A stretch of DNA of 64,000 bases from Limibacillus halophilus (GTDB lineage: Bacteria > Pseudomonadota > Alphaproteobacteria > Kiloniellales > CECT-8803): assembly GCF_014191775.1 (NCBI RefSeq), contig NZ_JACHXA010000001.1, positions 620,001 to 684,000 of the forward strand, read 5' to 3'. Below, piece by piece: positions 1 to 64,000 of this stretch (position 1 is the first letter of the stretch; every line of letters begins with the position of its first letter). Below the pieces are notes generated by a model. The model was not told the DNA's origin. It worked only from the letters and a program-made list of their open reading frames with translations, and made no database searches. The position numbers were made by a program, and so were the translations under genes.

Positions 1-2779
1 ACTCCACGATCAAAATACCGTTCTTAGCCATCAGCCCGATCAACAGAATGATGCCGATCTGGCTGTAGACGTTGAGAGAGTTGCCTGTAATCCACAAAGA
101 AAGAAGTGCACCGGAAACGGCCAGGGGAACCGACAACATGATGATCAGTGGATGAATGAAGCTTTCAAACTGCGCGGCGAGAACCAGATAGACAATGACC
201 AGGGCCAACACAAAGGTAAAAGCGACACCGCTGGATGTGTCGAGGAACTCCTTTGATTGCCCGGCGAAGGACAACCGAGCCTCAGGTGGCAGGGTCTTCT
301 GCGCCAACGAACGCATGTAATCTATCGCGGAGCCCATGTCATAACCCGGTGCCAAGGCGCTCTCGATGGTGATAGACGGCAGTCTCGCATAACGGTTCAG
401 CTCCGGAGCGCTGGCGGTTTCGCTCAAGGTCACCAGTGAATCGAGAGGTGTCAAAAGGCCGCTTGGCTGGGCGCGAACAAAAAGATTGGCGATGTCGGAC
501 GGAGTCCGCCGGTCAGTCGGCTTCGACTGCAAGATGACCGGATACTCCCTGCCACGATCGACAAACCGGGTGACTTCGCGCGAAGCCAGCATGGTCTGCA
601 GCGTTCGACCGACGGTTTCAACATCGACACCGAGGTCGCCGGCTCTCGACCGATCCATCCGAACCGTCAGTTCCGGTTGGTTTTTCTCATAGTCAATCTC
701 AAGTCCCACCAGCCCGGGATTGGCTTCCGCCTCTCGAAGCATAGCCTCAACCCAGATCAGGACCTGCTCGTACTCGGGGCCGCCAACGACGACGCGCAAG
801 GGCGTGCGATTGCCGCGCAATCCCAGCCCTACCGGTACGACAGGCGTTGCTCTGGCACCGGTCAGGTCGACCAGTCGTTTGCGAATCTCCGTCGCCAAGG
901 TGGATGCGTCACGCTCACGTTGGTCCCATATGGCAAGCCGCACGACGATGAAACCGCGATGGGGACGGTTCCAGCTACCCGACAAGGCGAACAAGCCAAC
1001 GGCTTCACCGCTTTTCAACAAAGGCTGGACGGCCTCTTCGACCTTGCGCACTTGCGCGTCGGTGTTTGCCAAGTTGGAGCCCTGCGGCGTCGCTATGCTG
1101 ACGAAAAAGATGCCTCTGTCTTCACGAGGGGTCAGCTCGCGAGGTAGCTGGCCGTAAAGCCACCCGGATGTCCCTGCGAAGACCGCTGCCACCAATAGCA
1201 CCAGCAAGGGCGCGGTCAGAGCGATGGATAACGCCTTGCGGTAGGCATCGGCCAACGCCTTGGACAGCCTATTCAAAGCGGCACCCAGTCGACTCTCGGA
1301 TCGACCATCACGCAGCACCGCGGCTGCCAGAGGCGGACAGAGTGTTAAGGCGACAACCGTCGAGATGGCCACGGCGCAGGCCAGCACGAAGCCGAATTCG
1401 GTAAAAAGACGGCCAACGGTGCCCTGCATGAACGAGATGGGGACAAAAACGGCAATCAGGGTCAACGACGTTGCGATAACGGCAAAGGTCACCTGGCGCG
1501 TGCCTCGGGCCGCGGCGGCAAGAGGAGATTCCCCCAGTTCAACACGGCGTTGGATATTTTCAAGTACAACGATTGCGTCGTCGACAACGATTCCGATGGC
1601 CAGAATGAGCGCCAACAGCGTCAGTATGTTGATAGAGAAGCCGAGTGACAAAATACCGATGAATGTGCCCACCAGCGCAACGGGAATGGTAACGCTCGGG
1701 ACGAGAGTGGCCCGTATCGAACCCAAAAACGCGAAATTCACCAGCACGACAACCATGACCGCGATACCCAGGGTGATGATGACTTCGGTGATTGAGCTCT
1801 TGATGAAAATGGCATCGTCGGAAGAAACCTTGAGGATCATGCCTTCGGGCAATGCTGGTCTCACGGCGTCCAGCTCATCTCGGATACGGTTTGAGATGGC
1901 GATTGTATTGGCCTGGGACTGGCGCAAGATCGCCAGACCGATCGCCTGCTGCCCCTCGACCCGGACCACAGACGCATCATCTTCCGGGCCAATATCGACA
2001 AGCGCCACGTCGCCGACCTTGATCGGGTGACCATCGACGACCCGAATTACGGTGTCGGCAAAATCTTTGGGCGTTTGTAGCAACGTATCGGCGCGAACGG
2101 TGAACAAGCGCAGATCGCTTTCCAGTTCACCTGCCGGTAGCTCCAAGTTCCCCAGCCGTAGTGCTGTCTCGACGTCTTGGACCGTCAGGTTTCTCGCTGC
2201 CAGTGAACGGCGGTCGAGCCAGATGCGGATGGCCTGCCGCCTTTCGCCATAGATATCCACCTGGGCGACACCGTCGACTGTTGCAAGCCGATCAACGATG
2301 TAGCGCTGCGCATAGTCGGTAAGCTCAATGGGTGACAAGCGATCGCTTACAAGACTCAACCGCATGACCGGGTCGGCATTGGTATCGCTCTTGGCGATCG
2401 TCGGCTCATCAACGTCCTCGGGGAGGTCTGCTCTAACTCTTGCCACGGCATCGCGGACATCGTTGACGGCATCGTCTACCGAGACGCCGCTCTCGAACTC
2501 GATCGTCGTGCGTGACCGACCTCGGCGGCTTTGGGAGGAGATGGTGCGGACGCCCGGCACACCGGCCACCGCGCCTTCGACAATTTCGGTAATATCGGTA
2601 TCGACGATAGTCGGCGCGGCACCTGTATAGGTCGTCGTGACCGTTACCACTGCGGCATCGACGTCAGGCAACTCGCGGATCGGCAGGCGGCTCATGGCGG
2701 CGAGCCCGATGACGACCATCAGCAAGCTCATAACCAGTGCAAAAACCGGTCGCCGAATAAAGAAGCCGCTGAAGTCCAT
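1..2779 (-). CDS. RND efflux transporter permease (HAE1/AcrB type), 3' part beyond window
   Basis: Inner-membrane proton-driven pump subunit of a tripartite efflux system. Translation from the ATG at 2779 gives a typical RND start (MDFSGFFIRRPVFALVM, first transmembrane helix), then a long periplasmic loop. The TM4 motif GIVVDDAIVVLEN follows near residue 405 and carries the paired proton-relay aspartates. A second periplasmic loop and LMAKNGILIVE near residue 920 (TM10 lysine region) come next. About 926 codons are present, and the frame is still open at position 1, so roughly the last 100 residues lie outside. The start is 8 bp after the stop of the upstream fusion protein, so the two are one operon. 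The substrate cannot be told from sequence. No TolC-like gene is in the window. Confidence 0.93.
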   Translation of the reverse strand, partial: MDFSGFFIRRPVFALVMSLLMVVIGLAAMSRLPIRELPDVDAAVVTVTTTYTGAAPTIVDTDITEIVEGAVAGVPGVRTISSQSRRGRSRTTIEFESGVSVDDAVNDVRDAVARVRADLPEDVDEPTIAKSDTNADPVMRLSLVSDRLSPIELTDYAQRYIVDRLATVDGVAQVDIYGERRQAIRIWLDRRSLAARNLTVQDVETALRLGNLELPAGELESDLRLFTVRADTLLQTPKDFADTVIRVVDGHPIKVGDVALVDIGPEDDASVVRVEGQQAIGLAILRQSQANTIAISNRIRDELDAVRPALPEGMILKVSSDDAIFIKSSITEVIITLGIAVMVVVLVNFAFLGSIRATLVPSVTIPVALVGTFIGILSLGFSINILTLLALILAIGIVVDDAIVVLENIQRRVELGESPLAAAARGTRQVTFAVIATSLTLIAVFVPISFMQGTVGRLFTEFGFVLACAVAISTVVALTLCPPLAAAVLRDGRSESRLGAALNRLSKALADAYRKALSIALTAPLLVLLVAAVFAGTSGWLYGQLPRELTPREDRGIFFVSIATPQGSNLANTDAQVRKVEEAVQPLLKSGEAVGLFALSGSWNRPHRGFIVVRLAIWDQRERDASTLATEIRKRLVDLTGARATPVVPVGLGLRGNRTPLRVVVGGPEYEQVLIWVEAMLREAEANPGLVGLEIDYEKNQPELTVRMDRSRAGDLGVDVETVGRTLQTMLASREVTRFVDRGREYPVILQSKPTDRRTPSDIANLFVRAQPSGLLTPLDSLVTLSETASAPELNRYARLPSITIESALAPGYDMGSAIDYMRSLAQKTLPPEARLSFAGQSKEFLDTSSGVAFTFVLALVIVYLVLAAQFESFIHPLIIMLSVPLAVSGALLSLWITGNSLNVYSQIGIILLIGLMAKNGILIVE

Positions 2780-2787
2780 GTCCGTCG

Positions 2788-3858
2788 CTAACCCTGTTCG
2801 CCTGAAGCCAAAACACGAACCAATGAGCCGTCACGGAGGCGCTGCACGCCCTCGTGTACAATTCTCTCCCCGTCACTCACGCCGCTGATCACCTCCACCA
2901 GGTTTCCAGTTCGCACACCCACGGAGATGGGGCGTCTTTCTACCTTGTTCTCCGTCACGACGAAGACGATGCTGCCATTCGCTTCGGCGACTATGGCCTC
3001 TTCTGGAACTGCCAGACTTGTACGCTCGTCCACCACCACTGTAACGGTCACGAAAAGGCCTGCGGGAAGCAAGATGTCGGGGTTTGGCAAGGTGGCACGC
3101 ACCCGGAAGGCCCGTGATGCCTGACCGATTCTCGTATCAATACGGTCGATGATGGCGTTGAAAGTACGACCGGGAAAGGCGTCGATCGTGATCCGGGCCG
3201 TCATGCCCAACCGGACTTTGGTATATTGTATTCCCGGGACCGAAAACTCGACGTCGATTACAGAAAGATCGTCGAGGGTCGTGATAATCTGTCCCTCCTC
3301 AACCCGGGCGCCGATATCCAACTCCTTGAATCCCACGATTCCGGAATAGGGCGCGCGGACCACACGGTCGGCCAACGCCTTTCGGGCACCCTGTAAACGG
3401 GCCAGCGCGGCATCCCGTTCACTGAGCAGATCGTCGACAGTGGCTTGAGAAACGTTCTGCCGTGCAAGCAGGCGCTTTGCGCGATCCAGGGCTTGGGTGT
3501 TCTTCGTCAGATACGCCTCCAGCTCTTCCACCTCGGCGCGTTCCGCCTCATCGTCTAGCCGGACCAGTACTTGCCCGGCCTCGACCTGCGACCCGGGGGT
3601 AAAGGAGATCTCCATGATCTGCCCATCGGCCAGGGGAACAATATTGATGGCTTGATGGGCCTGTGTGCTGCCGACCGCTTCGATTGCTTCAACGATTGCT
3701 GTCGGGGCAACGGTGGCTAAAGTCACCGGGACGGCTTCGAGGTTGGCGTTGGGAAGTTTGCTGTCGGCGGGCGGCGAATTCCAGCGTTGACCTTGCCAGA
3801 CGCCGAACGCCACCATCAGCAACAAGACACCGAACAAAACTTGACGGAATATGGTCAT
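2788..3858 (-). CDS. RND efflux periplasmic adaptor (membrane fusion protein)
   Basis: Links the inner-membrane RND pump to an outer-membrane channel. The 356-residue product has an N-terminal hydrophobic anchor (about residues 5-22). A lipoyl-like half-motif follows (IVPLADGQIMEISFTPGSQV, about 72-91), then an alpha-hairpin rich in E/L/A (about 105-150). The second lipoyl half is APYSGIVGFKELDIGARVEEG. Beta-barrel and membrane-proximal domains end with a GVRTGNLVEVISGVSDGERIV segment typical of the HlyD/AcrA family. Length is normal for the family. It is the first gene of a two-gene operon with the permease. About 290 bp (3859-4152) separate it from the next gene, and I see no gene there. 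Confidence 0.93.
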   Translation of the reverse strand: MTIFRQVLFGVLLLMVAFGVWQGQRWNSPPADSKLPNANLEAVPVTLATVAPTAIVEAIEAVGSTQAHQAINIVPLADGQIMEISFTPGSQVEAGQVLVRLDDEAERAEVEELEAYLTKNTQALDRAKRLLARQNVSQATVDDLLSERDAALARLQGARKALADRVVRAPYSGIVGFKELDIGARVEEGQIITTLDDLSVIDVEFSVPGIQYTKVRLGMTARITIDAFPGRTFNAIIDRIDTRIGQASRAFRVRATLPNPDILLPAGLFVTVTVVVDERTSLAVPEEAIVAEANGSIVFVVTENKVERRPISVGVRTGNLVEVISGVSDGERIVHEGVQRLRDGSLVRVLASGEQG

Positions 3859-4152
3859 AAAATTCTCTTAGTACCCTAAACCACCGATATGAAAAGCATT
3901 GCGCGGTGGTGGTGTATTTCCATTATACGATGAATAAAGTCTCCCAGTTCCCGGAAAACACCAAGTTTTTTCTAACAGGGTTATCGGTGATTTCGCGCCG
4001 CACAGCGATAAGGCTGCGTTCTCGGGTACGCGAGTGGCGGCTTACGCATCCAAGCGGGCTATTGTGTATGCCCCAAACCAGCCGAGGGTTAGGCTTCTGA
4101 GTCCCCGTTCTTCTAACGCTCCCTACCGTCCTGACGGTGCCTGCGCGGAGGT

Positions 4153-4773
4153 TCAAACTGTGGTCGGTCGGGGCATGGTAAAGATTTTATCGACGACGGC
4201 GTAGTCCATGTATCCGAGCCGGCTGATGGCTTGCAGTCGTTCCGGCCGGACCTGGCCGTCCACAATCATCTCATCGTCGACGTGGACACCTAGTATGCGC
4301 CCGAGCACCATATGGTTGGGTACGCCCCCGACCTCACCTGGCAGTTGGATTATTTGTTCCAACGTACATTCAAGATGGAGCGGCGATTCTTTCACGCGCG
4401 GTGGAGAAACCAGAACCGATGCCGCTTCAGTGACGCCGGCTGCTTCAAATTCGTTCTTATCGCGCTGCCAAGGGGCCGCCGAAGCGTTTATCTCGTGACG
4501 CAGGGAGTAAGTTGCCAGATTGACGACGAACTCCGGATTTTCGCGCAGGTTCAGCAAAGAGTCCTTCTCGCCACCTTCCGCATGAGGGCCATTGGGGCAG
4601 AAAATGACCAGCGGCGGCCTTTCGCTCACGAGATTGAAAAAGCTGAAGGGCGCCAAGTTAGCCTGACCTTTGCCGTTGAGGGTGGAAATCCAACCGATCG
4701 GCCTGGGCAGGACACATGCCTTTAGAGGGTTGTAAGGCAGCCCGTGATCATTGGTCGCGGTCTCATAGAACAT
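4153..4773 (-). CDS. Flavin reductase-like (DIM6/NTAB family) FMN-binding protein
   Basis: The 206-residue protein has the split-barrel FMN-binding fold of the flavin reductase-like family. It opens with YNPLKACVLPRPIGWIST, followed by NLAPFSFFNLVSERPPLVIF, which are the family hallmarks for flavin binding. The C-terminal half carries NHMVLGRILGVHVDD, also typical. Members either reduce free flavin or act as small flavoprotein oxidoreductases on aromatic compounds. It is the last gene of a minus-strand operon (Rieske oxygenase, dimethylformamidase-like, M29-like, FAD reductase, this gene), 36 bp after the FAD reductase, with an AAGGA ribosome site. Its role in that pathway is inferred only from position. 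Confidence 0.82.
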   Translation of the reverse strand: MFYETATNDHGLPYNPLKACVLPRPIGWISTLNGKGQANLAPFSFFNLVSERPPLVIFCPNGPHAEGGEKDSLLNLRENPEFVVNLATYSLRHEINASAAPWQRDKNEFEAAGVTEAASVLVSPPRVKESPLHLECTLEQIIQLPGEVGGVPNHMVLGRILGVHVDDEMIVDGQVRPERLQAISRLGYMDYAVVDKIFTMPRPTTV

Positions 4774-4809
4774 GCCGTGATTCCTTAAGCTGTCGCGTCG
4801 TTCATCGGC

Positions 4810-6042
4810 TTAGGCGCAAAACTTTTCCGCCAGGGTTTTTAGGGGCACCGACGAATCCCTGAGTACCTCGACAGGAACAATCGTCCGATCGCGCATCAAT
4901 CGTGTAAGGGGGCGCCGCTCTCGCCCCTGATCCACGAAGGTGGCTGCAACTATTTGGCCGTTTCGGCGCGAGATTACGATGAAGGGGCCGGATTCAGGAT
5001 CGCCACGGGTTACAACCTCATCGGCTAGGGCTGGCAGTCCCAGCATTTGGATGTTGCGTCCGTAGTGATCGGTCCACATCCAGGGAACTTCATCGTAAAG
5101 GGCTTCCTGACCAATCATGTTGCGGGCCGTTACCTGGGCCTGGCGTCGGGCGTTGTCCCAGGTCTCCAGCCTTATGGCTTGGTTGTAGAAGCTACTGTGG
5201 CGGCGGGTTACATCGCCTGCCGCGAAAACGCCTGGTATCGAGGTCCGCCCGCCCATGTCAACGATGATACCGTCCTGGCAAGCGCCGCCGGCCTCCACTG
5301 CCAGTGACTGGTTTGGCACGGCACCAATTCCAATCACGACGAGATCGGCTTCGAAGCGGCGGCCATCTATGACCTGGACGATCGCGCGGTCGCCAAGGTC
5401 CTCAAGGCCTTCGACAAGGACGCTGGTTTCGATGATAACGCCCTGAGCGCGATGCAACGCCTCGACAAAGGCTGCCGCTGGCGCAGGCATGACCCGCGAA
5501 AGCAGCGCGCCCGCAGCCTCCAGTACTGTGACATCGCAACCCTTGGCGCGGGCGGCACCGGCAACTTCCAATCCGATGAAGCCGCCGCCTATGAGCAGTA
5601 GTCTTTTGCCGGGATGTAGCCGCCTTGCAATCTGGCCTGCATCCTCGGCGGTTCTGAGGCAAACCACTGCGCCACGGCTTGGCGCCAGACTATTGAGGCG
5701 TCGCGCGCGGCATCCGGTTGCAATAAGTAACTTGTCAAAAGGGAGGCTTTTGCCTTGCGCCGTTTCAACCTTGCGTTCTTGCGGGTTGATTTGAGTTACG
5801 CGCTCATTCAGCAGGAGATCAATACTATTGTCGGTGTAAAAGTTCGGCGGATTCACTGCGGCCCGCTCAAGGTCAAATCCACCTGCCAAATACTCTTTGG
5901 ACAAGGGCGGACGTTCATAGGGCGCGGCTGCCTCCTCTCCTATGATCGTAATCCGACCGTCGAAACCGACTTGGCGTAATTCCGACGCGGCGCAGCCTGC
6001 AGCTTGTCCGCCGCCGACTATGATGATCGACTCTCGCGCCAT
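4810..6042 (-). CDS. FAD-dependent ferredoxin reductase of a Rieske oxygenase system
   Basis: Transfers electrons from NAD(P)H to a [2Fe-2S] ferredoxin. The 410-residue protein shows the FAD dinucleotide-binding motif IIVGGGQAAGCAASELR at residues 6-22. The YERPPLSKEYL segment of the rubredoxin/ferredoxin reductase family follows. A second Rossmann motif, LLLIGGGFIGLEVAG (about 148-162), is for NAD(P)H. IPGVFAAGDVT marks the FAD ribityl site. Length fits the BphA4/rubredoxin reductase class. It is 21 bp from the M29-like gene and preceded by GGAAGGA. With the Rieske oxygenase (9428-10615) and the Rieske ferredoxin (12840-13151) it completes a three-component oxygenase, which is the likely partner. 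Confidence 0.92.
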   Translation of the reverse strand: MARESIIIVGGGQAAGCAASELRQVGFDGRITIIGEEAAAPYERPPLSKEYLAGGFDLERAAVNPPNFYTDNSIDLLLNERVTQINPQERKVETAQGKSLPFDKLLIATGCRARRLNSLAPSRGAVVCLRTAEDAGQIARRLHPGKRLLLIGGGFIGLEVAGAARAKGCDVTVLEAAGALLSRVMPAPAAAFVEALHRAQGVIIETSVLVEGLEDLGDRAIVQVIDGRRFEADLVVIGIGAVPNQSLAVEAGGACQDGIIVDMGGRTSIPGVFAAGDVTRRHSSFYNQAIRLETWDNARRQAQVTARNMIGQEALYDEVPWMWTDHYGRNIQMLGLPALADEVVTRGDPESGPFIVISRRNGQIVAATFVDQGRERRPLTRLMRDRTIVPVEVLRDSSVPLKTLAEKFCA

Positions 6043-6063
6043 AGCTCTATCCTTCCCGCTCTA

Positions 6064-7107
6064 TCAGTCCAGGCGGCGGGACATTCGGTCGTGTAGCTTT
6101 TTGAGTTTCGCCGGGCCGACAATGGCGCCGTCCTTGGCCAACTGCACGTCGCCGAGCCAGAAAGACTGATCCAAGACAATACCGTCAGGATGATTCTCAC
6201 CGCCGCCTTCCTCCCACCAGGGCAGTCCCATGCCAATAGCGTTGGAACCGGGCAGCCTGATATCTTCAATGAAACATTGGCCGGTCAACATCGTGCCTGG
6301 ATGAAATCCGAGCGTGAAATGAATGAAGTAGCCGTAGTCGCCGTCGGCGCTCGCCCGCCGAAGTGCGCGGTCGAAGCTCGGCATGTCTTCAGTCGCACCG
6401 CCGGAAATGCTTTGGATCTTGCCGTCTGCTTCGATCGTTATCGGCTTCCGCAGGCACCGGTAATACTCATCGAAGAGCGCTTGGATGACGATCCGGCCCT
6501 TCACGCTTTCCTTGATGGGGTAGGCGCTTTGAGTGCCCGGCACCGTATGCATGCCTGCTTTGTTGCTCACTTTCTGGCGGACGGTCTTTAGTTTATCCAA
6601 GGTGAAACTGACGTCGGTGCCTGCGGGGCAGGTGAAACGGGCAGTCTCGCCAGCTGCTTCAGCGAACAGTTCGGCCAGGGCGACGTTGAATTCCATCATC
6701 GATTCAAAATCCACGCAGCCATACAGGCGCTCAAGGCTGTCGGCATTGGGAATTGCGAGCAGTCCATAGCGGCAGCGCTTGGCGTCCATGGCGGCGCTAT
6801 GGGCACCGGACCCGGCATGGTAGGGAAAGCAGAAATCAAGCCATACATCCGAAGCGATAGCTGCTGCTTTCACAGAGTCCGCCACGTATGGGTCGGAAAG
6901 GCCGCCTTGAAACGGTAGGGGAGGAATCAAAGCGACGTGCAGCTTCCCTCCAGCGCGAACAACGGCGCTCGCGACCGCTTCCATCAATGCGGAATCGGTG
7001 TGGCTATCAACGGTAACCAGCACACTTTCACCAGGCTGCACCGCGAACTGAGCTTGAACGAGAGCGTCGGCTGCGCGTGTCAGGCGTGGGCTTTCAAAAA
7101 GCGGCAT
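6064..7107 (-). CDS. M29 aminopeptidase-fold metalloenzyme, possibly NicX-like ring-cleaving dioxygenase
   Basis: The 347-residue protein belongs to the M29 aminopeptidase / 2,5-dihydroxypyridine 5,6-dioxygenase fold. N-terminal features are GESVLVTVDSHTDSALMEAV and ASDVWLDFCFPYHAG. The C-terminal metal site has candidate ligands H263 and H269 (FIHFTLGFHPG) and H306/D308 (ENHPDG). The His plus His-x-Asp arrangement is the same type as the Fe(II) ligands of NicX. The M29 peptidase glutamates are not clearly placed, so a peptidase role is open but not favoured given the neighbours, a Rieske oxygenase and an amidase-like hydrolase. There is a strong AAGGAAGGGG ribosome site. It is the third gene of the minus-strand operon. 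Confidence 0.75.
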   Translation of the reverse strand: MPLFESPRLTRAADALVQAQFAVQPGESVLVTVDSHTDSALMEAVASAVVRAGGKLHVALIPPLPFQGGLSDPYVADSVKAAAIASDVWLDFCFPYHAGSGAHSAAMDAKRCRYGLLAIPNADSLERLYGCVDFESMMEFNVALAELFAEAAGETARFTCPAGTDVSFTLDKLKTVRQKVSNKAGMHTVPGTQSAYPIKESVKGRIVIQALFDEYYRCLRKPITIEADGKIQSISGGATEDMPSFDRALRRASADGDYGYFIHFTLGFHPGTMLTGQCFIEDIRLPGSNAIGMGLPWWEEGGGENHPDGIVLDQSFWLGDVQLAKDGAIVGPAKLKKLHDRMSRRLD

Positions 7108-7161
7108 CGTTCGTCCCCTTCCTTGTCGGACACGACGGAAATGTGGGTGTGATTGATCGGC

Positions 7162-9378
7162 TCAATCGCCGTCACCCAGGAATCCTCGGAGTACATTTTC
7201 TGTAATGCGTGCGATGTTGTTGTCGTATCCATTGTGGCACAGGCTGCCACAGTAGGTGATGGAGCCGACGGAGAAGACCTTCCCGCCTTTGGGTACTTCA
7301 AAATAGCTCATGTCTGCCCGCAACAAGCGCCCGACCGGCTCATGCGGCCAGGTGGTGATGTGGGTCAACTGTTCTTCGGGAACCAGAATGAAGTGCTCGG
7401 CATACTTTTCTGAACTGGCTAAAACAACAATGTCTTCTGGCGATCCAAGTTCATAGTCCACGCGGTCAAGCTCAAAGCCTGCGGCTCCACCGCCGAACAG
7501 GCCGAAGTTTCCAATCAGGTCATCCTCCACGCCTTGGAAAATCCAACGCGTGCGGGGATCATCCGCACCGGGTGCGCGACGATAATAAGACCCTTCAAAC
7601 TTCCCTTGAGCCGAAAATCCGACGCCAACAATTTTCTGTGGCGGCCGCCCATTGCGCCGCCATAAACCGCCGTAGTCACCATCGAAGCTATGATGATACT
7701 CGCCGGGTTCTGCTGCCCAGGCGCGGATTCCGCCTTCTGCACGGCGTATCTCGACACAGCCCTCGACTTCGGGGTGCGTTGCGACCTTCCAGTAGAAGCC
7801 ATTGCCGCCCAGATACATGAGGTTGCCACCTTGAGAGACGTAGCCATGGATGGCGTCCCAGGTGTTGTGGCTATGGTATTCCGGGTGTGTTGCGGTCATG
7901 ACGACGTCGTAACCGGCAATGAGACCCAAGCCCTCGGCATGCAAGTCTTCGTCTGTCACCACGTCGAAGTCCTGACCGATCTGTTCCAGCCAGTTCAAGA
8001 TATGCGTGTCCGCCGGGAAATGCCTGAGGCCGGAAACGGAAAAATCTTCGGAGAAAGTGACAAAGCCGGATCTCATGGTGAAGGTCGGTCGGCGGCGAGA
8101 GGCAAAGCAGATGCCGCTGCCATCACCGTGGTCGTTGTAGGTGGATAGGCCGTATTCCGGGTGCTCGTCCGGTGTCCAGGGCCGAGCGCTTCTTTCCCGC
8201 ACGATTTGGCGGTACCGGTCATCGGTGTTACCGCGGGCGTGGTTTGCATAAACCATGTACGTGAAGGTTGGGATAAGCAGACACAAACGCGCGGTGCGTT
8301 CACCATGCGGCGGGCGAACGAAAAAGGGGATCATTTCTTCCACGCCGGCGCAACTCAACCGCATGGCGTAGACACCACTTCGCAGATCGGTGGGAAGCGT
8401 CACGGAAAAATCGGTCTCCCACTCGCAATCGTAGATATCGTCGTCGTGAAAATGGATGGCGCCATACTGTGTCGGCGCTTCTCGCCAGCTATGAAATTCT
8501 CCTGTCCAATTCGACCCGGTCATAGCGCGGGCCGGCAAGTTCTTCAGATCTCCATCAAGGCCTTGGGGGCCTTGGTCGCTAAACCGCCAGGGATCGCCGA
8601 TGTCGCGGGAGAAATCCCAATCAGCAGCGACGGAAAACTTGGATGTCGTGAGACCAATGTCGGCGATTTCAGCCTCGCCAAGAGGCTCGCCAAATATCTG
8701 AGGCCGCTCCAGTTTACCATTGTAATGGCCGCTGGCCTTTTTACCGGCAAAGGCGGCGAAACGAACAAGCTGTCCTTTGCCAATATTGGGTGTGAACGAC
8801 ACGCCCTTTGAAATCGAAACTGCAGACTCGCAATTGTAGTTTGGCGCGAGCGGGATTTGTCCCAAAACGATCTGACCGGCTGCGCGGTCAAAGGATAGCC
8901 AAACGCGATACCAATTATGACGCCTAAGGGGCCGCTTCATTGCGAGGGTCAGCGTCGACCCGTTGTTGGAGCCGAGCATCGCTGTAAGGCAGCCGGAACC
9001 ATTGACCGCCAATGAGACTCCGGTTTGCAGTGTCGGGTCAAAGGTACCGAAAAGCGCTTGATCGCGGCCTGCATTCGGCGTGCTCGGCCATATTGTGCAA
9101 ATGAGGGAAAACCCTGCAGCCTCAGACGTTAAGTCAGGACACTTCGCAGAGCCATAAGATCCCAGCGTTACCTCTTGGGGACGCGACGAAACGCGCTGTC
9201 GGAAAATCTGACTGAGATCTTCCTCCCTAATACCCGGGCCTGCCGGATTAGGATCGCCGCATATGACGCGCACCAATCGCGCGTCATAAGGTTCTTCCAG
9301 TAGGCTGCTTACCTTGAAAGCCAAAGTTTCACCTGGCGCAACCGACCAGCGATCCGCATAACCAGTTAACGGAAGCAT
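7162..9378 (-). CDS. N,N-dimethylformamidase large-subunit-like hydrolase
   Basis: The 738-residue protein resembles the large subunit of iron-dependent N,N-dimethylformamidase. It has an N-terminal beta-sandwich/lectin-like part; the DQALFGTFDP and HNWYRVWLSFD segments are concanavalin-like. A large C-terminal catalytic domain holds MVYANHARGNTDDRY, DVVMTATHPEYHS, GNLMYLGGNGFYW and FGGGAAGFELDRVDYELG. The last segments are typical of the family, which hydrolyses an amide C-N bond using an iron site made of Tyr and Glu ligands. I have not mapped those ligands exactly. Characterised enzymes also have a small subunit, and no such gene is adjacent. It lies 49 bp after the Rieske oxygenase gene in the same operon, so it probably acts on a related N-substituted substrate. 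Confidence 0.85.
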   Translation of the reverse strand: MLPLTGYADRWSVAPGETLAFKVSSLLEEPYDARLVRVICGDPNPAGPGIREEDLSQIFRQRVSSRPQEVTLGSYGSAKCPDLTSEAAGFSLICTIWPSTPNAGRDQALFGTFDPTLQTGVSLAVNGSGCLTAMLGSNNGSTLTLAMKRPLRRHNWYRVWLSFDRAAGQIVLGQIPLAPNYNCESAVSISKGVSFTPNIGKGQLVRFAAFAGKKASGHYNGKLERPQIFGEPLGEAEIADIGLTTSKFSVAADWDFSRDIGDPWRFSDQGPQGLDGDLKNLPARAMTGSNWTGEFHSWREAPTQYGAIHFHDDDIYDCEWETDFSVTLPTDLRSGVYAMRLSCAGVEEMIPFFVRPPHGERTARLCLLIPTFTYMVYANHARGNTDDRYRQIVRERSARPWTPDEHPEYGLSTYNDHGDGSGICFASRRRPTFTMRSGFVTFSEDFSVSGLRHFPADTHILNWLEQIGQDFDVVTDEDLHAEGLGLIAGYDVVMTATHPEYHSHNTWDAIHGYVSQGGNLMYLGGNGFYWKVATHPEVEGCVEIRRAEGGIRAWAAEPGEYHHSFDGDYGGLWRRNGRPPQKIVGVGFSAQGKFEGSYYRRAPGADDPRTRWIFQGVEDDLIGNFGLFGGGAAGFELDRVDYELGSPEDIVVLASSEKYAEHFILVPEEQLTHITTWPHEPVGRLLRADMSYFEVPKGGKVFSVGSITYCGSLCHNGYDNNIARITENVLRGFLGDGD

Positions 9379-9427
9379 GGATTCAATCCAGGCCTAGTGC
9401 GCGTTTCTAGAAAACTTGGACTATGCA

Positions 9428-10615
9428 TTACTCAGCCACCGAAGCGGCCGGCAAATCAGTTTCATCATCCGCGCCCTGTGGGCCAAAGATCCGTTTGATA
9501 TTGTGCTTTATGTAGTGCTGTACACCTTTCTCCAGGCGGGACATCCGTCCTGGGACAAAGTGCGTTGCCTTCGACGCATTCTGGAGGGATTCCACCATCT
9601 CGAAATCTTCCCCCAATATCTTGTCACTCATCTTCTTGAACCGCGCGACGGTATCGGGAAAGTCGTCCTGCACGACGGCCTTTGCGGGGAAAACAATGTA
9701 CTGCTTCATGATCATTGTCTTCACGTCAACGGGCCATGAGGTGTAGAGCATGACGTAGTCTGGCCGAACAAAGAAATTCAGGTTTGGATTCAGAATTCCG
9801 GTCTGTGAGAACCTGGGTGGCTTGTTCTTCAAGCTCTCGATCGGATCATAGAAAACCTGACCGGAGTCCGTGTGCGACCCAGCATCATACTCATTGATGA
9901 ATACGCGACCGTCCCGACGCAGTTCGTATTCCACATCGGTGGTTTTCATGAAACGCCCGATGGTATCGCGATGGAGAACGCCGACGTGATAGAAGTCTAT
10001 GAAGTTCTCCACCAGCAGCTTCCAGTTACAATTGAGCGGAATTTCCCGGGAAAAACCGAGCCGCATGTCCGCCATGCCGATGTAGCCAAACTTTTCCTCA
10101 AAATCGGCGATGTAGCTGTCGAAATTCTCAGCATCCTTGTTGAGCGAGACAAAAATCCAGCCATGCCAAGTGGCGCAAGGCAGCGTCGGCAAGCGGCAGT
10201 TCTTGCGCTCGAAACCCACGCTGTCACGCATGTAGGAAGCCCCCTGCAGCTGCCCCTCCAGATCGTAAAGCCAGCCATGGTAGGGGCAGGTGAACTCCTT
10301 CGCGTTTCCGCTGCCGCTGGCTATCTCAACACCGCGATGAAGGCATGTGTTTGAATAGGCGGCTATTTCTCCGTTTGATTTGCGACAAATCAGGATAGGT
10401 TCGTCCACGACACGCATCGTCATGTAATCGCCTGGCTCGGCGATCTCTTCGCTGCGTCCTAAGCAGAGCCAATCGCTGCGGAAAATCTTTTCGCGCTCCA
10501 TCTCAAGTACCTGTGGGTCATGGTACATGATTCCCGGGGGATGGTTCGCCTCGACGACCGGTTTGAAGGCTTTCGCAAAACCCTGCATGAGTGATTCGTC
10601 GTGCTTTTCCCGCAT
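9428..10615 (-). CDS. Rieske non-heme iron oxygenase, alpha subunit
   Basis: Terminal oxygenase that hydroxylates, or oxidatively N/O-demethylates, an aromatic or amine substrate. The 395-residue protein has the Rieske [2Fe-2S] ligands C91-x-H93 and C110-x2-H113 (CLH and CPYHGW). The catalytic domain starts with NWKLLVENFIDFYHVGVLH, where H210 and H215 are the mononuclear iron ligands. No beta subunit gene is nearby, so an alpha-only oligomer is likely. It is the first gene of the minus-strand operon 4153-10615, with an AGGGAA ribosome site. It is divergent from the LysR gene across a 167-bp region with TATCAAT repeats, so LysR control is probable. The substrate is unknown. Confidence 0.93.
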   Translation of the reverse strand: MREKHDESLMQGFAKAFKPVVEANHPPGIMYHDPQVLEMEREKIFRSDWLCLGRSEEIAEPGDYMTMRVVDEPILICRKSNGEIAAYSNTCLHRGVEIASGSGNAKEFTCPYHGWLYDLEGQLQGASYMRDSVGFERKNCRLPTLPCATWHGWIFVSLNKDAENFDSYIADFEEKFGYIGMADMRLGFSREIPLNCNWKLLVENFIDFYHVGVLHRDTIGRFMKTTDVEYELRRDGRVFINEYDAGSHTDSGQVFYDPIESLKNKPPRFSQTGILNPNLNFFVRPDYVMLYTSWPVDVKTMIMKQYIVFPAKAVVQDDFPDTVARFKKMSDKILGEDFEMVESLQNASKATHFVPGRMSRLEKGVQHYIKHNIKRIFGPQGADDETDLPAASVAE

Positions 10616-10702
10616 ATCCGTTCCCTATCTTTCATTCTGGCGGCAGAACCCAGGCGCCACGCCGCCGTAGCCTCACGGCCTTTGATGTTGTTACCGGGTT
10701 TA

Positions 10703-10731
10703 TTGACAAGTTTTGGGAGCTGGCATAACGT
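10703..10731 (+). promoter_or_regulatory. Candidate sigma70 promoter for the LysR gene
   Basis: TTGACA at 10703-10708 is followed after 17 bp by TAACGT at 10726-10731. The -35 is perfect and the -10 is weak. It points at the LysR gene starting at 10783. This is pattern matching only. Confidence 0.35.
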
Positions 10732-10736
10732 TGGTC

Positions 10737-10778
10737 AAATCAATAATGTTCATATCAATATCAATAGAATGGATATTG
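10737..10778. promoter_or_regulatory. Candidate LysR operator with TATCAAT repeats
   Basis: The divergent region holds AAATCAATAATG (10737-10748) and ATCAATATCAATAG (10754-10767). It also holds an inverted pair, CAATATC (10756-10762) and GATATTG (10772-10778), separated by 9 bp. The same AAATCAAT/ATCAATATCAAT words recur before the ferredoxin gene at 12774-12790, which suggests one regulator acts at both sites. Confidence 0.45.
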
Positions 10779-10782
10779 GAAT

Positions 10783-11730
10783 TTGGCCCTCTCAAGGCGA
10801 ATAAACTGGAACCTCTTGCATACCTTCGTCGTGGTTGCAGAGGAACAGAGCGTATCCCGAGCCGCAGAAGTTTTGGGGCGAGGGCAACCAGCGGTGAGTT
10901 CTGCCCTCAAGAAGCTTGAGGAACAGGTTGGGCATAAGCTGGCTATTCGCGGGCCGACCGCTTTCTCGCTCACCGACGCAGGCAAGATCATTTACAGGGA
11001 AGCCCGGGAGATTTGCGGCAGCATCGATCGGGTTTCCACGCTGGTGGCCGATTTGACCGGAGAACTGACGGGCACTGTGAATTTGACGATCGCCAGTCAT
11101 ATGACCAGCCCGCTGATCGATAGAGCCTTTTCGGAGTTTCACCGTCGGCACCCCAGGGCGACCTTTGCAACCACGATCATGACCAGCCCCGAAATTATGG
11201 CTTCGATGGCGGATAGCACCATCTACTTCGGCATCGGGCCAGTTTCGACCATGCGATCCGAGTTTGAGTACTTCCACATTTTCAAAGAGCACTGCGGTTT
11301 CTATTGCGGCCCGGGGCACAGGTTCTTCGGAGTGGAGAATTTGCAGCTGTCCGACCTGGAGAATGAAAGGGCCATAACCTACCGCGCAGCGGTATTCTCC
11401 GATGTTCTGCAATCGATCACGGACATGCGCCATCAGGCGAAATTTGCCGACCCATTCGTTGGTGTTTCCAATCACATGGAAGAGGTGCGGCGCATGATTA
11501 TCACGGGTCTTGGGATTGGACCAATTCCAATTCATGTGGCGGCACGTGACGTTCGCGACGGCCTTATGTGGCGACTTCCGCCCTACGAGCTTGTTATGCC
11601 GCTCGATATCTATCTGATCACCAACCCTCGTGTGCGGCCCAGCCGGTCCGAGCAGGCGTTTATCGAAACCCTCAAGGAAATCGTGAATGCGACGCCCTAT
11701 GAACAGCGAGTCTACCCCACGGCTGAGTAA
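10783..11730 (+). CDS. LysR-family transcriptional regulator
   Basis: The 315-residue protein has the LysR winged-helix motif at residues 8-66 (LLHTFVVVAEEQSVSRAAEV, then QPAVSSALKKLEEQ) and a periplasmic-binding-like effector domain from about residue 95. The reading frame has a stop at 10765-10767, and the first usable start is TTG at 10783, followed by NWNLLHTF. A start at this point fits the family well, as the helix-turn-helix usually begins within ten residues, so a TTG start is likely. It is transcribed divergently from the Rieske operon and convergently with the alpha/beta hydrolase. It probably controls this catabolic cluster, with a pathway compound as inducer. Confidence 0.88.
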   Translation: MALSRRINWNLLHTFVVVAEEQSVSRAAEVLGRGQPAVSSALKKLEEQVGHKLAIRGPTAFSLTDAGKIIYREAREICGSIDRVSTLVADLTGELTGTVNLTIASHMTSPLIDRAFSEFHRRHPRATFATTIMTSPEIMASMADSTIYFGIGPVSTMRSEFEYFHIFKEHCGFYCGPGHRFFGVENLQLSDLENERAITYRAAVFSDVLQSITDMRHQAKFADPFVGVSNHMEEVRRMIITGLGIGPIPIHVAARDVRDGLMWRLPPYELVMPLDIYLITNPRVRPSRSEQAFIETLKEIVNATPYEQRVYPTAE

Positions 11731-11755
11731 GCAGGAGACATTTCAGGACACAGGC

Positions 11756-12655
11756 TTACGGTGTGCGGTCTTGGTGCCTGATTATCTCCAGGCTGGGTGA
11801 CGCATCGGCCTTGCCGGGGAGTTGGTATGCGGGATCTTTCCGGATAAGCCTCAGGACGTATTCCGCAGAGATCTGGGGACGCTCAAGCTGGGGCATATGC
11901 TTGGTTTCTGCAATTCCGACAAGGGTCGAGCCGGCAATGACCTCGACTGCCTCCAAAGCGCCCTCATAAGCAACCGTTGGGTCATCCTTGCCCCACAATA
12001 GCAGAATCGGCACTGCGCCCTTGAGCGCGGCTAAAGCTTGAGTCTGCGTGTCGTCGTTAATCCCCTGACGGTAATAGGTTGCGATCGCCGACCAGGCGCT
12101 GGCAGCGCCTGGCGAGTTGTTGATCCTATAGCTTTCCTCGATATAAGCCTGATCAAAAATAGAAGGGTCGAATACCGCGCGGGCCAAACGGGCGGCGATG
12201 GAGTCTCTGCTCATATCGCTCAGGTAACTCGCCGTCCATTCACATCGCTCCGGCGTCATGACCTTCAGCCCGATTGCACCAACCAGCGTCAGGCTGCGGA
12301 CCATGCTGGGCCTCTGAGCGGCAAATGCGGCGGCGTGTATGCCGCCGAGCGAAGAGCCGATCAAGTCCACGCTGGTTTCACCTATCTCCTGGCAGATTGC
12401 CTCAATAAGCGGCACATGCCCGGTTATGGAATAATCGAAATCCGAGCCCTTCCAGGATAATCCATGGCCTGGCATATCGATCGCGAAACAGCGATAGCCC
12501 TGCGCGGCAACCAAAGGCGCGAAGAGCCGCCATATGTCCGCGCGTGATCCTAGACCGTGCAGGAGGAGTACCGCCGGACCCTCCATGCCCCACTGCATGA
12601 CTCTCAATTGCTTTCCAAGCGGTGAAATCGGGTATTGGATCGCTAGTGGCTGCAT
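11756..12655 (-). CDS. Alpha/beta hydrolase
   Basis: The 299-residue alpha/beta-fold hydrolase has an oxyanion-hole segment VLLLHGLGSRADIW. The nucleophile elbow is GSSLGG (near residue 107). A late acid is in LLLWGKDDPTVAY and the catalytic histidine is in AETKHMPQLERP, so a full Ser-Asp-His triad is visible. The size fits C-C or amide/ester hydrolases of catabolic pathways, including the MhpC type and the NicD deformylase type. It diverges from the Rieske ferredoxin gene at 12840 and has an AAGGAACG ribosome site. Its place among oxygenase genes suggests it cleaves a ring-opened or formylated intermediate, but specificity cannot be read from sequence. Confidence 0.88.
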   Translation of the reverse strand: MQPLAIQYPISPLGKQLRVMQWGMEGPAVLLLHGLGSRADIWRLFAPLVAAQGYRCFAIDMPGHGLSWKGSDFDYSITGHVPLIEAICQEIGETSVDLIGSSLGGIHAAAFAAQRPSMVRSLTLVGAIGLKVMTPERCEWTASYLSDMSRDSIAARLARAVFDPSIFDQAYIEESYRINNSPGAASAWSAIATYYRQGINDDTQTQALAALKGAVPILLLWGKDDPTVAYEGALEAVEVIAGSTLVGIAETKHMPQLERPQISAEYVLRLIRKDPAYQLPGKADASPSLEIIRHQDRTP

Positions 12656-12773
12656 TTTCGTTCCTTATGTCGCAGGTCGTTTCTCACTTCTTTGCATCCC
12701 TTACGGCGGCGGTTCGCGTCAAAGCACTCTTGCCGAGGGACAACAAATAGGGCAGTTTATGCCAATATAACGC

Positions 12774-12819
12774 AAATCAATATCAATAATATAATTATCA
12801 ATATAATTGATAATTATAT
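12774..12819. promoter_or_regulatory. 31-bp palindrome and TATCAAT repeat before the ferredoxin gene
   Basis: An exact inverted repeat has 14-bp arms at 12789-12802 (ATATAATTATCAAT) and 12806-12819 (ATTGATAATTATAT) around a 3-bp centre. It sits just upstream of the TAGGAG ribosome site of the ferredoxin gene. Directly before it lies AAATCAATATCAATAAT (12774-12790), which is shared with the LysR/Rieske intergenic region. The position within the leader and the strong symmetry fit an operator for a dimeric regulator. A cruciform or mRNA hairpin over the ribosome site is the alternative. Confidence 0.6.
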
Positions 12820-12839
12820 GCTAGGAGTGAGAACCAAAG

Positions 12840-13151
12840 ATGAGCTGGCATCACGTTGCAACTCTGGAAGAATTTGCGAACTCAGAGGTGATTGAGATTG
12901 AGGTCGGAGAGCGCCGGGTCGCGGTTTACTGCGTGGAGGGCGCGTACTTTGCGATAGACAATATTTGCACTCATCAGTTCGCTCTCTTGTCGGACGGATA
13001 TATCGATGGTGGATGTGTTGAGTGCCCGCTGCACCAAGCATTGTTCGACATTCGAACCGGCAAGGTACTTGAAGGTCCCACCGACAAGAATCTGGAAACC
13101 TACGAGGTGAAGTTGGAAGACGGCTCTGTCTCGGTGAGCATCCCCGAGTAG
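12840..13151 (+). CDS. Rieske-type [2Fe-2S] ferredoxin
   Basis: Small electron carrier between the FAD reductase (4810-6042) and the Rieske oxygenase (9428-10615). The 103-residue protein has the Rieske ligands C43-x-H45 (CTH) and C62-x2-H65 (CPLH). SDGYIDGG lies between them and FDIRTGKVLEGP follows, as in BphA3-type ferredoxins. The ATG at 12840 follows a TAGGAG site. The gene stands alone on the plus strand, divergent from the hydrolase gene, with a long palindrome in its leader. It is therefore probably controlled separately from, but together with, the oxygenase operon. Confidence 0.94.
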   Translation: MSWHHVATLEEFANSEVIEIEVGERRVAVYCVEGAYFAIDNICTHQFALLSDGYIDGGCVECPLHQALFDIRTGKVLEGPTDKNLETYEVKLEDGSVSVSIPE

Positions 13152-13797
13152 ACAGCTTTTTTGTCTGGACCTTCAGCTGTTCGATTAGCGCTTGTATCGA
13201 TAGCCGATACAAGACCCAGTTGAAGGCAATAGGCTCCCGCAAAAACCCAGGCGCAATGTCCATAAGTTTTGTTAACAACCTATAAGAGTAGGTTGTGTGA
13301 ATTAATATACTATACGGTTAGGTGACTGTCCGCCTGATAGAGTTGCTAAAGAGGTGCGAAGAAATTGTTCGACATCTCAATTGGCAAGGAGGAACCCCCA
13401 GGCGACTCATTGCCGGAACCCTGTGAGCATCGCCTCTCGGTGTGCAGATCATCTGAAGCACCCCGCCAAAAATATTTAACAAAATCAAAACAATGGCTAC
13501 GACAAGTGTGATGCTAGGGGTCACGCTGACGGGCAGTTTCTCGACTGCGAACGGCCCAACTGCGGATGATCCGTCAGCCCAATAAATTGTAAAAACAAAT
13601 ATTGCCATAAAAATTATCGATTTGATTCATATTGGGGTACGCCGCCTAATTGCTTTCGAACAGGGGGATGATACTCAATACCATCATTAGGGATTCTAGA
13701 GCGGACAGGTTTCTGGGCTCTAAAGCGCTATGCGACTACCGATGGGTATCATGTTGCTGGACACTTAGTCTGTACAGTAAGCAAACAGAGGTTAGGT
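13152..13797. other. Intergenic region without a convincing gene
   Basis: The 646-bp gap lies between the ferredoxin and the ABC permease. Two inverted repeats are present: CTTGTATCG/CGATACAAG at 13191-13213 (5-nt loop) and ACAACCT/AGGTTGT at 13275-13296 (8-nt loop), then AT-rich DNA around 13300. One minus-strand reading frame (13318-13608) lacks a ribosome site and is not credited. The gap probably contains the promoter of the TorT-like transporter operon. Confidence 0.6.
13191..13213. repeat. 9-bp inverted repeat, operator- or hairpin-like
   Basis: CTTGTATCG (13191-13199) and CGATACAAG (13205-13213) form a perfect inverted repeat with a 5-bp centre, 40 bp after the ferredoxin stop. There is no T-tract, so it is more operator-like than terminator-like. 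Confidence 0.4.
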
Positions 13798-14853
13798 ATG
13801 TATCTTATGGACGATGGTTCCATTGCTACGCAGGGTGGTAACAAAAGCAGTATCAGACAACGCTTTGTTTCACTTACCCAAACGGTTTTTATCGCCAGCG
13901 GCATTCTGCCTGTGGTCCTCATTCTTGCCATAGTGGGTTTCGGCGCAGCAGAACCTCGCTTCCTGAGCTACGACAATCTTTTCAACGTAGCACGCCATTC
14001 CACATATCTGATCATCATCAGCATGGGCCAGATGTTGACGCTGCTGGTGCGAGGCATCGACATGTCCGTGGGTTCGACGGTCGCTATCGTCAGCGTGACG
14101 TCAGCCATGACCATGGCAGGGATTCTGGCGAACCAGCCCGAAGCCATTGGCTTAGCAATCACTTCTGGAATTGCTGTCGGGTTGCTCGTCGGCGCCGCAG
14201 TTGGTGTGGTCAACGGCGTCGGTATCGCCGTCTTTAAAGTGAATCCCTTTATCATGACCGTTGGCATGCTGTCGGTTTTGACCGGTGCAGCATTGAAAAT
14301 CAGTGGTGGCATGCCCGTTTACGGGATGCCCGCTGAATTTGGCCGCATATTTGCTTATGGCGCTCCTTACGGTGTTCCGGCACCGGTCTTATTCATGGGC
14401 GCTTTGTTCTTTGCAATGATGTACCTGCTGTATGGTACGCCGCTCGGCAGGCGCATTTATGCGCTGGGCGGAAACAGCTTGGCGAGCCGCCTGGCTGGGA
14501 TCAATACAACAGCCTACACCATCCTGACCTACGTACTGTGTTCGACCATCGTGGCCTTTGGCGCAGTGCTTCTGACGGCGAGGGTGAATACAGGAGAGGC
14601 CACGCTGGGTGCGACCCTGCTGATCGAATCGATTACGGCGGTCGTCATCGGCGGCGTCTCCTTCTTCGGTGGGATCGGTCGGATCGGCAATGTTCTGCTG
14701 GGGGCCTTGTTCGTATCCTTCATGACCAACGGCATGAACTTGCTTCGTGTCGATAGTTACGTACAGCAGATCGTCTTGGGTTGCCTGTTGATCCTTGCTG
14801 TGATCGTCGATCAGCTCCGTATAAAGCTCATGCGCCAGGAAAGGGTCGAATGA
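13798..14853 (+). CDS. ABC transporter permease (ribose/RbsC type)
   Basis: The 351-residue integral membrane protein belongs to the RbsC/BPD_transp_2 permease family. It has about eight to ten hydrophobic segments, the first at about residues 33-53. The family motif GQMLTLLVRGIDMSVGSTVAI and the coupling-loop region ALGGNSLASRLAGINT are both present. GAGG follows at 13785-13794 upstream of the ATG. The stop overlaps the ATPase start (ATGA at 14850-14853), so the two are translationally coupled. It forms an importer with the ATPase and the TorT-like binding protein behind it. The substrate is unknown; the neighbouring oxidative cluster suggests the importer feeds it. Confidence 0.92.
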   Translation: MYLMDDGSIATQGGNKSSIRQRFVSLTQTVFIASGILPVVLILAIVGFGAAEPRFLSYDNLFNVARHSTYLIIISMGQMLTLLVRGIDMSVGSTVAIVSVTSAMTMAGILANQPEAIGLAITSGIAVGLLVGAAVGVVNGVGIAVFKVNPFIMTVGMLSVLTGAALKISGGMPVYGMPAEFGRIFAYGAPYGVPAPVLFMGALFFAMMYLLYGTPLGRRIYALGGNSLASRLAGINTTAYTILTYVLCSTIVAFGAVLLTARVNTGEATLGATLLIESITAVVIGGVSFFGGIGRIGNVLLGALFVSFMTNGMNLLRVDSYVQQIVLGCLLILAVIVDQLRIKLMRQERVE

Positions 14854-15668
14854 TCATGGAAACCGCAAGCATTCAGACTCATAAGCAACCGGGGAAATTC
14901 GAGGCGCAGATGCAAGGCAACACCGACACGGCCTACCTAAGTGCCACTGGAATCGTCAAGTCATTTGGCGGCAACCGTGCCTTGAATGGCGTTTCAATCG
15001 AAGTCAGGCAAAACGAAGTCATGGCGCTGGTCGGCGACAACGGTGCCGGAAAATCAACGTTGGTAAAGATTCTATCCGGTGCCGAAACAGCCGATGAAGG
15101 CGTCATACACGTAGCGGGTAAACAAGCAGCAATTCATTCACCTCACGATGCCCACGAGCAGGGCATCGCGACGCTATACCAACACCTTGGGTTGGTTGAT
15201 TGTTTCAACGTGCCACAGAATGTTTTTCTTGGTCGCGAACTTTCCAGACGGGTGCTGGGCATTTTCCCCTTACTGCTGCATGGCGAGATGGCGCGACGGA
15301 CAACGGATTTACTATCCGAACTCGATATACGGCTGCCCGACCTGTCGCGGCCTGTAAGCACTATGTCGGGTGGGCAGCGTCAGGCCGTTGCCATCAGCCG
15401 GCTTCTGTTAGGTAACGTGAAGCTCATCATCATGGATGAACCCATGGCCGCGCTTGGTGTGAACGAGGGACAAAAGGTCCTGGACCTAATTCAACGGCTA
15501 GCCGGGCGTGGAATTTCGTTCCTGATTATTAGCCACAACATGGAACACGTGATGAGCATTTCAGACCGAATTGCCGTTTTGAAGAACGGCAACATGGTGG
15601 GCGTTGTGAACACGGCCGACACCTCCCGCCAGGAGATCACCTCAATGATCGTTCACGGCCAGGCATAA
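14850..15668 (+). CDS. ABC transporter ATP-binding protein (single-domain, sugar-type)
   Basis: The 272-residue ATPase has Walker A GDNGAGKST, a signature STMSGGQRQAV, Walker B LIIMDEPMAAL and a switch His in LIISHNMEHV. The signature has Met before SGGQ. The start is taken at 14850, overlapping the permease stop; an in-frame ATG at 14856 is also possible. Longer reading into the permease gene is not credited. Unlike RbsA, which has two fused nucleotide-binding domains, this protein has one. It resembles the single-domain ATPases of the FrcA type and would work as a homodimer. It precedes the TorT-like binding protein gene. Confidence 0.93.
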   Translation: MIMETASIQTHKQPGKFEAQMQGNTDTAYLSATGIVKSFGGNRALNGVSIEVRQNEVMALVGDNGAGKSTLVKILSGAETADEGVIHVAGKQAAIHSPHDAHEQGIATLYQHLGLVDCFNVPQNVFLGRELSRRVLGIFPLLLHGEMARRTTDLLSELDIRLPDLSRPVSTMSGGQRQAVAISRLLLGNVKLIIMDEPMAALGVNEGQKVLDLIQRLAGRGISFLIISHNMEHVMSISDRIAVLKNGNMVGVVNTADTSRQEITSMIVHGQA

Positions 15669-15737
15669 GAAATCCGGGGATAATCCAATTTTTCAGCCAG
15701 ATCGGAACCTACGATCTGACCATAGAGGAGGCGTACC

Positions 15738-16796
15738 ATGAAGTTCATTGCGACAAGCCTATTGGCATCCTTACTTTTCGTTCCAAATCTGGCATCTGCC
15801 GGGAGCGGTGACTGGGAAGCGCCGCTGCTCGTAGATAGCACGAACAGCCATGCCGTTTACAAACCCTTGCCAGCGGGTTCTGCGAGCAAGCCTTGGCATC
15901 TTTGTGTAGGTTTTCCCCATATGAAGGACGCCTACTATGTCGCGAAGGACTATGGGATTTATCTGGAAGCCAAACGACAAGGCGTCTCTGCTTCAGTTAT
16001 GTCCGCGGGCGGCTACAACAACCTGACGCAGCAGATCCAGCAGATTGAGGACTGCGTTGCACGCGGCGGTAATGCCGTGCTGGTTAACGCAGTTTCCAAG
16101 GCGGGCCTCAATGGTTTGATTGAGGAGCTTCATGGGAAGGGCATTCCAGTGCTCGACATGGGCAACGGACTGGAATCGCCTCACGTAGCAGCGGCCGCCA
16201 AGGCTTTGTACTACCAAGCGGGCTCTGCCGCCGGCGGTTATCTTGCAGCCAAGCACCCAAAAGGCTCGGGGAAAGTCAAAATGGTTTGGCTTGCCGGTCC
16301 CGCAGGTTCGCAGTGGGTCGAGGACTCTGTTGTTGGCATGAAAGAGGCAATTGCGGATTCCGACGTAGAGCTGCTGCAGGTCATCTATGGTGATACCGGC
16401 AAGGAAGTCCAGATGCGGCTTATCGAAGATGCGCTGCAGGCCTATGAAGGTGTCAACATCATCGGCGGCAACGCACCTGCGATCGAAGGTGCCATGGAAA
16501 TTCTGCGTATGCGTGGCGACCAGGACAAAAGCCTTATTGCCTTCTACACCACGCCGGCGATCGAGCAAGCGGTTCGAGACGGCAAAGTGATGGCGACGGT
16601 GGGTGACTTCAATGTGATCGGCTCTCGCATCAGCGTTGACCAGGCGATCCGCGTTCTGGAAGGCAAGCTTGAAGTTCCGCTCGCCAATCGGCAGTTTTTC
16701 GTCGTCGATCAGAATAACGTCAATACCTACGACCGCGACGTTTTGCTGGCCCCCGATGGATTCGATCCGATATTCGAGATTGAAGTAGGTTCCTGA
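15738..16796 (+). CDS. TorT-like periplasmic substrate-binding protein
   Basis: The 352-residue exported receptor has a Sec signal peptide (residues 1-21, ending ASAG). The mature part has the type I periplasmic-binding fold. KPWHLCVGFPHMKDAYY, SAGGYNNLTQQIQQIEDCVA and NAVLVNAVSKAGLNGL closely resemble TorT, the periplasmic protein that senses TMAO with TorS in enterobacteria. No TorS-type kinase is present here. The gene instead follows a permease and an ATPase, so the protein most likely serves as the importer's receptor. A methylated amine or amine oxide ligand would fit the neighbouring cluster, but this is inference. It has a good GAGGAGGCG ribosome site and a terminator 50 bp after the stop. 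Confidence 0.88.
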   Translation: MKFIATSLLASLLFVPNLASAGSGDWEAPLLVDSTNSHAVYKPLPAGSASKPWHLCVGFPHMKDAYYVAKDYGIYLEAKRQGVSASVMSAGGYNNLTQQIQQIEDCVARGGNAVLVNAVSKAGLNGLIEELHGKGIPVLDMGNGLESPHVAAAAKALYYQAGSAAGGYLAAKHPKGSGKVKMVWLAGPAGSQWVEDSVVGMKEAIADSDVELLQVIYGDTGKEVQMRLIEDALQAYEGVNIIGGNAPAIEGAMEILRMRGDQDKSLIAFYTTPAIEQAVRDGKVMATVGDFNVIGSRISVDQAIRVLEGKLEVPLANRQFFVVDQNNVNTYDRDVLLAPDGFDPIFEIEVGS

Positions 16797-16848
16797 CCTA
16801 TCCGGTTACGACTATCTGGAACTCCAGACCAACGGATGAAAGAACATG

Positions 16849-16882
16849 GAGGTGGCTCCCCAAAGAGCCACCTCTTGTTTTT
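16849..16882 (+). terminator. Rho-independent terminator after the TorT-like gene
   Basis: Stem GAGGTGGCT (16849-16857) pairs with AGCCACCTC (16866-16874) across an 8-nt loop and is followed by TTGTTTTT. It ends the transporter operon and separates it from the GMC oxidoreductase. Confidence 0.88.
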
Positions 16883-16935
16883 CCTAGAGCCTCTCTTCGC
16901 AACGATATCACCGCAATGCCGGGAGCGTCAGGTAG

Positions 16936-18603
16936 ATGGTTGGCCGACTTAAGGGCGACAGTACTACTCGTGAGTATGATTATGTAATCGTCGGGGCAGG
17001 CTCGGCAGGCAGTGTGCTCGCGTCCCGCCTCAGCGAGGACGCTGATGTGCGGGTTTGCCTGCTGGAGGCGGGGCCAAGTGACCGCCGTAGTTTGTTTGCG
17101 CTGCGGATGCCGGCCGGTATGGGGCTGGCCGCATCGGGAACCAGATACAACTGGGCATACCTCACAGAGCCGGAGCCCTGGCTCGACAATCGGCGGTTGC
17201 CCTATCCACGCGGGCGCGTCGTTGGTGGTTCTTCTTCGATCAACGGGATGGTTTATCTACGGGGAAATCCGCAGGACTATGACGGTTGGGCCAAGTTGGG
17301 CCTGGACAGCTGGTCCTTTGCGCATTGCTTGCCATACTTTCGGCGAATGGAAAGCGCGCCGCAGGGCGAAACCCCCTTTCGTGGCGGTCAGGGCCCGATG
17401 GGGGTCACGCTTTCCAAGCCGGACAATCCGCTGCATCTCGCTTATCTGGAGGCGGCTGAACAGGCAGGGTATCCTTTCACCGGCGACGTCAATGGCTTTC
17501 GTCAGGAAGGGCCATTCTGCATGGAGCGCACCACGCGCGCCGGGAAAAGGTGTAGTGCGTCGCGCGCCTATCTGTGGCCAGCGGCCAAACGGCGTAACTT
17601 GGCGATCAAAAGTAATACCCTGGTAGAGCGTGTGGTCACCGAGAGTGGGCGTGCGGTTGCAGTCGATTTCCGCCGTGGTGGCATCAAAAGCCGCATAAGA
17701 GCGACACGGGAGGTAATCCTATGTGGTGGCGCCTTCAATTCCCCCCACCTGCTCATGTTATCCGGCATCGGACCGGCAGATCATCTCAAGGCGCACAGAA
17801 TTCCTGTGGTGGCAGATATCGACGAGGTCGGCGCCAATCTGCAGGACCACCTCGATGTCATCATCCAGCATGCATGCAACGAGCCAGTTTCTCTGGGGCG
17901 CAGATTGACGCCATGGGGCAAGGTCGCCATCGCCCTTGAATGGCTGCTTTTAAGAACCGGCCCCGGCGCTTCCAACATTTGGGAAACTGGCTGTTTTTTC
18001 CGCACGGGACCCGGTGTGGAATATCCTGATATGCAGCATCATTTCGCACCGCTTCTAACGGGCGCGGATGGCGCTTTGGCAGCAAATGCCGATGGTTTCC
18101 AAGCACACCTGAGCCAACTGCGGCCGCTCAGCCGCGGTTGGGTGCGATTGCAGAGCGATGATCCGACGGTCAGGCCGCGCATCCGCTTCAACCATTTAAG
18201 CGAAGCTGCCGACGTAGAGAACCTCCGTCAGGGGCTCCGAATCACCCGTGGTATTTTAAGCCAACCCGCACTTGATCGCTTCCGGGGTGAGGAGTTGGCG
18301 CCTGGGGTCGAGGTGCAGACTGACTCCGATTGGGATGCCTATGTACGCGCGACAGCACAAACCTCGCACCACCCGTCCTCCACCTGCCGTATGGGCACTG
18401 ATAATCGATCGGTCGTCGATCCAGAAGCCAAGGTCCGAGGCGTCGAGGGGTTACGTGTCGTCGATGCATCGATCATGCCGTCCATACCTTCAGCGAACCT
18501 GAATGCGGCGACCCTCATGATCGCCGAGAAGGTGTCGGATCTCATAGCGGGGCGGCAGCCAATGCCGCCGCGAAACGTCGAATTCTTTCGGAGTAGTTGC
18601 TGA
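16936..18603 (+). CDS. GMC-family FAD-dependent oxidoreductase (choline/alcohol dehydrogenase-like)
   Basis: The 555-residue flavoenzyme of the glucose-methanol-choline family oxidises an alcohol to an aldehyde or beyond. The FAD motif DYVIVGAGSAGSVLASRLSE is at residues 15-34. GMC signature 1 is near residues 90-110 (YPRGRVVGGSSSINGMVYLRG), and signature 2 is GAFNSPHLLMLSGIGP. The C-terminal catalytic His-Asn pair lies in SHHPSSTCRMG and PSANLNAATLMIAEK. Length is typical of BetA-like enzymes. It stands after the terminator at 16849-16882 and before the M20 deacylase on the same strand. The substrate is unknown; an alcohol from the cluster's pathway is plausible. Confidence 0.92.
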   Translation: MVGRLKGDSTTREYDYVIVGAGSAGSVLASRLSEDADVRVCLLEAGPSDRRSLFALRMPAGMGLAASGTRYNWAYLTEPEPWLDNRRLPYPRGRVVGGSSSINGMVYLRGNPQDYDGWAKLGLDSWSFAHCLPYFRRMESAPQGETPFRGGQGPMGVTLSKPDNPLHLAYLEAAEQAGYPFTGDVNGFRQEGPFCMERTTRAGKRCSASRAYLWPAAKRRNLAIKSNTLVERVVTESGRAVAVDFRRGGIKSRIRATREVILCGGAFNSPHLLMLSGIGPADHLKAHRIPVVADIDEVGANLQDHLDVIIQHACNEPVSLGRRLTPWGKVAIALEWLLLRTGPGASNIWETGCFFRTGPGVEYPDMQHHFAPLLTGADGALAANADGFQAHLSQLRPLSRGWVRLQSDDPTVRPRIRFNHLSEAADVENLRQGLRITRGILSQPALDRFRGEELAPGVEVQTDSDWDAYVRATAQTSHHPSSTCRMGTDNRSVVDPEAKVRGVEGLRVVDASIMPSIPSANLNAATLMIAEKVSDLIAGRQPMPPRNVEFFRSSC

Positions 18604-18723
18604 TGTGGTTTTGAGTTTGTACAGGCCAGTGCGGGACAGCGTCCGGTGTCGCAACTGTTGTACGGCTCCAAAAAGCAAACCGCATGACCGGTGATGTGTC
18701 GATTTCCCCAAAGAAGGAAAGTC

Positions 18724-19854
18724 ATGAAGGATATTGATGCCGTTTATCTAACCCAAAAACTTATCCGTTTGGATACCGTCAACCCACCGGGGTTTGAGCA
18801 CGAATGTGCGGAGCTTCTCGGTTCCCTGCTGGGCGAAGCGGGTTTCGTAAACAGCTACCATGATTTCTCCCCCGGACGGACAACATTGATATCCCGGTAT
18901 CAGGGCACGGATTCATCCCTGCGGCCACTAGCGCTAACGGGTCATCTCGATACCGTTCCGTTCGGCCATCAGCCTTGGAGTAAGCAACCGCTCGCCGGTG
19001 AGATTGAAGATGGCAAGCTTTTCGGCCGTGGCGCCAGTGACATGAAGAGCGGCGTGGCGGTAATCGTGGCAAGCGCTATCAGTGCTGCTGGACGGCCAGG
19101 TAGCCTTAAGCGCGGATTACAATTGATCCTAACGGCGGGCGAGGAAACCGGTTGTGAGGGGTCACGGCATGTCGCAATGCTCGAAGGGGGGGTGGAGAAA
19201 GCCAGCGCTCTCTTGGTGGCGGAACCCACATCGAACTATCCAACCATTGGGCATCGCGGGGCCTTGTGGTTGCGGGGATCCACCGAAGGTGTGACTGCCC
19301 ATGGCTCAATGCCCGAGCGCGGCGTAAATGCCATCTACAAAGCCTCTAGAGCGATTACCAAACTGGCGGATTTCGACTTCAATGTAAAACGGGATCCCCT
19401 TCTGGGAGCGCCGAGCATCAATGTGGGGACGGTACGGGGTGGAATGAATGTGAACTCAGTCCCGGATTTTGCCGAATTCTCGATCGACATCCGTTCCATC
19501 AAGACAAAATCGCATCCGGCGATCCTCAACCAGATCAGCTCTTATCTGCAAGAACAGGGGGTGAGGTTAGAGCCCTTCGTTGACCTCGATCCTGTAAAGT
19601 CGGAAGAAAGGGACGCTTTCATTCAATGTGTCTATGACATTACTGCCAGACACACGGGCGCGCGACCCGAACCTAGGACGCTGCCTTTCTTCACCGACGC
19701 ATCTATCCTGGCCGAAGCGTTGGACGCGCCGGTTGTGATCATGGGGCCTGGCGAAACAGCGCTGGCTCATCAAACGGATGAGTTCTGCTTTGTGGAAAAG
19801 ATTCCAGAGGCAGTGACTTTGTATAGCCAAATAATTGACGCTTGGTGTCGCTAG
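18724..19854 (+). CDS. M20 metallopeptidase / ArgE-DapE-like deacylase
   Basis: The 376-residue di-zinc hydrolase of the M20 family removes acyl groups from amines or cleaves dipeptides. Metal and catalytic residues are visible: H and D in ALTGHLDTVPFG, D in GRGASDMKSGVAV, the EE pair in TAGEETGCEGS, D/E in VAEPTSNYP, and the final His in ETALAHQTDEF. The start at 18724 is preceded by AAGGAAAG, so the eleven extra upstream residues in the same frame are not credited. It follows the GMC gene by about 120 bp. It could be acetylornithine deacetylase-like or specific for an N-acyl pathway intermediate. The context, amide and amine catabolism, favours the latter. Confidence 0.9.
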   Translation: MKDIDAVYLTQKLIRLDTVNPPGFEHECAELLGSLLGEAGFVNSYHDFSPGRTTLISRYQGTDSSLRPLALTGHLDTVPFGHQPWSKQPLAGEIEDGKLFGRGASDMKSGVAVIVASAISAAGRPGSLKRGLQLILTAGEETGCEGSRHVAMLEGGVEKASALLVAEPTSNYPTIGHRGALWLRGSTEGVTAHGSMPERGVNAIYKASRAITKLADFDFNVKRDPLLGAPSINVGTVRGGMNVNSVPDFAEFSIDIRSIKTKSHPAILNQISSYLQEQGVRLEPFVDLDPVKSEERDAFIQCVYDITARHTGARPEPRTLPFFTDASILAEALDAPVVIMGPGETALAHQTDEFCFVEKIPEAVTLYSQIIDAWCR

Positions 19855-20073
19855 GAAGGCACTTTCAGAGCAGTTCGAGCGGGTCTTAGCCGAGATTACG
19901 CCTGTTCGCGCGCTTTTCCCGAAACTCAGTAGCTAACAGGAATCAGCCCAGACCTGGGCTGCCGATCGCGGATGGATCCCGCGACACCCAAAAGCGATTC
20001 CGGGAGCCAAAGCAATATCATAGTGGTTGGGCGGACGATCTCGGGCAAATGTCAGATGACTGTCCTGCCTGCT

Positions 20074-21006
20074 TCAACCAACGCATTCTATTCGGTCAGA
20101 CTCCCTTGCAGAGGTAGCTACAGTGCCTCGGATAAGACGGACCCTGTCGTAGGGTGGCGGTAGATCGTTGTCGCGTAGGGCCTGGTCGATGGCTTGTAAG
20201 ATTGCGTCGACACAATCGATGTCCTCAGCGTAGTTGGGAACCCAGAATCGAACGGCATAGCGAATACCCTTGGGCTCGTGCGCCAGGATTCGGGCGTCCG
20301 GCGCCGGCGCCCGAAGAACGAGAGGCACCTGCGCCGCTGCGTTTGAGAGAATTGCCTTAGCCTGAGAGGCCGAGATCTCGTGATTCACTAGTATTTCAAC
20401 CTGTCTGCGGTAGTGTCGCTGTGGTGCGCTGTAGTTGGTCAGCTTCTGTTGCGCAATCTGACTGTTGGGCAAGATGGTGTAGGTGCTGTCTCTGGTCAGC
20501 AACCTTGTAGTTCTCCACCCGATCTCGACTACGCGGCCCTTAACGTTGCTTCCGATTTCGACCCAATCACCAATTCGGTAAGGCGCCTCAAGGCCAAGGG
20601 CTATCCCAGAAAAGACGTCGGCAAGAACGTTTCGAATCGCAAAACCAAAGACGGCGATTACCAGCCCGGAGCTCGCCAGGGCTCCACTGAAAGACTGCCC
20701 GAGGACAAGTATGACCGTTGCAATGGATGCGGCGATGAACAGGGCAACGCTAACCAATTCCTGTAGGAGCTTGGGCACTCGCCGGCGGTTCGGACCTGAT
20801 CGTTCAAGGGCCAACCCAACCAATCTCCCACAAAGCCAAGCTGAGGAGAAGAGGCTGGCGGCCCCGGACAGTGTGAGGATAACCTGACTGTGCGATTCGA
20901 AGCCTATAGCCTCCAATGCGCGAGGGTGAGTCAGGTAGACCACAACGCAGCCAACGCTGGCGGCGGCCGGCGCAAGAAGTCGGTCAAGCAGTTCTCTTGC
21001 CTTCAT
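20074..21006 (-). CDS. MscS-family mechanosensitive channel
   Basis: The 310-residue membrane protein has hydrophobic helices at about residues 12-26, 42-62 and 85-108. The pore helix segment GALASSGLVIAVFGFAIRNVLADVFSGI follows, rich in Gly and Ala as in MscS TM3. The beta domain (APYRIGDWVEIGSNVKGRVVEIGWRTT, then TRDSTYTILPNSQI) is the MscS middle domain, and an alpha/beta C-terminal domain follows. It releases solutes on hypo-osmotic shock. Its ATG overlaps the TGA of a small zinc-ribbon gene (21003-21006), so the two are translationally coupled. The neighbouring M20 gene is convergent, with 219 bp between them and no gene in that gap. Confidence 0.9.
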   Translation of the reverse strand: MKARELLDRLLAPAAASVGCVVVYLTHPRALEAIGFESHSQVILTLSGAASLFSSAWLCGRLVGLALERSGPNRRRVPKLLQELVSVALFIAASIATVILVLGQSFSGALASSGLVIAVFGFAIRNVLADVFSGIALGLEAPYRIGDWVEIGSNVKGRVVEIGWRTTRLLTRDSTYTILPNSQIAQQKLTNYSAPQRHYRRQVEILVNHEISASQAKAILSNAAAQVPLVLRAPAPDARILAHEPKGIRYAVRFWVPNYAEDIDCVDAILQAIDQALRDNDLPPPYDRVRLIRGTVATSARESDRIECVG

Positions 21007-21209
21007 GATCCGGCGGACCCATAGGCAAGCTCCCGGTCATTGTGGGCTTGTCGGGAGTTGTTGGATTGGCATTCCTTTCCAGCGCGGCTATCGACGCTTC
21101 CAGGCTTTACCTGAGAGTTTGAGTCATTACACCAAAGGCAGTGCACAGCGGCCCTTGGTACGGCGCGACCACAATGATCGCAGATCGGCATCGTGATGCG
21201 GCTGTTCAT
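21003..21209 (-). CDS. Small double-CxxC zinc-ribbon protein
   Basis: A small reading frame ends in an ATGA overlap with mscS. From the ATG at 21209 it is 68 residues; in-frame ATGs at 21218 and 21191 are alternatives. The N-terminal zinc ribbon CDHCGRAVPRAAVHCLWCND has two CxxC pairs, and the rest is polar and probably disordered. The overlap with the channel gene argues for a real coupled gene rather than a chance frame. The function is unknown; small zinc ribbons often act as nucleic-acid or protein-binding adaptors. The frame is open further upstream to 21344, but that part runs through two hairpins and is unlikely to be coding. Confidence 0.5.
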   Translation of the reverse strand: MNSRITMPICDHCGRAVPRAAVHCLWCNDSNSQVKPGSVDSRAGKECQSNNSRQAHNDRELAYGSAGS

Positions 21210-21230
21210 TGATCTCATCCCGTCGTGAGG

Positions 21231-21248
21231 GACAGGCGAAGGCCTGTC
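21231..21248. other. 7-bp stem-loop in the leader of the zinc-ribbon/mscS unit
   Basis: GACAGGC (21231-21237) and GCCTGTC (21242-21248) flank a 4-nt loop, just upstream of the zinc-ribbon start on the minus strand. On the plus strand it is followed by TTTGCTT, so it could also act as a weak plus-strand terminator. Confidence 0.4.
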
Positions 21249-21280
21249 TTTGCTTGTTATCTGGCTTCTGGAAAAGGGAA

Positions 21281-21335
21281 CCCGGAACGGGATTCGAGCC
21301 CTGCCTTGTTTAGGCGAGGCTCTGCCCGTTCCGGG
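21281..21335. other. Long three-part stem-loop upstream of the zinc-ribbon/mscS unit
   Basis: The outer stem is a perfect 11-bp pair, CCCGGAACGGG (21281-21291) with CCCGTTCCGGG (21325-21335). Inside it GAGCC (21296-21300) pairs with GGCTC (21318-21322) and GCCT (21303-21306) with AGGC (21312-21315). This is a 55-nt nearly continuous hairpin with no T-tract. It lies in what would be the 5' leader of the zinc-ribbon gene and may be a regulatory RNA structure. Confidence 0.55.
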
Positions 21336-21455
21336 CAAAGCCATGTGCTTTCCGGGCGGGCCTCATTAGCATAGGGACAAGCTCAATTCTCATATCTGGA
21401 ATATGTAATTTATTTTATTAATTTCAAGAAGTTAATGATTGTTCCCGGTTCACCG

Positions 21456-21884
21456 TCATGCAATTGGGTTGTCGACAGGATAGGTCCAACTGATATCCGG
21501 CTGGAATAGAACATCGTTAATCGATATTACCTCCAGCCTGCCGTCTGGCTGTTCGACGGAAATCTGCTCTCCCGCGAAACGTCCCAGCATCGCAAGGCCG
21601 CGTAAGGTCATAATCGAAAGAGTCAGGCCCGGGACCGAAAGGCTGTCATCACTAACCAATATCCGCCAGTCCGGTCGGGACGTACCTACAGCAAAGGAAA
21701 CACGGCTGTTGAGAGTAACGACACGGGGGTCTAAGTCCGCGAGAGGAATAACGATCGCCGTTGAAACCTTGTTTGCCAGCAGGCGTTCGTAGGTCTCGCT
21801 GTGGCGCACGTCGCTGCTGCCCAGTATGGATTCGAGGAGATTAAGATCCCTTGGCGTAAGTAAGGAGCGAGAGATTTGAGACAT
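21456..21884 (-). CDS. Rnk/GreA C-terminal-domain protein
   Basis: The 142-residue protein has an N-terminal helical region (LTPRDLNLLESILG, then SETYERLLANKVSTA) and a C-terminal FKBP-like GreA/GreB domain. The pattern VTLNSRVSFAV..., SIMTLRGLAMLGRFAGEQISV is that of Rnk-type proteins. These bind RNA polymerase near the secondary channel and modulate transcription. It lies 230 bp from a second Rnk-like gene in the same direction. The two share the family architecture but differ clearly in sequence, so this copy may be a diverged paralogue. The conserved GLxxGQ motif of the family is changed to MLGRFAGEQ here. Confidence 0.75.
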   Translation of the reverse strand: MSQISRSLLTPRDLNLLESILGSSDVRHSETYERLLANKVSTAIVIPLADLDPRVVTLNSRVSFAVGTSRPDWRILVSDDSLSVPGLTLSIMTLRGLAMLGRFAGEQISVEQPDGRLEVISINDVLFQPDISWTYPVDNPIA

Positions 21885-22116
21885 GATTGATTTCCAGCCA
21901 CGCCGGTTGGCGTGGCTCCCATTCTAAAATCTATGGAAGACGCTTGGGCTCCGAAAACCCCCGGACGCAGGCGCGCGTTTCCTTAGCGCCCCGCCGGGGG
22001 TAAAAAGCAGGATGGATCGCGCCTGAACCTAAGGGAGGCGCAACCACCAAGCAGCGCAGGCCAGAAGATGCTGTTTGCCATACGATTACTCACATTTCAC
22101 AGTCCAGCGTCAGTAT

Positions 22117-22542
22117 TCAAGCAGATCCCGGTTCGCCGTGTTTCTCCGGCGCTTCGACCGTCAAAATCTCCAGTTGGTGCAAGCGGCCATCTGGGGCGGA
22201 ATAGGCAATCACCTGCCCTTCGGACAGGCCAATCAAGGCGGCGCCAACGGGTGTCAAAATCGAAACACGGCCAGTAGAGAGATCCTCTTCGCCGGGGAAC
22301 ACCAGGCTCACCTGACGCTGCCCTTTCCCATCCATCCTGAAGGTGACTCGCGATCCCATGCGCACAACTCCAGACAGGAGAGTGCTATCCGGCACGATTT
22401 GGGCGCGGTCCATCTCCTCTTGCAAATCCCTCGATACAGCAGGCACACGGTCTTCAACTGCGATGGCAAGGGATAGTATTTGCTCGTAGTCACGTTCGCG
22501 GACAACGATCTTGGGTTTAAGGTCTGACAGCGTTGCGGACAT
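22117..22542 (-). CDS. rnk: Nucleoside diphosphate kinase regulator (Rnk)
   Basis: The 141-residue protein has the standard Rnk layout. An N-terminal coiled-coil-like segment includes VVRERDYEQILSLA, EELQ-type helices follow, and DSTLLSGVVRMGSRVTFR leads into the C-terminal GreA/B-like domain. That domain carries VSLVFPGEEDLSTGRVSILTPVGAALIGLSEGQVI, with the GLSEGQ motif typical of the family. Rnk binds RNA polymerase and influences nucleoside diphosphate kinase levels. The next 414 bp upstream (22543-22956) hold its promoter region and no gene that I can support. Confidence 0.88.
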   Translation of the reverse strand: MSATLSDLKPKIVVRERDYEQILSLAIAVEDRVPAVSRDLQEEMDRAQIVPDSTLLSGVVRMGSRVTFRMDGKGQRQVSLVFPGEEDLSTGRVSILTPVGAALIGLSEGQVIAYSAPDGRLHQLEILTVEAPEKHGEPGSA

Positions 22543-22956
22543 AGCTAATGCTCTCGTGTACTGGGACAGGCGGCGGCCGGTCTACGGGCGGTCGCGGAGT
22601 CCCATTGGGTTCATTTCAGGTGAGGTGAGGCGCTAGGCAAAATCCGCTGACGAGAATCGTCAAACGCGCCCCCGGAATCCAGGGCGCCGGTCCGGGATTT
22701 CGGGGGAGACTATCCGGCTAGCGGATAAAGGCGTGTCAGAAGTGCGAGTAAGCTTTGCATGTAACTCAAATGCGCCTCGGCCGATGAAATGTCAAGTCCA
22801 GGAGGTCAGCCATGGTGGTGGGGTGCTGTCAGGCGAGTCCGCACTAACTTTTTGTGCTCTAACAAAGGGCCGGCATGCCGACGAGTGGGGTTGCCAACAG
22901 TCATTCAATATGGCCCGTATTGGTCTGCAATCGGGACCCGCTCTTTCGGGAGGGTC
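22543..22956. other. Intergenic region without a recognised gene
   Basis: 414 bp between rnk and the PLP decarboxylase. The only structure I see is an inverted repeat, GGACCC (22934-22939) and GGGTCC (22952-22957), touching the decarboxylase stop. It could be a transcription end for that operon but lacks a T-tract. Confidence 0.5.
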
Positions 22957-24423
22957 CTAGCCGGTCGCTGAAACCAAATCTCCGATCCGCACGACTTCGG
23001 CCGCCAAGTGGTCCAGGTCCTCGAAGCGCGTGCGGTGGTTGCAGATCGCCACGCGCAGGCTGTGCGCCCCCTTTAGCGTCGTGTCCGAGATCGCGGCGGT
23101 TCCGCTTTCTTGCAGGCGCAGCATGATCTCCACGTTCAGCGTCTTCAGTTCCGCCGCGTCCAGACCGCCGGGATCATAGCGGAAGCAGACGATGTTGATG
23201 GCCTGTGGCGCAGCAAGCGCGAGGCGCGGATGTGTCTCGACAATGTCGGCGAGGTGGCGGGCCTGGGTAATGTTGCGATCAATCAGGTGGCCGAAACGGG
23301 CCAGTCCGTGTTCCTTCAGCATCATCCAGACCTTCAACGCGCGAAAGCCGCGCGAAGTCTCGGGCCCGAGCTCGTGCAACCAGGGACCCGACGCCAGGCC
23401 GCGTGGCGCGGTCTCTAGATACTCCGGCATGGTGGCGAAACTCTGCCCAAGCAGGCCAGGCTTGCGGATCAGCGCGCAGCCTATGCCAAAGGGGGCGTGC
23501 AGCCACTTGTGCGGGTCGAGGGCGAGGGAATCGGCACGGGCTAGGCCGACGACCAGAGGCGCATTCTCCGGCGCGATGGCGAGCAGTGCGCCGATACAGC
23601 CGTCGACGTGCAACCACATGTCCTCGGCGGCGGCGAGATCGGCGAGCGCCATCAGGTCGTCGATCGCACCGGTGTTAACACTGCCGGCATTGGCAATGAG
23701 GCAGGCCGGGCGCAGTCCACTAGCGCGATCCTCAGCAATGGCGGCGCGCAGGGCGGACAGGTCGATGCGGAACGCGGCATCACTCGGTATCCGGCGCAGC
23801 GCCCGGTTGCCCAATCCCAGCGCCTCTACCGCCTTCCGGTGGCAACTGTGTATCTGGTCGGATCCGTAGAAGCGCAGCGGTCGCGGCATTGCCGCGACGC
23901 CTGCCTCGCGCACGTCGATTCCGGCCTTGACGTTGCGTGCCACCGTCAGGCCAACGAGGTTCGCGGCCGACCCACCGCTGACCAGCGTACCCTCCGCGGA
24001 GGCAGGCATGCCAACCATGCCGCGAAGCCAGTCGACCACCTGTCGATCCACATAGACGGCTGCATGATCACCGCCGCCGACGTTCGATCCCTGGATCGCC
24101 GCAAGAAACTCGGCCAGTGCACCGGTGAAGCTGCCCGAGCCCATGAACCAGGACCAGAAGTGCGGATGAACGTTGCCCATCGGGTAGGGCATGATTGTCT
24201 CCTGCACCTCGCGGATGACTTCTTCCAGGGGCGTCGGATCCGTCGGCGCGGGAATCTCGAAGCGTCGCCGCACGTTGTCCGGCATCGCCTGCCAGACCGG
24301 CCGTTCGCGCCGTTCTGCAAGGTAACGCACGGAGTCTGCGACGACGTGCATCGCGACACGCTCGACCCCCGTCCAGTCGACGGGGTCGAGCGTTTCTTCC
24401 GAAGGGGGAAGACGATGGTCCAT
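22957..24423 (-). CDS. Group II PLP-dependent amino acid decarboxylase
   Basis: The 488-residue enzyme belongs to the aromatic-L-amino-acid/glutamate decarboxylase family (fold type I). The N-terminal swap region MPYPMGNVHPHFWSWFMGSGS and GTLVSGGSAANLVGL are typical. The PLP-anchoring aspartate and histidine are in AGSVNTGAIDDLMAL and WLHVDGCIGA, and the Schiff-base lysine is in SLALDPHKWLHAPFG. It converts an amino acid into an amine and CO2. Its start is 3 bp after the stop of a cysteine-synthase-like gene, so the two are coupled. The decarboxylase probably acts on the amino acid made by that enzyme. This block looks richer in G+C than its neighbours by eye. Confidence 0.9.
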   Translation of the reverse strand: MDHRLPPSEETLDPVDWTGVERVAMHVVADSVRYLAERRERPVWQAMPDNVRRRFEIPAPTDPTPLEEVIREVQETIMPYPMGNVHPHFWSWFMGSGSFTGALAEFLAAIQGSNVGGGDHAAVYVDRQVVDWLRGMVGMPASAEGTLVSGGSAANLVGLTVARNVKAGIDVREAGVAAMPRPLRFYGSDQIHSCHRKAVEALGLGNRALRRIPSDAAFRIDLSALRAAIAEDRASGLRPACLIANAGSVNTGAIDDLMALADLAAAEDMWLHVDGCIGALLAIAPENAPLVVGLARADSLALDPHKWLHAPFGIGCALIRKPGLLGQSFATMPEYLETAPRGLASGPWLHELGPETSRGFRALKVWMMLKEHGLARFGHLIDRNITQARHLADIVETHPRLALAAPQAINIVCFRYDPGGLDAAELKTLNVEIMLRLQESGTAAISDTTLKGAHSLRVAICNHRTRFEDLDHLAAEVVRIGDLVSATG

Positions 24424-24426
24424 GGT

Positions 24427-25512
24427 TCAGGCTGCGAAACGTGCGCCGGGAGTCGAGCGTGACAATGCCCATTCAGCATCGTCCATCTCCTCGGTAATTC
24501 CCTCGAAGAGAGGTGTTGAGAGATAGCGCTCGCCGGTATCTGGCAGCATGCACAGGATCGTGGACCCTGCCGGTGCATTCTCGGCGATGCTCCGGGCGAC
24601 GGCAAAGGTCGCTCCAGCGGAGATACCGCAGAAGATCCCTTCCCGGCGCGCCAACTCCCGAGCCCACTTGATGCCATCGGGCCCAGCGACTTTGACTACC
24701 TCGTCATAGAGACCCCGGTCCGTGGCCTCCTGCAACACCAGAGGAATGAAGTCCGGCGTCCAGCCCTGGATGGGGTGTGGCTCGAAGGCGGAGTGCCCGG
24801 CCGTCGGCGCGCCATCGTCGCCGCGGGTTTGCGCAATGCCGCTCGACAGCAGCGCCGCGTTCGCGGGTTCTGCCAGCACAATCCGCGTCTCCGGGCGTTC
24901 CATCCGCAACACGCGGCCGACGCCGGTAACGGTGCCGCCCGTGCCATAGCCGGTCACGAAGTAATCAAGCCGCTGCCCGGCGAAGTCGCCGAGGATCTCC
25001 CGCGCCGTGGTGGCGGCATGGATGTCGGCGTTAGCCTCCGTCTCGAACTGACGCGCGAGAAACCAGCCGTTGGCTTCGGCCAATTCGGCCGCCTTTCGGT
25101 ACATTCCGTAACCTTTCTCGGCCCGCGGAGTCAGCACGACCTGCGCGCCCAGCATCCGCATCAGCTTGCGGCGCTCGACCGAAAAACTGTCCGCCATCGT
25201 CACCACCAATGGGTAGCCCTTCTGCGCGCAGACGATTGCCAGCCCGATGCCGGTATTACCGCTTGTTGCCTCGACCACGGTCTGACCGGGCTTTAGCTGG
25301 CCGCGGCGTTCGGCGTCTTCGATGATGTTCAGTGCCAGCCGGTCCTTGACCGAGCCGGCGGGGTTGAAGAATTCGGCCTTGACGTAAATCGTGGATTGAC
25401 CGGCACCGAGATTGTTTATCCGGATGGTGGGCGTATCGCCGATCGTGTCGAGGACGCTGTCGAACAGGCGCCCCCGGCCGTTTGTGGTGCGGATACTGTC
25501 AGTAGGTTGCAT
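24427..25512 (-). CDS. Cysteine synthase-like PLP enzyme (CysK family)
   Basis: The 361-residue fold type II PLP enzyme makes cysteine or another beta-substituted alanine by beta-replacement. It shows the lysine motif FNPAGSVKDRLAL, the TSGNTGIGLA substrate loop, the phosphate-binding GTGGTVTGVGRVL, and GISAGA. The C-terminal LPDTGERYLSTPLF is typical of CysK. The start at 25512 (MQPTDSIRT) is chosen over a longer frame that lacks similarity. The length is slightly above typical CysK because of an N-terminal extension and an insert around ARGDDGAPTAGH. It is followed 3 bp later by a decarboxylase, so a dedicated pathway such as cysteate to taurine, or another amine, is more likely than housekeeping cysteine synthesis. 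Confidence 0.9.
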   Translation of the reverse strand: MQPTDSIRTTNGRGRLFDSVLDTIGDTPTIRINNLGAGQSTIYVKAEFFNPAGSVKDRLALNIIEDAERRGQLKPGQTVVEATSGNTGIGLAIVCAQKGYPLVVTMADSFSVERRKLMRMLGAQVVLTPRAEKGYGMYRKAAELAEANGWFLARQFETEANADIHAATTAREILGDFAGQRLDYFVTGYGTGGTVTGVGRVLRMERPETRIVLAEPANAALLSSGIAQTRGDDGAPTAGHSAFEPHPIQGWTPDFIPLVLQEATDRGLYDEVVKVAGPDGIKWARELARREGIFCGISAGATFAVARSIAENAPAGSTILCMLPDTGERYLSTPLFEGITEEMDDAEWALSRSTPGARFAA

Positions 25513-25567
25513 GATCGGTTTCCTATTATGTGATTGGCTGGCTCCTAGGGGAGCCAGCCGTACAGGG

Positions 25568-26071
25568 TTAGTTGATCTTGGGCCGAGGATCGTCGGCGGG
25601 GTCGATGTAGGTGATGCCAAACGGTCCGATGGCGTTGATCTGCACCACCGTTTCTTCCTCGGTCCAAGCGAAGTGCGCCATGCCGGTTGGAAGCTGCACG
25701 AAGCTCCCGACGGGCAGGATCGGGGCGGCGGACTTGTCGTGAACCTTGCCGGACCCCACACCGAAGCCGCCCGAAATCACCGTGACATGCTCTTCTTCGG
25801 GATGGAAGTGCGGTGGGATGATATATCCGGCGGGCAGCTTCAGACGAATGACGAACGGTGCTTTTTCAGCCGGACTGCCGTGCAGTACTGCAAACTGGGC
25901 ACCTGCAGGCAGGGTCGGAGGACCGGGTTGGAACACGACCTCCGCCGACGAGACTACCTTGTGATGGATATCCCCATCATGCGCGCTGATCGTTCCAGCC
26001 ACCGCGAGGGCGACGACTACGCCGACAGCCGCCGACAGGGGCACGACCAGATTGTAGAGAGTTTGTTTCAT
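25568..26071 (-). CDS. Exported cupin-domain protein
   Basis: The 167-residue protein has an N-terminal signal or anchor (about residues 8-30, ending ISAHD). A single cupin barrel follows: motif 1 is PPHFHPEEEHVTVISGGFGVG and motif 2 is PVGSFVQLPTGMAHFAW. The His-x-His, Glu and later His residues could bind one metal ion. It is 55 bp upstream of the cysteine-synthase-like gene on the same strand, with an AAGGAAG ribosome site, and divergent from the SARP-like regulator. The function is unknown. Small exported cupins are often sensors, isomerases or dioxygenases, and none of these can be chosen from sequence. Confidence 0.83.
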   Translation of the reverse strand: MKQTLYNLVVPLSAAVGVVVALAVAGTISAHDGDIHHKVVSSAEVVFQPGPPTLPAGAQFAVLHGSPAEKAPFVIRLKLPAGYIIPPHFHPEEEHVTVISGGFGVGSGKVHDKSAAPILPVGSFVQLPTGMAHFAWTEEETVVQINAIGPFGITYIDPADDPRPKIN

Positions 26072-26191
26072 CTGTATCTTCCTTCATTGTGAACGGCCGT
26101 ACCACTTGGCGTATTTTGTTTTTCGCAAGTGGCGCGGAAACCGGTTTGTTCCGGTTCATCGGAATACTAGAAACCATTTGCAGGCACGGCC

Positions 26192-28204
26192 GTGGAAACC
26201 GACGTGGAAATCCGCATGGAATCGTCAGGCCCAGTTGCCGAAACCAGCACCCGGCTTGCAATCCGGACGCTCGGCCGCCTGCAGGTTTTCCATCACGGCT
26301 GCTCTGTGGAGTTGCCTCAATCACGCAAATTGCGGGCGCTGCTTGTCTACTTGGCGGTTGCCGCCCACCCCGTGGGACGCAGCCGCCTTTGTGAACTTCT
26401 CGGCGACGTCGCAAACGATCCGCGCGGCGAGCTGCGTTGGTATCTGAGCAAACTGAGAACTGTTCTGGACCGCCCAGGACGTCGGCGGGTCGTGGGTGAA
26501 GACGACATGGTCAGCCTCGACCTGAGCGATACCGAGGTTGATGCAGTCCAGATAGAGAGCGTGGTGCGGGCCGGTCTGGACGCGGCAGACCTTGACGTCT
26601 TGCGTCGGAGCGCCGCCCGGTTTGTCGGCGATTTCGCCGAGGGGTTGGACCTCAACCGGAGCCCGCAGCTCGACCATTGGCTGACAACGCAGCGTGCCCG
26701 TTTTCGTTCTTGCCATGCCGCGATTCTCGACCAGTTGATCGGGCGCCTGCCCATGAACGATCCCGAGGCGCGGCGGTTGGCGGAGGCGTGGGTTGCCCTG
26801 GCGCCGTTTGACCCGCGCGCCCACCACGTGCTGATGGCCGCGTCTGGGCCTTTCGAAGCCGAGTGTCATCTTGCGTCGGCCGAGCGGTTGTTCGAAGCGG
26901 AGGGCCTGGATCTTGCACCATTGCGGCAGGCGGCGCGCGCGCTACGTTCCGCACCGGCGGTGGCGGCCGCGCCGGAATCCCGCGCGTCGCCCCCACTCTC
27001 AGCCGTGCCCGATCAGCGACCGTTCCGGATATCGCTTGCCGTTATGCCATTCCACGAGCCGGGTATCGCCCCCAACCATTCGGGGCTTGGGGGCAGCCTG
27101 ACCCGCGATATCATAACCCGGCTTGCAAAGTTGAGATCGCTCTTCGTAATCGCACAGGGCTCGGTTTTCGCTCTGGCCGAGCGCGGCATTGGTCCTGAGG
27201 AGGCGGGGCAGCGCCTTGACGTCGGCTACGTTGCCAGCGGCGCCGTGCAACGGCGTCGCGGACGCATTGTCGTGGACGTGGAACTCGTGGAAGCACGGAC
27301 CGCTCGCATTGTCTGGTCCGACGTCTATGAGACAGTCGAAGCTGAAGCCTTCGACATCTTGGACAAGATTGGCGATATGATCGTCGCTGCCATCGTCAGC
27401 GAAGTCGAGACGGCCGAGAAGAACAGGGCCGTCCTCAAGCCGCCTGATACGTTAAACGCCTGGGAAGCCCATCATCGCGGATTGTGGCACATGCACCGTT
27501 TCACCCGGGAAGATAACCGACAGGCGCAGCACTTCTTCCACAAATCGATCAAGGCCGATCCGACTTTCTCCCGCGCCTATTCGGGGCTTTCCTTCACGCA
27601 TTGGCAGAACGCGTTCCAAAGCTGGGAAGACAGCCGCATTGAAGCCGACCTCGCATACGATGCGGCGAGTCGTGCCCTGATGGCCGATGACCACGATCCC
27701 TCGGCTCATTGGGCGATGGGCCGCGCGCTCTGGCTGCGCCGCGACGAAAGTCAGGCGATAGACGAACTGCAGCAAGCGGTGGACATCAGTCCGAATTTCG
27801 CCATGGGGCACTACGCGCTTGCTTTCGTGCAATCGCAATCCGGCGATCCTGTGGCGGCAATCGGGTATGCCGATCTCTCGCGCCAGCTCAGCCCGTTCGA
27901 CCCGCTGCTTTTCGCCATTCTGGGTGCCAAGGCGATGGCCTTTGTGCGGCTCGGTAGATACGAGGAGGCTGCGGACTGGGCGCTGAAAGCGGTCGCGCGT
28001 CCCAACGCGCACATCCTGATTCAGCAGATTGCTGCGTTCTGCCTTGTACTTGCCGGCCGTATCGAGGAGGGGCGGGTTGTCGGTGCGGCTATCCGGCGTA
28101 CGCGACCGGGATACAAAGTCGATGAATTCCTACATGCGTTCAAATTTTCCGCTGACGCCGAGGCTATCTTCAGGCGTGCTGCAAGGGAACTGGGGCTCGA
28201 TTGA
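26192..28204 (+). CDS. SARP/BTAD-type regulator with TolB-like domain and TPRs
   Basis: The 670-residue multi-domain protein begins with a winged-helix OmpR-like DNA-binding domain (about 22-105: IRTLGRLQVFHHG, SRKLRALLVYLAV). A bacterial transcriptional activation domain follows (about 110-245: DAVQIESVVRAGLD, DHWLTTQRARFR). Next is a linker and a TolB/FlgO-like domain (about 280-390: ISLAVMPFHEPG, LGGSLTRDIITRLAKL, YVASGAVQRRRGRIVVDVELV). The C-terminal half holds TPRs (about 440-660: AQHFFHKSIKADPTFSRAYSGLS, AIDELQQAVDISPNFAMGHYALAF). GTG at 26192 and ATG at 26216 are both possible starts. It probably controls the divergent cupin-cysK-decarboxylase operon across a 120-bp spacer. Confidence 0.85.
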   Translation: METDVEIRMESSGPVAETSTRLAIRTLGRLQVFHHGCSVELPQSRKLRALLVYLAVAAHPVGRSRLCELLGDVANDPRGELRWYLSKLRTVLDRPGRRRVVGEDDMVSLDLSDTEVDAVQIESVVRAGLDAADLDVLRRSAARFVGDFAEGLDLNRSPQLDHWLTTQRARFRSCHAAILDQLIGRLPMNDPEARRLAEAWVALAPFDPRAHHVLMAASGPFEAECHLASAERLFEAEGLDLAPLRQAARALRSAPAVAAAPESRASPPLSAVPDQRPFRISLAVMPFHEPGIAPNHSGLGGSLTRDIITRLAKLRSLFVIAQGSVFALAERGIGPEEAGQRLDVGYVASGAVQRRRGRIVVDVELVEARTARIVWSDVYETVEAEAFDILDKIGDMIVAAIVSEVETAEKNRAVLKPPDTLNAWEAHHRGLWHMHRFTREDNRQAQHFFHKSIKADPTFSRAYSGLSFTHWQNAFQSWEDSRIEADLAYDAASRALMADDHDPSAHWAMGRALWLRRDESQAIDELQQAVDISPNFAMGHYALAFVQSQSGDPVAAIGYADLSRQLSPFDPLLFAILGAKAMAFVRLGRYEEAADWALKAVARPNAHILIQQIAAFCLVLAGRIEEGRVVGAAIRRTRPGYKVDEFLHAFKFSADAEAIFRRAARELGLD

Positions 28205-28232
28205 TTCAGCACCGAATGAATGCGGCCGATCT

Positions 28233-28330
28233 GTCGCGGTCGTCGTCCCACCGCAAATAGTGCCGCTCAACGTTAATTTTCACGAGCGCCTCGCCCAGAT
28301 GCCGCCGCCAGTGGCTTGATCGCATGCCCT
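28233..28330 (-). pseudogene. Remnant of IS6-family transposase (fragment A)
   Basis: The DNA aligns without gaps to 55693-55790 of the intact transposase gene below (constant offset 27460). Examples are CACGAGCGCCTCGCCCAGAT against CACGAACACCTCATCCAGGT, and GTGGCTTGATCGCATGC against GAGGCTTGATCGGATGC. The minus-strand translation SSHWRRHLGEALVKIN matches SSLWRWHLDEVFVKIN, and the catalytic Asp of HLDE has become Gly. The same stretch holds no other gene. It marks a junction behind the SARP-like gene. Confidence 0.75.
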
Positions 28331-28344
28331 ACCCTTGGCGACCC

Positions 28345-28518
28345 TCAGCCCAATGGGAGCGAGCTGCGCCCCGACCGCGTCGGGATCCGCCCTCCATCAT
28401 CTTCCCAAAGGGCGATACAGATTTCGCTCGGCGCAGGTATCAGCCTCTGCTTGTTGCCGGATTCCAATTTCTGCACAAAGGATTCCAATTGATCGAAGTT
28501 TGTTGAGAAACGTTTCAT
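28345..28518 (-). CDS. Hypothetical 57-residue protein
   Basis: A short minus-strand frame starts at ATG 28518 after a good AAGGAAG ribosome site (MKRFSTNFDQLESFVQKLES...). It ends at a TGA at 28345. The product is polar with no recognised domain. The strong ribosome site is the only positive evidence; the small size and nearby IS debris call for caution. It may be the 5' part of a gene cut when fragment A arrived. Confidence 0.35.
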   Translation of the reverse strand: MKRFSTNFDQLESFVQKLESGNKQRLIPAPSEICIALWEDDGGRIPTRSGRSSLPLG

Positions 28519-28629
28519 GACGTACTTCCTTTTTCACAAGATCAGTCCGATATCTCGCGTTGCAATCTCTGGCCCCCTGCGCGCGCAAACCATCGGCTAG
28601 TATGGAGAGCGCGATAGGGCTATCTCCTG

Positions 28630-28929
28630 TTACGCTGCCTGCCGTAGGTGATCGCGGGGTGTTTCCAACGGAGCAACTAATGGTTGGGATGGCGCTATCT
28701 TCGCTCTGTTCTGCAACATCGCGTCAACGACTTGTGGAATCTCGGCACGCCTAATTCCAATGTCGGCAAGCAATTGATCATTGAGACTATCAAGCACCAT
28801 TATCGTTCTGCGTCGCTGCCAACTCTTGACCAAGGCTGCGATTATTTTTCTTAGAATCCCCGTTCTTGCTGGCGTTCCGCCCGAAGTCGAATTCACACTT
28901 TGGAATTGTGATTTTTTGAGATAGAACAT
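28630..28929 (-). CDS. DUF1127 domain small protein
   Basis: The 99-residue protein has a C-terminal DUF1127 (YjiS-like) motif at about residues 37-70: WQRRRTIMVLDSLNDQLLADIGI, then RAEIPQVVDAML. The motif is arginine-rich and helical, typical of alphaproteobacteria. Some members bind RNA and affect small RNA or phosphate/stress regulation. The family is usually about 50-70 residues; this one has an N-terminal extension and a basic amphipathic segment. It has a good AGGAG ribosome site. It lies alone between IS6 fragments A and B. The 306 bp on its upstream side (28930-29235) contain no recognisable gene. Confidence 0.78.
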   Translation of the reverse strand: MFYLKKSQFQSVNSTSGGTPARTGILRKIIAALVKSWQRRRTIMVLDSLNDQLLADIGIRRAEIPQVVDAMLQNRAKIAPSQPLVAPLETPRDHLRQAA

Positions 28930-29235
28930 GCCGATCTCCTATGCCAAGAACTGTGGCGCCACGCTACTGACCCAGCGTTAATGTGGAGGATGCGTGGCTT
29001 ATGAATGATGGGGAGATTTCCCGGAACGGCGGCGACCAGATAGATCGGCGCGGCCCGGGATTACGGGCAGTTCAGGAGGGATCCTGCGTAGATCAGAAAC
29101 CTCTTATTTTGGCCAAGTTTCAACATGCCTCATATATGGCCATCACGGGCGGGTATTCAACTGATCGGGGCTATATGGGTGCGTTGCCAGGGAAAATAGA
29201 AAGGGGTCATCTAGCACCCGGCCAAGACAGGACCA

Positions 29236-29652
29236 TCAGGCCTCTTCGAACCGAATTGGATGGGCTCCTTTCCACAGGACGGCGTTGCCCAGCCGGGGCA
29301 AATTTTCCAAGCCAGAAGTCAAGGTAATGAAGTGGTTTCCGGCCAACTGACCCATCTTCGACGAAAAATCGACCCCGCCATAGGCCAGCAAGATTTCGGT
29401 TTCGCTGATGCCGCCCGGATACAACACAATATGGCCTGGCGCCGGATGGCTGGTGTGGTTTTCGTAGCCCACGCCAAAATCCTCGTTGCCCAAGGGCATC
29501 CAAACGCCTTCACCGCTCCAGCGGACATGCACGATTTGACTCTCGTAGGGAAGGCGCGCACGGAAAGCGGCTACTGTATTGGGTGCTTTTTCCGTTTCAA
29601 ATACTCCGCCAAACACGAACTCCCCGGCGGTAATCTTCAATTTATCGCTCAT
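29236..29652 (-). CDS. DUF3830 family protein (cyclophilin-like fold)
   Basis: The 138-residue protein matches the DUF3830 pattern: AAFRARLPYESQIVHVRWSGEGVWMPLG, DFGVGYENHTSHPAPGHIVLYPGGISETEILLAYGG, and a closing KMGQLAGNHFITLT. These proteins have a compact cyclophilin-like barrel and no assigned reaction. They are often found beside transporters and catabolic enzymes for amino acids or amides. Here the gene lies about 320 bp downstream of the PotABCD-type importer on the same strand, beyond a terminator and IS6 fragment B. The ribosome site is AAGGAG. Confidence 0.8.
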   Translation of the reverse strand: MSDKLKITAGEFVFGGVFETEKAPNTVAAFRARLPYESQIVHVRWSGEGVWMPLGNEDFGVGYENHTSHPAPGHIVLYPGGISETEILLAYGGVDFSSKMGQLAGNHFITLTSGLENLPRLGNAVLWKGAHPIRFEEA

Positions 29653-29765
29653 TTTGGCTCCTTATCACCAGTGGGACAGCAGCGCCAACTTCCCTGAGCG
29701 CCTTGCTTATCCTGGGAATCTCATTGCCGCATTTCGAGCTTATCGTTTTGGTGATATCGGATACT

Positions 29766-29830
29766 AGAACTTCGTCCTCGTGATCGACCGCGCCCCTCAG
29801 ATAGTGGATTTCACTATTGCCAATTTGAAC
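29766..29830 (-). pseudogene. Remnant of IS6-family transposase (fragment B)
   Basis: The DNA aligns without gaps to 55682-55746 of the intact copy (offset 25916). For example, CTCGTGATCGACCGCGCC matches CTCGTGATCCACGGCGCG and CAGATAGTG is identical. The minus-strand translation IHYLRGAVDHEDEVL matches THYLWRAVDHEGEVL. It overlaps the region covered by fragment A, so A and B come from two separate copies. It lies between the DUF3830 gene and the terminator of the importer operon. Confidence 0.78.
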
Positions 29831-29913
29831 AGGACTGCGTTTGGTCGTGGCCCGCCAAAGGCTACAACTGCCCAGCCTGCCTCAAGACGGTTTCTTCTGA
29901 TGGAATGCCCTCG

Positions 29914-29951
29914 AAAAAACCTCTCCAGAGCCGGGGTCGGCGCTGGAGAGG
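29914..29951 (-). terminator. Rho-independent terminator of the first PotABCD-type operon
   Basis: Read on the minus strand, CCTCTCCAG (29951-29943) pairs with CTGGAGAGG (29928-29920) and is followed by TTTTTT (29919-29914). It lies 22 bp after the stop of the substrate-binding protein gene at 29974. Confidence 0.88.
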
Positions 29952-29973
29952 CTTCGTTCGAGTAGGCTAAATG

Positions 29974-31005
29974 TTAGCCGATCTCACGCACCCAGAGATC
30001 GACCAGTTCGTCCTTCTGCGGCAGGACGGTTCCCCAATCCAATTCGCGGATGCTGTTAACCGTGTCCGCTCCCATAAGCAGCTTCTCTTCGAGGTCTGCG
30101 GGCGCTTCGACCTTGCTGTTCGTCGGGCTGTAGAGGCCCTTGAGGAACTTCGACTGGTAGGACGCACTAAGCGCGTTGTTTACCCAGGCGATAGCGCCGT
30201 CGACGTTTTGGCAGGTCTTTGGAATCTGGAAGCCGGTCCGCTGGCCCCATAGACCTTCCTTCGGCGTTGCCCGGCCAAGATTGAGGCCTGAGTCGATCAG
30301 CTGTTGGCCACGGTGACTGTAGAACAATGCGGCGTCGACCTCCTGCTGCTGGAACAGGCTTCGACCTTCCGACACGTTCTTGTAGACCTTGAATTTCTTC
30401 AAGCTCTTGATGGCCTCGATCCCGGGCTTGAGGTCGGTCGCGCTGCCACCGTGCAGCATTGCGGCAATATAAAGGAACGTCATGCCATAGGCCTGAGAGA
30501 TGTGCGGCACGCCGACGACGATGTCGTTCGTCCAGAGGTCCATCCAAGATTCGACGTTAGGTAGCTTGGATTTGTCGTGAACGAGTGCGTACTGGTAAAC
30601 AATCGCACCGTAGTTGGCAGTTTCAGGCGGAAGCGAGCTGGAATAGACGTCTTTGGCGTTTGGCATCTTTGACGTCATATTGTCCAGCCAGAGGTCCTTA
30701 CCCTGGAATGCAATAGGGTTGTCGAGCGTGACAACATCGTAGACTGGGCGATCGCGTGCCGCGATGAGCTTGGGCAGCATTTGCACGTCATCCTCGACAG
30801 TGAAGACGACTTCAATGTTATTTGCGGCCTCGAATTCAGGGATAATATCCTGGCGCAGAATTTCCTCGTAGGCGCCACCAAAACACTGAAACTGCAGCTT
30901 CGTTTTAGCCTGCGCAAATACGGGCTTGGATATCAACGGCAGTGCGCTGACGCCAAGCGTGCCTCCTATGAACTGGCGGCGATTGAGATCAAATTTGGAT
31001 GTCAT
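29974..31005 (-). CDS. Polyamine-type ABC transporter substrate-binding protein (Tat signal)
   Basis: The 343-residue extracellular solute-binding protein belongs to the PotD/PotF group. It has a twin-arginine signal (FDLNRRQFIGG, then a hydrophobic stretch to VFAQA). The mature part begins TKLQFQCFGGAYEEILRQDIIPEFEAANNIEVVF, typical of this type II fold. Family members bind putrescine, spermidine or other small amino compounds; the ligand here is unknown. It has an AAGGAG ribosome site. It is the last gene of a minus-strand operon in the order ATPase, permease, permease, receptor, ended by a clear terminator. The decarboxylase/methyltransferase operon is divergent from it. Confidence 0.92.
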   Translation of the reverse strand: MTSKFDLNRRQFIGGTLGVSALPLISKPVFAQAKTKLQFQCFGGAYEEILRQDIIPEFEAANNIEVVFTVEDDVQMLPKLIAARDRPVYDVVTLDNPIAFQGKDLWLDNMTSKMPNAKDVYSSSLPPETANYGAIVYQYALVHDKSKLPNVESWMDLWTNDIVVGVPHISQAYGMTFLYIAAMLHGGSATDLKPGIEAIKSLKKFKVYKNVSEGRSLFQQQEVDAALFYSHRGQQLIDSGLNLGRATPKEGLWGQRTGFQIPKTCQNVDGAIAWVNNALSASYQSKFLKGLYSPTNSKVEAPADLEEKLLMGADTVNSIRELDWGTVLPQKDELVDLWVREIG

Positions 31006-31044
31006 TCTAGAATACTCCTTTTGTTGGGATGGTGGGTAGAGAGG

Positions 31045-31827
31045 TCACTTCGCAAGGACACGATCGAGCCCGAATATCCGCTGAAGAAGCGTAACCAGCA
31101 CAAAGGCGGATAAGATTAGAATTGTGGATATTGCTGCAATTACAGGTTCAACCGAGAATTCAATATAGTTATAGATTCTTATTGGGAGAGGCATTATTTC
31201 GGGATTACTAAAGAAAAGGGACATCGTTACTTCGTCGAAACTCACGATGAATACAAAGGCGAGGCCCGCGCAGATCGAGGGCACGATCAAAGGCAGCAGC
31301 ACGCGAAATAGGATGCGGGCTTTGCTGGCACCGAGGGTTTCTGCCGCCTCAAGCACAGAAACCGGCACACTTTCCAGTCCGGCTGTGACTGTACGAATAA
31401 AGAAGGGAACGGTAATCAGGATATGGCCCACGATGATGCCAAACAGCGGCGCGTCGAGGCCGGCGGCGTAGTATATCTGAAGCAAAGCAATTCCAGACAC
31501 GATGGCCGGCAGGATCAGCGGTGCCACGACCACGCTGCGAAGTAGGGTTTGCGTCCGCGGCGACCCCATGCGCAGGCCAAGCGCCGTCGGTATGCCGATG
31601 AGGGCTGCGCCCGCCATAGTTGCCGCCGCAATAAGCAGACTATCGAAAAATGCTTGGACAAAACCGCCTACCGACATTGCTTCGACGTACCAGCGAAGCG
31701 TAAATCCACGGGGCGGGAAGGTCACGAAGTCGGTTTGAGTGAAGGAACTGCCCACGATGATGATCAGTGGTGCAATCAGGAAGATGATGGCAACCCAGGC
31801 AATTGCGGAAATGAAGCGTTGAAACAT
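31045..31827 (-). CDS. ABC transporter permease (PotC type)
   Basis: The 260-residue inner-membrane permease has six predicted helices, the first at about residues 8-30. The coupling motif lies in VSVLEAAETLGASKARILFRVLLPLIVPSI, the EAA loop that contacts the ATPase. It is the second permease of the importer and pairs with the 31829-32725 product to form the channel. The genes nearly touch (1 bp). A periplasmic-facing PRGFTLRWYVEAM near the N-terminus is typical of the PotC group. Confidence 0.93.
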   Translation of the reverse strand: MFQRFISAIAWVAIIFLIAPLIIIVGSSFTQTDFVTFPPRGFTLRWYVEAMSVGGFVQAFFDSLLIAAATMAGAALIGIPTALGLRMGSPRTQTLLRSVVVAPLILPAIVSGIALLQIYYAAGLDAPLFGIIVGHILITVPFFIRTVTAGLESVPVSVLEAAETLGASKARILFRVLLPLIVPSICAGLAFVFIVSFDEVTMSLFFSNPEIMPLPIRIYNYIEFSVEPVIAAISTILILSAFVLVTLLQRIFGLDRVLAK

Positions 31828-31828
31828 C

Positions 31829-32725
31829 TCACTTCTCCCGGAACATGAAGCCGTGCAGGAGTATGACGGCGAAGTTCAAGGTCAGCAGGACGAAGACCAG
31901 AGCCGAGCCCACCGGCCAATTCATGGAGAAGGTAAATTTTTGGTAGATGATCGTACTGATAGTCGAAAAGCGGTTTCCGCCCAGCAATTGTGGAGTCACG
32001 AAGGCGCTGATCACAGTACAGAAGACAAGTAGGCTGCCAGCGCCGACCCCCTGAAGGCAAAGTGGAATGTGGATCTTTACGAGTGTCCGCAGAGAACCCG
32101 CGCCCAGACTTTCCCCGGCCTCAATCAAGGAGGCGTCAAGTTTTTCCATCACACTGACGAGGCTGATGACCATGAGCGGCAAACTCAGGTGAATAAGCCC
32201 AATAGCGACTGAGAAAAAGTTATTGTTTATCGGCAACGGTTCGGAGATCAGCCCAACGGCATCGAGCGCTTTGTTGATAACGCCATTGTCGCCCAAAAGG
32301 ACCAGCCACGCGTAGGTCCGCACAACGATATTTACGAGCAAAGGCGTCATCGTCAGGATCAGTAGAATAGACTTGGTGGTTTTCCCCCCCTGCACAATGC
32401 GCATCGCCAGCGGATACCCAAGCAGCAGCGAGAAAACAGTGACGAAAATTCCAAGCCCGACGGTCTGCGCGAGCAGGCCGAGATAGTAATTGTCCGTCAG
32501 AATGGAAACATAATTCTGGAGGCCAAGGTCAGGCACATACAATTGTGAGGAACTGTATCGCGTAAGGCTAAGCCAGAAGATGTACACATAAGGCGCCAGC
32601 AAGCAGAGTCCATAGAACGTGGCGATTGGCGCCAGCAATGCCGACATCTGGCTACGTGTCGGTTTGCGCAGACCTTCCGCGCTGGGCCGGTAGCTCTTTG
32701 TGTCCGGTATTGCGCTTGTGGTCAT
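31829..32725 (-). CDS. ABC transporter permease (PotB type)
   Basis: The 298-residue inner-membrane permease has six predicted helices after a polar N-terminal tail of about 30 residues. The EAA loop is IEAGESLGAGSLRTLVKIHIPLCLQGV. The first loop has YIFWLSLTRYSS and LGLQNYVSILTDNYYLG, as in PotB-like permeases. It pairs with the PotC-type permease directly downstream and with the ATPase 40 bp upstream. The substrate is shared with the receptor at 29974-31005. Confidence 0.93.
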   Translation of the reverse strand: MTTSAIPDTKSYRPSAEGLRKPTRSQMSALLAPIATFYGLCLLAPYVYIFWLSLTRYSSSQLYVPDLGLQNYVSILTDNYYLGLLAQTVGLGIFVTVFSLLLGYPLAMRIVQGGKTTKSILLILTMTPLLVNIVVRTYAWLVLLGDNGVINKALDAVGLISEPLPINNNFFSVAIGLIHLSLPLMVISLVSVMEKLDASLIEAGESLGAGSLRTLVKIHIPLCLQGVGAGSLLVFCTVISAFVTPQLLGGNRFSTISTIIYQKFTFSMNWPVGSALVFVLLTLNFAVILLHGFMFREK

Positions 32726-32765
32726 GCTTCCTTCCTAAATCGAGTGGAGCGCGTGTGTGAACGAG

Positions 32766-33902
32766 TCAATCGCCGGGTAGCCATGTGCCGGCATCAGGTG
32801 CGGCTGTCAGCCGGACAGGGGCTCCGGTAACGAACTCGGCTGCACGGCCGACCGGCAACTGGGCTCGGAATTGCAGTTCGCCGCATGCGATGACTAGATC
32901 GAGCGCCATTCCATTCGGCCGCATCGACACTAGGCGGTAGGCAGAATCTTCTTTGGACGGGAAAACCTCGAGGCTATGCGCGGGAAGCAGGAGCTTCGCT
33001 GTTTCGCGATCAACACCGTCTGGTGCGGCGCCCTCGATTTCAACGCCTCCGGGAAGTTGAACGATCCATTTTCCTCCCTCCACGCGCGTGCTGCCGGACA
33101 GGAGATTTCCTGCATCGATGAACTCCGCCACCCACGCCGTCGCAGGCATGGAAAAGAGCTCCGAGGGTGTGGCGATTTGCTGAATTTTCCCATCGCGCAT
33201 GACGACAATTCGATCTGCCATCGCAACGGCCTCATCCTGATCGTGCGTGACGAACATCGCGGTAATGCCAAGACTGCGTTGCAGCTCCTTCAACTCGAAC
33301 TGCATCCGCGTACGCAACTGTTTGTCGAGGGCACCAAGAGGTTCGTCGAGCAGTAACAGAGAAGGCTCGAATGCTATTGCGCGAGCTAGTGCGACTCGCT
33401 GCTGCTGTCCGCCCGATAGGGCCTTTGGGCGACGATCCGCAAGCTCGGCCAGCCGAACCTTTTCGAGAGCGGCCATCGCCCGCGTACTGATTTCGGGTTT
33501 CGTTAGTCGTCGACACTCAAGCCCAAAGGCCACGTTCTGACGCACCGTCATATGGGGAAACAGCGCATAGTTCTGAAAAACTATACCGATGTTCCGATGC
33601 CGAGGCGGCAGATTGGCCACATCCTTGCCATTCAAAACGATCCGGCCGTCCTGGGGAACGTTGAGCCCGGCAATCACACGGAGCAGGGAGGTCTTTCCAC
33701 ACCCTGATGGTCCCAAGAGTGCAATGAACTCGTTCGCGCCGACCTCGAGCTTGATGTTGTCGAGCGCCACTACATCGCCGTAGCGGAGACTCAGTTGTTC
33801 GATCCTCAGCATGTCGGGTGCCGACCGCAATTCGGTTGCCGAGTGCTGCCAACACCCCTCCGGCACCTGTCCTTGATCATCGAACATATTCTTTTCACTC
33901 AT
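32766..33902 (-). CDS. ABC transporter ATP-binding protein (PotA type)
   Basis: The 378-residue ATPase drives the PotABCD-type importer. It shows Walker A GPSGCGKTSL, the Q-loop FQNYALFPHMTV, signature ALSGGQQQRVAL, Walker B LLLLDEPLGALD and switch His in MFVTHDQDEAV. A C-terminal TOBE-like domain follows (about 270-378). The N-terminal about 30 residues before the ATPase fold are unusual but preserved from the first ATG. It is the first gene of the operon, so its promoter lies in 33903-34253. A TGTCAACACTTT half of an inverted repeat is there. Confidence 0.93.
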   Translation of the reverse strand: MSEKNMFDDQGQVPEGCWQHSATELRSAPDMLRIEQLSLRYGDVVALDNIKLEVGANEFIALLGPSGCGKTSLLRVIAGLNVPQDGRIVLNGKDVANLPPRHRNIGIVFQNYALFPHMTVRQNVAFGLECRRLTKPEISTRAMAALEKVRLAELADRRPKALSGGQQQRVALARAIAFEPSLLLLDEPLGALDKQLRTRMQFELKELQRSLGITAMFVTHDQDEAVAMADRIVVMRDGKIQQIATPSELFSMPATAWVAEFIDAGNLLSGSTRVEGGKWIVQLPGGVEIEGAAPDGVDRETAKLLLPAHSLEVFPSKEDSAYRLVSMRPNGMALDLVIACGELQFRAQLPVGRAAEFVTGAPVRLTAAPDAGTWLPGD

Positions 33903-34253
33903 TCAGTTGGGATTCCCCGATGTGCCTGGGATTCCACGCTGCTTCACAAAGCTAGAGGCTAGTTTATCGATCTGTCAACACTTTGGTATGACTACAGTAG
34001 CAAGGGTCATGATTTTAACGCTATTACGATAATTCTGTCAGAGAATTGCGGAAAATTCCCACATTACAGAAAGAATAGTCCTTCAGCTTGAAAAAGTGTT
34101 GACATTTCTAGGCAGTCCGCCTGTTATCGAAGGGCGCGTCTCCATTGGGCGCAAGATCGTAGAACCTTGAGGTCAAGATGATTGTGATCTCCTCGCCCAA
34201 CCGGGTATTGGCGACATCATCTTGCTCGCGACGGTCGACTTTGGGAGGCGATC
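33903..34253. promoter_or_regulatory. Divergent promoter region with paired 12-bp inverted repeats
   Basis: 351 bp separate the importer operon (minus) from the decarboxylase operon (plus). The word TGTCAACACTTT (33973-33984) and its exact reverse complement AAAGTGTTGACA (34093-34104) lie 108 bp apart. Each contains a perfect -35 TTGACA facing its own operon. For the plus strand TGTTAT follows at 34122-34127 with 17-bp spacing. The symmetric arrangement suggests the two operons share a regulator. No gene is in the gap. Confidence 0.55.
34099..34127 (+). promoter_or_regulatory. Candidate sigma70 promoter of the decarboxylase operon
   Basis: TTGACA at 34099-34104, 17-bp spacer, TGTTAT at 34122-34127, about 126 bp before the first start codon. 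The leader between carries no recognised structure. Confidence 0.5.
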
Positions 34254-35657
34254 ATGATTGAGGGCTCGCTCGACTGGCTGAAGCAAATCGGCGGCAGGCC
34301 GGACGGCATGAGTGTGGATGCTTCCGGTATGCTTACCCTGACGGGGGTGCCGGTTGACAGGCTAACGTCGCTTTATGGCTCTCCGCTTTTCGTCACCACA
34401 GAACAGGTCATCCGCGAGAACGTTCAACGGTTGCGCGACGCTTTTAGTAGTCGTTGGCCAACCGGCGCCGAAATCTTCTATGCGATTAAGACGAACAACT
34501 GCCTCGCGATCCGCTCCTTGTTGTCGCAGGAAGGCGTGGGTGGAGAATGTTTTGGCGATATCGAATATCGCGCAACCTGCGAAGCTGGTGTCTGCCGCGA
34601 AAACATCATTCTTAACGGCAGCGACAAGACCGAAAGCGCTCTTGCCGCAGCGGTACAAGGCAACTCGATCATCAACATCGACAGCCTGGACGAGATAGCC
34701 GTGCTGTCCCGGCTTGCGACCGCCAAACGCCCGGTAAGGGTGAACATCAGGTTACGGCTGGCTCCAAAGGAGCTTGATACTTTCGGTGCAAGCTTTTTTA
34801 AGACCGGTAGTTCGGCAAGTGAAAGCTTGCTGTCGGCCAAATGGGGATTTTCCGAGGATGCGGCAAGCGACGTCATCCTCGCTCTCCGGGATGATCCAAA
34901 GTTCGACCTCCTCGGGTATTCTGCCCATGTTGGTCGATTTACCAACGATCCTGCCGCCTTCCATGTAGTGGGGCAGGAGTTGGCGCGTTTTACGACAGCT
35001 ATGAAAGCGCGTGTTGGGTTCTGGCCACGGGTGATCGACCTTGGCGGCGGATGGCCTCGCCTCAGAGAACCTGAGTCGCGCGCATCGGAGGTCAATCCGC
35101 ATGACATCGAGGACTATGCCGAGGCCATGACGTCTGCGTTGCGGGCAGGGCTCCATGGGCCCTTGCCGCGACTCTTTCTCGAACCCGGCCGCTACCTGGT
35201 CGGAAATGCCGTCGTCCTTTTATCCACTGTAACCACAACCCGATCCGATGTTGGCCGGAAGTGGATCCATGTGGACGCCAGTACGAATCTTCTGATGCGG
35301 ATCGAGACAAGCCGAAGCTGGTACAATTTGCTCCCGGCTTCGCGAATGACTGCACCCCCCAGGAATGTGGCGACCGTCGTCGGGCCGACCTGCATTCCCT
35401 CTGTTCTGGGGGTGGATCGGCCCATGCCCGACCTTCAACGCGGCGATATCGTAGCGATCCCGGATGCCGGAATGTATGCCGAGGTACTGGCATCGCAGTT
35501 CAACGGCATGCCCAGACCGGCTGGCATCATGATTGCCCCGGATGGCAATATCGATCTTGTCCGGCGGCGTGAAACCTACGAAGACATCTATCGTAATCAC
35601 AAGATTCCCCAACGTTTCGCCGAACAGAGCGCCGTCGCACGCAAGAGCTTGCCATGA
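34254..35657 (+). CDS. PLP-dependent decarboxylase, alanine-racemase fold (paralogue 1)
   Basis: The 467-residue protein belongs to the diaminopimelate/ornithine decarboxylase group (fold type III). It has PLP lysine K79 in IFYAIKTNN, GGECFGD, the IDLGGGWPR phosphate loop, FLEPGRYLVGNA, and IPDAGMYAEVLASQFN near the C-terminus. Cys380 sits in VVGPTC, the position of the catalytic cysteine of this family. The next residue, Glu or Asp in diaminopimelate and ornithine decarboxylases, is Ile381, so the usual grip on a distal amino group is missing. It overlaps the next gene by 4 bp (ATGA), so the two are coupled. The ribosome site is GGGAGG. The substrate is unknown. Confidence 0.87.
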   Translation: MIEGSLDWLKQIGGRPDGMSVDASGMLTLTGVPVDRLTSLYGSPLFVTTEQVIRENVQRLRDAFSSRWPTGAEIFYAIKTNNCLAIRSLLSQEGVGGECFGDIEYRATCEAGVCRENIILNGSDKTESALAAAVQGNSIINIDSLDEIAVLSRLATAKRPVRVNIRLRLAPKELDTFGASFFKTGSSASESLLSAKWGFSEDAASDVILALRDDPKFDLLGYSAHVGRFTNDPAAFHVVGQELARFTTAMKARVGFWPRVIDLGGGWPRLREPESRASEVNPHDIEDYAEAMTSALRAGLHGPLPRLFLEPGRYLVGNAVVLLSTVTTTRSDVGRKWIHVDASTNLLMRIETSRSWYNLLPASRMTAPPRNVATVVGPTCIPSVLGVDRPMPDLQRGDIVAIPDAGMYAEVLASQFNGMPRPAGIMIAPDGNIDLVRRRETYEDIYRNHKIPQRFAEQSAVARKSLP

Positions 35658-37057
35658 ACGGCGCAGAGACGCTTGCGAGAGAGCGCATCTTCAGCGATCG
35701 CCTGACAGTTGATGCCAAGGGCATGTTATGTATTGGCGGCGCCTCTGTCGGCGACCTTCTGCAGCGCTTCGGTTCGCCGCTGGTGGTCGGTGTCGAGGAA
35801 ACGCTTCTGGCAAACTTTGAGCGTATTCGTGACGCCTTTGGCACCGCTTGGCCCGGTCCGAGCGCAATACTCTACTCGACCAAGAGCAATGACACGCTCG
35901 CCTTTCGTCACCTGCTGTCCCGAGCGGGCGCGGGGGGTGACTGCTTTGGCGAGGGTGAGCTACGGTCCACGCTCGATAGCGGGGCAGATCCGTCGAGGGT
36001 CGCGCTCAACGGCAGTGACAAGACGGCGGAGCTTATTGATCTGGCGCTTGTGCATGGGGTCACAATCAACATCGATGCCGCAGATGAAGTCGATCTGATC
36101 GTCGCAGCGATTGCGCGAACGGGATCTTCCGCGCGAGTGAACATCCGCCTAAAAGTTCTCCCCGACGAACTAGGGCCCTACATGGGCGGATCGACACAAA
36201 GGCACGGCCAGGGTATTGCCTCCGTGCGGCGCGCAAAGTGGGGGCTTGGCCCAGACGCTGCGCAGCAGATAGCCGCCCGGCTACAGCAGACCCAAGGTCT
36301 GGAGCTGACTGGTTTTTCTGTTCATATCGGCCACCTTTCCAACCGACCGGAGGCATTCGCCTCGATCGCAACTGCATTCGGGGCCACGGTCCGCAAGATC
36401 TGCGAAAAACTAGACCTGCGCCCGAGTATTCTTGACCTCGGCGGAGGATGGGCAAGAGAGCGCGAGCCCGAACAGCGCGGCGTGCCCATCGAACGGGTGA
36501 CGGTCGAAACGCAAGTTAAGGCAGCCTGTGATGCGCTGGCCAGTGCCCTCGGTCCCTTGGCAGACCCCGTCGAAGGGCCGGTACCCGAGCTCTGGGTCGA
36601 ACCTGGACGCTACATCTGCGGAAACGCTCAGGTTCTGCTCGCTACCGTGGGATCGGTTAAGGAGGACTGTGGATTCCGCTGGGTCAATGTGGATATCAGC
36701 ACCAACAACCTGATGCGGATCGAGACGGGGGCTTTTGAATATCAGACATTGCCCGCAAGCAGGATGCACGACCTTTTCACAACCGCTCAGGAAATCGTCG
36801 GAAGAACCTGCTTCCGTTCGGTCGTTGGTGCCGGCCGGTTGCTGCCGAAACTGGTGCGCGGCGACCTTGTCGCCATTCTAGATGCCGGCATGTACGCAGA
36901 AGTCTTTGCGACTCAATTCAACAGCATGCCACGCCCGGCAGCCGTACTAGTTGGGGCCAAGGGCGAGATTGAACTTGTTCGCGTCCGGGAAACATTGGCC
37001 GACGTGTTCGCGCATCACCGTGTACCCGGTCGCCTTAAATGGCCTGAAAAGGAGTAA
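35654..37057 (+). CDS. PLP-dependent decarboxylase, alanine-racemase fold (paralogue 2)
   Basis: The 467-residue protein, exactly the length of the upstream paralogue, is similar along its whole length. It has K77 in ILYSTKSND, GGDCFGEGELR, LDLGGGWAR, VEPGRYICGNA, LDAGMYAEVFATQFN and C386 in VGRTC. The residue after the cysteine is Phe387 rather than an acidic one. Enzymes of this fold place the active site at a dimer interface using residues from both chains. Two coupled paralogues might therefore form a heterodimer, or act in sequence. This is inference. Its start overlaps the stop of paralogue 1, and it is followed 6 bp later by a small coiled-coil gene. Confidence 0.87.
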   Translation: MNGAETLARERIFSDRLTVDAKGMLCIGGASVGDLLQRFGSPLVVGVEETLLANFERIRDAFGTAWPGPSAILYSTKSNDTLAFRHLLSRAGAGGDCFGEGELRSTLDSGADPSRVALNGSDKTAELIDLALVHGVTINIDAADEVDLIVAAIARTGSSARVNIRLKVLPDELGPYMGGSTQRHGQGIASVRRAKWGLGPDAAQQIAARLQQTQGLELTGFSVHIGHLSNRPEAFASIATAFGATVRKICEKLDLRPSILDLGGGWAREREPEQRGVPIERVTVETQVKAACDALASALGPLADPVEGPVPELWVEPGRYICGNAQVLLATVGSVKEDCGFRWVNVDISTNNLMRIETGAFEYQTLPASRMHDLFTTAQEIVGRTCFRSVVGAGRLLPKLVRGDLVAILDAGMYAEVFATQFNSMPRPAAVLVGAKGEIELVRVRETLADVFAHHRVPGRLKWPEKE

Positions 37058-37063
37058 GAAGGT

Positions 37064-37276
37064 ATGGAGAGATCGCCCCGGTTTCTGACGGACCCGATAT
37101 CGGAAAAGCTATTAGAAAGCCTTGTCGCTCTCGCCGCTGAGGTAAATGTGCTGCGTGACCGTGTCGCGCGGCTCGAAGCGCAGGCGGACGGTACCGAGTT
37201 GCCGGACGGTTTTGAAAGCGCCGATAGCTTTGTCACCTCGGTCTTTGGCGGCGCTGCAACGATGGCCGCTAAGTAA
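37064..37276 (+). CDS. Small coiled-coil protein of unknown function
   Basis: The 70-residue protein has a strong AAGGAG ribosome site and lies 6 bp after the second decarboxylase and 14 bp before the methyltransferase. It is therefore a real member of the operon. Residues about 11-42 (SEKLLESLVALAAEVNVLRD..., then VARLEAQ) have a leucine/valine heptad pattern of a short coiled coil. The tail is acidic then flexible. I do not recognise the family. It could be an oligomerisation subunit or assembly factor for the neighbouring enzymes. Confidence 0.75.
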   Translation: MERSPRFLTDPISEKLLESLVALAAEVNVLRDRVARLEAQADGTELPDGFESADSFVTSVFGGAATMAAK

Positions 37277-37290
37277 GGAGGAGACGAATC

Positions 37291-38358
37291 ATGGCCATTG
37301 CCCGCCCCCTGGAACCGAAACTGGATACGGCGACCGCGTCGTATCAGAACTTTATCGGTGCGTTCCGCAAACTCTGGTCTGGGCCGATCTACCGTGAACT
37401 GCGCAACCAGGCCGAAGCGTTGCCCGATCAGTCTTCGGACAACTACGCCAGTTTTGAAGCACACCTTGCGCGCTTACCGTTGCACCAGCTTTTCGGGTGG
37501 CTTGAATACAATCTCCAGCAGATGAAGTACCTCGGAGCCTACGGAATTATTCCGATGGTGGAAGGGCAGCGCGCGGCGCTGGAGAAAGCGTTGATGCAGC
37601 CCGTTTCCGACGGGATGCTGCGGCTCGCCACCGACATCCGGCTGCCGGACTACTATAAAGAGACGGATTTCCACCACCACCCTGGCGGACTAAGAGAGAA
37701 TCCATTGGCTGGAATCGTCTACCGCGCAAGTGCGGGTGCATCAGGCGGCGTCGTCGGACGTGCGGGGTTGCACCGGCTCTTTGCCAGCGAAGTCACAGCA
37801 GATCGGACTTTTGCGCGCGTCCTGGACATTGGCTGCGGTTTCGGTCGCAGCACGCTGGCCTTTATAAGGACGGGTGCCGAGACAGAGGTTGTGGGGATCG
37901 ATCTCTCTGGCCCTTGCCTGCGTCTCGCGGCGCTTCTCGCCATGGATCTGCCCGAGGGCGGTCGCTCATCCTATATTCAGGCGGATGGTGCAGACGTGCC
38001 GCAGCCTGATGAAAGTTTTGATCTGGTAACCTCGACGATGCTGCTGCACGAATTGCCGGCCGACGCGACCCGGGCTATGACGGCGGAGGCCTTTCGGCTA
38101 CTGGCTCCGGGCGGAGAGGTCGCTCACCTGGATTTCCTCCCGCCTGAGGACAACTTTCTTCGTGCGCTTTACTTTGGGCATTCTCGCCGCAATGCAGAGC
38201 CCCACATGCGCGATCTGGCCGCGATGGACCTGCGCGGTGATTTTGAAGCAGCCGGGTTTACAGATTTCACGGTCACACCCTTTGACGAAAATGGCACGGC
38301 AGGCAGTGACGGTTGGCGTCTGCCATGGGTCATCATTCGCGCGAGGAAACCGGAATGA
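37291..38358 (+). CDS. Class I SAM-dependent methyltransferase
   Basis: The 355-residue protein has a helical N-terminal half (about 1-160). A Rossmann methyltransferase domain follows, with motif I RVLDIGCGFGRSTLAF (about 175-190), motif II EVVGIDLSGPCL, and post-I/IV FDLVTSTMLLHELP. The long N-terminal part has an ETDFHHHPGG segment, a cluster of histidines that may bind metal or substrate. The ribosome site is AAGGAGG and the stop overlaps the next gene by 4 bp. It presumably methylates the amine or an oxygen of the product of the two decarboxylases. The substrate is not evident. Confidence 0.88.
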   Translation: MAIARPLEPKLDTATASYQNFIGAFRKLWSGPIYRELRNQAEALPDQSSDNYASFEAHLARLPLHQLFGWLEYNLQQMKYLGAYGIIPMVEGQRAALEKALMQPVSDGMLRLATDIRLPDYYKETDFHHHPGGLRENPLAGIVYRASAGASGGVVGRAGLHRLFASEVTADRTFARVLDIGCGFGRSTLAFIRTGAETEVVGIDLSGPCLRLAALLAMDLPEGGRSSYIQADGADVPQPDESFDLVTSTMLLHELPADATRAMTAEAFRLLAPGGEVAHLDFLPPEDNFLRALYFGHSRRNAEPHMRDLAAMDLRGDFEAAGFTDFTVTPFDENGTAGSDGWRLPWVIIRARKPE

Positions 38359-39209
38359 GCACCTTGGCAACTCCTATCCGGCGCGGCTTTGTCGATGTGC
38401 CTGGCGGTCAGGCGCATTACCGCTATGCCCTACCCGAAGGCGCCGGCCTGGATGACATTCCACTTATCGTGCTGCATCCGTCCCCAGGTTCGGGTCGGAT
38501 GATGGCGAAGTTTGTTCGGGCGATGGCGAAAGCCGTTCCGGTCTATGCGCTCGATACGCGCGGTAACGGTGATTCGGACCCCTTGCCCGGGACGCCGACT
38601 ATAGCGGATTTCGCAACAGCAACTTGGGAGGCAATTGATGCCCTTGGGTTTGATCGTATTCGCCTGCTGGGAACCCACACCGGCGCTAGCATCGCTACCG
38701 AGGCTGCCAACCAGCGGCCTGAACGGGTGTCAGAACTGATCATCGACAATATGGGGCTATGGTCGGACAAGAAGAAGAAGACGCATTTCGAGCGCAACTC
38801 GCCAAAAGTGTCGCCCGACATGATGGGCAGTCAATTAAACTGGGCCTGGCATTATTGCCGTGACCAGTATCTTTTTTCGCCCTGGTACGAGCCGACGGTT
38901 GCCAACCGCCGGAATGTCGACTTGCCGGAGCCTCAAGTGTTGCACGAACTCGTCGTTGAGGTGCTCAAAGCGCTCGGGACCTACCATATGTCTTACTCTG
39001 CAGCGGCGAACTTCGACAAACGCGACGCCCTGGCGCGCGTGTCGGTGCGTACGCTTGTCAGTTCGAACGAACGCGATCCGCTTATGGTTCATCTGGATGA
39101 AGTTCATGCTTGCGTATCGGGATCGGTACGAAAGGTCGTGGGGGATCTGGAAACCGAAGACGGCGCGGCCGTCTCGGCCGAGATTTATGCCTCGTTTCTG
39201 AAGCGATAG
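38355..39209 (+). CDS. Alpha/beta-hydrolase-fold protein with altered nucleophile elbow
   Basis: The 284-residue protein has an alpha/beta-hydrolase core: LIVLHPSPGSGRMM for the oxyanion-hole loop, and YALDTRGNGDSDPLPG. The elbow is G106-THT-G110 instead of G-x-S-x-G, so the nucleophile position is His108. The usual Ser is absent, and no clear catalytic His follows near the C-terminus. It may be a non-hydrolytic member or use an unusual mechanism. Its ATG overlaps the methyltransferase stop (38355-38358), so it is the last gene of the coupled operon. An IS6 remnant begins 20 bp after its stop. Confidence 0.85.
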   Translation: MSTLATPIRRGFVDVPGGQAHYRYALPEGAGLDDIPLIVLHPSPGSGRMMAKFVRAMAKAVPVYALDTRGNGDSDPLPGTPTIADFATATWEAIDALGFDRIRLLGTHTGASIATEAANQRPERVSELIIDNMGLWSDKKKKTHFERNSPKVSPDMMGSQLNWAWHYCRDQYLFSPWYEPTVANRRNVDLPEPQVLHELVVEVLKALGTYHMSYSAAANFDKRDALARVSVRTLVSSNERDPLMVHLDEVHACVSGSVRKVVGDLETEDGAAVSAEIYASFLKR

Positions 39210-39228
39210 GACCGCAAAAGTCGGAGGG

Positions 39229-39312
39229 ATGAAGGGCTGTTGTCATTCCTCCACTCGGTTGTTCAGCCAGTGGCCGCGCTCTTGGCGGTTCGCGGCCCCG
39301 GCTATCCTATCA
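39229..39312 (-). pseudogene. Remnant of IS6-family transposase (fragment C)
   Basis: The DNA aligns without gaps to 55475-55558 of the intact copy (offset 16246). For example, GTTGTTCAGCCAGTGGCC matches ATTGTTCAGCCAGCGGCC. Minus-strand translation GHWLNNRVEE-stop-QQPF matches GRWLNNRAENSHLPF. It corresponds to the C-terminal third of the transposase and has a stop codon. It separates the decarboxylase operon from the LysR gene. Confidence 0.75.
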
Positions 39313-39335
39313 TTTGGTTATCTGGGCGATTTGAT

Positions 39336-40274
39336 TTAGTCCGCCGCACCTTTGGGTGAGGTACGGGGCGTGATTGTGTTCTGGTCAAGGCGCTCCAGAG
39401 CCGATTTGAAAATAGACAAGAAGTCGCGCGCCAGATGGCTGGGAGTGCGGCTGGAAGGAAAAAGCGCCCAAAGCCGGAATTCTACTCTGGGCTTAAACGG
39501 CAGCACGGCAATCTCTCGATCATCAAACTCATAGGTGCTGAAGGGATCGACGACGGACACGCCAGCACCGTATGCCACGAACGCGCAAGCGGCCTCTGAT
39601 TGCTCGGTTTCAATCTGTATTCTTCTAGTTACGCCGAGATTGTCGAATACCTTGTCCACGCCGAAACGTGAACGGTCATCGCGACCCAAGGAGATGAAGG
39701 GTTCGCGCACCAGGTCCCTGGCATGAACGGACTTTAACCTCGATAAATGATGATTGCGGGGCACCGCGCAGACGCCGGACATCCTGAAGAGTTCTTCGCT
39801 GGTTACTCCGGGGTGTTCCCCGGAAAGCAAGCCGATTCCAATGTCGACGTTGTTTGCTGCCACCCAATCAATAAGTGAGCGAGATCGTCTGCTTTCCACA
39901 GTGACACGAACGTCGGGCCGAACCTGGCAATATTCCGACACCACCCTTGGCAGGAACCGCGACGCCATTGCCGGAAAGGCCGCTATTGTCAGTTTGCCCC
40001 AGTTTCGGTCCCTTATACCCTCTGCTACCCGCGCAATCTTCTCCAACCCGGTAAACATTCGATCGGCCTCGGCAAAGAGCGTCTCCGCTTCAGAGGTCGG
40101 ATAGACGCGGCCGTGCTTTCGCTCAAAAAGCTTAAAGCCGCAAATACCCTCAAGGCTCTTAAGCTGTTGGCTGATCGCCGGTTGGGAAACGTTAAGCATT
40201 TCAGCGGCACCAGTCACGCTGCCGCACCGCATGACACTAACGAAAGCTTCCAGTTGGCGTGCGTTTACCTTCAT
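39336..40274 (-). CDS. LysR-family transcriptional regulator
   Basis: The 312-residue protein has an N-terminal winged helix at residues 4-62: ARQLEAFVSVMRCGSVTGAAEM, then QPAISQQLKSLE. An effector domain starts near residue 90 (GKLTIAAFPAMASRFLPRVVSEY). It lies divergent from the second PotABCD-type importer operon. A candidate operator is in the 122-bp spacer, with CTAATTAG at 40304-40311. It probably controls that operon in response to its imported substrate. Confidence 0.9.
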   Translation of the reverse strand: MKVNARQLEAFVSVMRCGSVTGAAEMLNVSQPAISQQLKSLEGICGFKLFERKHGRVYPTSEAETLFAEADRMFTGLEKIARVAEGIRDRNWGKLTIAAFPAMASRFLPRVVSEYCQVRPDVRVTVESRRSRSLIDWVAANNVDIGIGLLSGEHPGVTSEELFRMSGVCAVPRNHHLSRLKSVHARDLVREPFISLGRDDRSRFGVDKVFDNLGVTRRIQIETEQSEAACAFVAYGAGVSVVDPFSTYEFDDREIAVLPFKPRVEFRLWALFPSSRTPSHLARDFLSIFKSALERLDQNTITPRTSPKGAAD

Positions 40275-40303
40275 TAGAGCACCTTATGATGTTTGGCTAA
40301 AAA

Positions 40304-40311
40304 CTAATTAG
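40304..40311. promoter_or_regulatory. Possible LysR operator core in the divergent spacer
   Basis: The 8-bp palindrome CTAATTAG lies in an AT-rich stretch between the LysR gene (39336-40274) and the binding-protein gene (start 40397). A short palindrome can occur by chance, so this is weak. Confidence 0.25.
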
Positions 40312-40396
40312 ACTTTATGGAATGTGGCTGCAAGGATCAAAACTTCCCAGGGCCAGTCCGCTGGTGCCTCGATCAATTGCTAGGAGGGAGGAAGGT

Positions 40397-41452
40397 ATGA
40401 AGTCGATGAAGAAAGAACTATCGATAGGGGCGGCGACGAGTGCGATAGCGCTCGCTGCTTTCACGATGCAGGCGCAAGCTGCCGAGAGCCTAACGGTGGC
40501 TTTCTATGGTGGTAGCTGGGGTGAAGCCATCCAATCTTGCATGGTTGACCCTTTTGTAGCGAGCACGGGCATCCAAGTGACGCCGGAGCCGGGCGTGTCG
40601 AGCGTAACACTTGCCAAACTTAAACAGCAGAAAGGCGACCCGGTGATTGACGTCGCCTGGCTGGACGGCGGTGTATCCGAGCTAGCCGCTGCCGACGATC
40701 TGGTTGCAGCATTAGATCCAGCCAAAGTCCCGGGCGTTTCAGGGGTGATCGACGAAGGCGTATATCGTACCGCCGATGGACAGGTCTACGCGCTCAGCAC
40801 CGGATATTATTCCTTGGGTCTGGTCTACAACACCGATGATGTTAAGAATCCGCCGGAAAGCTGGTGGGACCTATGGGGGCCGGATTATGCAGGCCTTGTG
40901 ACGCTACCCAGCCCGGCAAACGCCATGGGCGTGCCGTTGTTCGTTCTGATCAACCAGCTTGCTGGCGGCACGATGGACAACTTTGATCCAGGTGTTGCGA
41001 AGATGAACGAGTTGGAAGTCTCGTCCTATTTTGATGCTTCCGGTAATGCGACCAACAGCTTCCAAAGCGGCGAAGTAATTGCCGGAGCCCACTACGCAAA
41101 CGCCGCCTGGGCGATGGCGGACAAGGGTCTCCCGCTTCGCTATGCCGTTCCCAAGGAAGGCGCGCCTTCAGGCGACATCCGCGTGCATATAGTTAAGGGA
41201 ACAAAGTCCATGGAGGCAGCGGAGAAGTTCGTCGATTTCGTTGTCGCCAAAGAGCAGGCAACCTGCATGACCAATCGGCTTTATGTCGGTCCGGCAACCG
41301 CAGGTATTACGCCGACGCCCGAGGCGCAGGAGCGCTTGCCCTGGGGCGCTGATGGTTCTGTGAAAAATCTAGCCCTTTTCGATTGGGATGAAATCAACGC
41401 CAATCGGGACCGGATCACAGAAATATTCAACCAGAAAGTCGCCGGAAAATAG
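40397..41452 (+). CDS. Polyamine-type ABC transporter substrate-binding protein
   Basis: The 351-residue extracellular solute-binding protein belongs to the PotD-like group. It has a Sec signal peptide (MKSMKKELSIGAATSAIALA... ending AQAAES). The mature start SLTVAFYGGSWGEAIQSCMVDPF and DPVIDVAWLDGGV are characteristic. The start at 40397 follows AGGAGGGAGGAAGGT, so the upstream in-frame codons are not credited. It is the first gene of a long plus-strand operon: receptor, ATPase, AtuA-like, DUF4387, two permeases, then catabolic enzymes. The ligand is likely an amino acid-like or cyclic amine compound used by those enzymes. Confidence 0.92.
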   Translation: MKSMKKELSIGAATSAIALAAFTMQAQAAESLTVAFYGGSWGEAIQSCMVDPFVASTGIQVTPEPGVSSVTLAKLKQQKGDPVIDVAWLDGGVSELAAADDLVAALDPAKVPGVSGVIDEGVYRTADGQVYALSTGYYSLGLVYNTDDVKNPPESWWDLWGPDYAGLVTLPSPANAMGVPLFVLINQLAGGTMDNFDPGVAKMNELEVSSYFDASGNATNSFQSGEVIAGAHYANAAWAMADKGLPLRYAVPKEGAPSGDIRVHIVKGTKSMEAAEKFVDFVVAKEQATCMTNRLYVGPATAGITPTPEAQERLPWGADGSVKNLALFDWDEINANRDRITEIFNQKVAGK

Positions 41453-41547
41453 AAAAGCTCTGCGGGCGGCGGTGCCGATGACGTGTCTGCCGTCCGCATC
41501 ATTTTCTCTCCTGGCGTCTTTAGTTTTCAATCATTCCGAGGCTTTTG

Positions 41548-42618
41548 ATGGGCGAACCAATTATCAAGGTTGACCGTCTGACCAAGCGCTATGGCAGCGT
41601 GACTGCCTTGGCAGAGGTCAGTGCGCAGGTTCAGCCGGGAGAGTTTCTCGCTCTTCTTGGACCGAGCGGTTGCGGGAAAACGACGCTTTTGCGCCTTATC
41701 GCCGGCTTCATAGATCCGTCCGAAGGCGAGATCGTGATTGAGGGCGTTAGCATGAATCGCGTGCCGCCCGACCAGCGCCCCGTTAACACTGTTTTTCAGA
41801 ATTACGCACTTTTTCCGCACCTCACCGTTCGCGACAACCTCGCCTTTGGACCAAGACGAAAGCGTGTAGCGCGCGAGGAGATTGATAAACTGGTGGCCGA
41901 GGCGCTCGAGATGGTTGGTATGGAAGCCTTTTCCAAGCGCTATCCCAGTGAGCTTTCGGGGGGCCAGCAACAACGTATCGCGCTGTCCAGGGCCATCATT
42001 AACAAACCTAAGGTGCTTTTGCTTGATGAGCCGCTGGGCGCTTTGGATCTGAAGCTGCGCAAGCGGATGCAGATTGAGCTGAAGCGCCTGCACGAACAGC
42101 TGCGTATGACCTTCATCTATGTAACGCACGACCAGGAAGAAGCTCTCGTGATGGCCGATCGCATCGCCGTTATGGGTGAGGGCAGGATAGTCCAACTGGG
42201 TACGGGCCAGGAGATTTACCGGGAGCCGAACTCACGTTACGTCGCGGACTTTATTGGCGATGCCAATCTTCTGGATTGCGAAATTGATCACGAAGGCTGG
42301 CTGCGGCTTGGCGACGCAACTGGGGAGCGCCTATTCCGGCCTGCCGAGGCAGGCGACCAACGGCGCGTCACACTCATGGTGCGGCCAGAGCATGTAAAGC
42401 TCGGCGAGCCCAAGGCTGAATCCGAGGCTGTGCTGCTGAAGGGCAGGCTCCGTGATCTCATCTTTGTCGGTAGCGGCACGAAATTCGTGGTGGCCCTCGA
42501 TTCCGGCCACGAGATCGTGGCCGAATCGTCCTCCAATGCTTTGTCGGAGCAATTGGAACAGGGCGCGGAAATCACTCTCCACTGGCGCGCGGAGCACGCG
42601 CGTGTTCTCAACAAATGA
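41548..42618 (+). CDS. ABC transporter ATP-binding protein (PotA type)
   Basis: The 356-residue ATPase has Walker A GPSGCGKTTL, Q-loop FQNYALFPHLTV, signature LSGGQQQRIAL, Walker B LLLDEPLGALDL and switch His in IYVTHDQEEAL. A TOBE domain follows from about residue 270. ATG 41548 is preceded by CCGAGG; a TTG codon directly before it is also in frame but unnecessary. It drives the importer with the permeases at 44329-45986. The operon is unusual because two metabolic genes lie between the ATPase and the permeases. Confidence 0.93.
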   Translation: MGEPIIKVDRLTKRYGSVTALAEVSAQVQPGEFLALLGPSGCGKTTLLRLIAGFIDPSEGEIVIEGVSMNRVPPDQRPVNTVFQNYALFPHLTVRDNLAFGPRRKRVAREEIDKLVAEALEMVGMEAFSKRYPSELSGGQQQRIALSRAIINKPKVLLLDEPLGALDLKLRKRMQIELKRLHEQLRMTFIYVTHDQEEALVMADRIAVMGEGRIVQLGTGQEIYREPNSRYVADFIGDANLLDCEIDHEGWLRLGDATGERLFRPAEAGDQRRVTLMVRPEHVKLGEPKAESEAVLLKGRLRDLIFVGSGTKFVVALDSGHEIVAESSSNALSEQLEQGAEITLHWRAEHARVLNK

Positions 42619-42637
42619 CACATTTGGAAATGCACTG

Positions 42638-43990
42638 ATGACAAAGCAGACACACACCGTTCTTACCCCAACCGGCACATTGGGCTATGGCTTTGGGGCT
42701 GAGGCCTTTGCCCGCGGTATGGCTATGAGTCCTGACGTTATCGCCGTCGATGCAGGCTCGACCGATCCCGGCCCTCACTACCTCGGCTCCGGCGAGCCCC
42801 TTGTATCGCGGATCAGCGCGAAGCGGGAGCTGACCCAAATGATCAAAGCGGGCCGGGCGGCTGGAATTCCCGTAATTGTTGGTAGTGCGGGCGGTGCCGG
42901 TTGCAAGGCGCATGTCGATTGGACCGTGGAGATCGTCCGGGAGATTGCGAGAGAATCCAACCTCCATTTTAAGCTGGCTACGATCTATTCGGATGTGTCC
43001 CGCGAAAGGCTTGCCGAAGCACTTAGCCGAAATGAGGTGAAGGACTTCGAGGCAGGCTTTCAATTGACCCCGGAAATGGTCGAGCAAGCTGGCGCCATTG
43101 TCGCGCAGATGGGCCATGAACCGATTGTTGAAGCGCTGAAAGCCGGGGCTGAAGTCATCATCGCCGGGCGCGCTTGCGACGACTGCGCAATAGCCGCGCA
43201 CCCAATTTATAGCGGTGCCGATCCGGCACTCGCAATTCACATGGGCAAGATCTTGGAGTGCGGCGCCTTTTCCGCCGAACCCTTTGCGATGGATGTGATG
43301 CTCGGCATTTTGCAGCCGGGGCACTTCGAGTTGGAGCCCGGTAGCCCGAACAGACGCGCTTCGGTCACCTCTGTCGCGGCCCATTCGCTCTATGAGCGCG
43401 AGAACCCATTTTTGCAAGCTGGTCCAGGGCATCAGCTCGACCTGAGCGCGTGCACCTTTGAACAGTCCGGCGAGCGCCGGGTCCGTGTCACGGGTGCGCA
43501 GTTTCTGGAGGACGAGGACTATTGGGTGAAACTGGAGGGCGTTCGGCAGACCGGATACAGGACGATCTGTGTTGCCGGTATTCGCTGCCCGACCTTGATC
43601 GCGCGGCTGGATGAGCTGTTGGAGCAAGTCCGCGTGGAGACCCTGGAGTACTTTGACGATCCGAGCCTGCACATTGGCTACACTGTCTATGGTCGCGACG
43701 GCGTGATGGGAGCGTTGGAACCTCAAGCCGCCATTTCCTCTCAGGAGATTGGATTGGTGATCGAAGCGATCGCCGTGGATCAGACCCTCGCGCGGGGCGC
43801 CTGCCATCATGTCAGCGGGGGGCTTCTCCATCTTCACTATGATGGGCTGTACAACACCTCGGGCAACCTCGCGTTCCTCTACTCTCCGTCAGAGATCGAT
43901 GCGGGCCCGGCTTTCGAGTTCTCCATCTATCATTTGATGAAGGTGACAAGCCCGACCGAGCTCTTTCCTTTGCATCTGGAGGACCTGTGA
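42638..43990 (+). CDS. AtuA-like (DUF1446) acyclic terpene/acyl-CoA pathway-type protein
   Basis: The 450-residue protein of the AtuA N-terminal (DUF1446) family. Recognisable segments are AVDAGSTDPGPHYLGSGEPL, PVIVGSAGGAGCKAHVDWTVEI, EVIIAGRACDDCAIAAHPI and KILECGAFSAEP. AtuA itself belongs to citronellol/geranyl catabolism, but its exact role is not settled, and relatives occur in many other catabolic operons. The start at 42638 is chosen because the long upstream extension reads through the ATPase gene. Paired genes for AtuA-like and DUF4387 proteins, as here (1 bp apart), are common. The reaction is unknown; a hydratase- or lyase-like step on a carboxylate is possible. Confidence 0.85.
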   Translation: MTKQTHTVLTPTGTLGYGFGAEAFARGMAMSPDVIAVDAGSTDPGPHYLGSGEPLVSRISAKRELTQMIKAGRAAGIPVIVGSAGGAGCKAHVDWTVEIVREIARESNLHFKLATIYSDVSRERLAEALSRNEVKDFEAGFQLTPEMVEQAGAIVAQMGHEPIVEALKAGAEVIIAGRACDDCAIAAHPIYSGADPALAIHMGKILECGAFSAEPFAMDVMLGILQPGHFELEPGSPNRRASVTSVAAHSLYERENPFLQAGPGHQLDLSACTFEQSGERRVRVTGAQFLEDEDYWVKLEGVRQTGYRTICVAGIRCPTLIARLDELLEQVRVETLEYFDDPSLHIGYTVYGRDGVMGALEPQAAISSQEIGLVIEAIAVDQTLARGACHHVSGGLLHLHYDGLYNTSGNLAFLYSPSEIDAGPAFEFSIYHLMKVTSPTELFPLHLEDL

Positions 43991-43991
43991 C

Positions 43992-44321
43992 ATGTCCGGT
44001 CAACCGCAAAAACTTCGGGAATTGGCAAAGATCGTGCGCAGCAAGAACGCTGGGCCCTTTCGCCTGACCTTCGATATTCTTTTTGCCGACAGAAAAGCCT
44101 TCGAGGTCGTCCGTGACGCAAGGGCGATTACCCGGGAAGCCGTGGCCCGCGCTTACAAGATCAGAGAGGACCAAATTTCCTCGATCTATGAAATCCCAAC
44201 GGGAAACGCCTTCAAAGTGACGCTCCACCGGCCCGTGGTCCAAGGGGCAATGGGAGAAACGGACGTTTACGGGTGCCAGCAGCACGTCCCGCTGTTGGAC
44301 CTTCCTGTAGCGAGAGGATAA
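43992..44321 (+). CDS. DUF4387 protein, partner of the AtuA-like protein
   Basis: The 109-residue protein has the DUF4387 pattern: ELAKIVRSKNAGPFRLTFDILFADRKAFEVVRD, then IREDQISSIYEIPTGNAFKVTL. It starts 1 bp after the AtuA-like stop and ends 7 bp before the first permease. In other bacteria this domain is found fused to or next to DUF1446, so it is probably the small subunit of the same complex. The function is unknown. Confidence 0.85.
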   Translation: MSGQPQKLRELAKIVRSKNAGPFRLTFDILFADRKAFEVVRDARAITREAVARAYKIREDQISSIYEIPTGNAFKVTLHRPVVQGAMGETDVYGCQQHVPLLDLPVARG

Positions 44322-44328
44322 ACGGGTC

Positions 44329-45168
44329 ATGCGCATCACGCGGATGTGGGCGATTTTTCTGCTTGGTGTTCCCGTAGCCTTGCTTATCGCCTACTTCATC
44401 GTCCCCTTTACCGTGGTTGCGATAACCAGCCTCCAGGCGGAGGATGGCTCTTGGACGCTCGCGAATTATGCGAGGCTTGTCGGTGATTCCTACTATCTCG
44501 AAACACTCTTACTGACTTTCGAGGTTTCGCTTTGGGTTGTGGTGTCCACGTTCCTGGTCGGCTATCCGCTTGCCTATTTCATGACCTTCGTGGTGCGCAA
44601 CAGACTGCTCCGTCGTCTTTTCTACGTGATCGTCGTTGTGCCGCTCTTCACCAGTAACATCGTGCGTGCTTTTGGCTGGATGGTGTTGCTCGGCCGCAAG
44701 GGCATGGTGAACGACATTCTCTTGAGCCTTGGTTTAATTGACCGACCCATGCAGCTGCTGTTCAGCAAGGTCAGCATCGTCATCGGGCTGAGCTACATCA
44801 TGACGCCCTTCATGGTGCTCACCATTGCCAGTGTCTTGCAGAATATCGATCGATCCTTGCAGGAGGCATCACGCGATCTGGGAGCCGGTGCCTTCGAGAC
44901 TTTCCTGAAGGTGACTTTTCCGCTGAGCCTGCCTGGCGTGGTTGCCGGTTCGTTGATCGTCTTCACGCTTTCTGTCAGCGCTTACGTGACGCCGGCCATA
45001 TTGAGTGGCGGTAAAGAGATTGTAACCTCCATGCTGATCTTTCAGCAGTACGCCTCGGTCTTCAATTTCCCCTTTGGCGCGGCGCTGGCTGTCGGCCTTT
45101 TGCTGACAACGCTCCTCTTGATCTCGCTTTATCTGCTGGCCGTCGAGAAGAAGGTGAAGTCAACATGA
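44329..45168 (+). CDS. ABC transporter permease (PotB type)
   Basis: The 279-residue inner-membrane permease has an N-terminal helix at about residues 7-28 and five more. The EAA loop is LQEASRDLGAGAFETFLKVTFPLSLPGV. VVVPLFTSNIVRAFGWMVLLGRKG is typical of the PotB group. It overlaps the second permease gene by 4 bp (ATGA at 45165-45168), so equal amounts are made. It partners the ATPase at 41548 and the receptor at 40397. Confidence 0.93.
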   Translation: MRITRMWAIFLLGVPVALLIAYFIVPFTVVAITSLQAEDGSWTLANYARLVGDSYYLETLLLTFEVSLWVVVSTFLVGYPLAYFMTFVVRNRLLRRLFYVIVVVPLFTSNIVRAFGWMVLLGRKGMVNDILLSLGLIDRPMQLLFSKVSIVIGLSYIMTPFMVLTIASVLQNIDRSLQEASRDLGAGAFETFLKVTFPLSLPGVVAGSLIVFTLSVSAYVTPAILSGGKEIVTSMLIFQQYASVFNFPFGAALAVGLLLTTLLLISLYLLAVEKKVKST

Positions 45169-45986
45169 TCCGCTTGAAGCCCAGGTATAGTTCCGATCGT
45201 TTTGGGGGCCTGTTGCTCAGTGGCTTTGCGTGGCTGGCAATCGCTTATATGGCTTTGCCGCTGGTGGTCATCGTATCGATTTCCTTTACCGAGACCGCCT
45301 ACCTCAAGTTTCCGCCACAAGGCTTTACGTTGCGCTGGTACACGCAGTTCCTGTCTGACCCTTCTTATGTTAGCGCAATCTGGTTGAGTGCCAAATTGGC
45401 CATCATGGCGACAGCGATCGCCCTTTTGCTGGGCGTACCGGCGGCGCTAGTGCTCTCGCGGGTCTCCTTTCCCGGCAATACGGCTATCGCAGCCCTTTTC
45501 CTTTCCCCTCTGATTCTGCCGGTAATCGTGATCGGCGTTGCCATTCTCCAGTATGCATCGGCGTTGGGTTTTGCGCGTACATTCGGGGCGCTTCTTGCAG
45601 GGCATGTGGTGATCGTCATCCCCTATATCGTGCGTACCTGCTTGGCTTCGCTTTCTGGCCTCGACCGGTCATTGGAGGAAGCGTCCCAGGACCTTGGCGC
45701 ATCGCCGCTTGAGACCTTCTTCTTGGTGACCTTGCCTCAGATCAAGCCGGGCGTGATCGCGGGGGCTGTCTTCGCCCTGATTATCTCCTGGATCAATGTG
45801 GAACTCAGCATCTTCAACACGACAGCGAACCTGGTGCCGATTCCGGTCAAGCTCTTCAACTACATTCAGTACAGCGTTGATCCAATGATTGCCGCAGTGT
45901 CCGCGACAACAATCTACGTGGCGATCGTCGTCGTCGCGGCTCTCGATTTCATGGTCGGCCTGGACAAAGTGACCGCCAGCCGATGA
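45165..45986 (+). CDS. ABC transporter permease (PotC type)
   Basis: The 273-residue inner-membrane permease has six predicted helices. N-terminal FGGLLLSGFAWLAIAYMALPLVVIV is helix 1, followed by PPQGFTLRWYTQFL. The EAA loop is LEEASQDLGASPLETFFLVTLPQIKPGV. It starts in overlap with the PotB-type permease and completes the second importer. About 40 bp later the proline-racemase-family gene begins in the same direction. Confidence 0.93.
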   Translation: MIRLKPRYSSDRFGGLLLSGFAWLAIAYMALPLVVIVSISFTETAYLKFPPQGFTLRWYTQFLSDPSYVSAIWLSAKLAIMATAIALLLGVPAALVLSRVSFPGNTAIAALFLSPLILPVIVIGVAILQYASALGFARTFGALLAGHVVIVIPYIVRTCLASLSGLDRSLEEASQDLGASPLETFFLVTLPQIKPGVIAGAVFALIISWINVELSIFNTTANLVPIPVKLFNYIQYSVDPMIAAVSATTIYVAIVVVAALDFMVGLDKVTASR

Positions 45987-46027
45987 CCCACCTTTCCCAT
46001 CAAACCAATAAGCCGAGGTAAAGCGAC

Positions 46028-47035
46028 ATGCGGAGCCATAATCTCATCAGCACCATCGATTCTCACACTGGCGGCGAGCCTACCCGCTTGATCACCGGCG
46101 GCATTCCGATCCGTGGGGCTACGCTCCTGGAACAGCGCGACTTCATCCGCAAAAACTATGATCACCTGCGGGCTGCCCTGATGCGGGAGCCAAGGGGGCA
46201 TCGCGGAATGTTCGGCGCCATTGTTTGCCCACCGACCCGGCCGGAAGTGGACTTCGGCATCGTCTGGGTCGATCACGATGGGTCCTACCTCAACATGTGT
46301 GGTCATGGAACCATTGGCATCGGAATGACTGTGGTTGAGTGCGGCCTCGTGCCGGTCCAAGAGCCGGTGACGCATGTGAATGTCGATATGCCTGCGGGTC
46401 TCGTTCAGATCGACGTCGAGGTTGAGAACGGTCGTGCCCGCAAAGCGACCCTTACCAATGTTCCCTCGTTCCTGTTCCAAAAAGACATCGAGATCGAGAT
46501 TCCCGAGCATGGGCGGATTACAGCCGACATTTCCTTTGGAGGTAGCTTCTTTGGCGCAGTGCGCGGAGAGCAGCTCGGCATCGACGTTCGCGAGGAAAAC
46601 ACACCGGCGCTCGTCAGGGCCGGGCTGGCTATCCGTAAGGCCCTCAACAAGGTCGTCAAACCCCAGCACCCGGAGGTAGCGCATATCAACGCGGTCGACT
46701 TGGTTACGATCTACGGCCCGGGATTGGCGCCGGGGACCAAGTACAAAAACATTCATGTGTTCTCCGACGGTTCGTTCGACCGCTCTCCCGGCGGGACAGG
46801 CACCTCGCATATGATGGCGCTGTTGATTGGTCGGGGAGAGATGGACCCGGAGGAGGAGATCATCTCCGAGGGTATTACAGGCTCCCTCTTTGGGGGGCGC
46901 ATGATCAGTCGCACCAAGGTTGGTGATTTCGACGCCTTCGTGCCCCAGGTGTCTGGCCAGGCCTACGTCACCGGATTTCATCAGTTTGTGATCGATCCGG
47001 ACGATCCCCTGAAATCAGGCTTTGCGATCGGCTGA
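46028..47035 (+). CDS. Proline racemase-family enzyme, likely hydroxyproline dehydratase-type
   Basis: The 335-residue protein belongs to the proline racemase / 4-hydroxyproline epimerase / trans-3-hydroxy-L-proline dehydratase family. Family marks are the start STIDSHTGGEPTRLI and first catalytic Cys91 in NMCGHGTIG. The second catalytic position, Cys in racemases and epimerases (SPCGTG), is Gly255 here (DRSPGGTGTS). Loss of the second base rules out a normal two-base racemase. It fits the dehydratase subgroup, in which this Cys is replaced (Thr in known members). The ornithine-cyclodeaminase-family gene at 49871 could supply the matching pyrroline-2-carboxylate reductase. The ribosome site is GAGGTAAAG. 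Confidence 0.87.
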   Translation: MRSHNLISTIDSHTGGEPTRLITGGIPIRGATLLEQRDFIRKNYDHLRAALMREPRGHRGMFGAIVCPPTRPEVDFGIVWVDHDGSYLNMCGHGTIGIGMTVVECGLVPVQEPVTHVNVDMPAGLVQIDVEVENGRARKATLTNVPSFLFQKDIEIEIPEHGRITADISFGGSFFGAVRGEQLGIDVREENTPALVRAGLAIRKALNKVVKPQHPEVAHINAVDLVTIYGPGLAPGTKYKNIHVFSDGSFDRSPGGTGTSHMMALLIGRGEMDPEEEIISEGITGSLFGGRMISRTKVGDFDAFVPQVSGQAYVTGFHQFVIDPDDPLKSGFAIG

Positions 47036-47046
47036 AGGCGAGCAGA

Positions 47047-48252
47047 ATGTCAGACAATAGCGATTTCGGAGGTCTCTCCGACCTCAAGGTGCTCGAACTT
47101 GGTTCGATGCTGGCCGGTCCGTTTGTCGGCTCCCTACTGGCTGATTTCGGCGCGGAGGTGATTAAGGTCGAAAAGCCCGGGGCACCTGATGCCTTGCGTG
47201 AATGGCCGCCGCATAAGGGCGAGGTGCCACTGTGGTGGAAGACCATGGCGCGCAACAAGCATACCGTAACCCTTAACCTGTCAGCACCAGAGGCGCGTGA
47301 AATTGCGCTTGAGCTTATTGGGCGCAGCGACATCGTGGTGGAGAACTTCCGGCCCGGCACGCTGGAACGGTGGGGCTTCGATCCAGCTGAGTTGGCCAAG
47401 GATTTCCCCGGTATCGTTTGGGTGCGGGTCAGCGGCTATGGGCAAACTGGCCCCTATCGGAAACGGGGTGGCTACGCCACCATCGCTGAAGCCTATAGCG
47501 GCCTGGCGTCATTTGCTGGTTATGCAGACCGCGGACCGATGGTCTCTCCTTTTCCACTCGGCGATTACCTCGCGGGAGCGTTTGGTGCTTATGGTGCGCT
47601 AGTCGCCTTGCATGCGCGCAGCCGAACTGGGAAGGGGCAGATAGTAGACGTCAGCCTTTTCGAACCCTTGCTGAGAATTATTGAATCAGTCGTCGTCCGT
47701 TATGACCAAACCGGTCAGAAGAAGCCCAGGCTCGGCAATCAAATGGAAGAGGACGTGCCACGCAACGTCTACCGCACAGGCGATGACGGCCATATCGCCA
47801 TTAGCTGCGGTTCGCAGCGCATCTTCGATAACCTGCTAAAGGCGATGGAACAGCCCGAGCTTGGATCTGATCCGCGTTTTGCGACGATGACCGCTCGCGT
47901 CAAGAACCGTCAGATTATTGATGGAGCTGTCGCCTCCTGGATGGCGAGTCTAACGACCGAAGAGGCGATGGCGCGGCTGGAAGCCGCTCAGGTGGTCGCG
48001 GGACAGGTCAACCAAATCGATGACGTGCTGGCCGACCTGCACGTGGCGGCGCGCGAAGCGATCACGACCTTATCAGACCCAGAGTTGGGTGATCTCAAGT
48101 TGCCGTCGCCCGTACCGCATCTCTCCGCAACGCCTGGCCAAGTTCGCTGGGCTGGCCGCGCGCCTGGGGCCGACAACGACAGAATCTTTGGGGAGCTTTT
48201 AGGTATCGACGCGACCCGGCGGGCTGCGCTTCGGACGCAGAGCGTTATTTGA
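47047..48252 (+). CDS. Class III CoA transferase (CaiB/BaiF family)
   Basis: The 401-residue protein moves CoA between acyl-CoA and a free carboxylate. It has VLELGSMLAGPFVGSLLADFGAEVIKVEKPG at residues 9-40, the family hallmark. DIVVENFRPGTLERWGF, VRVSGYGQTGPYRKRGGY and GQIVDVSLFEPLL follow. The residue after GGY, where formyl-CoA transferase has its Asp nucleophile (GFD), reads Ala here (GYATIAEAYSG). A subgroup of the family with a GEAMGG-like segment also lacks the GFD pattern, so the catalytic residue should be checked. It lies 11 bp after the racemase-family gene. It probably activates the pathway acid to a CoA ester for the thiolase-like enzyme. Confidence 0.9.
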   Translation: MSDNSDFGGLSDLKVLELGSMLAGPFVGSLLADFGAEVIKVEKPGAPDALREWPPHKGEVPLWWKTMARNKHTVTLNLSAPEAREIALELIGRSDIVVENFRPGTLERWGFDPAELAKDFPGIVWVRVSGYGQTGPYRKRGGYATIAEAYSGLASFAGYADRGPMVSPFPLGDYLAGAFGAYGALVALHARSRTGKGQIVDVSLFEPLLRIIESVVVRYDQTGQKKPRLGNQMEEDVPRNVYRTGDDGHIAISCGSQRIFDNLLKAMEQPELGSDPRFATMTARVKNRQIIDGAVASWMASLTTEEAMARLEAAQVVAGQVNQIDDVLADLHVAAREAITTLSDPELGDLKLPSPVPHLSATPGQVRWAGRAPGADNDRIFGELLGIDATRRAALRTQSVI

Positions 48253-48277
48253 ACTGGAACAAGGAGGAGAACAGAGG

Positions 48278-49429
48278 ATGACGCAAAGCAGGGATATTGG
48301 CGTGATCGGCTATGGCTGCACGGACTACGTCAAGAAAGCCGACCGCCCCTTGCTGACCTTCCTTGCGCAGGCCGGGCGAGACGCGATTGCTTCGGCGGGG
48401 CTGGAGAAGTCCGACATTGACGGCTTGGCTCTGTGTTCCTTTGAATTGCCGCCCGACAATGCGGTGACGGTTGCAGAGCAGTTTGGGCTTTCCCTTTCTT
48501 GGGCTTACCTGGGCACCGCTGGCGGAGCGGGGCCTATCGCTTCTGTTCTGAATGCGATCCGCGCCATTGAGGCCGGTCAAGCCACATCCGTCTTGTGTAT
48601 TGCTGGTGATGCCTATGACGTTTCGGGCTTGTTTCGCCTGCTGGATAATTTTGGGCGCGCCTTGACCAGCTACGGCTCGCCGCATGGATTTGGCGGCGCC
48701 AATGGCCTGTTCGGGATTATTCAGCGCAAGCACATGGAAACCTATGGGACGACCCGTGAGCAGCTCGGGCGAATCTCGGTGGACCAGCGGAAGAATGCCC
48801 AGAAGAACGAGGCAGCGCTGCTGCGCGGGCCAATGACCCTGGACGACTACATGAACGCGCGGGTGATTGCCGACCCGATCCGGCTTTATGACTGCGTTTT
48901 GCCCTGTGCGGGCGCGGAGGCTGTCGTGGTCAGCAGCCTGGATCGCGTTCCGCGCGGCAAGGGGGTGCGTGTGCTGTCCGGCTACGAGCATCACAACCAC
49001 CCACCCGGTGAGATCAGTCCGCTTCGTGGCGGCTGGGAGCTGTTCCGCGACGCGCTCTATCGCGACGCGGGATACGGCCCTGAGGATTTTGATCTTGTTC
49101 AGGCTTACGACGACTATCCCATCATGGTGGCTATCCAACTCGAAGACCTTGGGTTTTGCGAAAAAGGAGGCGTCGGCCGGTTCCTGGAGAAAAACAGCTT
49201 CACATGGGACGGCACACTTCCCCTCAACACCGGAGGCGGACAGCTTTCCGTCGGCCAATCCGGAGCTGGTGGCGGCATGATAGGCCTAGTCGAAGCGGTT
49301 CGGCAGCTACGTCACGAAGCGGGCGAGAGGCAGGTTTCGAATGCGCAGCGAGGTCTGGTGTCTGGATACGGCATGGTCGGCTATGGACACGGCCTTTCTA
49401 CCAGCAGCATTGTATTGGAGCGTTCCTGA
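48278..49429 (+). CDS. Thiolase-fold protein (SCP-x/Ltp2-like), canonical catalytic residues absent
   Basis: The 383-residue protein has a thiolase fold like SCP-x type thiolases and the Ltp2/DitF retro-aldolases. N-terminal DIGVIGYGCTDYVKK and AIRAIEAGQATSVLCIAGDAYD show the fold. The nucleophilic Cys of thiolases is not present at the expected loop (YLGTAGGAGPIASV, about 78-91). The GHPxG His motif reads SVGQSGAGGG, and the late Cys-x-Gly motif is also lost. It is followed directly by a DUF35 zinc-ribbon gene (TGATG overlap), as in retro-aldolase complexes of steroid side-chain degradation. A C-C lyase role on a CoA ester is therefore more likely than thiolysis. The ribosome site is AAGGAGG. 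Confidence 0.87.
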   Translation: MTQSRDIGVIGYGCTDYVKKADRPLLTFLAQAGRDAIASAGLEKSDIDGLALCSFELPPDNAVTVAEQFGLSLSWAYLGTAGGAGPIASVLNAIRAIEAGQATSVLCIAGDAYDVSGLFRLLDNFGRALTSYGSPHGFGGANGLFGIIQRKHMETYGTTREQLGRISVDQRKNAQKNEAALLRGPMTLDDYMNARVIADPIRLYDCVLPCAGAEAVVVSSLDRVPRGKGVRVLSGYEHHNHPPGEISPLRGGWELFRDALYRDAGYGPEDFDLVQAYDDYPIMVAIQLEDLGFCEKGGVGRFLEKNSFTWDGTLPLNTGGGQLSVGQSGAGGGMIGLVEAVRQLRHEAGERQVSNAQRGLVSGYGMVGYGHGLSTSSIVLERS

Positions 49430-49845
49430 TGACCCACAATGACCAGCAGTACCCCACCCCCCGTGTTGATCAGATCAATAGCGCTTTTGTCGAGGCCTGG
49501 GCGGAGGGAGTACTCCGATTGCAGGTTTGTGGTGCATGCGGACAAGAGACCTTCTATCCGCGCCCGCTTTGTCCCCATTGCTGGTCGTCCGACCTTGGGT
49601 GGACCGAACATGACGGCAAGGCGACCTTGGTATCCTATTCGCTGGTGATGCGCCCGAACCACCCGGCTTTCTTCGAGGAAACACCGATTATTCTTGCAGA
49701 GATCGCGTTGCGTGACGGGCCAACCATGCTTGCGCGCGTCATTTGTGACGATCCCACTCAGATTCGCAGCGGGCTACTGCTTGAACTCCTTCCTGCGGAG
49801 GAAGGCAAAAAGTATCCGTTACCGACTTTCCGGCCTGTCCTCTGA
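49429..49845 (+). CDS. DUF35 OB-fold zinc-ribbon protein, thiolase partner
   Basis: The 138-residue protein has a zinc ribbon with two CxxC pairs (CGACGQETFYPRPLCPHC, about residues 34-51). An OB-fold domain follows (GKATLVSYSLVMRPNHPAFFEETPIILAEIAL). Members bind acyl-CoA and form complexes with thiolase-fold proteins. The ATG at 49429 shares a base with the stop of the thiolase-like gene, so the two are made together. The longer frame starting at 49156 reads into the thiolase gene and is not credited. The next gene begins 25 bp after its stop. Confidence 0.9.
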   Translation: MTHNDQQYPTPRVDQINSAFVEAWAEGVLRLQVCGACGQETFYPRPLCPHCWSSDLGWTEHDGKATLVSYSLVMRPNHPAFFEETPIILAEIALRDGPTMLARVICDDPTQIRSGLLLELLPAEEGKKYPLPTFRPVL

Positions 49846-49870
49846 AAGTCGATTGAGAAAGCAGCATCAA

Positions 49871-50845
49871 ATGTCCAACGAAGTGCTCTACCTCAGTAGG
49901 TCCGACATCGATAGTCTGGCAATACCCATGCACGCAGTGATCGAGATGACCGAATCTGCATTGCGCGAGAAATCACGTGGCAAGGCGATCATGCCGGCCA
50001 AACATTGGATATCGCCAGCGGGAGAGCGGTTTTTCTCCGCAATGAGTGGGGCTTTGCTGGAGAGCGGCGCGGTGACCTGCAAGTGGCAGAGTGGATCACC
50101 TGAGAATGCAAAGCTGGGACTCCCATACATAACCGGGCTTTTGCTGCTGAACGATTTGGCGACCGGACGGGCCAGGGCGGTAATGGATTCCACCTGGATC
50201 ACCGCGCAGCGTACAGCCGCCGCTACTGCGGTGGCAGCCAAGTATCTCGCCTGCTCGACACCCCGCACGCTGGCGATCATTGGCTGCGGCGTTCAGGGGC
50301 GCACCAACCTCCAGGCCTTGCGAATCATCCATTCTTCATTGTGTGAATTACGGGCTTTCGATATCGACCCGGATAGGGCGAAGGCATATGTCGCCGAAGC
50401 TGCCAGTACCCATGGAATTGCTGCTTGTAGTTTTCCTAGTGTGAGGGAAGCGGTCGCCGACGCGGACATTGTCGTCACTTGCGGTCCAATTGTCTCAAAC
50501 GGGGATCGGATTATTCAAGGCCGGTGGCTTAAGCCAGGCGCTCTTCTGGTAACGCTGGACTATGATTGTTATCTCGATCCGTTGGCGATCAATCAATTTG
50601 ATGCGGTTTTCACCGATGATGTTGAGCAGGTTGAACATTTGAAAGAGTATGGTTTCTTTGCCGCGCTTCCGGAAAGTCTGATGGAGCTTGGCACGGTCTT
50701 TCAAGCGCCTGGGCACGCTCGCAAAGGAGAAGCTGATCGTATTCTGTCGGTCAATTTGGGGCTGGCGATTGAAGATACGGCTGTTGCGGATCTGATAGAC
50801 CAGGATGCGCGCGCCAAAGGCGTCGGAACGATTCTGCAGCTCTAA
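49871..50845 (+). CDS. Ornithine cyclodeaminase / mu-crystallin family protein
   Basis: The 324-residue NAD(P)-dependent enzyme belongs to the OCD/mu-crystallin family, which includes ornithine cyclodeaminase, alanine dehydrogenase and pyrroline-2-carboxylate reductase. The Rossmann motif is TLAIIGCGVQGRTNLQAL (about 136-153). RTAAATAVAAKYLA precedes it and the K-W-x-S loop is VTCKWQSGSPENAK. The start at 49871 replaces a longer frame read through the DUF35 gene. With the hydroxyproline-dehydratase-like gene at 46028 it forms the enzyme pair of the trans-3-hydroxyproline route, where this family reduces Delta1-pyrroline-2-carboxylate to proline. An IS6 remnant starts just behind it. Confidence 0.88.
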   Translation: MSNEVLYLSRSDIDSLAIPMHAVIEMTESALREKSRGKAIMPAKHWISPAGERFFSAMSGALLESGAVTCKWQSGSPENAKLGLPYITGLLLLNDLATGRARAVMDSTWITAQRTAAATAVAAKYLACSTPRTLAIIGCGVQGRTNLQALRIIHSSLCELRAFDIDPDRAKAYVAEAASTHGIAACSFPSVREAVADADIVVTCGPIVSNGDRIIQGRWLKPGALLVTLDYDCYLDPLAINQFDAVFTDDVEQVEHLKEYGFFAALPESLMELGTVFQAPGHARKGEADRILSVNLGLAIEDTAVADLIDQDARAKGVGTILQL

Positions 50846-50849
50846 GATA

Positions 50850-50985
50850 TCTGCATCATGATCGCGAGGCGGATGTTCTCGAGCGACGTCTTGAAGTGTC
50901 GGAATGGGCTGCGTTAGGGCATGGTCGCAAGGTAGGGGGCGGCACAAGCTCTCTCAACCTAAGCTCTTCTGACAATACCATCGAG
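50850..50985 (-). pseudogene. Remnant of IS6-family transposase, 5' part (fragment D)
   Basis: The DNA aligns without gaps to 55929-56064 of the intact copy (offset 5079). The identity includes CATCATG, GGCGACGTCTTGAA-type words and GGTAGGGGGCGGCACAA. The transposase start codon is kept (50922-50920), but the frame is M-P-stop, then RSPFRHFKTSLENIRLAIMM against RSPFRYFKTSPEIIRLAVMM. It is therefore a true pseudogene. It separates the racemase/thiolase operon from the redox gene group. Confidence 0.85.
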
Positions 50986-51022
50986 ACCCCTTTATTGGCT
51001 AAATCAAATTTCCATCGACTCG

Positions 51023-51979
51023 TTACGCGGCAAAGCGAAGTCGCGGACCGACAGGTATAATGCCTGACGGGTTAAGTGCCTTGATCGAGTAATATCCGGC
51101 CTTGATATGGTCGAGATTGACAGTCTCGGAGACTCCGGGAAGCGCATAAATCCGCTCGATATAGGCCGATATCGCCGGATAGTCGGCAAGCTGCCGGATG
51201 TTGCACTTGAACAGCCCGTGATAGGCCGCATCGAAACGGACCAGCGTGACGAACAGCCGGATATCGGACTCCGTCAGGCCATCGCCGAAGAGGAAGGAGC
51301 GGCCATTAGACAGGCGGCCTTCAAGGGTTTCCAGCATCGCGAAGACGTCCGTTACCGCTTCCTCATAGGCCGCCTGGCTGGACGCGAAACCAGCCTTATA
51401 GACACCGTTGTTAAGCTTCTCGTACATCTCCTTGTTCAGCGCGTCGATTTCCGCGCGGCATGCTTGCGGATAGAGATCGACAGACGCGTCGCCGAAAGCG
51501 TCGAACGCTGAATTCAGCATGCGCAGGATGTCGCTCGACTCGTTGTTGACGATGGTCTTCCTCTTCTTGTCCCAGAGGACCGGGACCGTGGCGCGGCCGG
51601 TATAGCCCGGATCGGCACGGGTATAGAGTTCATGCAGATATGTCGCGCCGTTCAGCGTATCCGGCCCTGAGCCCGGAAAGTCGCCGAACCACCATCCCTG
51701 ATCGGTCAGGGCTGGCTCGACGACTGTCACGCTGATCACATCGTCGAGCTTTTTCAACTTGCGCGCCAGCAGAGTGCGCGATGCCCACGGGCAGATCAGG
51801 GCAACATATAGGTGGTAGCGCCCCGGCGCAGCCTTGAAGCCTTCGCCCCCCGTGGGGCTCGCCTTGCCATTGGGCGTCACCCAATGGCGAAAGCTGGATA
51901 CCTGCCGAACGAAACGTCCCTTCTCATCTTTTGCTTGAACCGGGTCCCAGTCGGCGGTCCATTTACCATCGACAAGCAT
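51023..51979 (-). CDS. Glutathionyl-hydroquinone reductase (Xi-class GST, YqjG-like)
   Basis: The 318-residue protein reduces glutathionyl-hydroquinones using the Cys of the CPWAxR motif. The motif LICPWASRTLLARKLKKLD lies near residues 58-76. The family marks WWFGDFPGSGPDTLNGATYLHELY, RATVPVLWDKKRKTIVNNESSDILRMLN and the C-terminal GST helical domain are all present. ATG 51979 (MLVDGKWTADW) is the start; a longer frame upstream runs into the neighbouring gene. It is the last gene of a minus-strand group with an FMN reductase, DoxX and an NADP-binding protein, all typical of a response to quinones or chlorinated aromatics. Confidence 0.93.
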   Translation of the reverse strand: MLVDGKWTADWDPVQAKDEKGRFVRQVSSFRHWVTPNGKASPTGGEGFKAAPGRYHLYVALICPWASRTLLARKLKKLDDVISVTVVEPALTDQGWWFGDFPGSGPDTLNGATYLHELYTRADPGYTGRATVPVLWDKKRKTIVNNESSDILRMLNSAFDAFGDASVDLYPQACRAEIDALNKEMYEKLNNGVYKAGFASSQAAYEEAVTDVFAMLETLEGRLSNGRSFLFGDGLTESDIRLFVTLVRFDAAYHGLFKCNIRQLADYPAISAYIERIYALPGVSETVNLDHIKAGYYSIKALNPSGIIPVGPRLRFAA

Positions 51980-51995
51980 TGCCTTGCTCCACTCT

Positions 51996-52553
51996 TTACG
52001 ATTGAGCCGCGTGCTGTTTGACCCACGCGACATAGCGGTCGACCCAGTCTTGCAGGAATTCGCGGCTTCCCTCGCCAATCCCGCCGTCAGCATCGAACAA
52101 TTCCTCGCTGATCTGGATGAACGCCTCGGGCTGTCCGAGCGTCGGCATGTCCAGACAGGCAAGGGTGTTGCGAAGATGCTGCTGGGCCAGCGCGGTGCCA
52201 ATCGCGCCGACGGAGACCCCGATCACGCCCGCCGGTTTGCCCGCCCACACACTCTGCCCATAAGGCCGCGAGGCATGGTCGATGGCGTTTTTGAGGACGC
52301 CCGGAACCGAGCGGTTGTATTCCGGCGTGATGAACAGCACGCCATGCGCCGTCTCAATTTCGGATTTCAGCCGCTTCACGGCAGGCGCCTGATCCTCATC
52401 GTCATCCTGGTTGTAGAGTGGCAGATCGCCGATTTCGACCGGGCGGAACTCCATCTCATCCGGCGCAAGCATTGCCAGCGCCTTCGCCAACTTCTTGTTG
52501 AAGGAGTCGCGGCGCAGGCTGCCAACGACTACGGCAATTTCAAATTTACTCAT
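51996..52553 (-). CDS. NAD(P)H-dependent FMN reductase (ChrR/quinone reductase-like)
   Basis: The 185-residue flavodoxin-fold enzyme has the FMN phosphate loop VGSLRRDSFNKKLAKAL (residues 10-26). FITPEYNRSVPGVLKNAIDHASR and AGKPAGVIGVSVGAIGTALAQQHLRN follow, the signature of NADPH-dependent FMN/quinone/chromate reductases. It performs two-electron reduction of quinones, avoiding semiquinones. It lies 16 bp before the glutathionyl-hydroquinone reductase gene, so the two are likely co-translated. Confidence 0.92.
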   Translation of the reverse strand: MSKFEIAVVVGSLRRDSFNKKLAKALAMLAPDEMEFRPVEIGDLPLYNQDDDEDQAPAVKRLKSEIETAHGVLFITPEYNRSVPGVLKNAIDHASRPYGQSVWAGKPAGVIGVSVGAIGTALAQQHLRNTLACLDMPTLGQPEAFIQISEELFDADGGIGEGSREFLQDWVDRYVAWVKQHAAQS

Positions 52554-52648
52554 GATTCATTCCCTATCTCCGATCAGTTGCGTCTTCGCGTCGGAGCCCC
52601 CGCGAGCCCGCCATAGTCGGACTCATCACGGGGCTTCACCAACGCGGT

Positions 52649-53065
52649 TCACGAGTGCCGAGAGAAAAGTGTCTTCGGATTCAGGGCATAAGGGCCGTCA
52701 CCCAGAAGGGCCTGGACAACCATCGCCACCGCCCAGAAAGCGGGAAATTCCCAGCCGCCGCCTTCATTCGAAAACAGCCAGCCTGTATCGGCGTGTGCGA
52801 AGATGATCGAACCAATCAAGACAGGGACGAGGGCCAGCGAGACCAGACGCGTAAACACGCCGAGGATCAGCGCTGCGCCGCCTCCTACTTCTGCGATTAT
52901 CGTAAGGTAAGCAAGGAACCCCGGCAGCCCGAGGGACTCGAAGAAGCCTACCGTTCCCGAAGGGGTGAACACAAATACTTTGAGTAATCCGTGGGCGAGA
53001 AATAATACTCCCAAGGAAACGCGCAATAAAAGCGCAGCGTGCGGAGCGGTTTTTTCTTGAATCAT
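52649..53065 (-). CDS. DoxX family membrane protein
   Basis: The 138-residue protein has four predicted membrane segments (about 11-29, 47-66, 71-91, 104-125). The DoxX pattern is ALLLRVSLGVLFLAHGLLKVF, LGLPGFLAYLTIIAEVGGGAALILGVFTRL. DoxX-like proteins in proteobacteria are linked to redox stress and quinone detoxification, but the reaction is not defined. It lies in the same direction as the FMN reductase 95 bp downstream and 49 bp after the NADP-binding gene. Confidence 0.9.
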   Translation of the reverse strand: MIQEKTAPHAALLLRVSLGVLFLAHGLLKVFVFTPSGTVGFFESLGLPGFLAYLTIIAEVGGGAALILGVFTRLVSLALVPVLIGSIIFAHADTGWLFSNEGGGWEFPAFWAVAMVVQALLGDGPYALNPKTLFSRHS

Positions 53066-53114
53066 GGTCGTTATCCTTTGTTAATAGTGTGCGAATTGAA
53101 GCAGGGGCGGTTCA

Positions 53115-53765
53115 CTACGCCGCTTCGCGCTCAATCCATGCGGGTGCGATTTGCGTACCACGTCCGAGGCTGTAGCCAAGCTGGATGTTCAGCGCCGCCA
53201 GCGGCTCCAGATAGCGCGCATTTTTAAGCGGGCCTGCGTCGACGGCATCGAAACCGGCGGCGTTGATTATTTCGGAAACCGCTTTCTTGGCCGCGTCGTC
53301 GTCGCCAGCATAAAACACCTGGACCGGGCGTTCGCCGAAGCGGGGGCCTTCCGCATAGATTTGCGCGAATACCGTATTGAACGCCTTCACCACGGGCGCG
53401 CCCGCCACGCGCTTTTGAATCTCTTCAGCGGCGGAGCTTTCGAAGCCGAGGGTCAGTCCGGAAAAGTCTTCCGTCAATGGATTGGTCGCATCGATGACGA
53501 TCTTTCCGGAGAGGCTTCCGGCAATAGCGATCACGTCGGCAGTCTCTGCGTAAGGAACGGCAAGAATGACAACGTCCGCATCGCGGACAGCACTGGCAAC
53601 ATCGCTACCGCGAACGTTGCCGCCATGTTCTTTGACAATGGCATCGGCTGCCGCGCGGCCCTTTGCTTCCGTGCGCGCGCCCATGACCACGCCATGCCGT
53701 GTCTTCGACAGGACTTTCGCCAGTCCCGTACCGACATTTCCTGTTCCGACAATCGAGATATTCAT
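53115..53765 (-). CDS. NADPH-dependent F420 reductase-like / NAD(P)-binding oxidoreductase
   Basis: The 216-residue Rossmann protein of the F420-dependent NADP reductase-like family has MNISIVGTGNVGTGLAKVLSKTRHGVVMGAR at the N-terminus (GxGxxG). DADVVILAVPYAETADVIA, KIVIDATNPLTEDFSG and VVKAFNTVFAQIYAEGP follow, all family hallmarks. Many such proteins act without F420. It is the first gene of the redox group, divergent from the LysR gene at 54116 over a 350-bp region with an inverted repeat at 53880-53902. The expected inducer is a quinone or other electrophile. Confidence 0.9.
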   Translation of the reverse strand: MNISIVGTGNVGTGLAKVLSKTRHGVVMGARTEAKGRAAADAIVKEHGGNVRGSDVASAVRDADVVILAVPYAETADVIAIAGSLSGKIVIDATNPLTEDFSGLTLGFESSAAEEIQKRVAGAPVVKAFNTVFAQIYAEGPRFGERPVQVFYAGDDDAAKKAVSEIINAAGFDAVDAGPLKNARYLEPLAALNIQLGYSLGRGTQIAPAWIEREAA

Positions 53766-54115
53766 AGCTCTAACACCTTTCTTCCGTTCGTGTTTGCTTG
53801 TGGCGACCCGTTCGAGAACCGCCTCTATTTTCTAGATACGGATTTCCGAATCGTTTATAAACGCAGATATTATATATTGATTATCAACAAAATATTGATA
53901 ATAGTCTAAGCATCTATCCATCGATGGCTCGACCGGTGATGCCCTGCATACGAGCGAACTCACTGGCTTGACTGCGCGGAGTGGGCGAAATCTGGTGCGT
54001 GCGAATAAGGTCGAGTTTGAGTTGTCTGAAGCCTTTGCGTCGAGAGCGGGCTGGTAGGAGGCAATCATTCCTTGCAAGATTGCCCGGAGAACAAAGAGAC
54101 CTACAGGTAGTGATC
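53766..54115. promoter_or_regulatory. Divergent promoter region of the redox group and its LysR gene
   Basis: 350 bp without a gene. It is AT-rich at 53855-53910 and contains an inverted repeat, ATTATCAA (53880-53887) and TTGATAAT (53895-53902), with a 7-bp centre. That is the likely LysR operator. A longer frame into the LysR gene from 53981 has no ribosome site and is not credited. Confidence 0.55.
53880..53902. promoter_or_regulatory. Candidate LysR operator
   Basis: ATTATCAA and TTGATAAT form an 8-bp inverted repeat spaced 7 bp apart. The half-site ATTATCAA also occurs in the 31-bp palindrome at 12789-12819, but with a 5-bp centre there. Confidence 0.5.
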
Positions 54116-55021
54116 ATGGACACGATTGACGGCATGAGAACGTTCGTAACGGTGGTCAAGGAGGGCTCCTTCACCGCAGCTGCGGGTCGACGGAGAATGT
54201 CCACCGCTTTGGTCAGCAAGTACGTTGGTCAGCTTGAAGACCATCTCGGCGTGCGACTGCTTAACCGCACGACTCGCTCGCTCACACTAACTGAGATCGG
54301 GGCTGCCTATTTCGAACGCTGCCAACAGATACTCGACGATCTTGATGAGCTGGAATCAAGTGTCCAGGATCGCCACGCCTCACCGCGAGGGACGCTGATT
54401 ATCTCTGCGCCGGTAACGTTCGGCGAGTTGTACCTGACTGATGTAGTCGCTCGGTTCTTGGCGGCTCATCCAGACGTCAGAATCGACCTGAATCTGACAG
54501 ACCGCTTCGTTAACCTTGTGGACGAAGGTGTGGATGTTGCCATTCGCATCGCCGAACTTGAGGATTCGCCGCTCATTGCGCGTCGTCTTGCCCCGGCTCG
54601 GATAGTTGTATGTGCGTCACCTGTCTATCTTAAGCGCAGAGGTGCGCTACGCTACCTGAACGACCTGGAGAAGCATGATTGTATTGTCGACAGAAATTTT
54701 CGCAGCGGGTCTCTTTGGCAGTTCAAGGAGGATGGCAAGCAGAAATCAATCCAGGTTGATGGGCGGTTTACGGTCAACAATGCCGCATCCGTCCGAAGAA
54801 TGCTGCTAGCCGATATGGGCGTCGGCCTGATTCCAACCTTCGCTGTCGGGCCAGACATACGGCAGGGTCGGCTCAAGATTCTTCTCGATGCGTACGAAGG
54901 GTCCAACCTGGGAGTTTACGCAGTATACGCGCATAACCGGCATCTTGCGGGCAAGGTGCGCGCATTCGTTGATTTCGCAGTAAAGTGCTTCGGTGCGTCT
55001 CCCGAATGGGACCAGTACTGA
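54116..55021 (+). CDS. LysR-family transcriptional regulator (redox group)
   Basis: The 301-residue protein has a LysR helix-turn-helix at residues 4-60 (IDGMRTFVTVVKEGSFTAAAG, then TALVSKYVGQLEDHLGVRLLNRTTR) and an effector domain from about residue 90. The pattern is close to the large group of regulators next to quinone or NADP-oxidoreductase genes. ATG 54116 is chosen because the family begins with MDxIDxMRTF. It is divergent from the NADP-binding gene at 53765 and probably controls both directions. An IS6-family element lies 276 bp after its stop. Confidence 0.9.
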   Translation: MDTIDGMRTFVTVVKEGSFTAAAGRRRMSTALVSKYVGQLEDHLGVRLLNRTTRSLTLTEIGAAYFERCQQILDDLDELESSVQDRHASPRGTLIISAPVTFGELYLTDVVARFLAAHPDVRIDLNLTDRFVNLVDEGVDVAIRIAELEDSPLIARRLAPARIVVCASPVYLKRRGALRYLNDLEKHDCIVDRNFRSGSLWQFKEDGKQKSIQVDGRFTVNNAASVRRMLLADMGVGLIPTFAVGPDIRQGRLKILLDAYEGSNLGVYAVYAHNRHLAGKVRAFVDFAVKCFGASPEWDQY

Positions 55022-55296
55022 CTACGCCCACACTTGACACATACGCCACGTGGTATCGAGAGCTTGCTTCCGCCAGCGTTGAACTGGTCGTATATTGCCA
55101 TATGCAACCCACATCGCAGCAATTGTAGGGGATGCCTTGCTGGAGCGGTCGTAGGCTTTCGCAGAGACTATTTGAGGGCCTGCTGAGCGAGCGGATGAAC
55201 AGCGCGACGGTTGTCGGCGTATCCCCGCACGACAGGCAGGAGGGAGGCGTCAGACGAATTCGAACTCGTCTCAGTAAGCCTCGGCAGTGGCGAGCG
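55022..55296. other. Intergenic region left of the IS6-family transposase
   Basis: 275 bp between the LysR gene and the transposase stop. The outer end of the IS should lie here, but I could not find a match to the right-hand terminal sequence (56091-56115). The left end may be diverged or lost. Confidence 0.4.
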
Positions 55297-56001
55297 TCAA
55301 ACAGCGAGAAGACCGAGCCACTCGGCGAGAGCAGCGGCGCGGTTCAGCTTGAAAAATTTTCGACTTGAGAGGCTACGTTCTGTATTGAAGAGGTTATAGA
55401 CGGAGACATGGACGGCGGCGAATTGCTGCAAACTTCGCATTTGCCTGAAGCGAAGCATCGCGCGCTCCCGTCGTCGGAAGGGCAGGTGTGAATTCTCTGC
55501 TCGATTGTTCAGCCAGCGGCCATATACCTGGCGAGCTGCGGTCCCAATATCCCTGAATGCCGCACCGTACGATCTCAGCCGGTCGGTCACAATGATCTTA
55601 GGCTGGCCATGCTTACGCATTGCTTTCCTTAGGAATTTCAACGCAGCTTTCTTATCTCGTCTCTTTGTCACGAAACTTTCCAGAACCTCGCCCTCGTGAT
55701 CCACGGCGCGCCACAGATAGTGCGTTTCCCCGTTGATCTTCACGAACACCTCATCCAGGTGCCATCTCCAGAGGCTTGATCGGATGCTCTGGATCCGTCG
55801 CTTGCGGATCTCGGCAGCGAACATCGGTCCAAAACGGCTCCACCAGAAACGCACTGTCTCGTGGCTGATATCGATCCCGCGCTCGTGGAGAAGGTCCTCT
55901 ACATTCCGCAGTGAAAGCGGGAAGCGAACATACATCATGACCGCCAGGCGGATGATCTCGGGCGACGTCTTGAAATAGCGGAATGGGCTTCGTTTGGTCA
56001 T
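55297..56001 (-). CDS. IS6-family (IS26-like) transposase
   Basis: The 234-residue DDE transposase, exactly the IS26 length, starts at ATG 56001 (MTKRSPFRYFKTSPEIIRLAVMM). It has a helix-turn-helix in LRNVEDLLHERGIDISHETVRFW. The DDE domain has D in WHLDEVFVKING, D in KIIVTDRLRSYG and E in NRAENSHLPFRRRER. All three acidic residues are kept, so the enzyme may be active. A longer upstream frame is IS leader and DhaK tail and is not credited. Four decayed relatives occur in the window (28233, 29766, 39229, 50850), all in this orientation. Confidence 0.95.
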   Translation of the reverse strand: MTKRSPFRYFKTSPEIIRLAVMMYVRFPLSLRNVEDLLHERGIDISHETVRFWWSRFGPMFAAEIRKRRIQSIRSSLWRWHLDEVFVKINGETHYLWRAVDHEGEVLESFVTKRRDKKAALKFLRKAMRKHGQPKIIVTDRLRSYGAAFRDIGTAARQVYGRWLNNRAENSHLPFRRRERAMLRFRQMRSLQQFAAVHVSVYNLFNTERSLSSRKFFKLNRAAALAEWLGLLAV

Positions 56002-56115
56002 GTGCGCAGGGTAGGGGGCGGCACAAATTCCCTCAACCCAAGTTCTTCTGACAATGCCCCCTCCCTTGCTCAAGGCGATTTGCTCTGACAGAGCCGTTTT
56101 TTTGACAGTACCCCC
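55297..56115 (-). mobile_element. IS6-family insertion sequence (left end not resolved)
   Basis: Contains the intact transposase and, at the right side, a terminal-like sequence (GCCGTTTTTTTGACAGTACC region, 56091-56115). This directly abuts the DhaK-DhaL stop at 56117. The matching inverted repeat was not seen on the left, so the element boundary there is uncertain. Confidence 0.7.
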
Positions 56116-56116
56116 T

Positions 56117-57763
56117 TCAGGTTTGTTGCGTTGCCAAGTTACCAGCTTCGGCAAGTTTCTCGAAAAGCCGAGCCACCGCCTCAGCACCGGGATCATTGTG
56201 CCCGGCGAGGCTTTCTTCAGGGAGATAACTTGCGCGTCCAGCCCGCGCCCGCGTCATCCTGGCAGTCGAATCTGCACCCTCTCGAGCGGCGCGGGCGGCC
56301 GCCTCGAGTCCATGGTGTAGTGTTTCCAAGGCGGGAAAGAGTGCATCAATCATTGTGCGATCGCCTGGGCGGGCTCCGCCGACCTGCTGTATCCGATCGA
56401 GGCCGGACTTCAACGCGTCGATGGTATTTTGGCCACTCGCCAAGGCATCCCCAGCAGCAACGAAGAAGATTGCCAGGAGGACGCCGGACGACCCGCCCAT
56501 CGTCTGGTTCAGCTCGAAGCCGACCGCGCGGCAAAGCTGGGTTTGATCGGCGAGTGGCAAGCGGTCCAAAGCATCGATCAATGCGCGCGATGCAGTCGAA
56601 AGCGTGCTACCAGTGTCTCCGTCACCGGACTTGGCATCCAAGGCGTTCAGGTGTGCCTCTGCGTCGATCAAGATTCTACAGCAGCGCCAAATAAATGTGC
56701 CCATTTCATTGTTTTTTGACGGGATAGGTCTGATAGGGGTCAACCCGTCGGGCAGGGCCAGAACTTCGATCTCCCCAACGGGGAGGCACCCCGGCCAGGC
56801 CCAGGGGGCCACCGGGGCGGTTAGGGCTGCCTCGTCTTCGCTGGTCGCCGGAAACAACGAGACCGAAAAGCCCTGCATGTCCAGGGATGTCATCATCGGC
56901 GCCGGCCCAATAAGCCAGCGAATTTGTTCCCCAATGCGTGACTGCGTGAGTTCCTCGGCCAACACTGCCATTTCCAGCGGCGTCGCGCCGCCCAGGTTGT
57001 TGAGCAGCGCAAAGTGCGAGCCAGCTCCAATGTTCGGAGATAGTCGGCCCACTACCATTTCCATTGCTTCCCGAGCATTGGAGAAGTCGACCTGTTCGGC
57101 TCCGGCTTCACCGTGAATTCCAAGACCAAGCTCGGCCTTGCCTGGGCCGATCCGGTCCTCTTTTGGCGAGCCGGGGATCTTGCAGGTGTCCAGAGACATT
57201 CCAATAGAGACGACATTTTTGACAACGCGCTGTGCCGTCTCGGTCACCCGATCCAGATCCGCGCCCTCCTCGGCCAGCGCTCCAGCAATCTTGTGGACAA
57301 AGAGCGTGCCGGCCACGCCTCGCGCCTGAGGAAGATCAGGAAGCGCCACGTCATCGTCGACGATGACCATGTTCACCTTCAGGCCCTGCGCGCGGGCGCG
57401 TTCGGCGGCGAGGCCGAAATTCAGCCGGTCCCCGGTGTAGTTCTTCACGATCAAGAGGCACCCCGCTTTACCGGTAACCGCCAGAATCCCGGCGAGCACT
57501 GCATCAACGGACGGTGAGGCGAAGACCTCACCGCAGACCGCTGCTGTCAGCATGCCTTTTCCGACGAACCCGGCGTGGCTGGGTTCATGGCCGGATCCAC
57601 CACCAGAAACCAGCGCCACCTTTGACCGGTCCCAATCGCTGCGCACGACGACTTTGATGTGGGGAAAGCCGTCCAACCGCGCGAGTCGTCCTTTTGCCGT
57701 CCGGAGTAGCCCGTCAATCGCCTCAGTGACCAGAGTTTCCTTGGAATTAATGAAGTTTTTCAT
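56117..57763 (-). CDS. Dihydroxyacetone kinase-family protein (DhaK-DhaL fusion)
   Basis: The 548-residue ATP-dependent kinase phosphorylates dihydroxyacetone or related ketoses such as erythrulose. The N-terminal DhaK domain (about 1-330) has VSGGGSGHEPSHAGFVG and the substrate-binding His217 in GIHGEAGAEQ. The C-terminal DhaL domain (about 350-548) has the Mg-nucleotide motif DAKSGDGDTGSTL and QTMGGSSGVLLAIFF. The start at 57763 follows GAGGAGAAC. It is the last gene of a minus-strand operon behind a complete ABC importer. It probably phosphorylates the imported sugar alcohol's ketose product, although no dehydrogenase is in view. An IS6 element abuts its stop. Confidence 0.92.
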   Translation of the reverse strand: MKNFINSKETLVTEAIDGLLRTAKGRLARLDGFPHIKVVVRSDWDRSKVALVSGGGSGHEPSHAGFVGKGMLTAAVCGEVFASPSVDAVLAGILAVTGKAGCLLIVKNYTGDRLNFGLAAERARAQGLKVNMVIVDDDVALPDLPQARGVAGTLFVHKIAGALAEEGADLDRVTETAQRVVKNVVSIGMSLDTCKIPGSPKEDRIGPGKAELGLGIHGEAGAEQVDFSNAREAMEMVVGRLSPNIGAGSHFALLNNLGGATPLEMAVLAEELTQSRIGEQIRWLIGPAPMMTSLDMQGFSVSLFPATSEDEAALTAPVAPWAWPGCLPVGEIEVLALPDGLTPIRPIPSKNNEMGTFIWRCCRILIDAEAHLNALDAKSGDGDTGSTLSTASRALIDALDRLPLADQTQLCRAVGFELNQTMGGSSGVLLAIFFVAAGDALASGQNTIDALKSGLDRIQQVGGARPGDRTMIDALFPALETLHHGLEAAARAAREGADSTARMTRARAGRASYLPEESLAGHNDPGAEAVARLFEKLAEAGNLATQQT

Positions 57764-57773
57764 GATGTTCTCC

Positions 57774-58769
57774 TCAGACGATCCGCGCGCCGCTTTCGTC
57801 GAAATAGAGTGCGTTTCTGGGTTGGATGGCGACGATATCCCCGGGCATAAGGTCGCTGTGAGCATCCGTCAGTGTGACAAGCTCGTGCCCCTCTAGGGTC
57901 AGGTAGAGCCGGGTCTGGTCGCCAAGATGTTCGATTCTGACCACCTTTGAAGGCTTACCTTCACCGTGTTGTATGTGCTCTGGACGGAGCCCGATTGTCT
58001 TCGCACCGGAAGGTGCGTGCGGGAATAGATTGGCTGGAAGGGCGTTGATCCGCGGGATACCAAGGCGCCCGGCAACGTAAAGGCTGATCGGCTCCTCGTA
58101 GATCTCTCGCGGGCTACCGAACTGCACTAGCTTTCCCTCGTCCAGTACACCCACGTGGGTGGCCATCGTCATTGCCTCGATCTGGTCGTGCGTTACATAG
58201 AGCATTGTCGCGCCAAGGCGGGCCTGAATACGCTTGAGTTCCACGCGCAGATCGGCGCGCAGCTTGGCGTCGAGGGAGCTAAGCGGTTCGTCCATAAGAT
58301 AGATCGCCGGATCGCGGACGAGGGCCCTGCCGATCGAGACGCGCTGCATCTCCCCGCCCGAGAGCGCGGTCGCCTTGTTGTCGAGCTTGTGCGGTATGCG
58401 CAGTACCTCGGCGACTTCCTGGACCTTGCGCCTGATTTCGTCTTCCGGTGTCTTCAGGATCGGCGAGCGTAAAGGAAAGGAGAGGTTTTCCCGCACGGTC
58501 ATGTGTGGATAGAGCGAGTACTGCTGGAACACCATGGCGACGTCGCGTTCGGCCGGCGTCTCCCTAACAACGGAACGACCGCCTATGAAAATGTCACCCT
58601 GGTCCGGCCGTTCCAGACCCGAAACCACGCGCAACATCGTGGTCTTGCCGGCGCCGGTGGGCCCCAGCAGAACCACAAAAGCACCGTCGGGGACAGTCAT
58701 CGTGACGTCGTCGAGCGCAATGGTCGAGCCGAAGGTCTTCGTCACATTGCGCATTGTGACTTCAGCCAT
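57774..58769 (-). CDS. ABC transporter ATP-binding protein (MalK/UgpC/GlpS-like)
   Basis: The 331-residue ATPase has Walker A GPTGAGKTTM, Q-loop FQQYSLYPHMTV, signature ALSGGEMQRVSIGRAL, Walker B YLMDEPLSSLD and switch His in LYVTHDQIEAM. A TOBE domain follows from about residue 240. The signature has GGEMQ rather than GGQQQ. It overlaps the upstream ATPase gene by 8 bp. Two different ATPases in one operon suggest a heterodimeric motor, as described for the glycerol importer GlpSTPQV of rhizobia. Confidence 0.92.
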   Translation of the reverse strand: MAEVTMRNVTKTFGSTIALDDVTMTVPDGAFVVLLGPTGAGKTTMLRVVSGLERPDQGDIFIGGRSVVRETPAERDVAMVFQQYSLYPHMTVRENLSFPLRSPILKTPEDEIRRKVQEVAEVLRIPHKLDNKATALSGGEMQRVSIGRALVRDPAIYLMDEPLSSLDAKLRADLRVELKRIQARLGATMLYVTHDQIEAMTMATHVGVLDEGKLVQFGSPREIYEEPISLYVAGRLGIPRINALPANLFPHAPSGAKTIGLRPEHIQHGEGKPSKVVRIEHLGDQTRLYLTLEGHELVTLTDAHSDLMPGDIVAIQPRNALYFDESGARIV

Positions 58770-59859
58770 GAGACAAAACCCCCTCGTTCAAGGCGGACAA
58801 GATGGCTCGCCCGGACTGGCTGTCGAAGAGCGTGACGGTCGCTCCATTGAACTCCAACCCGACAGTCTCGCCGACCCTGGCAGACTGCTCTGCGGCGATT
58901 CGCGCTTTAACGTCGCCATTAGGGGTCTTGAGCGTCACGATTTGGGTTGTGCCCAGGTACTCCGTCGCGATGATTTCTCCACGGTAGCCGGAGGTGTCCG
59001 AAAGGCGAATGTGCTCGGGCCGGACCCCATAGATCATATCACCGTCGAATGGCTCACGCAGGGCAGGAACCGTCATAGTTTGGTGGTGCAACGTTACGTT
59101 GGTGGCGTCAATTTCTAGGCTTCCATGGAACTTGAGGAAGTTCATTGGCGGTGAACCGATGAACTCCGCAACGAAGCGGGTCGCCGGTTTGTCATAGATA
59201 TCCTGTGGTCGGCCAAACTGTTCGATGATGCCGTGGTTCATTACGACGATCTTATCGCCCATTTGCATCGCTTCTAGTTGATCGTGGGTCACATACACGG
59301 TGGTCGCGCCCATCCGGTCGTGGAGTTTCTTGAGCTCCTCCGACATATGCTCACGGAACTCGGCATCAAGAGCGCCCAACGGCTCATCCATGAGAAAGCA
59401 TTTCGGGTTGCGGACGATTGCACGGCCGAGCGCAACGCGCTGCCTATCGCCTCCTGAAAGACCACCGACGGGGCGATCAAGAATACTCTCGATCCCCAGG
59501 ATGCGGGCAACTTCAGCGACCTTCTCGCGCACTTGGGCTCGCGGCATCCTCTGGCTGATCAGTGGATAGCTGATGTTATTGCGCACGTTCATATGCGGGT
59601 AGAGCGCGAACATCTGGAACACAAAAGCTATGTCACGCTGGCTTGCAGGCTTTTGGCCAACTTCCTCGCCGTCGATATAAATTGCGCCGGAGGTCGGCAG
59701 TTCGAGCCCGGCGATCATCCTGAGCGTCGTTGTCTTGCCGCAGCCCGAGGGGCCGAGGAGCATGAAGAACTCGCCATCCTCAATTCTGAACGATGATGAC
59801 TGCACGGCAGTAAAGTCACCGAATTCCTTGCAAATGTTCTGAACAACGATCTCAGCCAT
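58762..59859 (-). CDS. ABC transporter ATP-binding protein (second motor subunit)
   Basis: The 365-residue ATPase has Walker A GPSGCGKTTT, Q-loop FQMFALYPHMNV, signature GLSGGDRQRVALGRAI, Walker B FLMDEPLGALD and switch His in VYVTHDQLEAM, then a TOBE domain. The signature has GGDRQ. It pairs with the 57774-58769 product, overlapping it by 8 bp. The gene follows the small membrane protein gene by 3 bp. Confidence 0.92.
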   Translation of the reverse strand: MAEIVVQNICKEFGDFTAVQSSSFRIEDGEFFMLLGPSGCGKTTTLRMIAGLELPTSGAIYIDGEEVGQKPASQRDIAFVFQMFALYPHMNVRNNISYPLISQRMPRAQVREKVAEVARILGIESILDRPVGGLSGGDRQRVALGRAIVRNPKCFLMDEPLGALDAEFREHMSEELKKLHDRMGATTVYVTHDQLEAMQMGDKIVVMNHGIIEQFGRPQDIYDKPATRFVAEFIGSPPMNFLKFHGSLEIDATNVTLHHQTMTVPALREPFDGDMIYGVRPEHIRLSDTSGYRGEIIATEYLGTTQIVTLKTPNGDVKARIAAEQSARVGETVGLEFNGATVTLFDSQSGRAILSALNEGVLSHG

Positions 59860-59862
59860 GCT

Positions 59863-60051
59863 TCACTCCGGAAAATGGCTGACGATGATGAACATGACCG
59901 TGCCCACCAGCGTCACCATGAAAGAGTAAGTGAAGGCTGCGAGGATGTAGGGCTGCATCATCATGATCACCCCAACCGCAATCAGTAGGGAGGCCAACGC
60001 CTCCCAGGATCCGCGGCGCAACCGCAACAGACCGTTGATGAAACCGCTCAT
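59863..60051 (-). CDS. Small two-helix membrane protein of the ABC operon
   Basis: The 62-residue protein has two membrane segments (about 17-36 and 38-57: LASLLIAVGVIMMMQ, TYSFMVTLVGTVMFIIV). Its ATG overlaps the stop of the upstream permease (ATGA at 60048-60051), and its stop is 3 bp before the first ATPase. The tight coupling says it is real. Small membrane proteins also occur in the rhizobial glycerol importer operon, where one (DUF2160) has no known role; I cannot say whether this is related. It may be an auxiliary subunit of the importer. Confidence 0.72.
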   Translation of the reverse strand: MSGFINGLLRLRRGSWEALASLLIAVGVIMMMQPYILAAFTYSFMVTLVGTVMFIIVSHFPE

Positions 60052-60986
60052 TTCCGAACCGCTCCGAAGGTAATGCCGCGCAGCAGGTGCTTGCGCAGAA
60101 GGATGGTGAAGACCATTACTGGCACGAGGAAAATGGTGGCGCCTGCGGCTACGGCAGGCCAGTCCTGACCGCCTACGCCGATGATCGTCGGGATGAAGGG
60201 CGGCGCGGTCTGAGCCGTGCCGGACGTCAACAGGACCGCAAAGGCATACTCGTTCCAGGCAAAGATCAGACAGAAGATCGCTGTGGAAGCGATGCCGGTC
60301 GCAGCCTGGGGTAGCACCACCTTGTAGAAAGCCTGGAAGCGCGTATAGCCGTCGATCAAGGCTGCTTCCTCGTACTCCCGTGGAATCTCGTCGATGAAGC
60401 CCTTCAGCAGCCAAACCGAAAGCGAGAGGTTGACAGCCGTATAGAGCAATATCATGCCGGCATGGGTATCCGAGAGGCCAAGCGAGCGGAACATCAGGAA
60501 AATCGGAATAGCAACCGCAATTGGCGGCATCATCCTGGTCGAAAGGATGAAAAACAGCAGGTCGTCCTTGAGCGGTATCCGATAGCGCGAGAAGGCATAA
60601 GCCGCGAGCGTCCCTAGGAAAACCGAGAGGAAGGTCGAGCCAAACCCGATGATGACCGAGTTCAAGAAGCGCTCGCCGAACCGCGACGGGCCTGCGATGA
60701 CCATACCCTTTTCGCGCACAATCTGCTCGTACCAGGTCGTTGGCGGGTTGGCGGCCATGTATTCCTGGGTCTGGCGCGTCTGCGTCGTGAAGAGGTTCAC
60801 ATATCCTTCCAGCGAGGGCTCGAACAGCACCTTTGGCGGATAGGCGATGGAGTCCGGCGAGGACTTGAAGCCCGTTGCAAGAATCCAGAGCAGCGGCAAG
60901 AGAGTGATCACGGCGTAGCCGACGACCAAGACGCCGGCAAACCACTTCTGGCGCTTCGATGGCTCGGTGATGGAATAACTGCTCAT
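60048..60986 (-). CDS. ABC transporter permease (MalG type)
   Basis: The 312-residue inner-membrane permease has an N-terminal helix at about 15-36 and five more. The EAA loop is EYEEAALIDGYTRFQAFYKVVLPQAATGI. A periplasmic loop of about 75 residues follows helix 1, longer than in most MalG proteins. The start at 60986 overlaps the stop of the other permease by 4 bp. It forms the channel with the 60983-61930 product. Confidence 0.92.
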   Translation of the reverse strand: MSSYSITEPSKRQKWFAGVLVVGYAVITLLPLLWILATGFKSSPDSIAYPPKVLFEPSLEGYVNLFTTQTRQTQEYMAANPPTTWYEQIVREKGMVIAGPSRFGERFLNSVIIGFGSTFLSVFLGTLAAYAFSRYRIPLKDDLLFFILSTRMMPPIAVAIPIFLMFRSLGLSDTHAGMILLYTAVNLSLSVWLLKGFIDEIPREYEEAALIDGYTRFQAFYKVVLPQAATGIASTAIFCLIFAWNEYAFAVLLTSGTAQTAPPFIPTIIGVGGQDWPAVAAGATIFLVPVMVFTILLRKHLLRGITFGAVRK

Positions 60987-61930
60987 CGCTCCTTCACCTT
61001 GTTTAGGGCCTTTACATAGATTGAGGCGAGCCCGAAGACGGTCACGAAAAGGATGATGGCGTAGGCCGAAGCATAGCCAGTTCGCCACTTCTCGAAGGCC
61101 TCCCGCTTCAAATTGATGGAGGTTAGCTCGGTCGTTGAGCCTGGTCCGCCGCCGGTGAGTTGAACTACGAGATCGAACATCTTGAAGTTCTCAATGCCCC
61201 GAAACAGCACCGCCAGCATCAGGAAGGGCAGCACCATGGGAACGGTAATGGTCCAGAACTGCCGCCACTTTGACGCCCGGTCGCACTCCGCCGCCTCGTA
61301 AATGGAATCTGGGATCGAGCGCAGACCGGCGAGACAGATCAGCATCACAAAAGGCGTCCACATCCAAGTGTCCACGATCACGATCGACCAGGGCGCCAGA
61401 GAGACATCGCCGATCATGGAAAAACCGCTTGGATCTGCGCCGGTCAAGAAGGCGACCGCGTAATTGAATAGGCCTATCTGCGGCTGATAGAGAAAGGTCC
61501 AGAAGTTTCCGACCACCGCCGGAGACAACATCATGGGCAGGACGATGATCGTGGTCCAAAGATCATTGCCTTTGAACTTGCGATTGATCAGCCACGCAAG
61601 AGTAAAGCCGATAAGGACCTGGAATACGATGGTCCAGACCAGGAAGTGCGCCGTCGCTTGCATGGTGATCCAGATGTCGCTGTCGGTCAGGATGCGCTCG
61701 TAATTGCGCAAGCCAAGCCATTGCACATCGGCATTCGGGCGGTTGGCGCGGAAGTTAGTGAAGCTCAGCCGAATCGTCCAAATCAGCGGAAAGATATTCA
61801 CCGCTAACAGCAGGATGATCGTCGGTGCCACGAAGATCCAAGCGATAGCTTTGTCGGAGAGCCCTTTGATCCGCCGCGCGACCTTTGGCGGCGTGGCTTT
61901 GGCGGCACGCTCCATCGCTGTCTCTGACAT
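60983..61930 (-). CDS. ABC transporter permease (MalF type)
   Basis: The 315-residue inner-membrane permease has a polar N-terminal tail of about 28 residues and helix 1 at about 29-50 (IAWIFVAPTIILLLAVNIFPLIW). The EAA loop is SIYEAAECDRASKWRQFWTITVPMVLPFL. LSFTNFRANRPNADVQWLGLRNYERIL is typical of MalF-like sugar permeases. It lies 125 bp after the binding-protein gene, across a hairpin region. Confidence 0.92.
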   Translation of the reverse strand: MSETAMERAAKATPPKVARRIKGLSDKAIAWIFVAPTIILLLAVNIFPLIWTIRLSFTNFRANRPNADVQWLGLRNYERILTDSDIWITMQATAHFLVWTIVFQVLIGFTLAWLINRKFKGNDLWTTIIVLPMMLSPAVVGNFWTFLYQPQIGLFNYAVAFLTGADPSGFSMIGDVSLAPWSIVIVDTWMWTPFVMLICLAGLRSIPDSIYEAAECDRASKWRQFWTITVPMVLPFLMLAVLFRGIENFKMFDLVVQLTGGGPGSTTELTSINLKREAFEKWRTGYASAYAIILFVTVFGLASIYVKALNKVKER

Positions 61931-61992
61931 AAGAAACCCTTCCCGGTTCTTGGCTCAACCAGCGCGACCTTCAAGGTGAATCTGACCGCTCG

Positions 61993-62035
61993 CAGCGCGG
62001 CCGCGCTGATGATCCCGCCTAAGAAGGCGGCGGGA
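61993..62035. other. Intercistronic hairpins between binding protein and permease genes
   Basis: A perfect 16-bp palindrome (CAGCGCGG with CCGCGCTG, 61993-62008) is followed by a stem TCCCGCC (62013-62019) with GGCGGGA (62029-62035). Neither has a T-tract on the minus strand. Hairpins at this place commonly keep the binding-protein mRNA more abundant than the permease mRNA. Confidence 0.5.
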
Positions 62036-62055
62036 CCATCCGCACAGCTTAGCGC

Positions 62056-63381
62056 TTAGAGCTTGCCTTCGTCCTCGAATACTTCGATCCAGTCCTTGAC
62101 TAGGCCATCGAGGGCTTCCTGCGCCGTGCCCTGATCGGCAACCACGTACTTGTGGACGCGATCTTGCATGGACAAAAGGAGGGAAGCGTAAGCCGGCTCG
62201 GCCCAGAAATCCTTCACGATCGCCATCGAATCGAGAAAGGTCTGCGCGTACGGCTGGCTGGTCGCAAAACCCGGATCTTCGACGACTGCGCGCAGCGCCG
62301 AGTAACCACCGAGTTTCCACCACTTCGCCTGGATTTCCGGCTGCGCGAACCACTTGATGTACTCAAGAGCCGCCTCCTGGCTGTCGGAATACGACACCAC
62401 AGAAATACCCTGCCCACCAAGCTGGGCGAAGTGACCACCGGGGCCCGCCGGGTTCGGGAAGTAGCCGGACTTGTCGCCGCCGACCTTCGGGTCAGCGTTC
62501 ACGCCGGGCCAAATGAAGGCGAAGTTCATCTGCATCGCCACCTGGCCCGATTTGTAAGCGTCGATATTCTCTGACATGTACCAGTCCGAGGAGCCCGGGG
62601 GCGTGCAACAATTGTAGAGCGCCTTGTAATACTCCAGGCCCGCGGCAGCCTCAGGCGAGTTGACGAAGCCTTCAAGATCGTAGGGCTTGTCCGGGTTTTC
62701 GTAGAGGAAGCCGTAGTTGTAGAGCGCGTTAGTCACACCCATGGTGATGCCTTCGGAACCGCGTTCGGTGTAGATTGAAGCGCCGTAGACAGTAGTGCCG
62801 TCGATCTCGCGCCCTTGAAAGAACTCGCCGATGTCTTTCAGTTCGGCGAGCGTGGCCGGAGCGGCTAGGTCGCGGCCATATTTCGCTTTGAACTCGGCCT
62901 GGAGCGCAGGCCGCTCGAACCAATCCTTGCGGTAGGTCCAGCCGACAACGTCGCCGAAAGCTGGAAGCGCCCAGTAGTTCGGGGTGCCCTTCGGCCATTC
63001 CGAATAACCGGTGACAGTCGCCGGGATGAAGTCATCCATCGAAATGCCTTCGGCATCGAAGAAATCGTTTAGTTTGACGTAATGTCCCGCCTCGGCCCCT
63101 AGGCCGATCCATTGGCTGTCGCCAATCATCAGATCGCAGAGTTTGCCGCCGGAATTGAGCTCGTTGAGCATCCTGTCGGCGAAATTGGGCCAAGGCACAA
63201 ACTCGAAACTCATGCTGTGGCCGGACTTCTCTTCGAAATCCTTGGAGAGCTCAATCAGGGCGTTTGCCGGATCCCAGGCTGCCCAGCAAAGAGTAAGCTC
63301 GTCGGCCTGAACACTCCGCGGGGCTGCAAAAGCCGTCGCTGCGGCAAACATGGTAACCGCAATAATGTGAGTCTTCTTCAT
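62056..63381 (-). CDS. Carbohydrate/polyol ABC transporter substrate-binding protein
   Basis: The 441-residue exported receptor has a Sec signal peptide (MKKTHIIAVTMFAAATAFAA... ending VQADE). The mature start ELTLCWAAWDPANALIELSKDFEEKSG and GKLCDLMIGDSQWIGLG are typical of family 1 solute-binding proteins for sugars and sugar alcohols. A Cys-Cys pair (YNCCTPPGSSDWYMSEN) lies near the middle. A strong GGAGGAG ribosome site precedes it. It is the first gene of the importer operon, after a LacI-type regulator gene on the same strand. Confidence 0.92.
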   Translation of the reverse strand: MKKTHIIAVTMFAAATAFAAPRSVQADELTLCWAAWDPANALIELSKDFEEKSGHSMSFEFVPWPNFADRMLNELNSGGKLCDLMIGDSQWIGLGAEAGHYVKLNDFFDAEGISMDDFIPATVTGYSEWPKGTPNYWALPAFGDVVGWTYRKDWFERPALQAEFKAKYGRDLAAPATLAELKDIGEFFQGREIDGTTVYGASIYTERGSEGITMGVTNALYNYGFLYENPDKPYDLEGFVNSPEAAAGLEYYKALYNCCTPPGSSDWYMSENIDAYKSGQVAMQMNFAFIWPGVNADPKVGGDKSGYFPNPAGPGGHFAQLGGQGISVVSYSDSQEAALEYIKWFAQPEIQAKWWKLGGYSALRAVVEDPGFATSQPYAQTFLDSMAIVKDFWAEPAYASLLLSMQDRVHKYVVADQGTAQEALDGLVKDWIEVFEDEGKL

Positions 63382-63604
63382 TGGTTATCTCCTCCCATGT
63401 CAAGCCATGCGTTGGTTCGTGGTTAACATCACCACGACACTATGGCTTGTTATCACTATCCTGATGGGGAGCGGGTACCTTGTCTAGGGAATTTTGAGGT
63501 ACGCTCATCATTTTGACATTTTCATGACGCTAAATAGAAGAAATGTGCCCTCGAGAGGCATTCAAACACAGTCTTTCTTAGGCAGGGATCCACCGTTAGG
63601 GCAG
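63382..63604. promoter_or_regulatory. Promoter region of the importer operon
   Basis: 223 bp between the regulator stop and the binding-protein start. It contains a stretch with GTTATCACTATC and GTTAACATCACCACG words that could hold a LacI-type operator, but I see no clean palindrome. No gene is present. Confidence 0.35.
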
Positions 63605-64000
63605 TCAGGGGAGGTTTTCGCGGAGGACGACCTCTATCCGGACGCGCTCTTGGGCTTCGAAGATCGCCACGCTATCGCATAGGGCGCGGAGTACCCGTAT
63701 TGCACTGCGTGCGAGATGCCCGACGTTCTGGTTGATGACGGCAGCAATCTCATCATCTTGTAGAGCCTGACGTGTGGTTTCCGTCAGTTCATGGGCGATG
63801 ACGACCAGACCACCGAGGCGACCGCTTTTGCGCAATGCACTGAGGAGCGGTCGGTTTCCGGAACCCATGGAATAGACGCCAACGATGTTGGGCCGTGAGA
63901 GCACGACCTGTCCCACCACGTCTTCCATGCGACGGCGGTCGTCGAAGGATTCTACAGAGGGCAACACGGTGAGGTGGGGAAACTCGCTGGCCATGACATC
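63605..64000 (-). CDS. LacI-family transcriptional regulator, 3' part (5' end beyond window)
   Basis: The last 131 codons of a LacI/GalR-type regulator. The visible part is the C-terminal effector-binding half: RPNIVGVYSMGSGNRPLLSALRKSGRLGGLVVIAHELTETTRQAL, then EIAAVINQNVGHLARSAIRVL. The DNA-binding N-terminus lies beyond 64000, and the frame is open there. It is followed by the importer operon and probably represses it until the sugar or polyol is present. Confidence 0.82.
   Translation of the reverse strand, partial: DVMASEFPHLTVLPSVESFDDRRRMEDVVGQVVLSRPNIVGVYSMGSGNRPLLSALRKSGRLGGLVVIAHELTETTRQALQDDEIAAVINQNVGHLARSAIRVLRALCDSVAIFEAQERVRIEVVLRENLP

Follow-up and report, generated by a model that had tools for sequence, protein, structure and literature searches.

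The five-gene operon described here and the importer transcribed divergently from it probably make up half of a catabolic regulon that is under GntR control, has spread horizontally and is split over two loci of the genome. The case is built on the gene set itself, its conservation as a unit, the linkage of both halves in other records and a palindrome shared by the two loci. Taken together, the two loci look like an undescribed breakdown pathway for a nitrogen-containing compound. The features lie as follows in the window, the 64,000-nucleotide stretch of DNA that was analyzed.

29974-31005, minus strand: importer solute-binding protein (SBP_bac_8)
31045-31827, minus strand: importer permease, divergent four-gene ABC importer
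31829-32725, minus strand: importer permease, same importer
32766-33902, minus strand: importer ATPase, same importer
33969-33984, unstranded: first copy of the operator-like palindrome, GATCTGTCAACACTTT, proposed site for GntR
34093-34108, unstranded: second copy of this palindrome, AAAGTGTTGACATTTC, overlapping a -35-like box (TTGACA) that lies upstream of dec1
34254-35657, plus strand: dec1, PLP decarboxylase family of fold type III, with HVGR and TCIPS motifs
35654-37057, plus strand: dec2, diverged paralogue of dec1, motifs HIGH and TCFRS
37064-37276, plus strand: cc, 70-aa helical protein with the motif ALAAEVxVLRDRVAxLE, partner gene of MT
37291-38358, plus strand: MT, SAM methyltransferase fold of class I, carrying an N-terminal helical region of ~150 aa and a DFHHHPGG motif
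38355-39209, plus strand: abh, alpha/beta-hydrolase fold with GTHTG at the nucleophile elbow (no Ser, Cys or Asp)

Coordinates and strand bear out the tight packing described in an earlier sequence-only reading: dec1 and dec2 share a 4-bp ATGA overlap, MT and abh likewise overlap by 4 bp, and the gaps between dec2 and cc and between cc and MT measure 6 and 14 nt. A consensus scan listed no promoter and no excess of terminators in the operon interior, and scanning the window for Rfam families and tRNAs gave no match. The neighbor was indeed a divergent ABC importer, its "polyamine-type" label being a matter of family resemblance, as the binding protein belongs to SBP_bac_8 and reached no NCBIfam cut-off. 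A LysR gene (39336-40274) was considered as regulator of the unit and not adopted; the plasmid copy described below has no adjoining LysR gene.

Both decarboxylase genes carry the Pfam domains Orn_Arg_deC_N and Orn_DAP_Arg_deC and, with their distinct motifs, correspond to the two diverged decarboxylases that had been proposed. Their best curated match is TIGR01048, at 259.8 (dec1) and 216.1 bits (dec2) against a cut-off of 297.9, and neither reached the NCBIfam cut-offs for ornithine, arginine, lysine or carboxynorspermidine decarboxylase. The acidic residue of the CESGD loop holds the distal amine of lysine, ornithine or DAP; a relative in the same genome (L003) has this loop, which is absent from both dec1 (CIPS) and dec2 (CFRS). 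Motifs and curated cut-offs together rule out a plain LysA duplication, and the substrate of dec1 and dec2 probably lacks a distal amine. Sequences like dec2 are rare: at E<=1e-65, matches were found in 3 of 385 genomes, its own included and the only one with two matches (at most four candidates scored per genome), and at 1e-60 its own genome was the only one of 61 within the order.

The alternative that we take most seriously, while still thinking it unlikely, is that dec1 and dec2 are racemase- or lyase-type PLP enzymes, or a heterodimer with only one of its sites active. Consistent with this, the two diverged paralogues stay together in seven records, with Arg following HxG in all seven rows of dec1, whereas dec2 has His at that place and a basic residue (Arg or Lys) within its Cys loop; in fold-III decarboxylases, moreover, the active site is located at the dimer interface. 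What argues against it is that the catalytic Lys and His, GGG, EPGR, Cys and Tyr are kept in dec1 and dec2 of all seven records at every position that the sequences cover. Note that the dec2 of L037 is truncated and does not cover every motif position, including the residue after HxG; this sequence and L049, both <300 aa, were left out of the decarboxylase tree for their length and are included in the motif table.

The synteny search that had been suggested as a check recovered similar units in six further records from Alphaproteobacteria (seven counting the window), so the five-gene arrangement is not a chance one. Gene order is changed in L037, L038 and L039, with the genes still together, and one unit is borne on pSMS3-3, a plasmid of Antarctobacter. 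Identity of the importer to this plasmid reaches 86% for the binding protein, 83% (31045-31827) and 79% (31829-32725) for the permeases and 73% for the ATPase. As part of the explanation that we favor, unit and importer would have spread horizontally as one between distant bacteria.

On the plasmid, the genes of both halves fall within positions 24616-47995, forming one 23-kb island. There the unit is accompanied by a GntR regulator and a second importer, and by enzymes of several kinds: an aconitase, a methylisocitrate-lyase-like enzyme, a hydantoinase-like amidohydrolase, an isochorismatase-type amidase, an LLM oxygenase and SDRs. In loci that lack annotation, genes were called with an ORF heuristic, and where neither a family scan nor a tblastn match supplied a name, it was given by eye. 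In L035 and L036, second-half genes directly adjoin dec1. In the window's genome, the second half sits on another contig, C6, together with an ABC importer of its own; compared with the L036 and L035 copies, identities are 73% for the isochorismatase, 55% for the hydantoinase, 54% for the aconitase, 55% for GntR and 59% for the lyase. The isochorismatase is uncommon (E<=1e-70 in 2 of 289 genomes of the class, its own included); at E<=1e-10 none was found in the genomes of L035 and L037, and L038 and L039 have more distant versions only. The regulator gene of the proposed regulon is of FCD type, with both GntR and FCD domains in L127 (17461-18129), and a search for a GntR relative inside the window found none at E<=1e-8.

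A somewhat weaker contender, and in our view a rather improbable one, holds that the two loci are separate pathways sharing just a regulator, for example alternative uptake or entry routes for related compounds. Each locus does have its own ABC importer, and the halves lie apart in some genomes, G155 showing the second half but not the first over the 35 kb examined; against this stands the single cluster seen in L035, in L036 and on the Antarctobacter plasmid.

A shared palindrome further connects the two loci. The paired pattern TGTCAACA-N95..125-TGTTGACA is present just twice in the 3,481,263 bases of the 3.48-Mb genome, namely, in the importer/dec1 promoter region of the window and in the aconitase/gntR region of C6, and a reversed-pattern control is present nowhere; since the motif was derived by comparing these two regions, the scan is a measure of specificity and does not count as an independent prediction. 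Allowing up to one mismatch, the 14-mer has five places in the genome, four belonging to these two loci, against one for the control; the fifth, on C9, belongs to an unrelated island and was judged a chance match. A third, weaker match in the window (16447) falls inside an unrelated gene. Elsewhere, the palindrome coincides with island promoters or lies close to them on the plasmid, in L035 and L036 (one each), in L107 and in G155. By comparison, 123 other loci totaling 1.07 Mb gave nine matches, although some island loci and overlapping stretches are still among them. L037 and L039 gave no match, and that of L038 lies within the dec2 gene. We propose that GntR binds these palindromes. TTGACA, which lies inside the motif, is also the sigma-70 -35 box, and a -10-like TGTTAT was read by eye at 34122-34127, a site absent from the promoter scan list. 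It is nevertheless improbable that the motif is simply a strong divergent sigma-70 promoter instead of an operator, given that the likeness reaches beyond TTGACA as a symmetric 16-mer and that -35 boxes would be expected at far more than the two paired and five 14-mer places.

The remaining genes bear on what the operon might do. MT (Pfam Methyltransf_25) has the SAM motif I VLDIGCGFGR and the acidic residue after strand 2 (VVGIDLS) and may methylate; its N-terminal region with DFHHHPGG lies outside the PDB sequence matches. Its partner cc matched no Pfam family, even up to E 0.1. The product of abh (Abhydrolase_1) is the altered alpha/beta-hydrolase-fold protein that had been noted, with GTHTG for GxSxG: GTHTG or GSHTG was found in 6/6 aligned unit copies, and with no Ser nucleophile in the elbow, an ordinary Ser esterase is ruled out. 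Its predicted structure adopts the alpha/beta-hydrolase fold (mean pLDDT 78.6, with residues 149-159 and 169-188 below 50). Foldseek searches with MT and abh returned general folds, the MT top match being DsyB (7wdq; E 1.3e-11, TM 0.52) and one for abh being 3om8 (E 3.3e-15, TM 0.71). PDB sequence searches with dec1, dec2, MT and abh found distant relatives only.

With a decarboxylase and a methyltransferase adjoining an importer, the sequence-only reading had proposed a dedicated pathway for a methylated amine, made or salvaged from an imported amino acid. The packed small-molecule unit tied to an importer holds up; methylated-amine synthesis, by contrast, finds no support, and we now regard it as improbable. 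The linked and apparently co-regulated genes are of amidohydrolase, amidase, aconitase and lyase types, and dec1 and dec2 are without the CESGD loop. In addition, cc and MT are a two-gene module of wider occurrence, present also in stretches without any such decarboxylase, and decarboxylating and methylating an amino acid is therefore not the defining logic of the unit.

Neighborhood and the rare palindrome instead tie the unit to genes of the hydantoinase, amidase, aconitase and methylisocitrate-lyase types and so suggest a catabolic logic. In the degradative route that we infer from these gene families, the importers would take up a nitrogen-containing compound with an amino-acid part, to be processed by dec1 and dec2 (presumably as decarboxylases), the cc-MT pair and abh. 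The hydantoinase-like enzyme of C6 could then open a cyclic amide, imide or ureide, and the isochorismatase-type amidase strip the freed amide or carbamoyl group; finally, the aconitase would isomerize the acid, and the methylisocitrate-lyase-like enzyme cleave it in a retro-aldol reaction to central metabolites. Chemistries that we considered include the breakdown of cyclic imides or of alkyl-maleates (as by dimethylmaleate hydratase and dimethylmalate lyase), citrate-imide siderophores and pyrimidine amino acids. A more specific "methylate to cleave" scheme is frankly speculative: once dec1 and dec2, as an obligate heterodimer whose two active sites are not equivalent, had decarboxylated the imported compound, MT with cc as its dedicated small helical subunit, and abh (His for Ser), would make a methyl-branched acid, which the aconitase and the methylisocitrate-lyase-type enzyme would cut.

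If the two-locus reading is correct, the operon becomes part of a defined regulon of ~19 genes, 9 in the window and 10 on C6, giving context to tandem decarboxylases without CESGD, to the cc-MT pair and to GxHTG alpha/beta-fold proteins. Because one copy is plasmid-borne in the cultured, diatom-associated Antarctobacter heliothermus SMS3, the substrate can be sought via the plasmid. Among the papers listed in searches of open-access text, none appears to describe the gene set.

Like the earlier reading, we found no match to a described pathway, and several known systems resemble parts of the regulon. LysA and the fold-III ornithine, arginine and DAP decarboxylases have the two-domain family and catalytic residues in common with dec1 and dec2, which differ in being two diverged tandem paralogues with HVGR or HIGH for HIGS and CIPS or CFRS for CESGD. 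N-citrylornithine decarboxylase FslC and L-glutamyl-ACP decarboxylase BtrK are LysA-like enzymes with unusual substrates, and both match dec1, which however scores 98.8 for FslC, far below the 500-bit cut-off. MT has the fold and SAM motif of class I methyltransferases such as DsyB, Rv2258c and SgvM but is distinguished by its DFHHHPGG N-terminal region, the small partner gene cc and the catabolic context. Rut-type oxidative pyrimidine catabolism likewise combines an isochorismatase-type amidase and an alpha/beta-hydrolase fold with enzymes like the LLM oxygenase and SDRs of the plasmid; yet the isochorismatase of L036 reaches 34.8 where the cut-off for RutB is 377.95, abh has no Ser nucleophile, and the plasmid's LLM oxygenase has no more than a 27% match in the window's genome. 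Finally, the lower 2-methylcitrate cycle (AcnD, PrpB, PrpD) is echoed by the aconitase and methylisocitrate-lyase-like genes, which lie near each other on C6 and the plasmid as well as in L035 and L036, and by an MmgE/PrpD-looking gene (named by eye) in L107 and G155. Here, the L035 lyase, the copy covered by the NCBIfam scan, stays below the PrpB equivalog cut-off (245.3 versus 354.4 bits), and the L036 aconitase scores 708.7 against the AcnD cut-off of 1419.85 while passing the AcnA model TIGR01341 (996.2 versus 945).

The five open reading frames that the sequence-only reading had grouped into an operon (34254-39209, + strand), their overlaps and the divergent four-gene ABC importer were all borne out by the window sequence. 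Pfam places dec1 and dec2 among the relatives of fold-III PLP decarboxylases, MT among class I methyltransferases and abh among alpha/beta-hydrolase relatives; the 70-aa protein cc had no Pfam match at thresholds up to E 0.1.

A plasmid search found all nine genes of the operon and importer on Antarctobacter heliothermus plasmid pSMS3-3, 69-86% identical and in the order of the window. Profile searching of genome contigs with the decarboxylase alignment yielded 20 loci, five of which (L035-L039) held dec1, dec2 and MT matches together, the remaining 15 having a single decarboxylase relative. The synteny check proposed by the same reading thereby returned a comparable unit in seven records: the window, pSMS3-3 and L035-L039. 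Six of these carry abh (missing from the 7.1-kb contig of L037), six carry cc (L039 is without a match at E≤1) and six at least one importer gene (none in the fetched part of L035). Gene order is altered in L037 and L038, where dec2 precedes dec1, and in L039, where importer genes are interspersed among other unit genes. Very close decarboxylase relatives are rare: they were found at E≤1e-60 in 1 of 61 genomes of the order, the window's own, and at E≤1e-65 in 3 of 385 genomes of the class including its own, the only one with two matches (best four or fewer candidates scored per genome). Judged by sequence, the five-gene unit with its importer is genuine and mobile.

In three other records, pSMS3-3, L035 and L036, this unit neighbours a second half. 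In L036, the latter is made up of a GntR regulator gene and four enzyme genes, encoding an amidase of the isochorismatase type, an amidohydrolase of the hydantoinase type, a PrpB-like lyase and an aconitase that passes the AcnA model; L035 has the same set minus the isochorismatase, and on pSMS3-3 these genes share the interval 24616-47995 with the unit, another importer, SDRs and an LLM oxygenase. The 64-kb window holds no match to second-half genes at E≤1e-8; in its genome they reside on contig C6, with domains confirmed by Pfam, including FCD in GntR. The C6 proteins are 73% (isochorismatase), 55% (hydantoinase), 54% (aconitase), 55% (GntR) and 59% (lyase) identical to the L036/L035 copies and 43-86% identical to those of pSMS3-3, and the C6 importer is 41-51% identical to the window importer. 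At E≤1e-70, the isochorismatase was found in 2 of 289 class genomes, the window's own and G155, which carries the second half, with dec, cc, MT and abh matches absent from the 35 kb examined. Locus L107 has cc and MT, without dec, alongside genes of the aconitase, lyase and GntR types. Looser variants occur as well. The contig taken as L039's own, on the grounds of an equal length of 261,048 bases, encodes an isochorismatase 81% identical, and a hydantoinase 66% identical, to the copies of L066; in L038's genome a single contig bears weaker matches, at 27% for the aconitase, 40% for the lyase and 38% for the isochorismatase. In L037's genome the isochorismatase was not found at E≤1e-10.

Intergenic comparison revealed a palindrome, AAASTGTYRACASTTT, that occurs twice in the window region and twice in that of C6; it includes a -35-like TTGACA. 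The paired form, TGTCAACA-N95..125-TGTTGACA, has exactly two matches in the 3,481,263-base genome, C1:653973-654104 (window 33973-34104) and C6:221326-221446, with none for a reversed-pattern control and ∼0.025 expected by arithmetic assuming equal base composition. Allowing up to one mismatch, the 14-mer has five genome sites (control, one), four of them in the window and C6 loci and the fifth on C9 inside an unrelated island. Because the motif was picked after both regions had been seen, the genome scan speaks to specificity and is not a prediction. Further matches lie at or near island promoters on pSMS3-3, in L035 and L036 (one each), in L107 and in G155. As background, 123 other loci totalling 1.07 Mb gave 9 matches, with some island loci and overlaps still among them. 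L037 and L039 have no match, the sole match in L038 sits within dec2, one on pSMS3-3 (L136:28638) does not sit at a promoter, and a third, weaker window match at 16447 falls within an unrelated gene.

Part of the operon also recurs elsewhere. A cc profile search placed cc next to MT relatives, with decarboxylases absent, in L028, L030, L007 and L063 (weak cc matches in L007, E 0.0006, and L063, E 0.0003). Of 18 fetched loci, 16 were picked because they matched MT. Among the 16, cc was matched in 10 at E≤0.05, not always adjacent (∼1.2 kb off in L104), and none had a dec match within the stretches fetched. The fetched MT stretches of L066, L007, L104 and L111 encode abh-like proteins with GxHTG, and that of L115 one with GFHAG. 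Of the 385 class genomes, 25, the window's own among them, matched the MT profile at E≤1e-30. The cc-MT-abh set forms a module wider than the decarboxylase-bearing unit. Predicted models of abh (mean pLDDT 78.6) and MT (pLDDT 84.6) best matched PDB entry 3om8 and DsyB, respectively, and neither likeness reveals the reaction. Genome G088 has at least 14 MT matches at E≤1e-3 (best 14 of 61 candidates scored), an apparent expansion of MT-type methyltransferases, and there cc adjoins MT in L030 and L063. The cc-MT locus at L106:818-13307 is a variation on the logic of the two halves: a TRAP importer lies there with genes resembling those for HyuA/HyuB, an isochorismatase, LeuC/LeuD hydratase and PrpB lyase, and decarboxylases are absent from the stretch fetched.

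The two decarboxylases are 41% identical in the decarboxylase alignment, and neither reached any curated family cut-off. In a tree of 29 sequences, paired dec1 and dec2 rows formed a clade of 13 (support 100/99); dec2 was monophyletic (six rows, 100/98), and dec1 rows formed no resolved clade, the L039 dec1 joining dec2 at 90/85. Catalytic positions (Lys, His, GGG, EPGR, Cys and Tyr) are retained. The CESGD loop of the own-genome relative L003 is replaced by CIPS in dec1 and CFRS in dec2, and HIGS by HVGR and HIGH, respectively. The acidic residue of the CESGD loop binds the distal amine of the substrate; its replacement makes a lysine-, ornithine- or DAP-like substrate unlikely for either protein.

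Several other loci stood out. At 4810-10615, the window has another catabolic-looking island, in which Pfam identified an N,N-dimethylformamidase-large-subunit-like protein (DMFA2_C) and a Rieske oxygenase; adjoining genes look ferredoxin-reductase-like and aminopeptidase/NicX-like by eye. A second importer cluster at 39336-50845, which does not adjoin the unit on pSMS3-3, includes LysR and AtuA-family genes (Pfam) and, by eye, proline-racemase-like, CaiB-like, thiolase-like, DUF35-like and ornithine-cyclodeaminase-like genes. At 55297-57865, a transposase-like ORF of IS6-family look by eye overlaps the end of a dihydroxyacetone-kinase-like ORF; pSMS3-3 also has annotated transposases of the IS6 family. 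On Halioglobus pacificus plasmid pRR3-57 (L033:9007-11199), a 31%-identical decarboxylase domain precedes an SDR-like domain within one ORF, and genes that look arginine-deiminase-like, N-carbamoylase-like and dimethylformamidase-like by eye lie close by.

Given the adjacency of the two halves in three other records, the rare palindrome common to both here, and their import, hydrolysis, hydration and lyase functions, the best reading is a single catabolic regulon. A route that finishes with aconitase and methylisocitrate-lyase chemistry suggests, by inference, a branched di- or tricarboxylic acid set free from a nitrogen-containing ring. Within the open-access papers searched, we found nothing that appears to describe the gene set. 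We read it as a regulated catabolic island whose enzymes are unusual.
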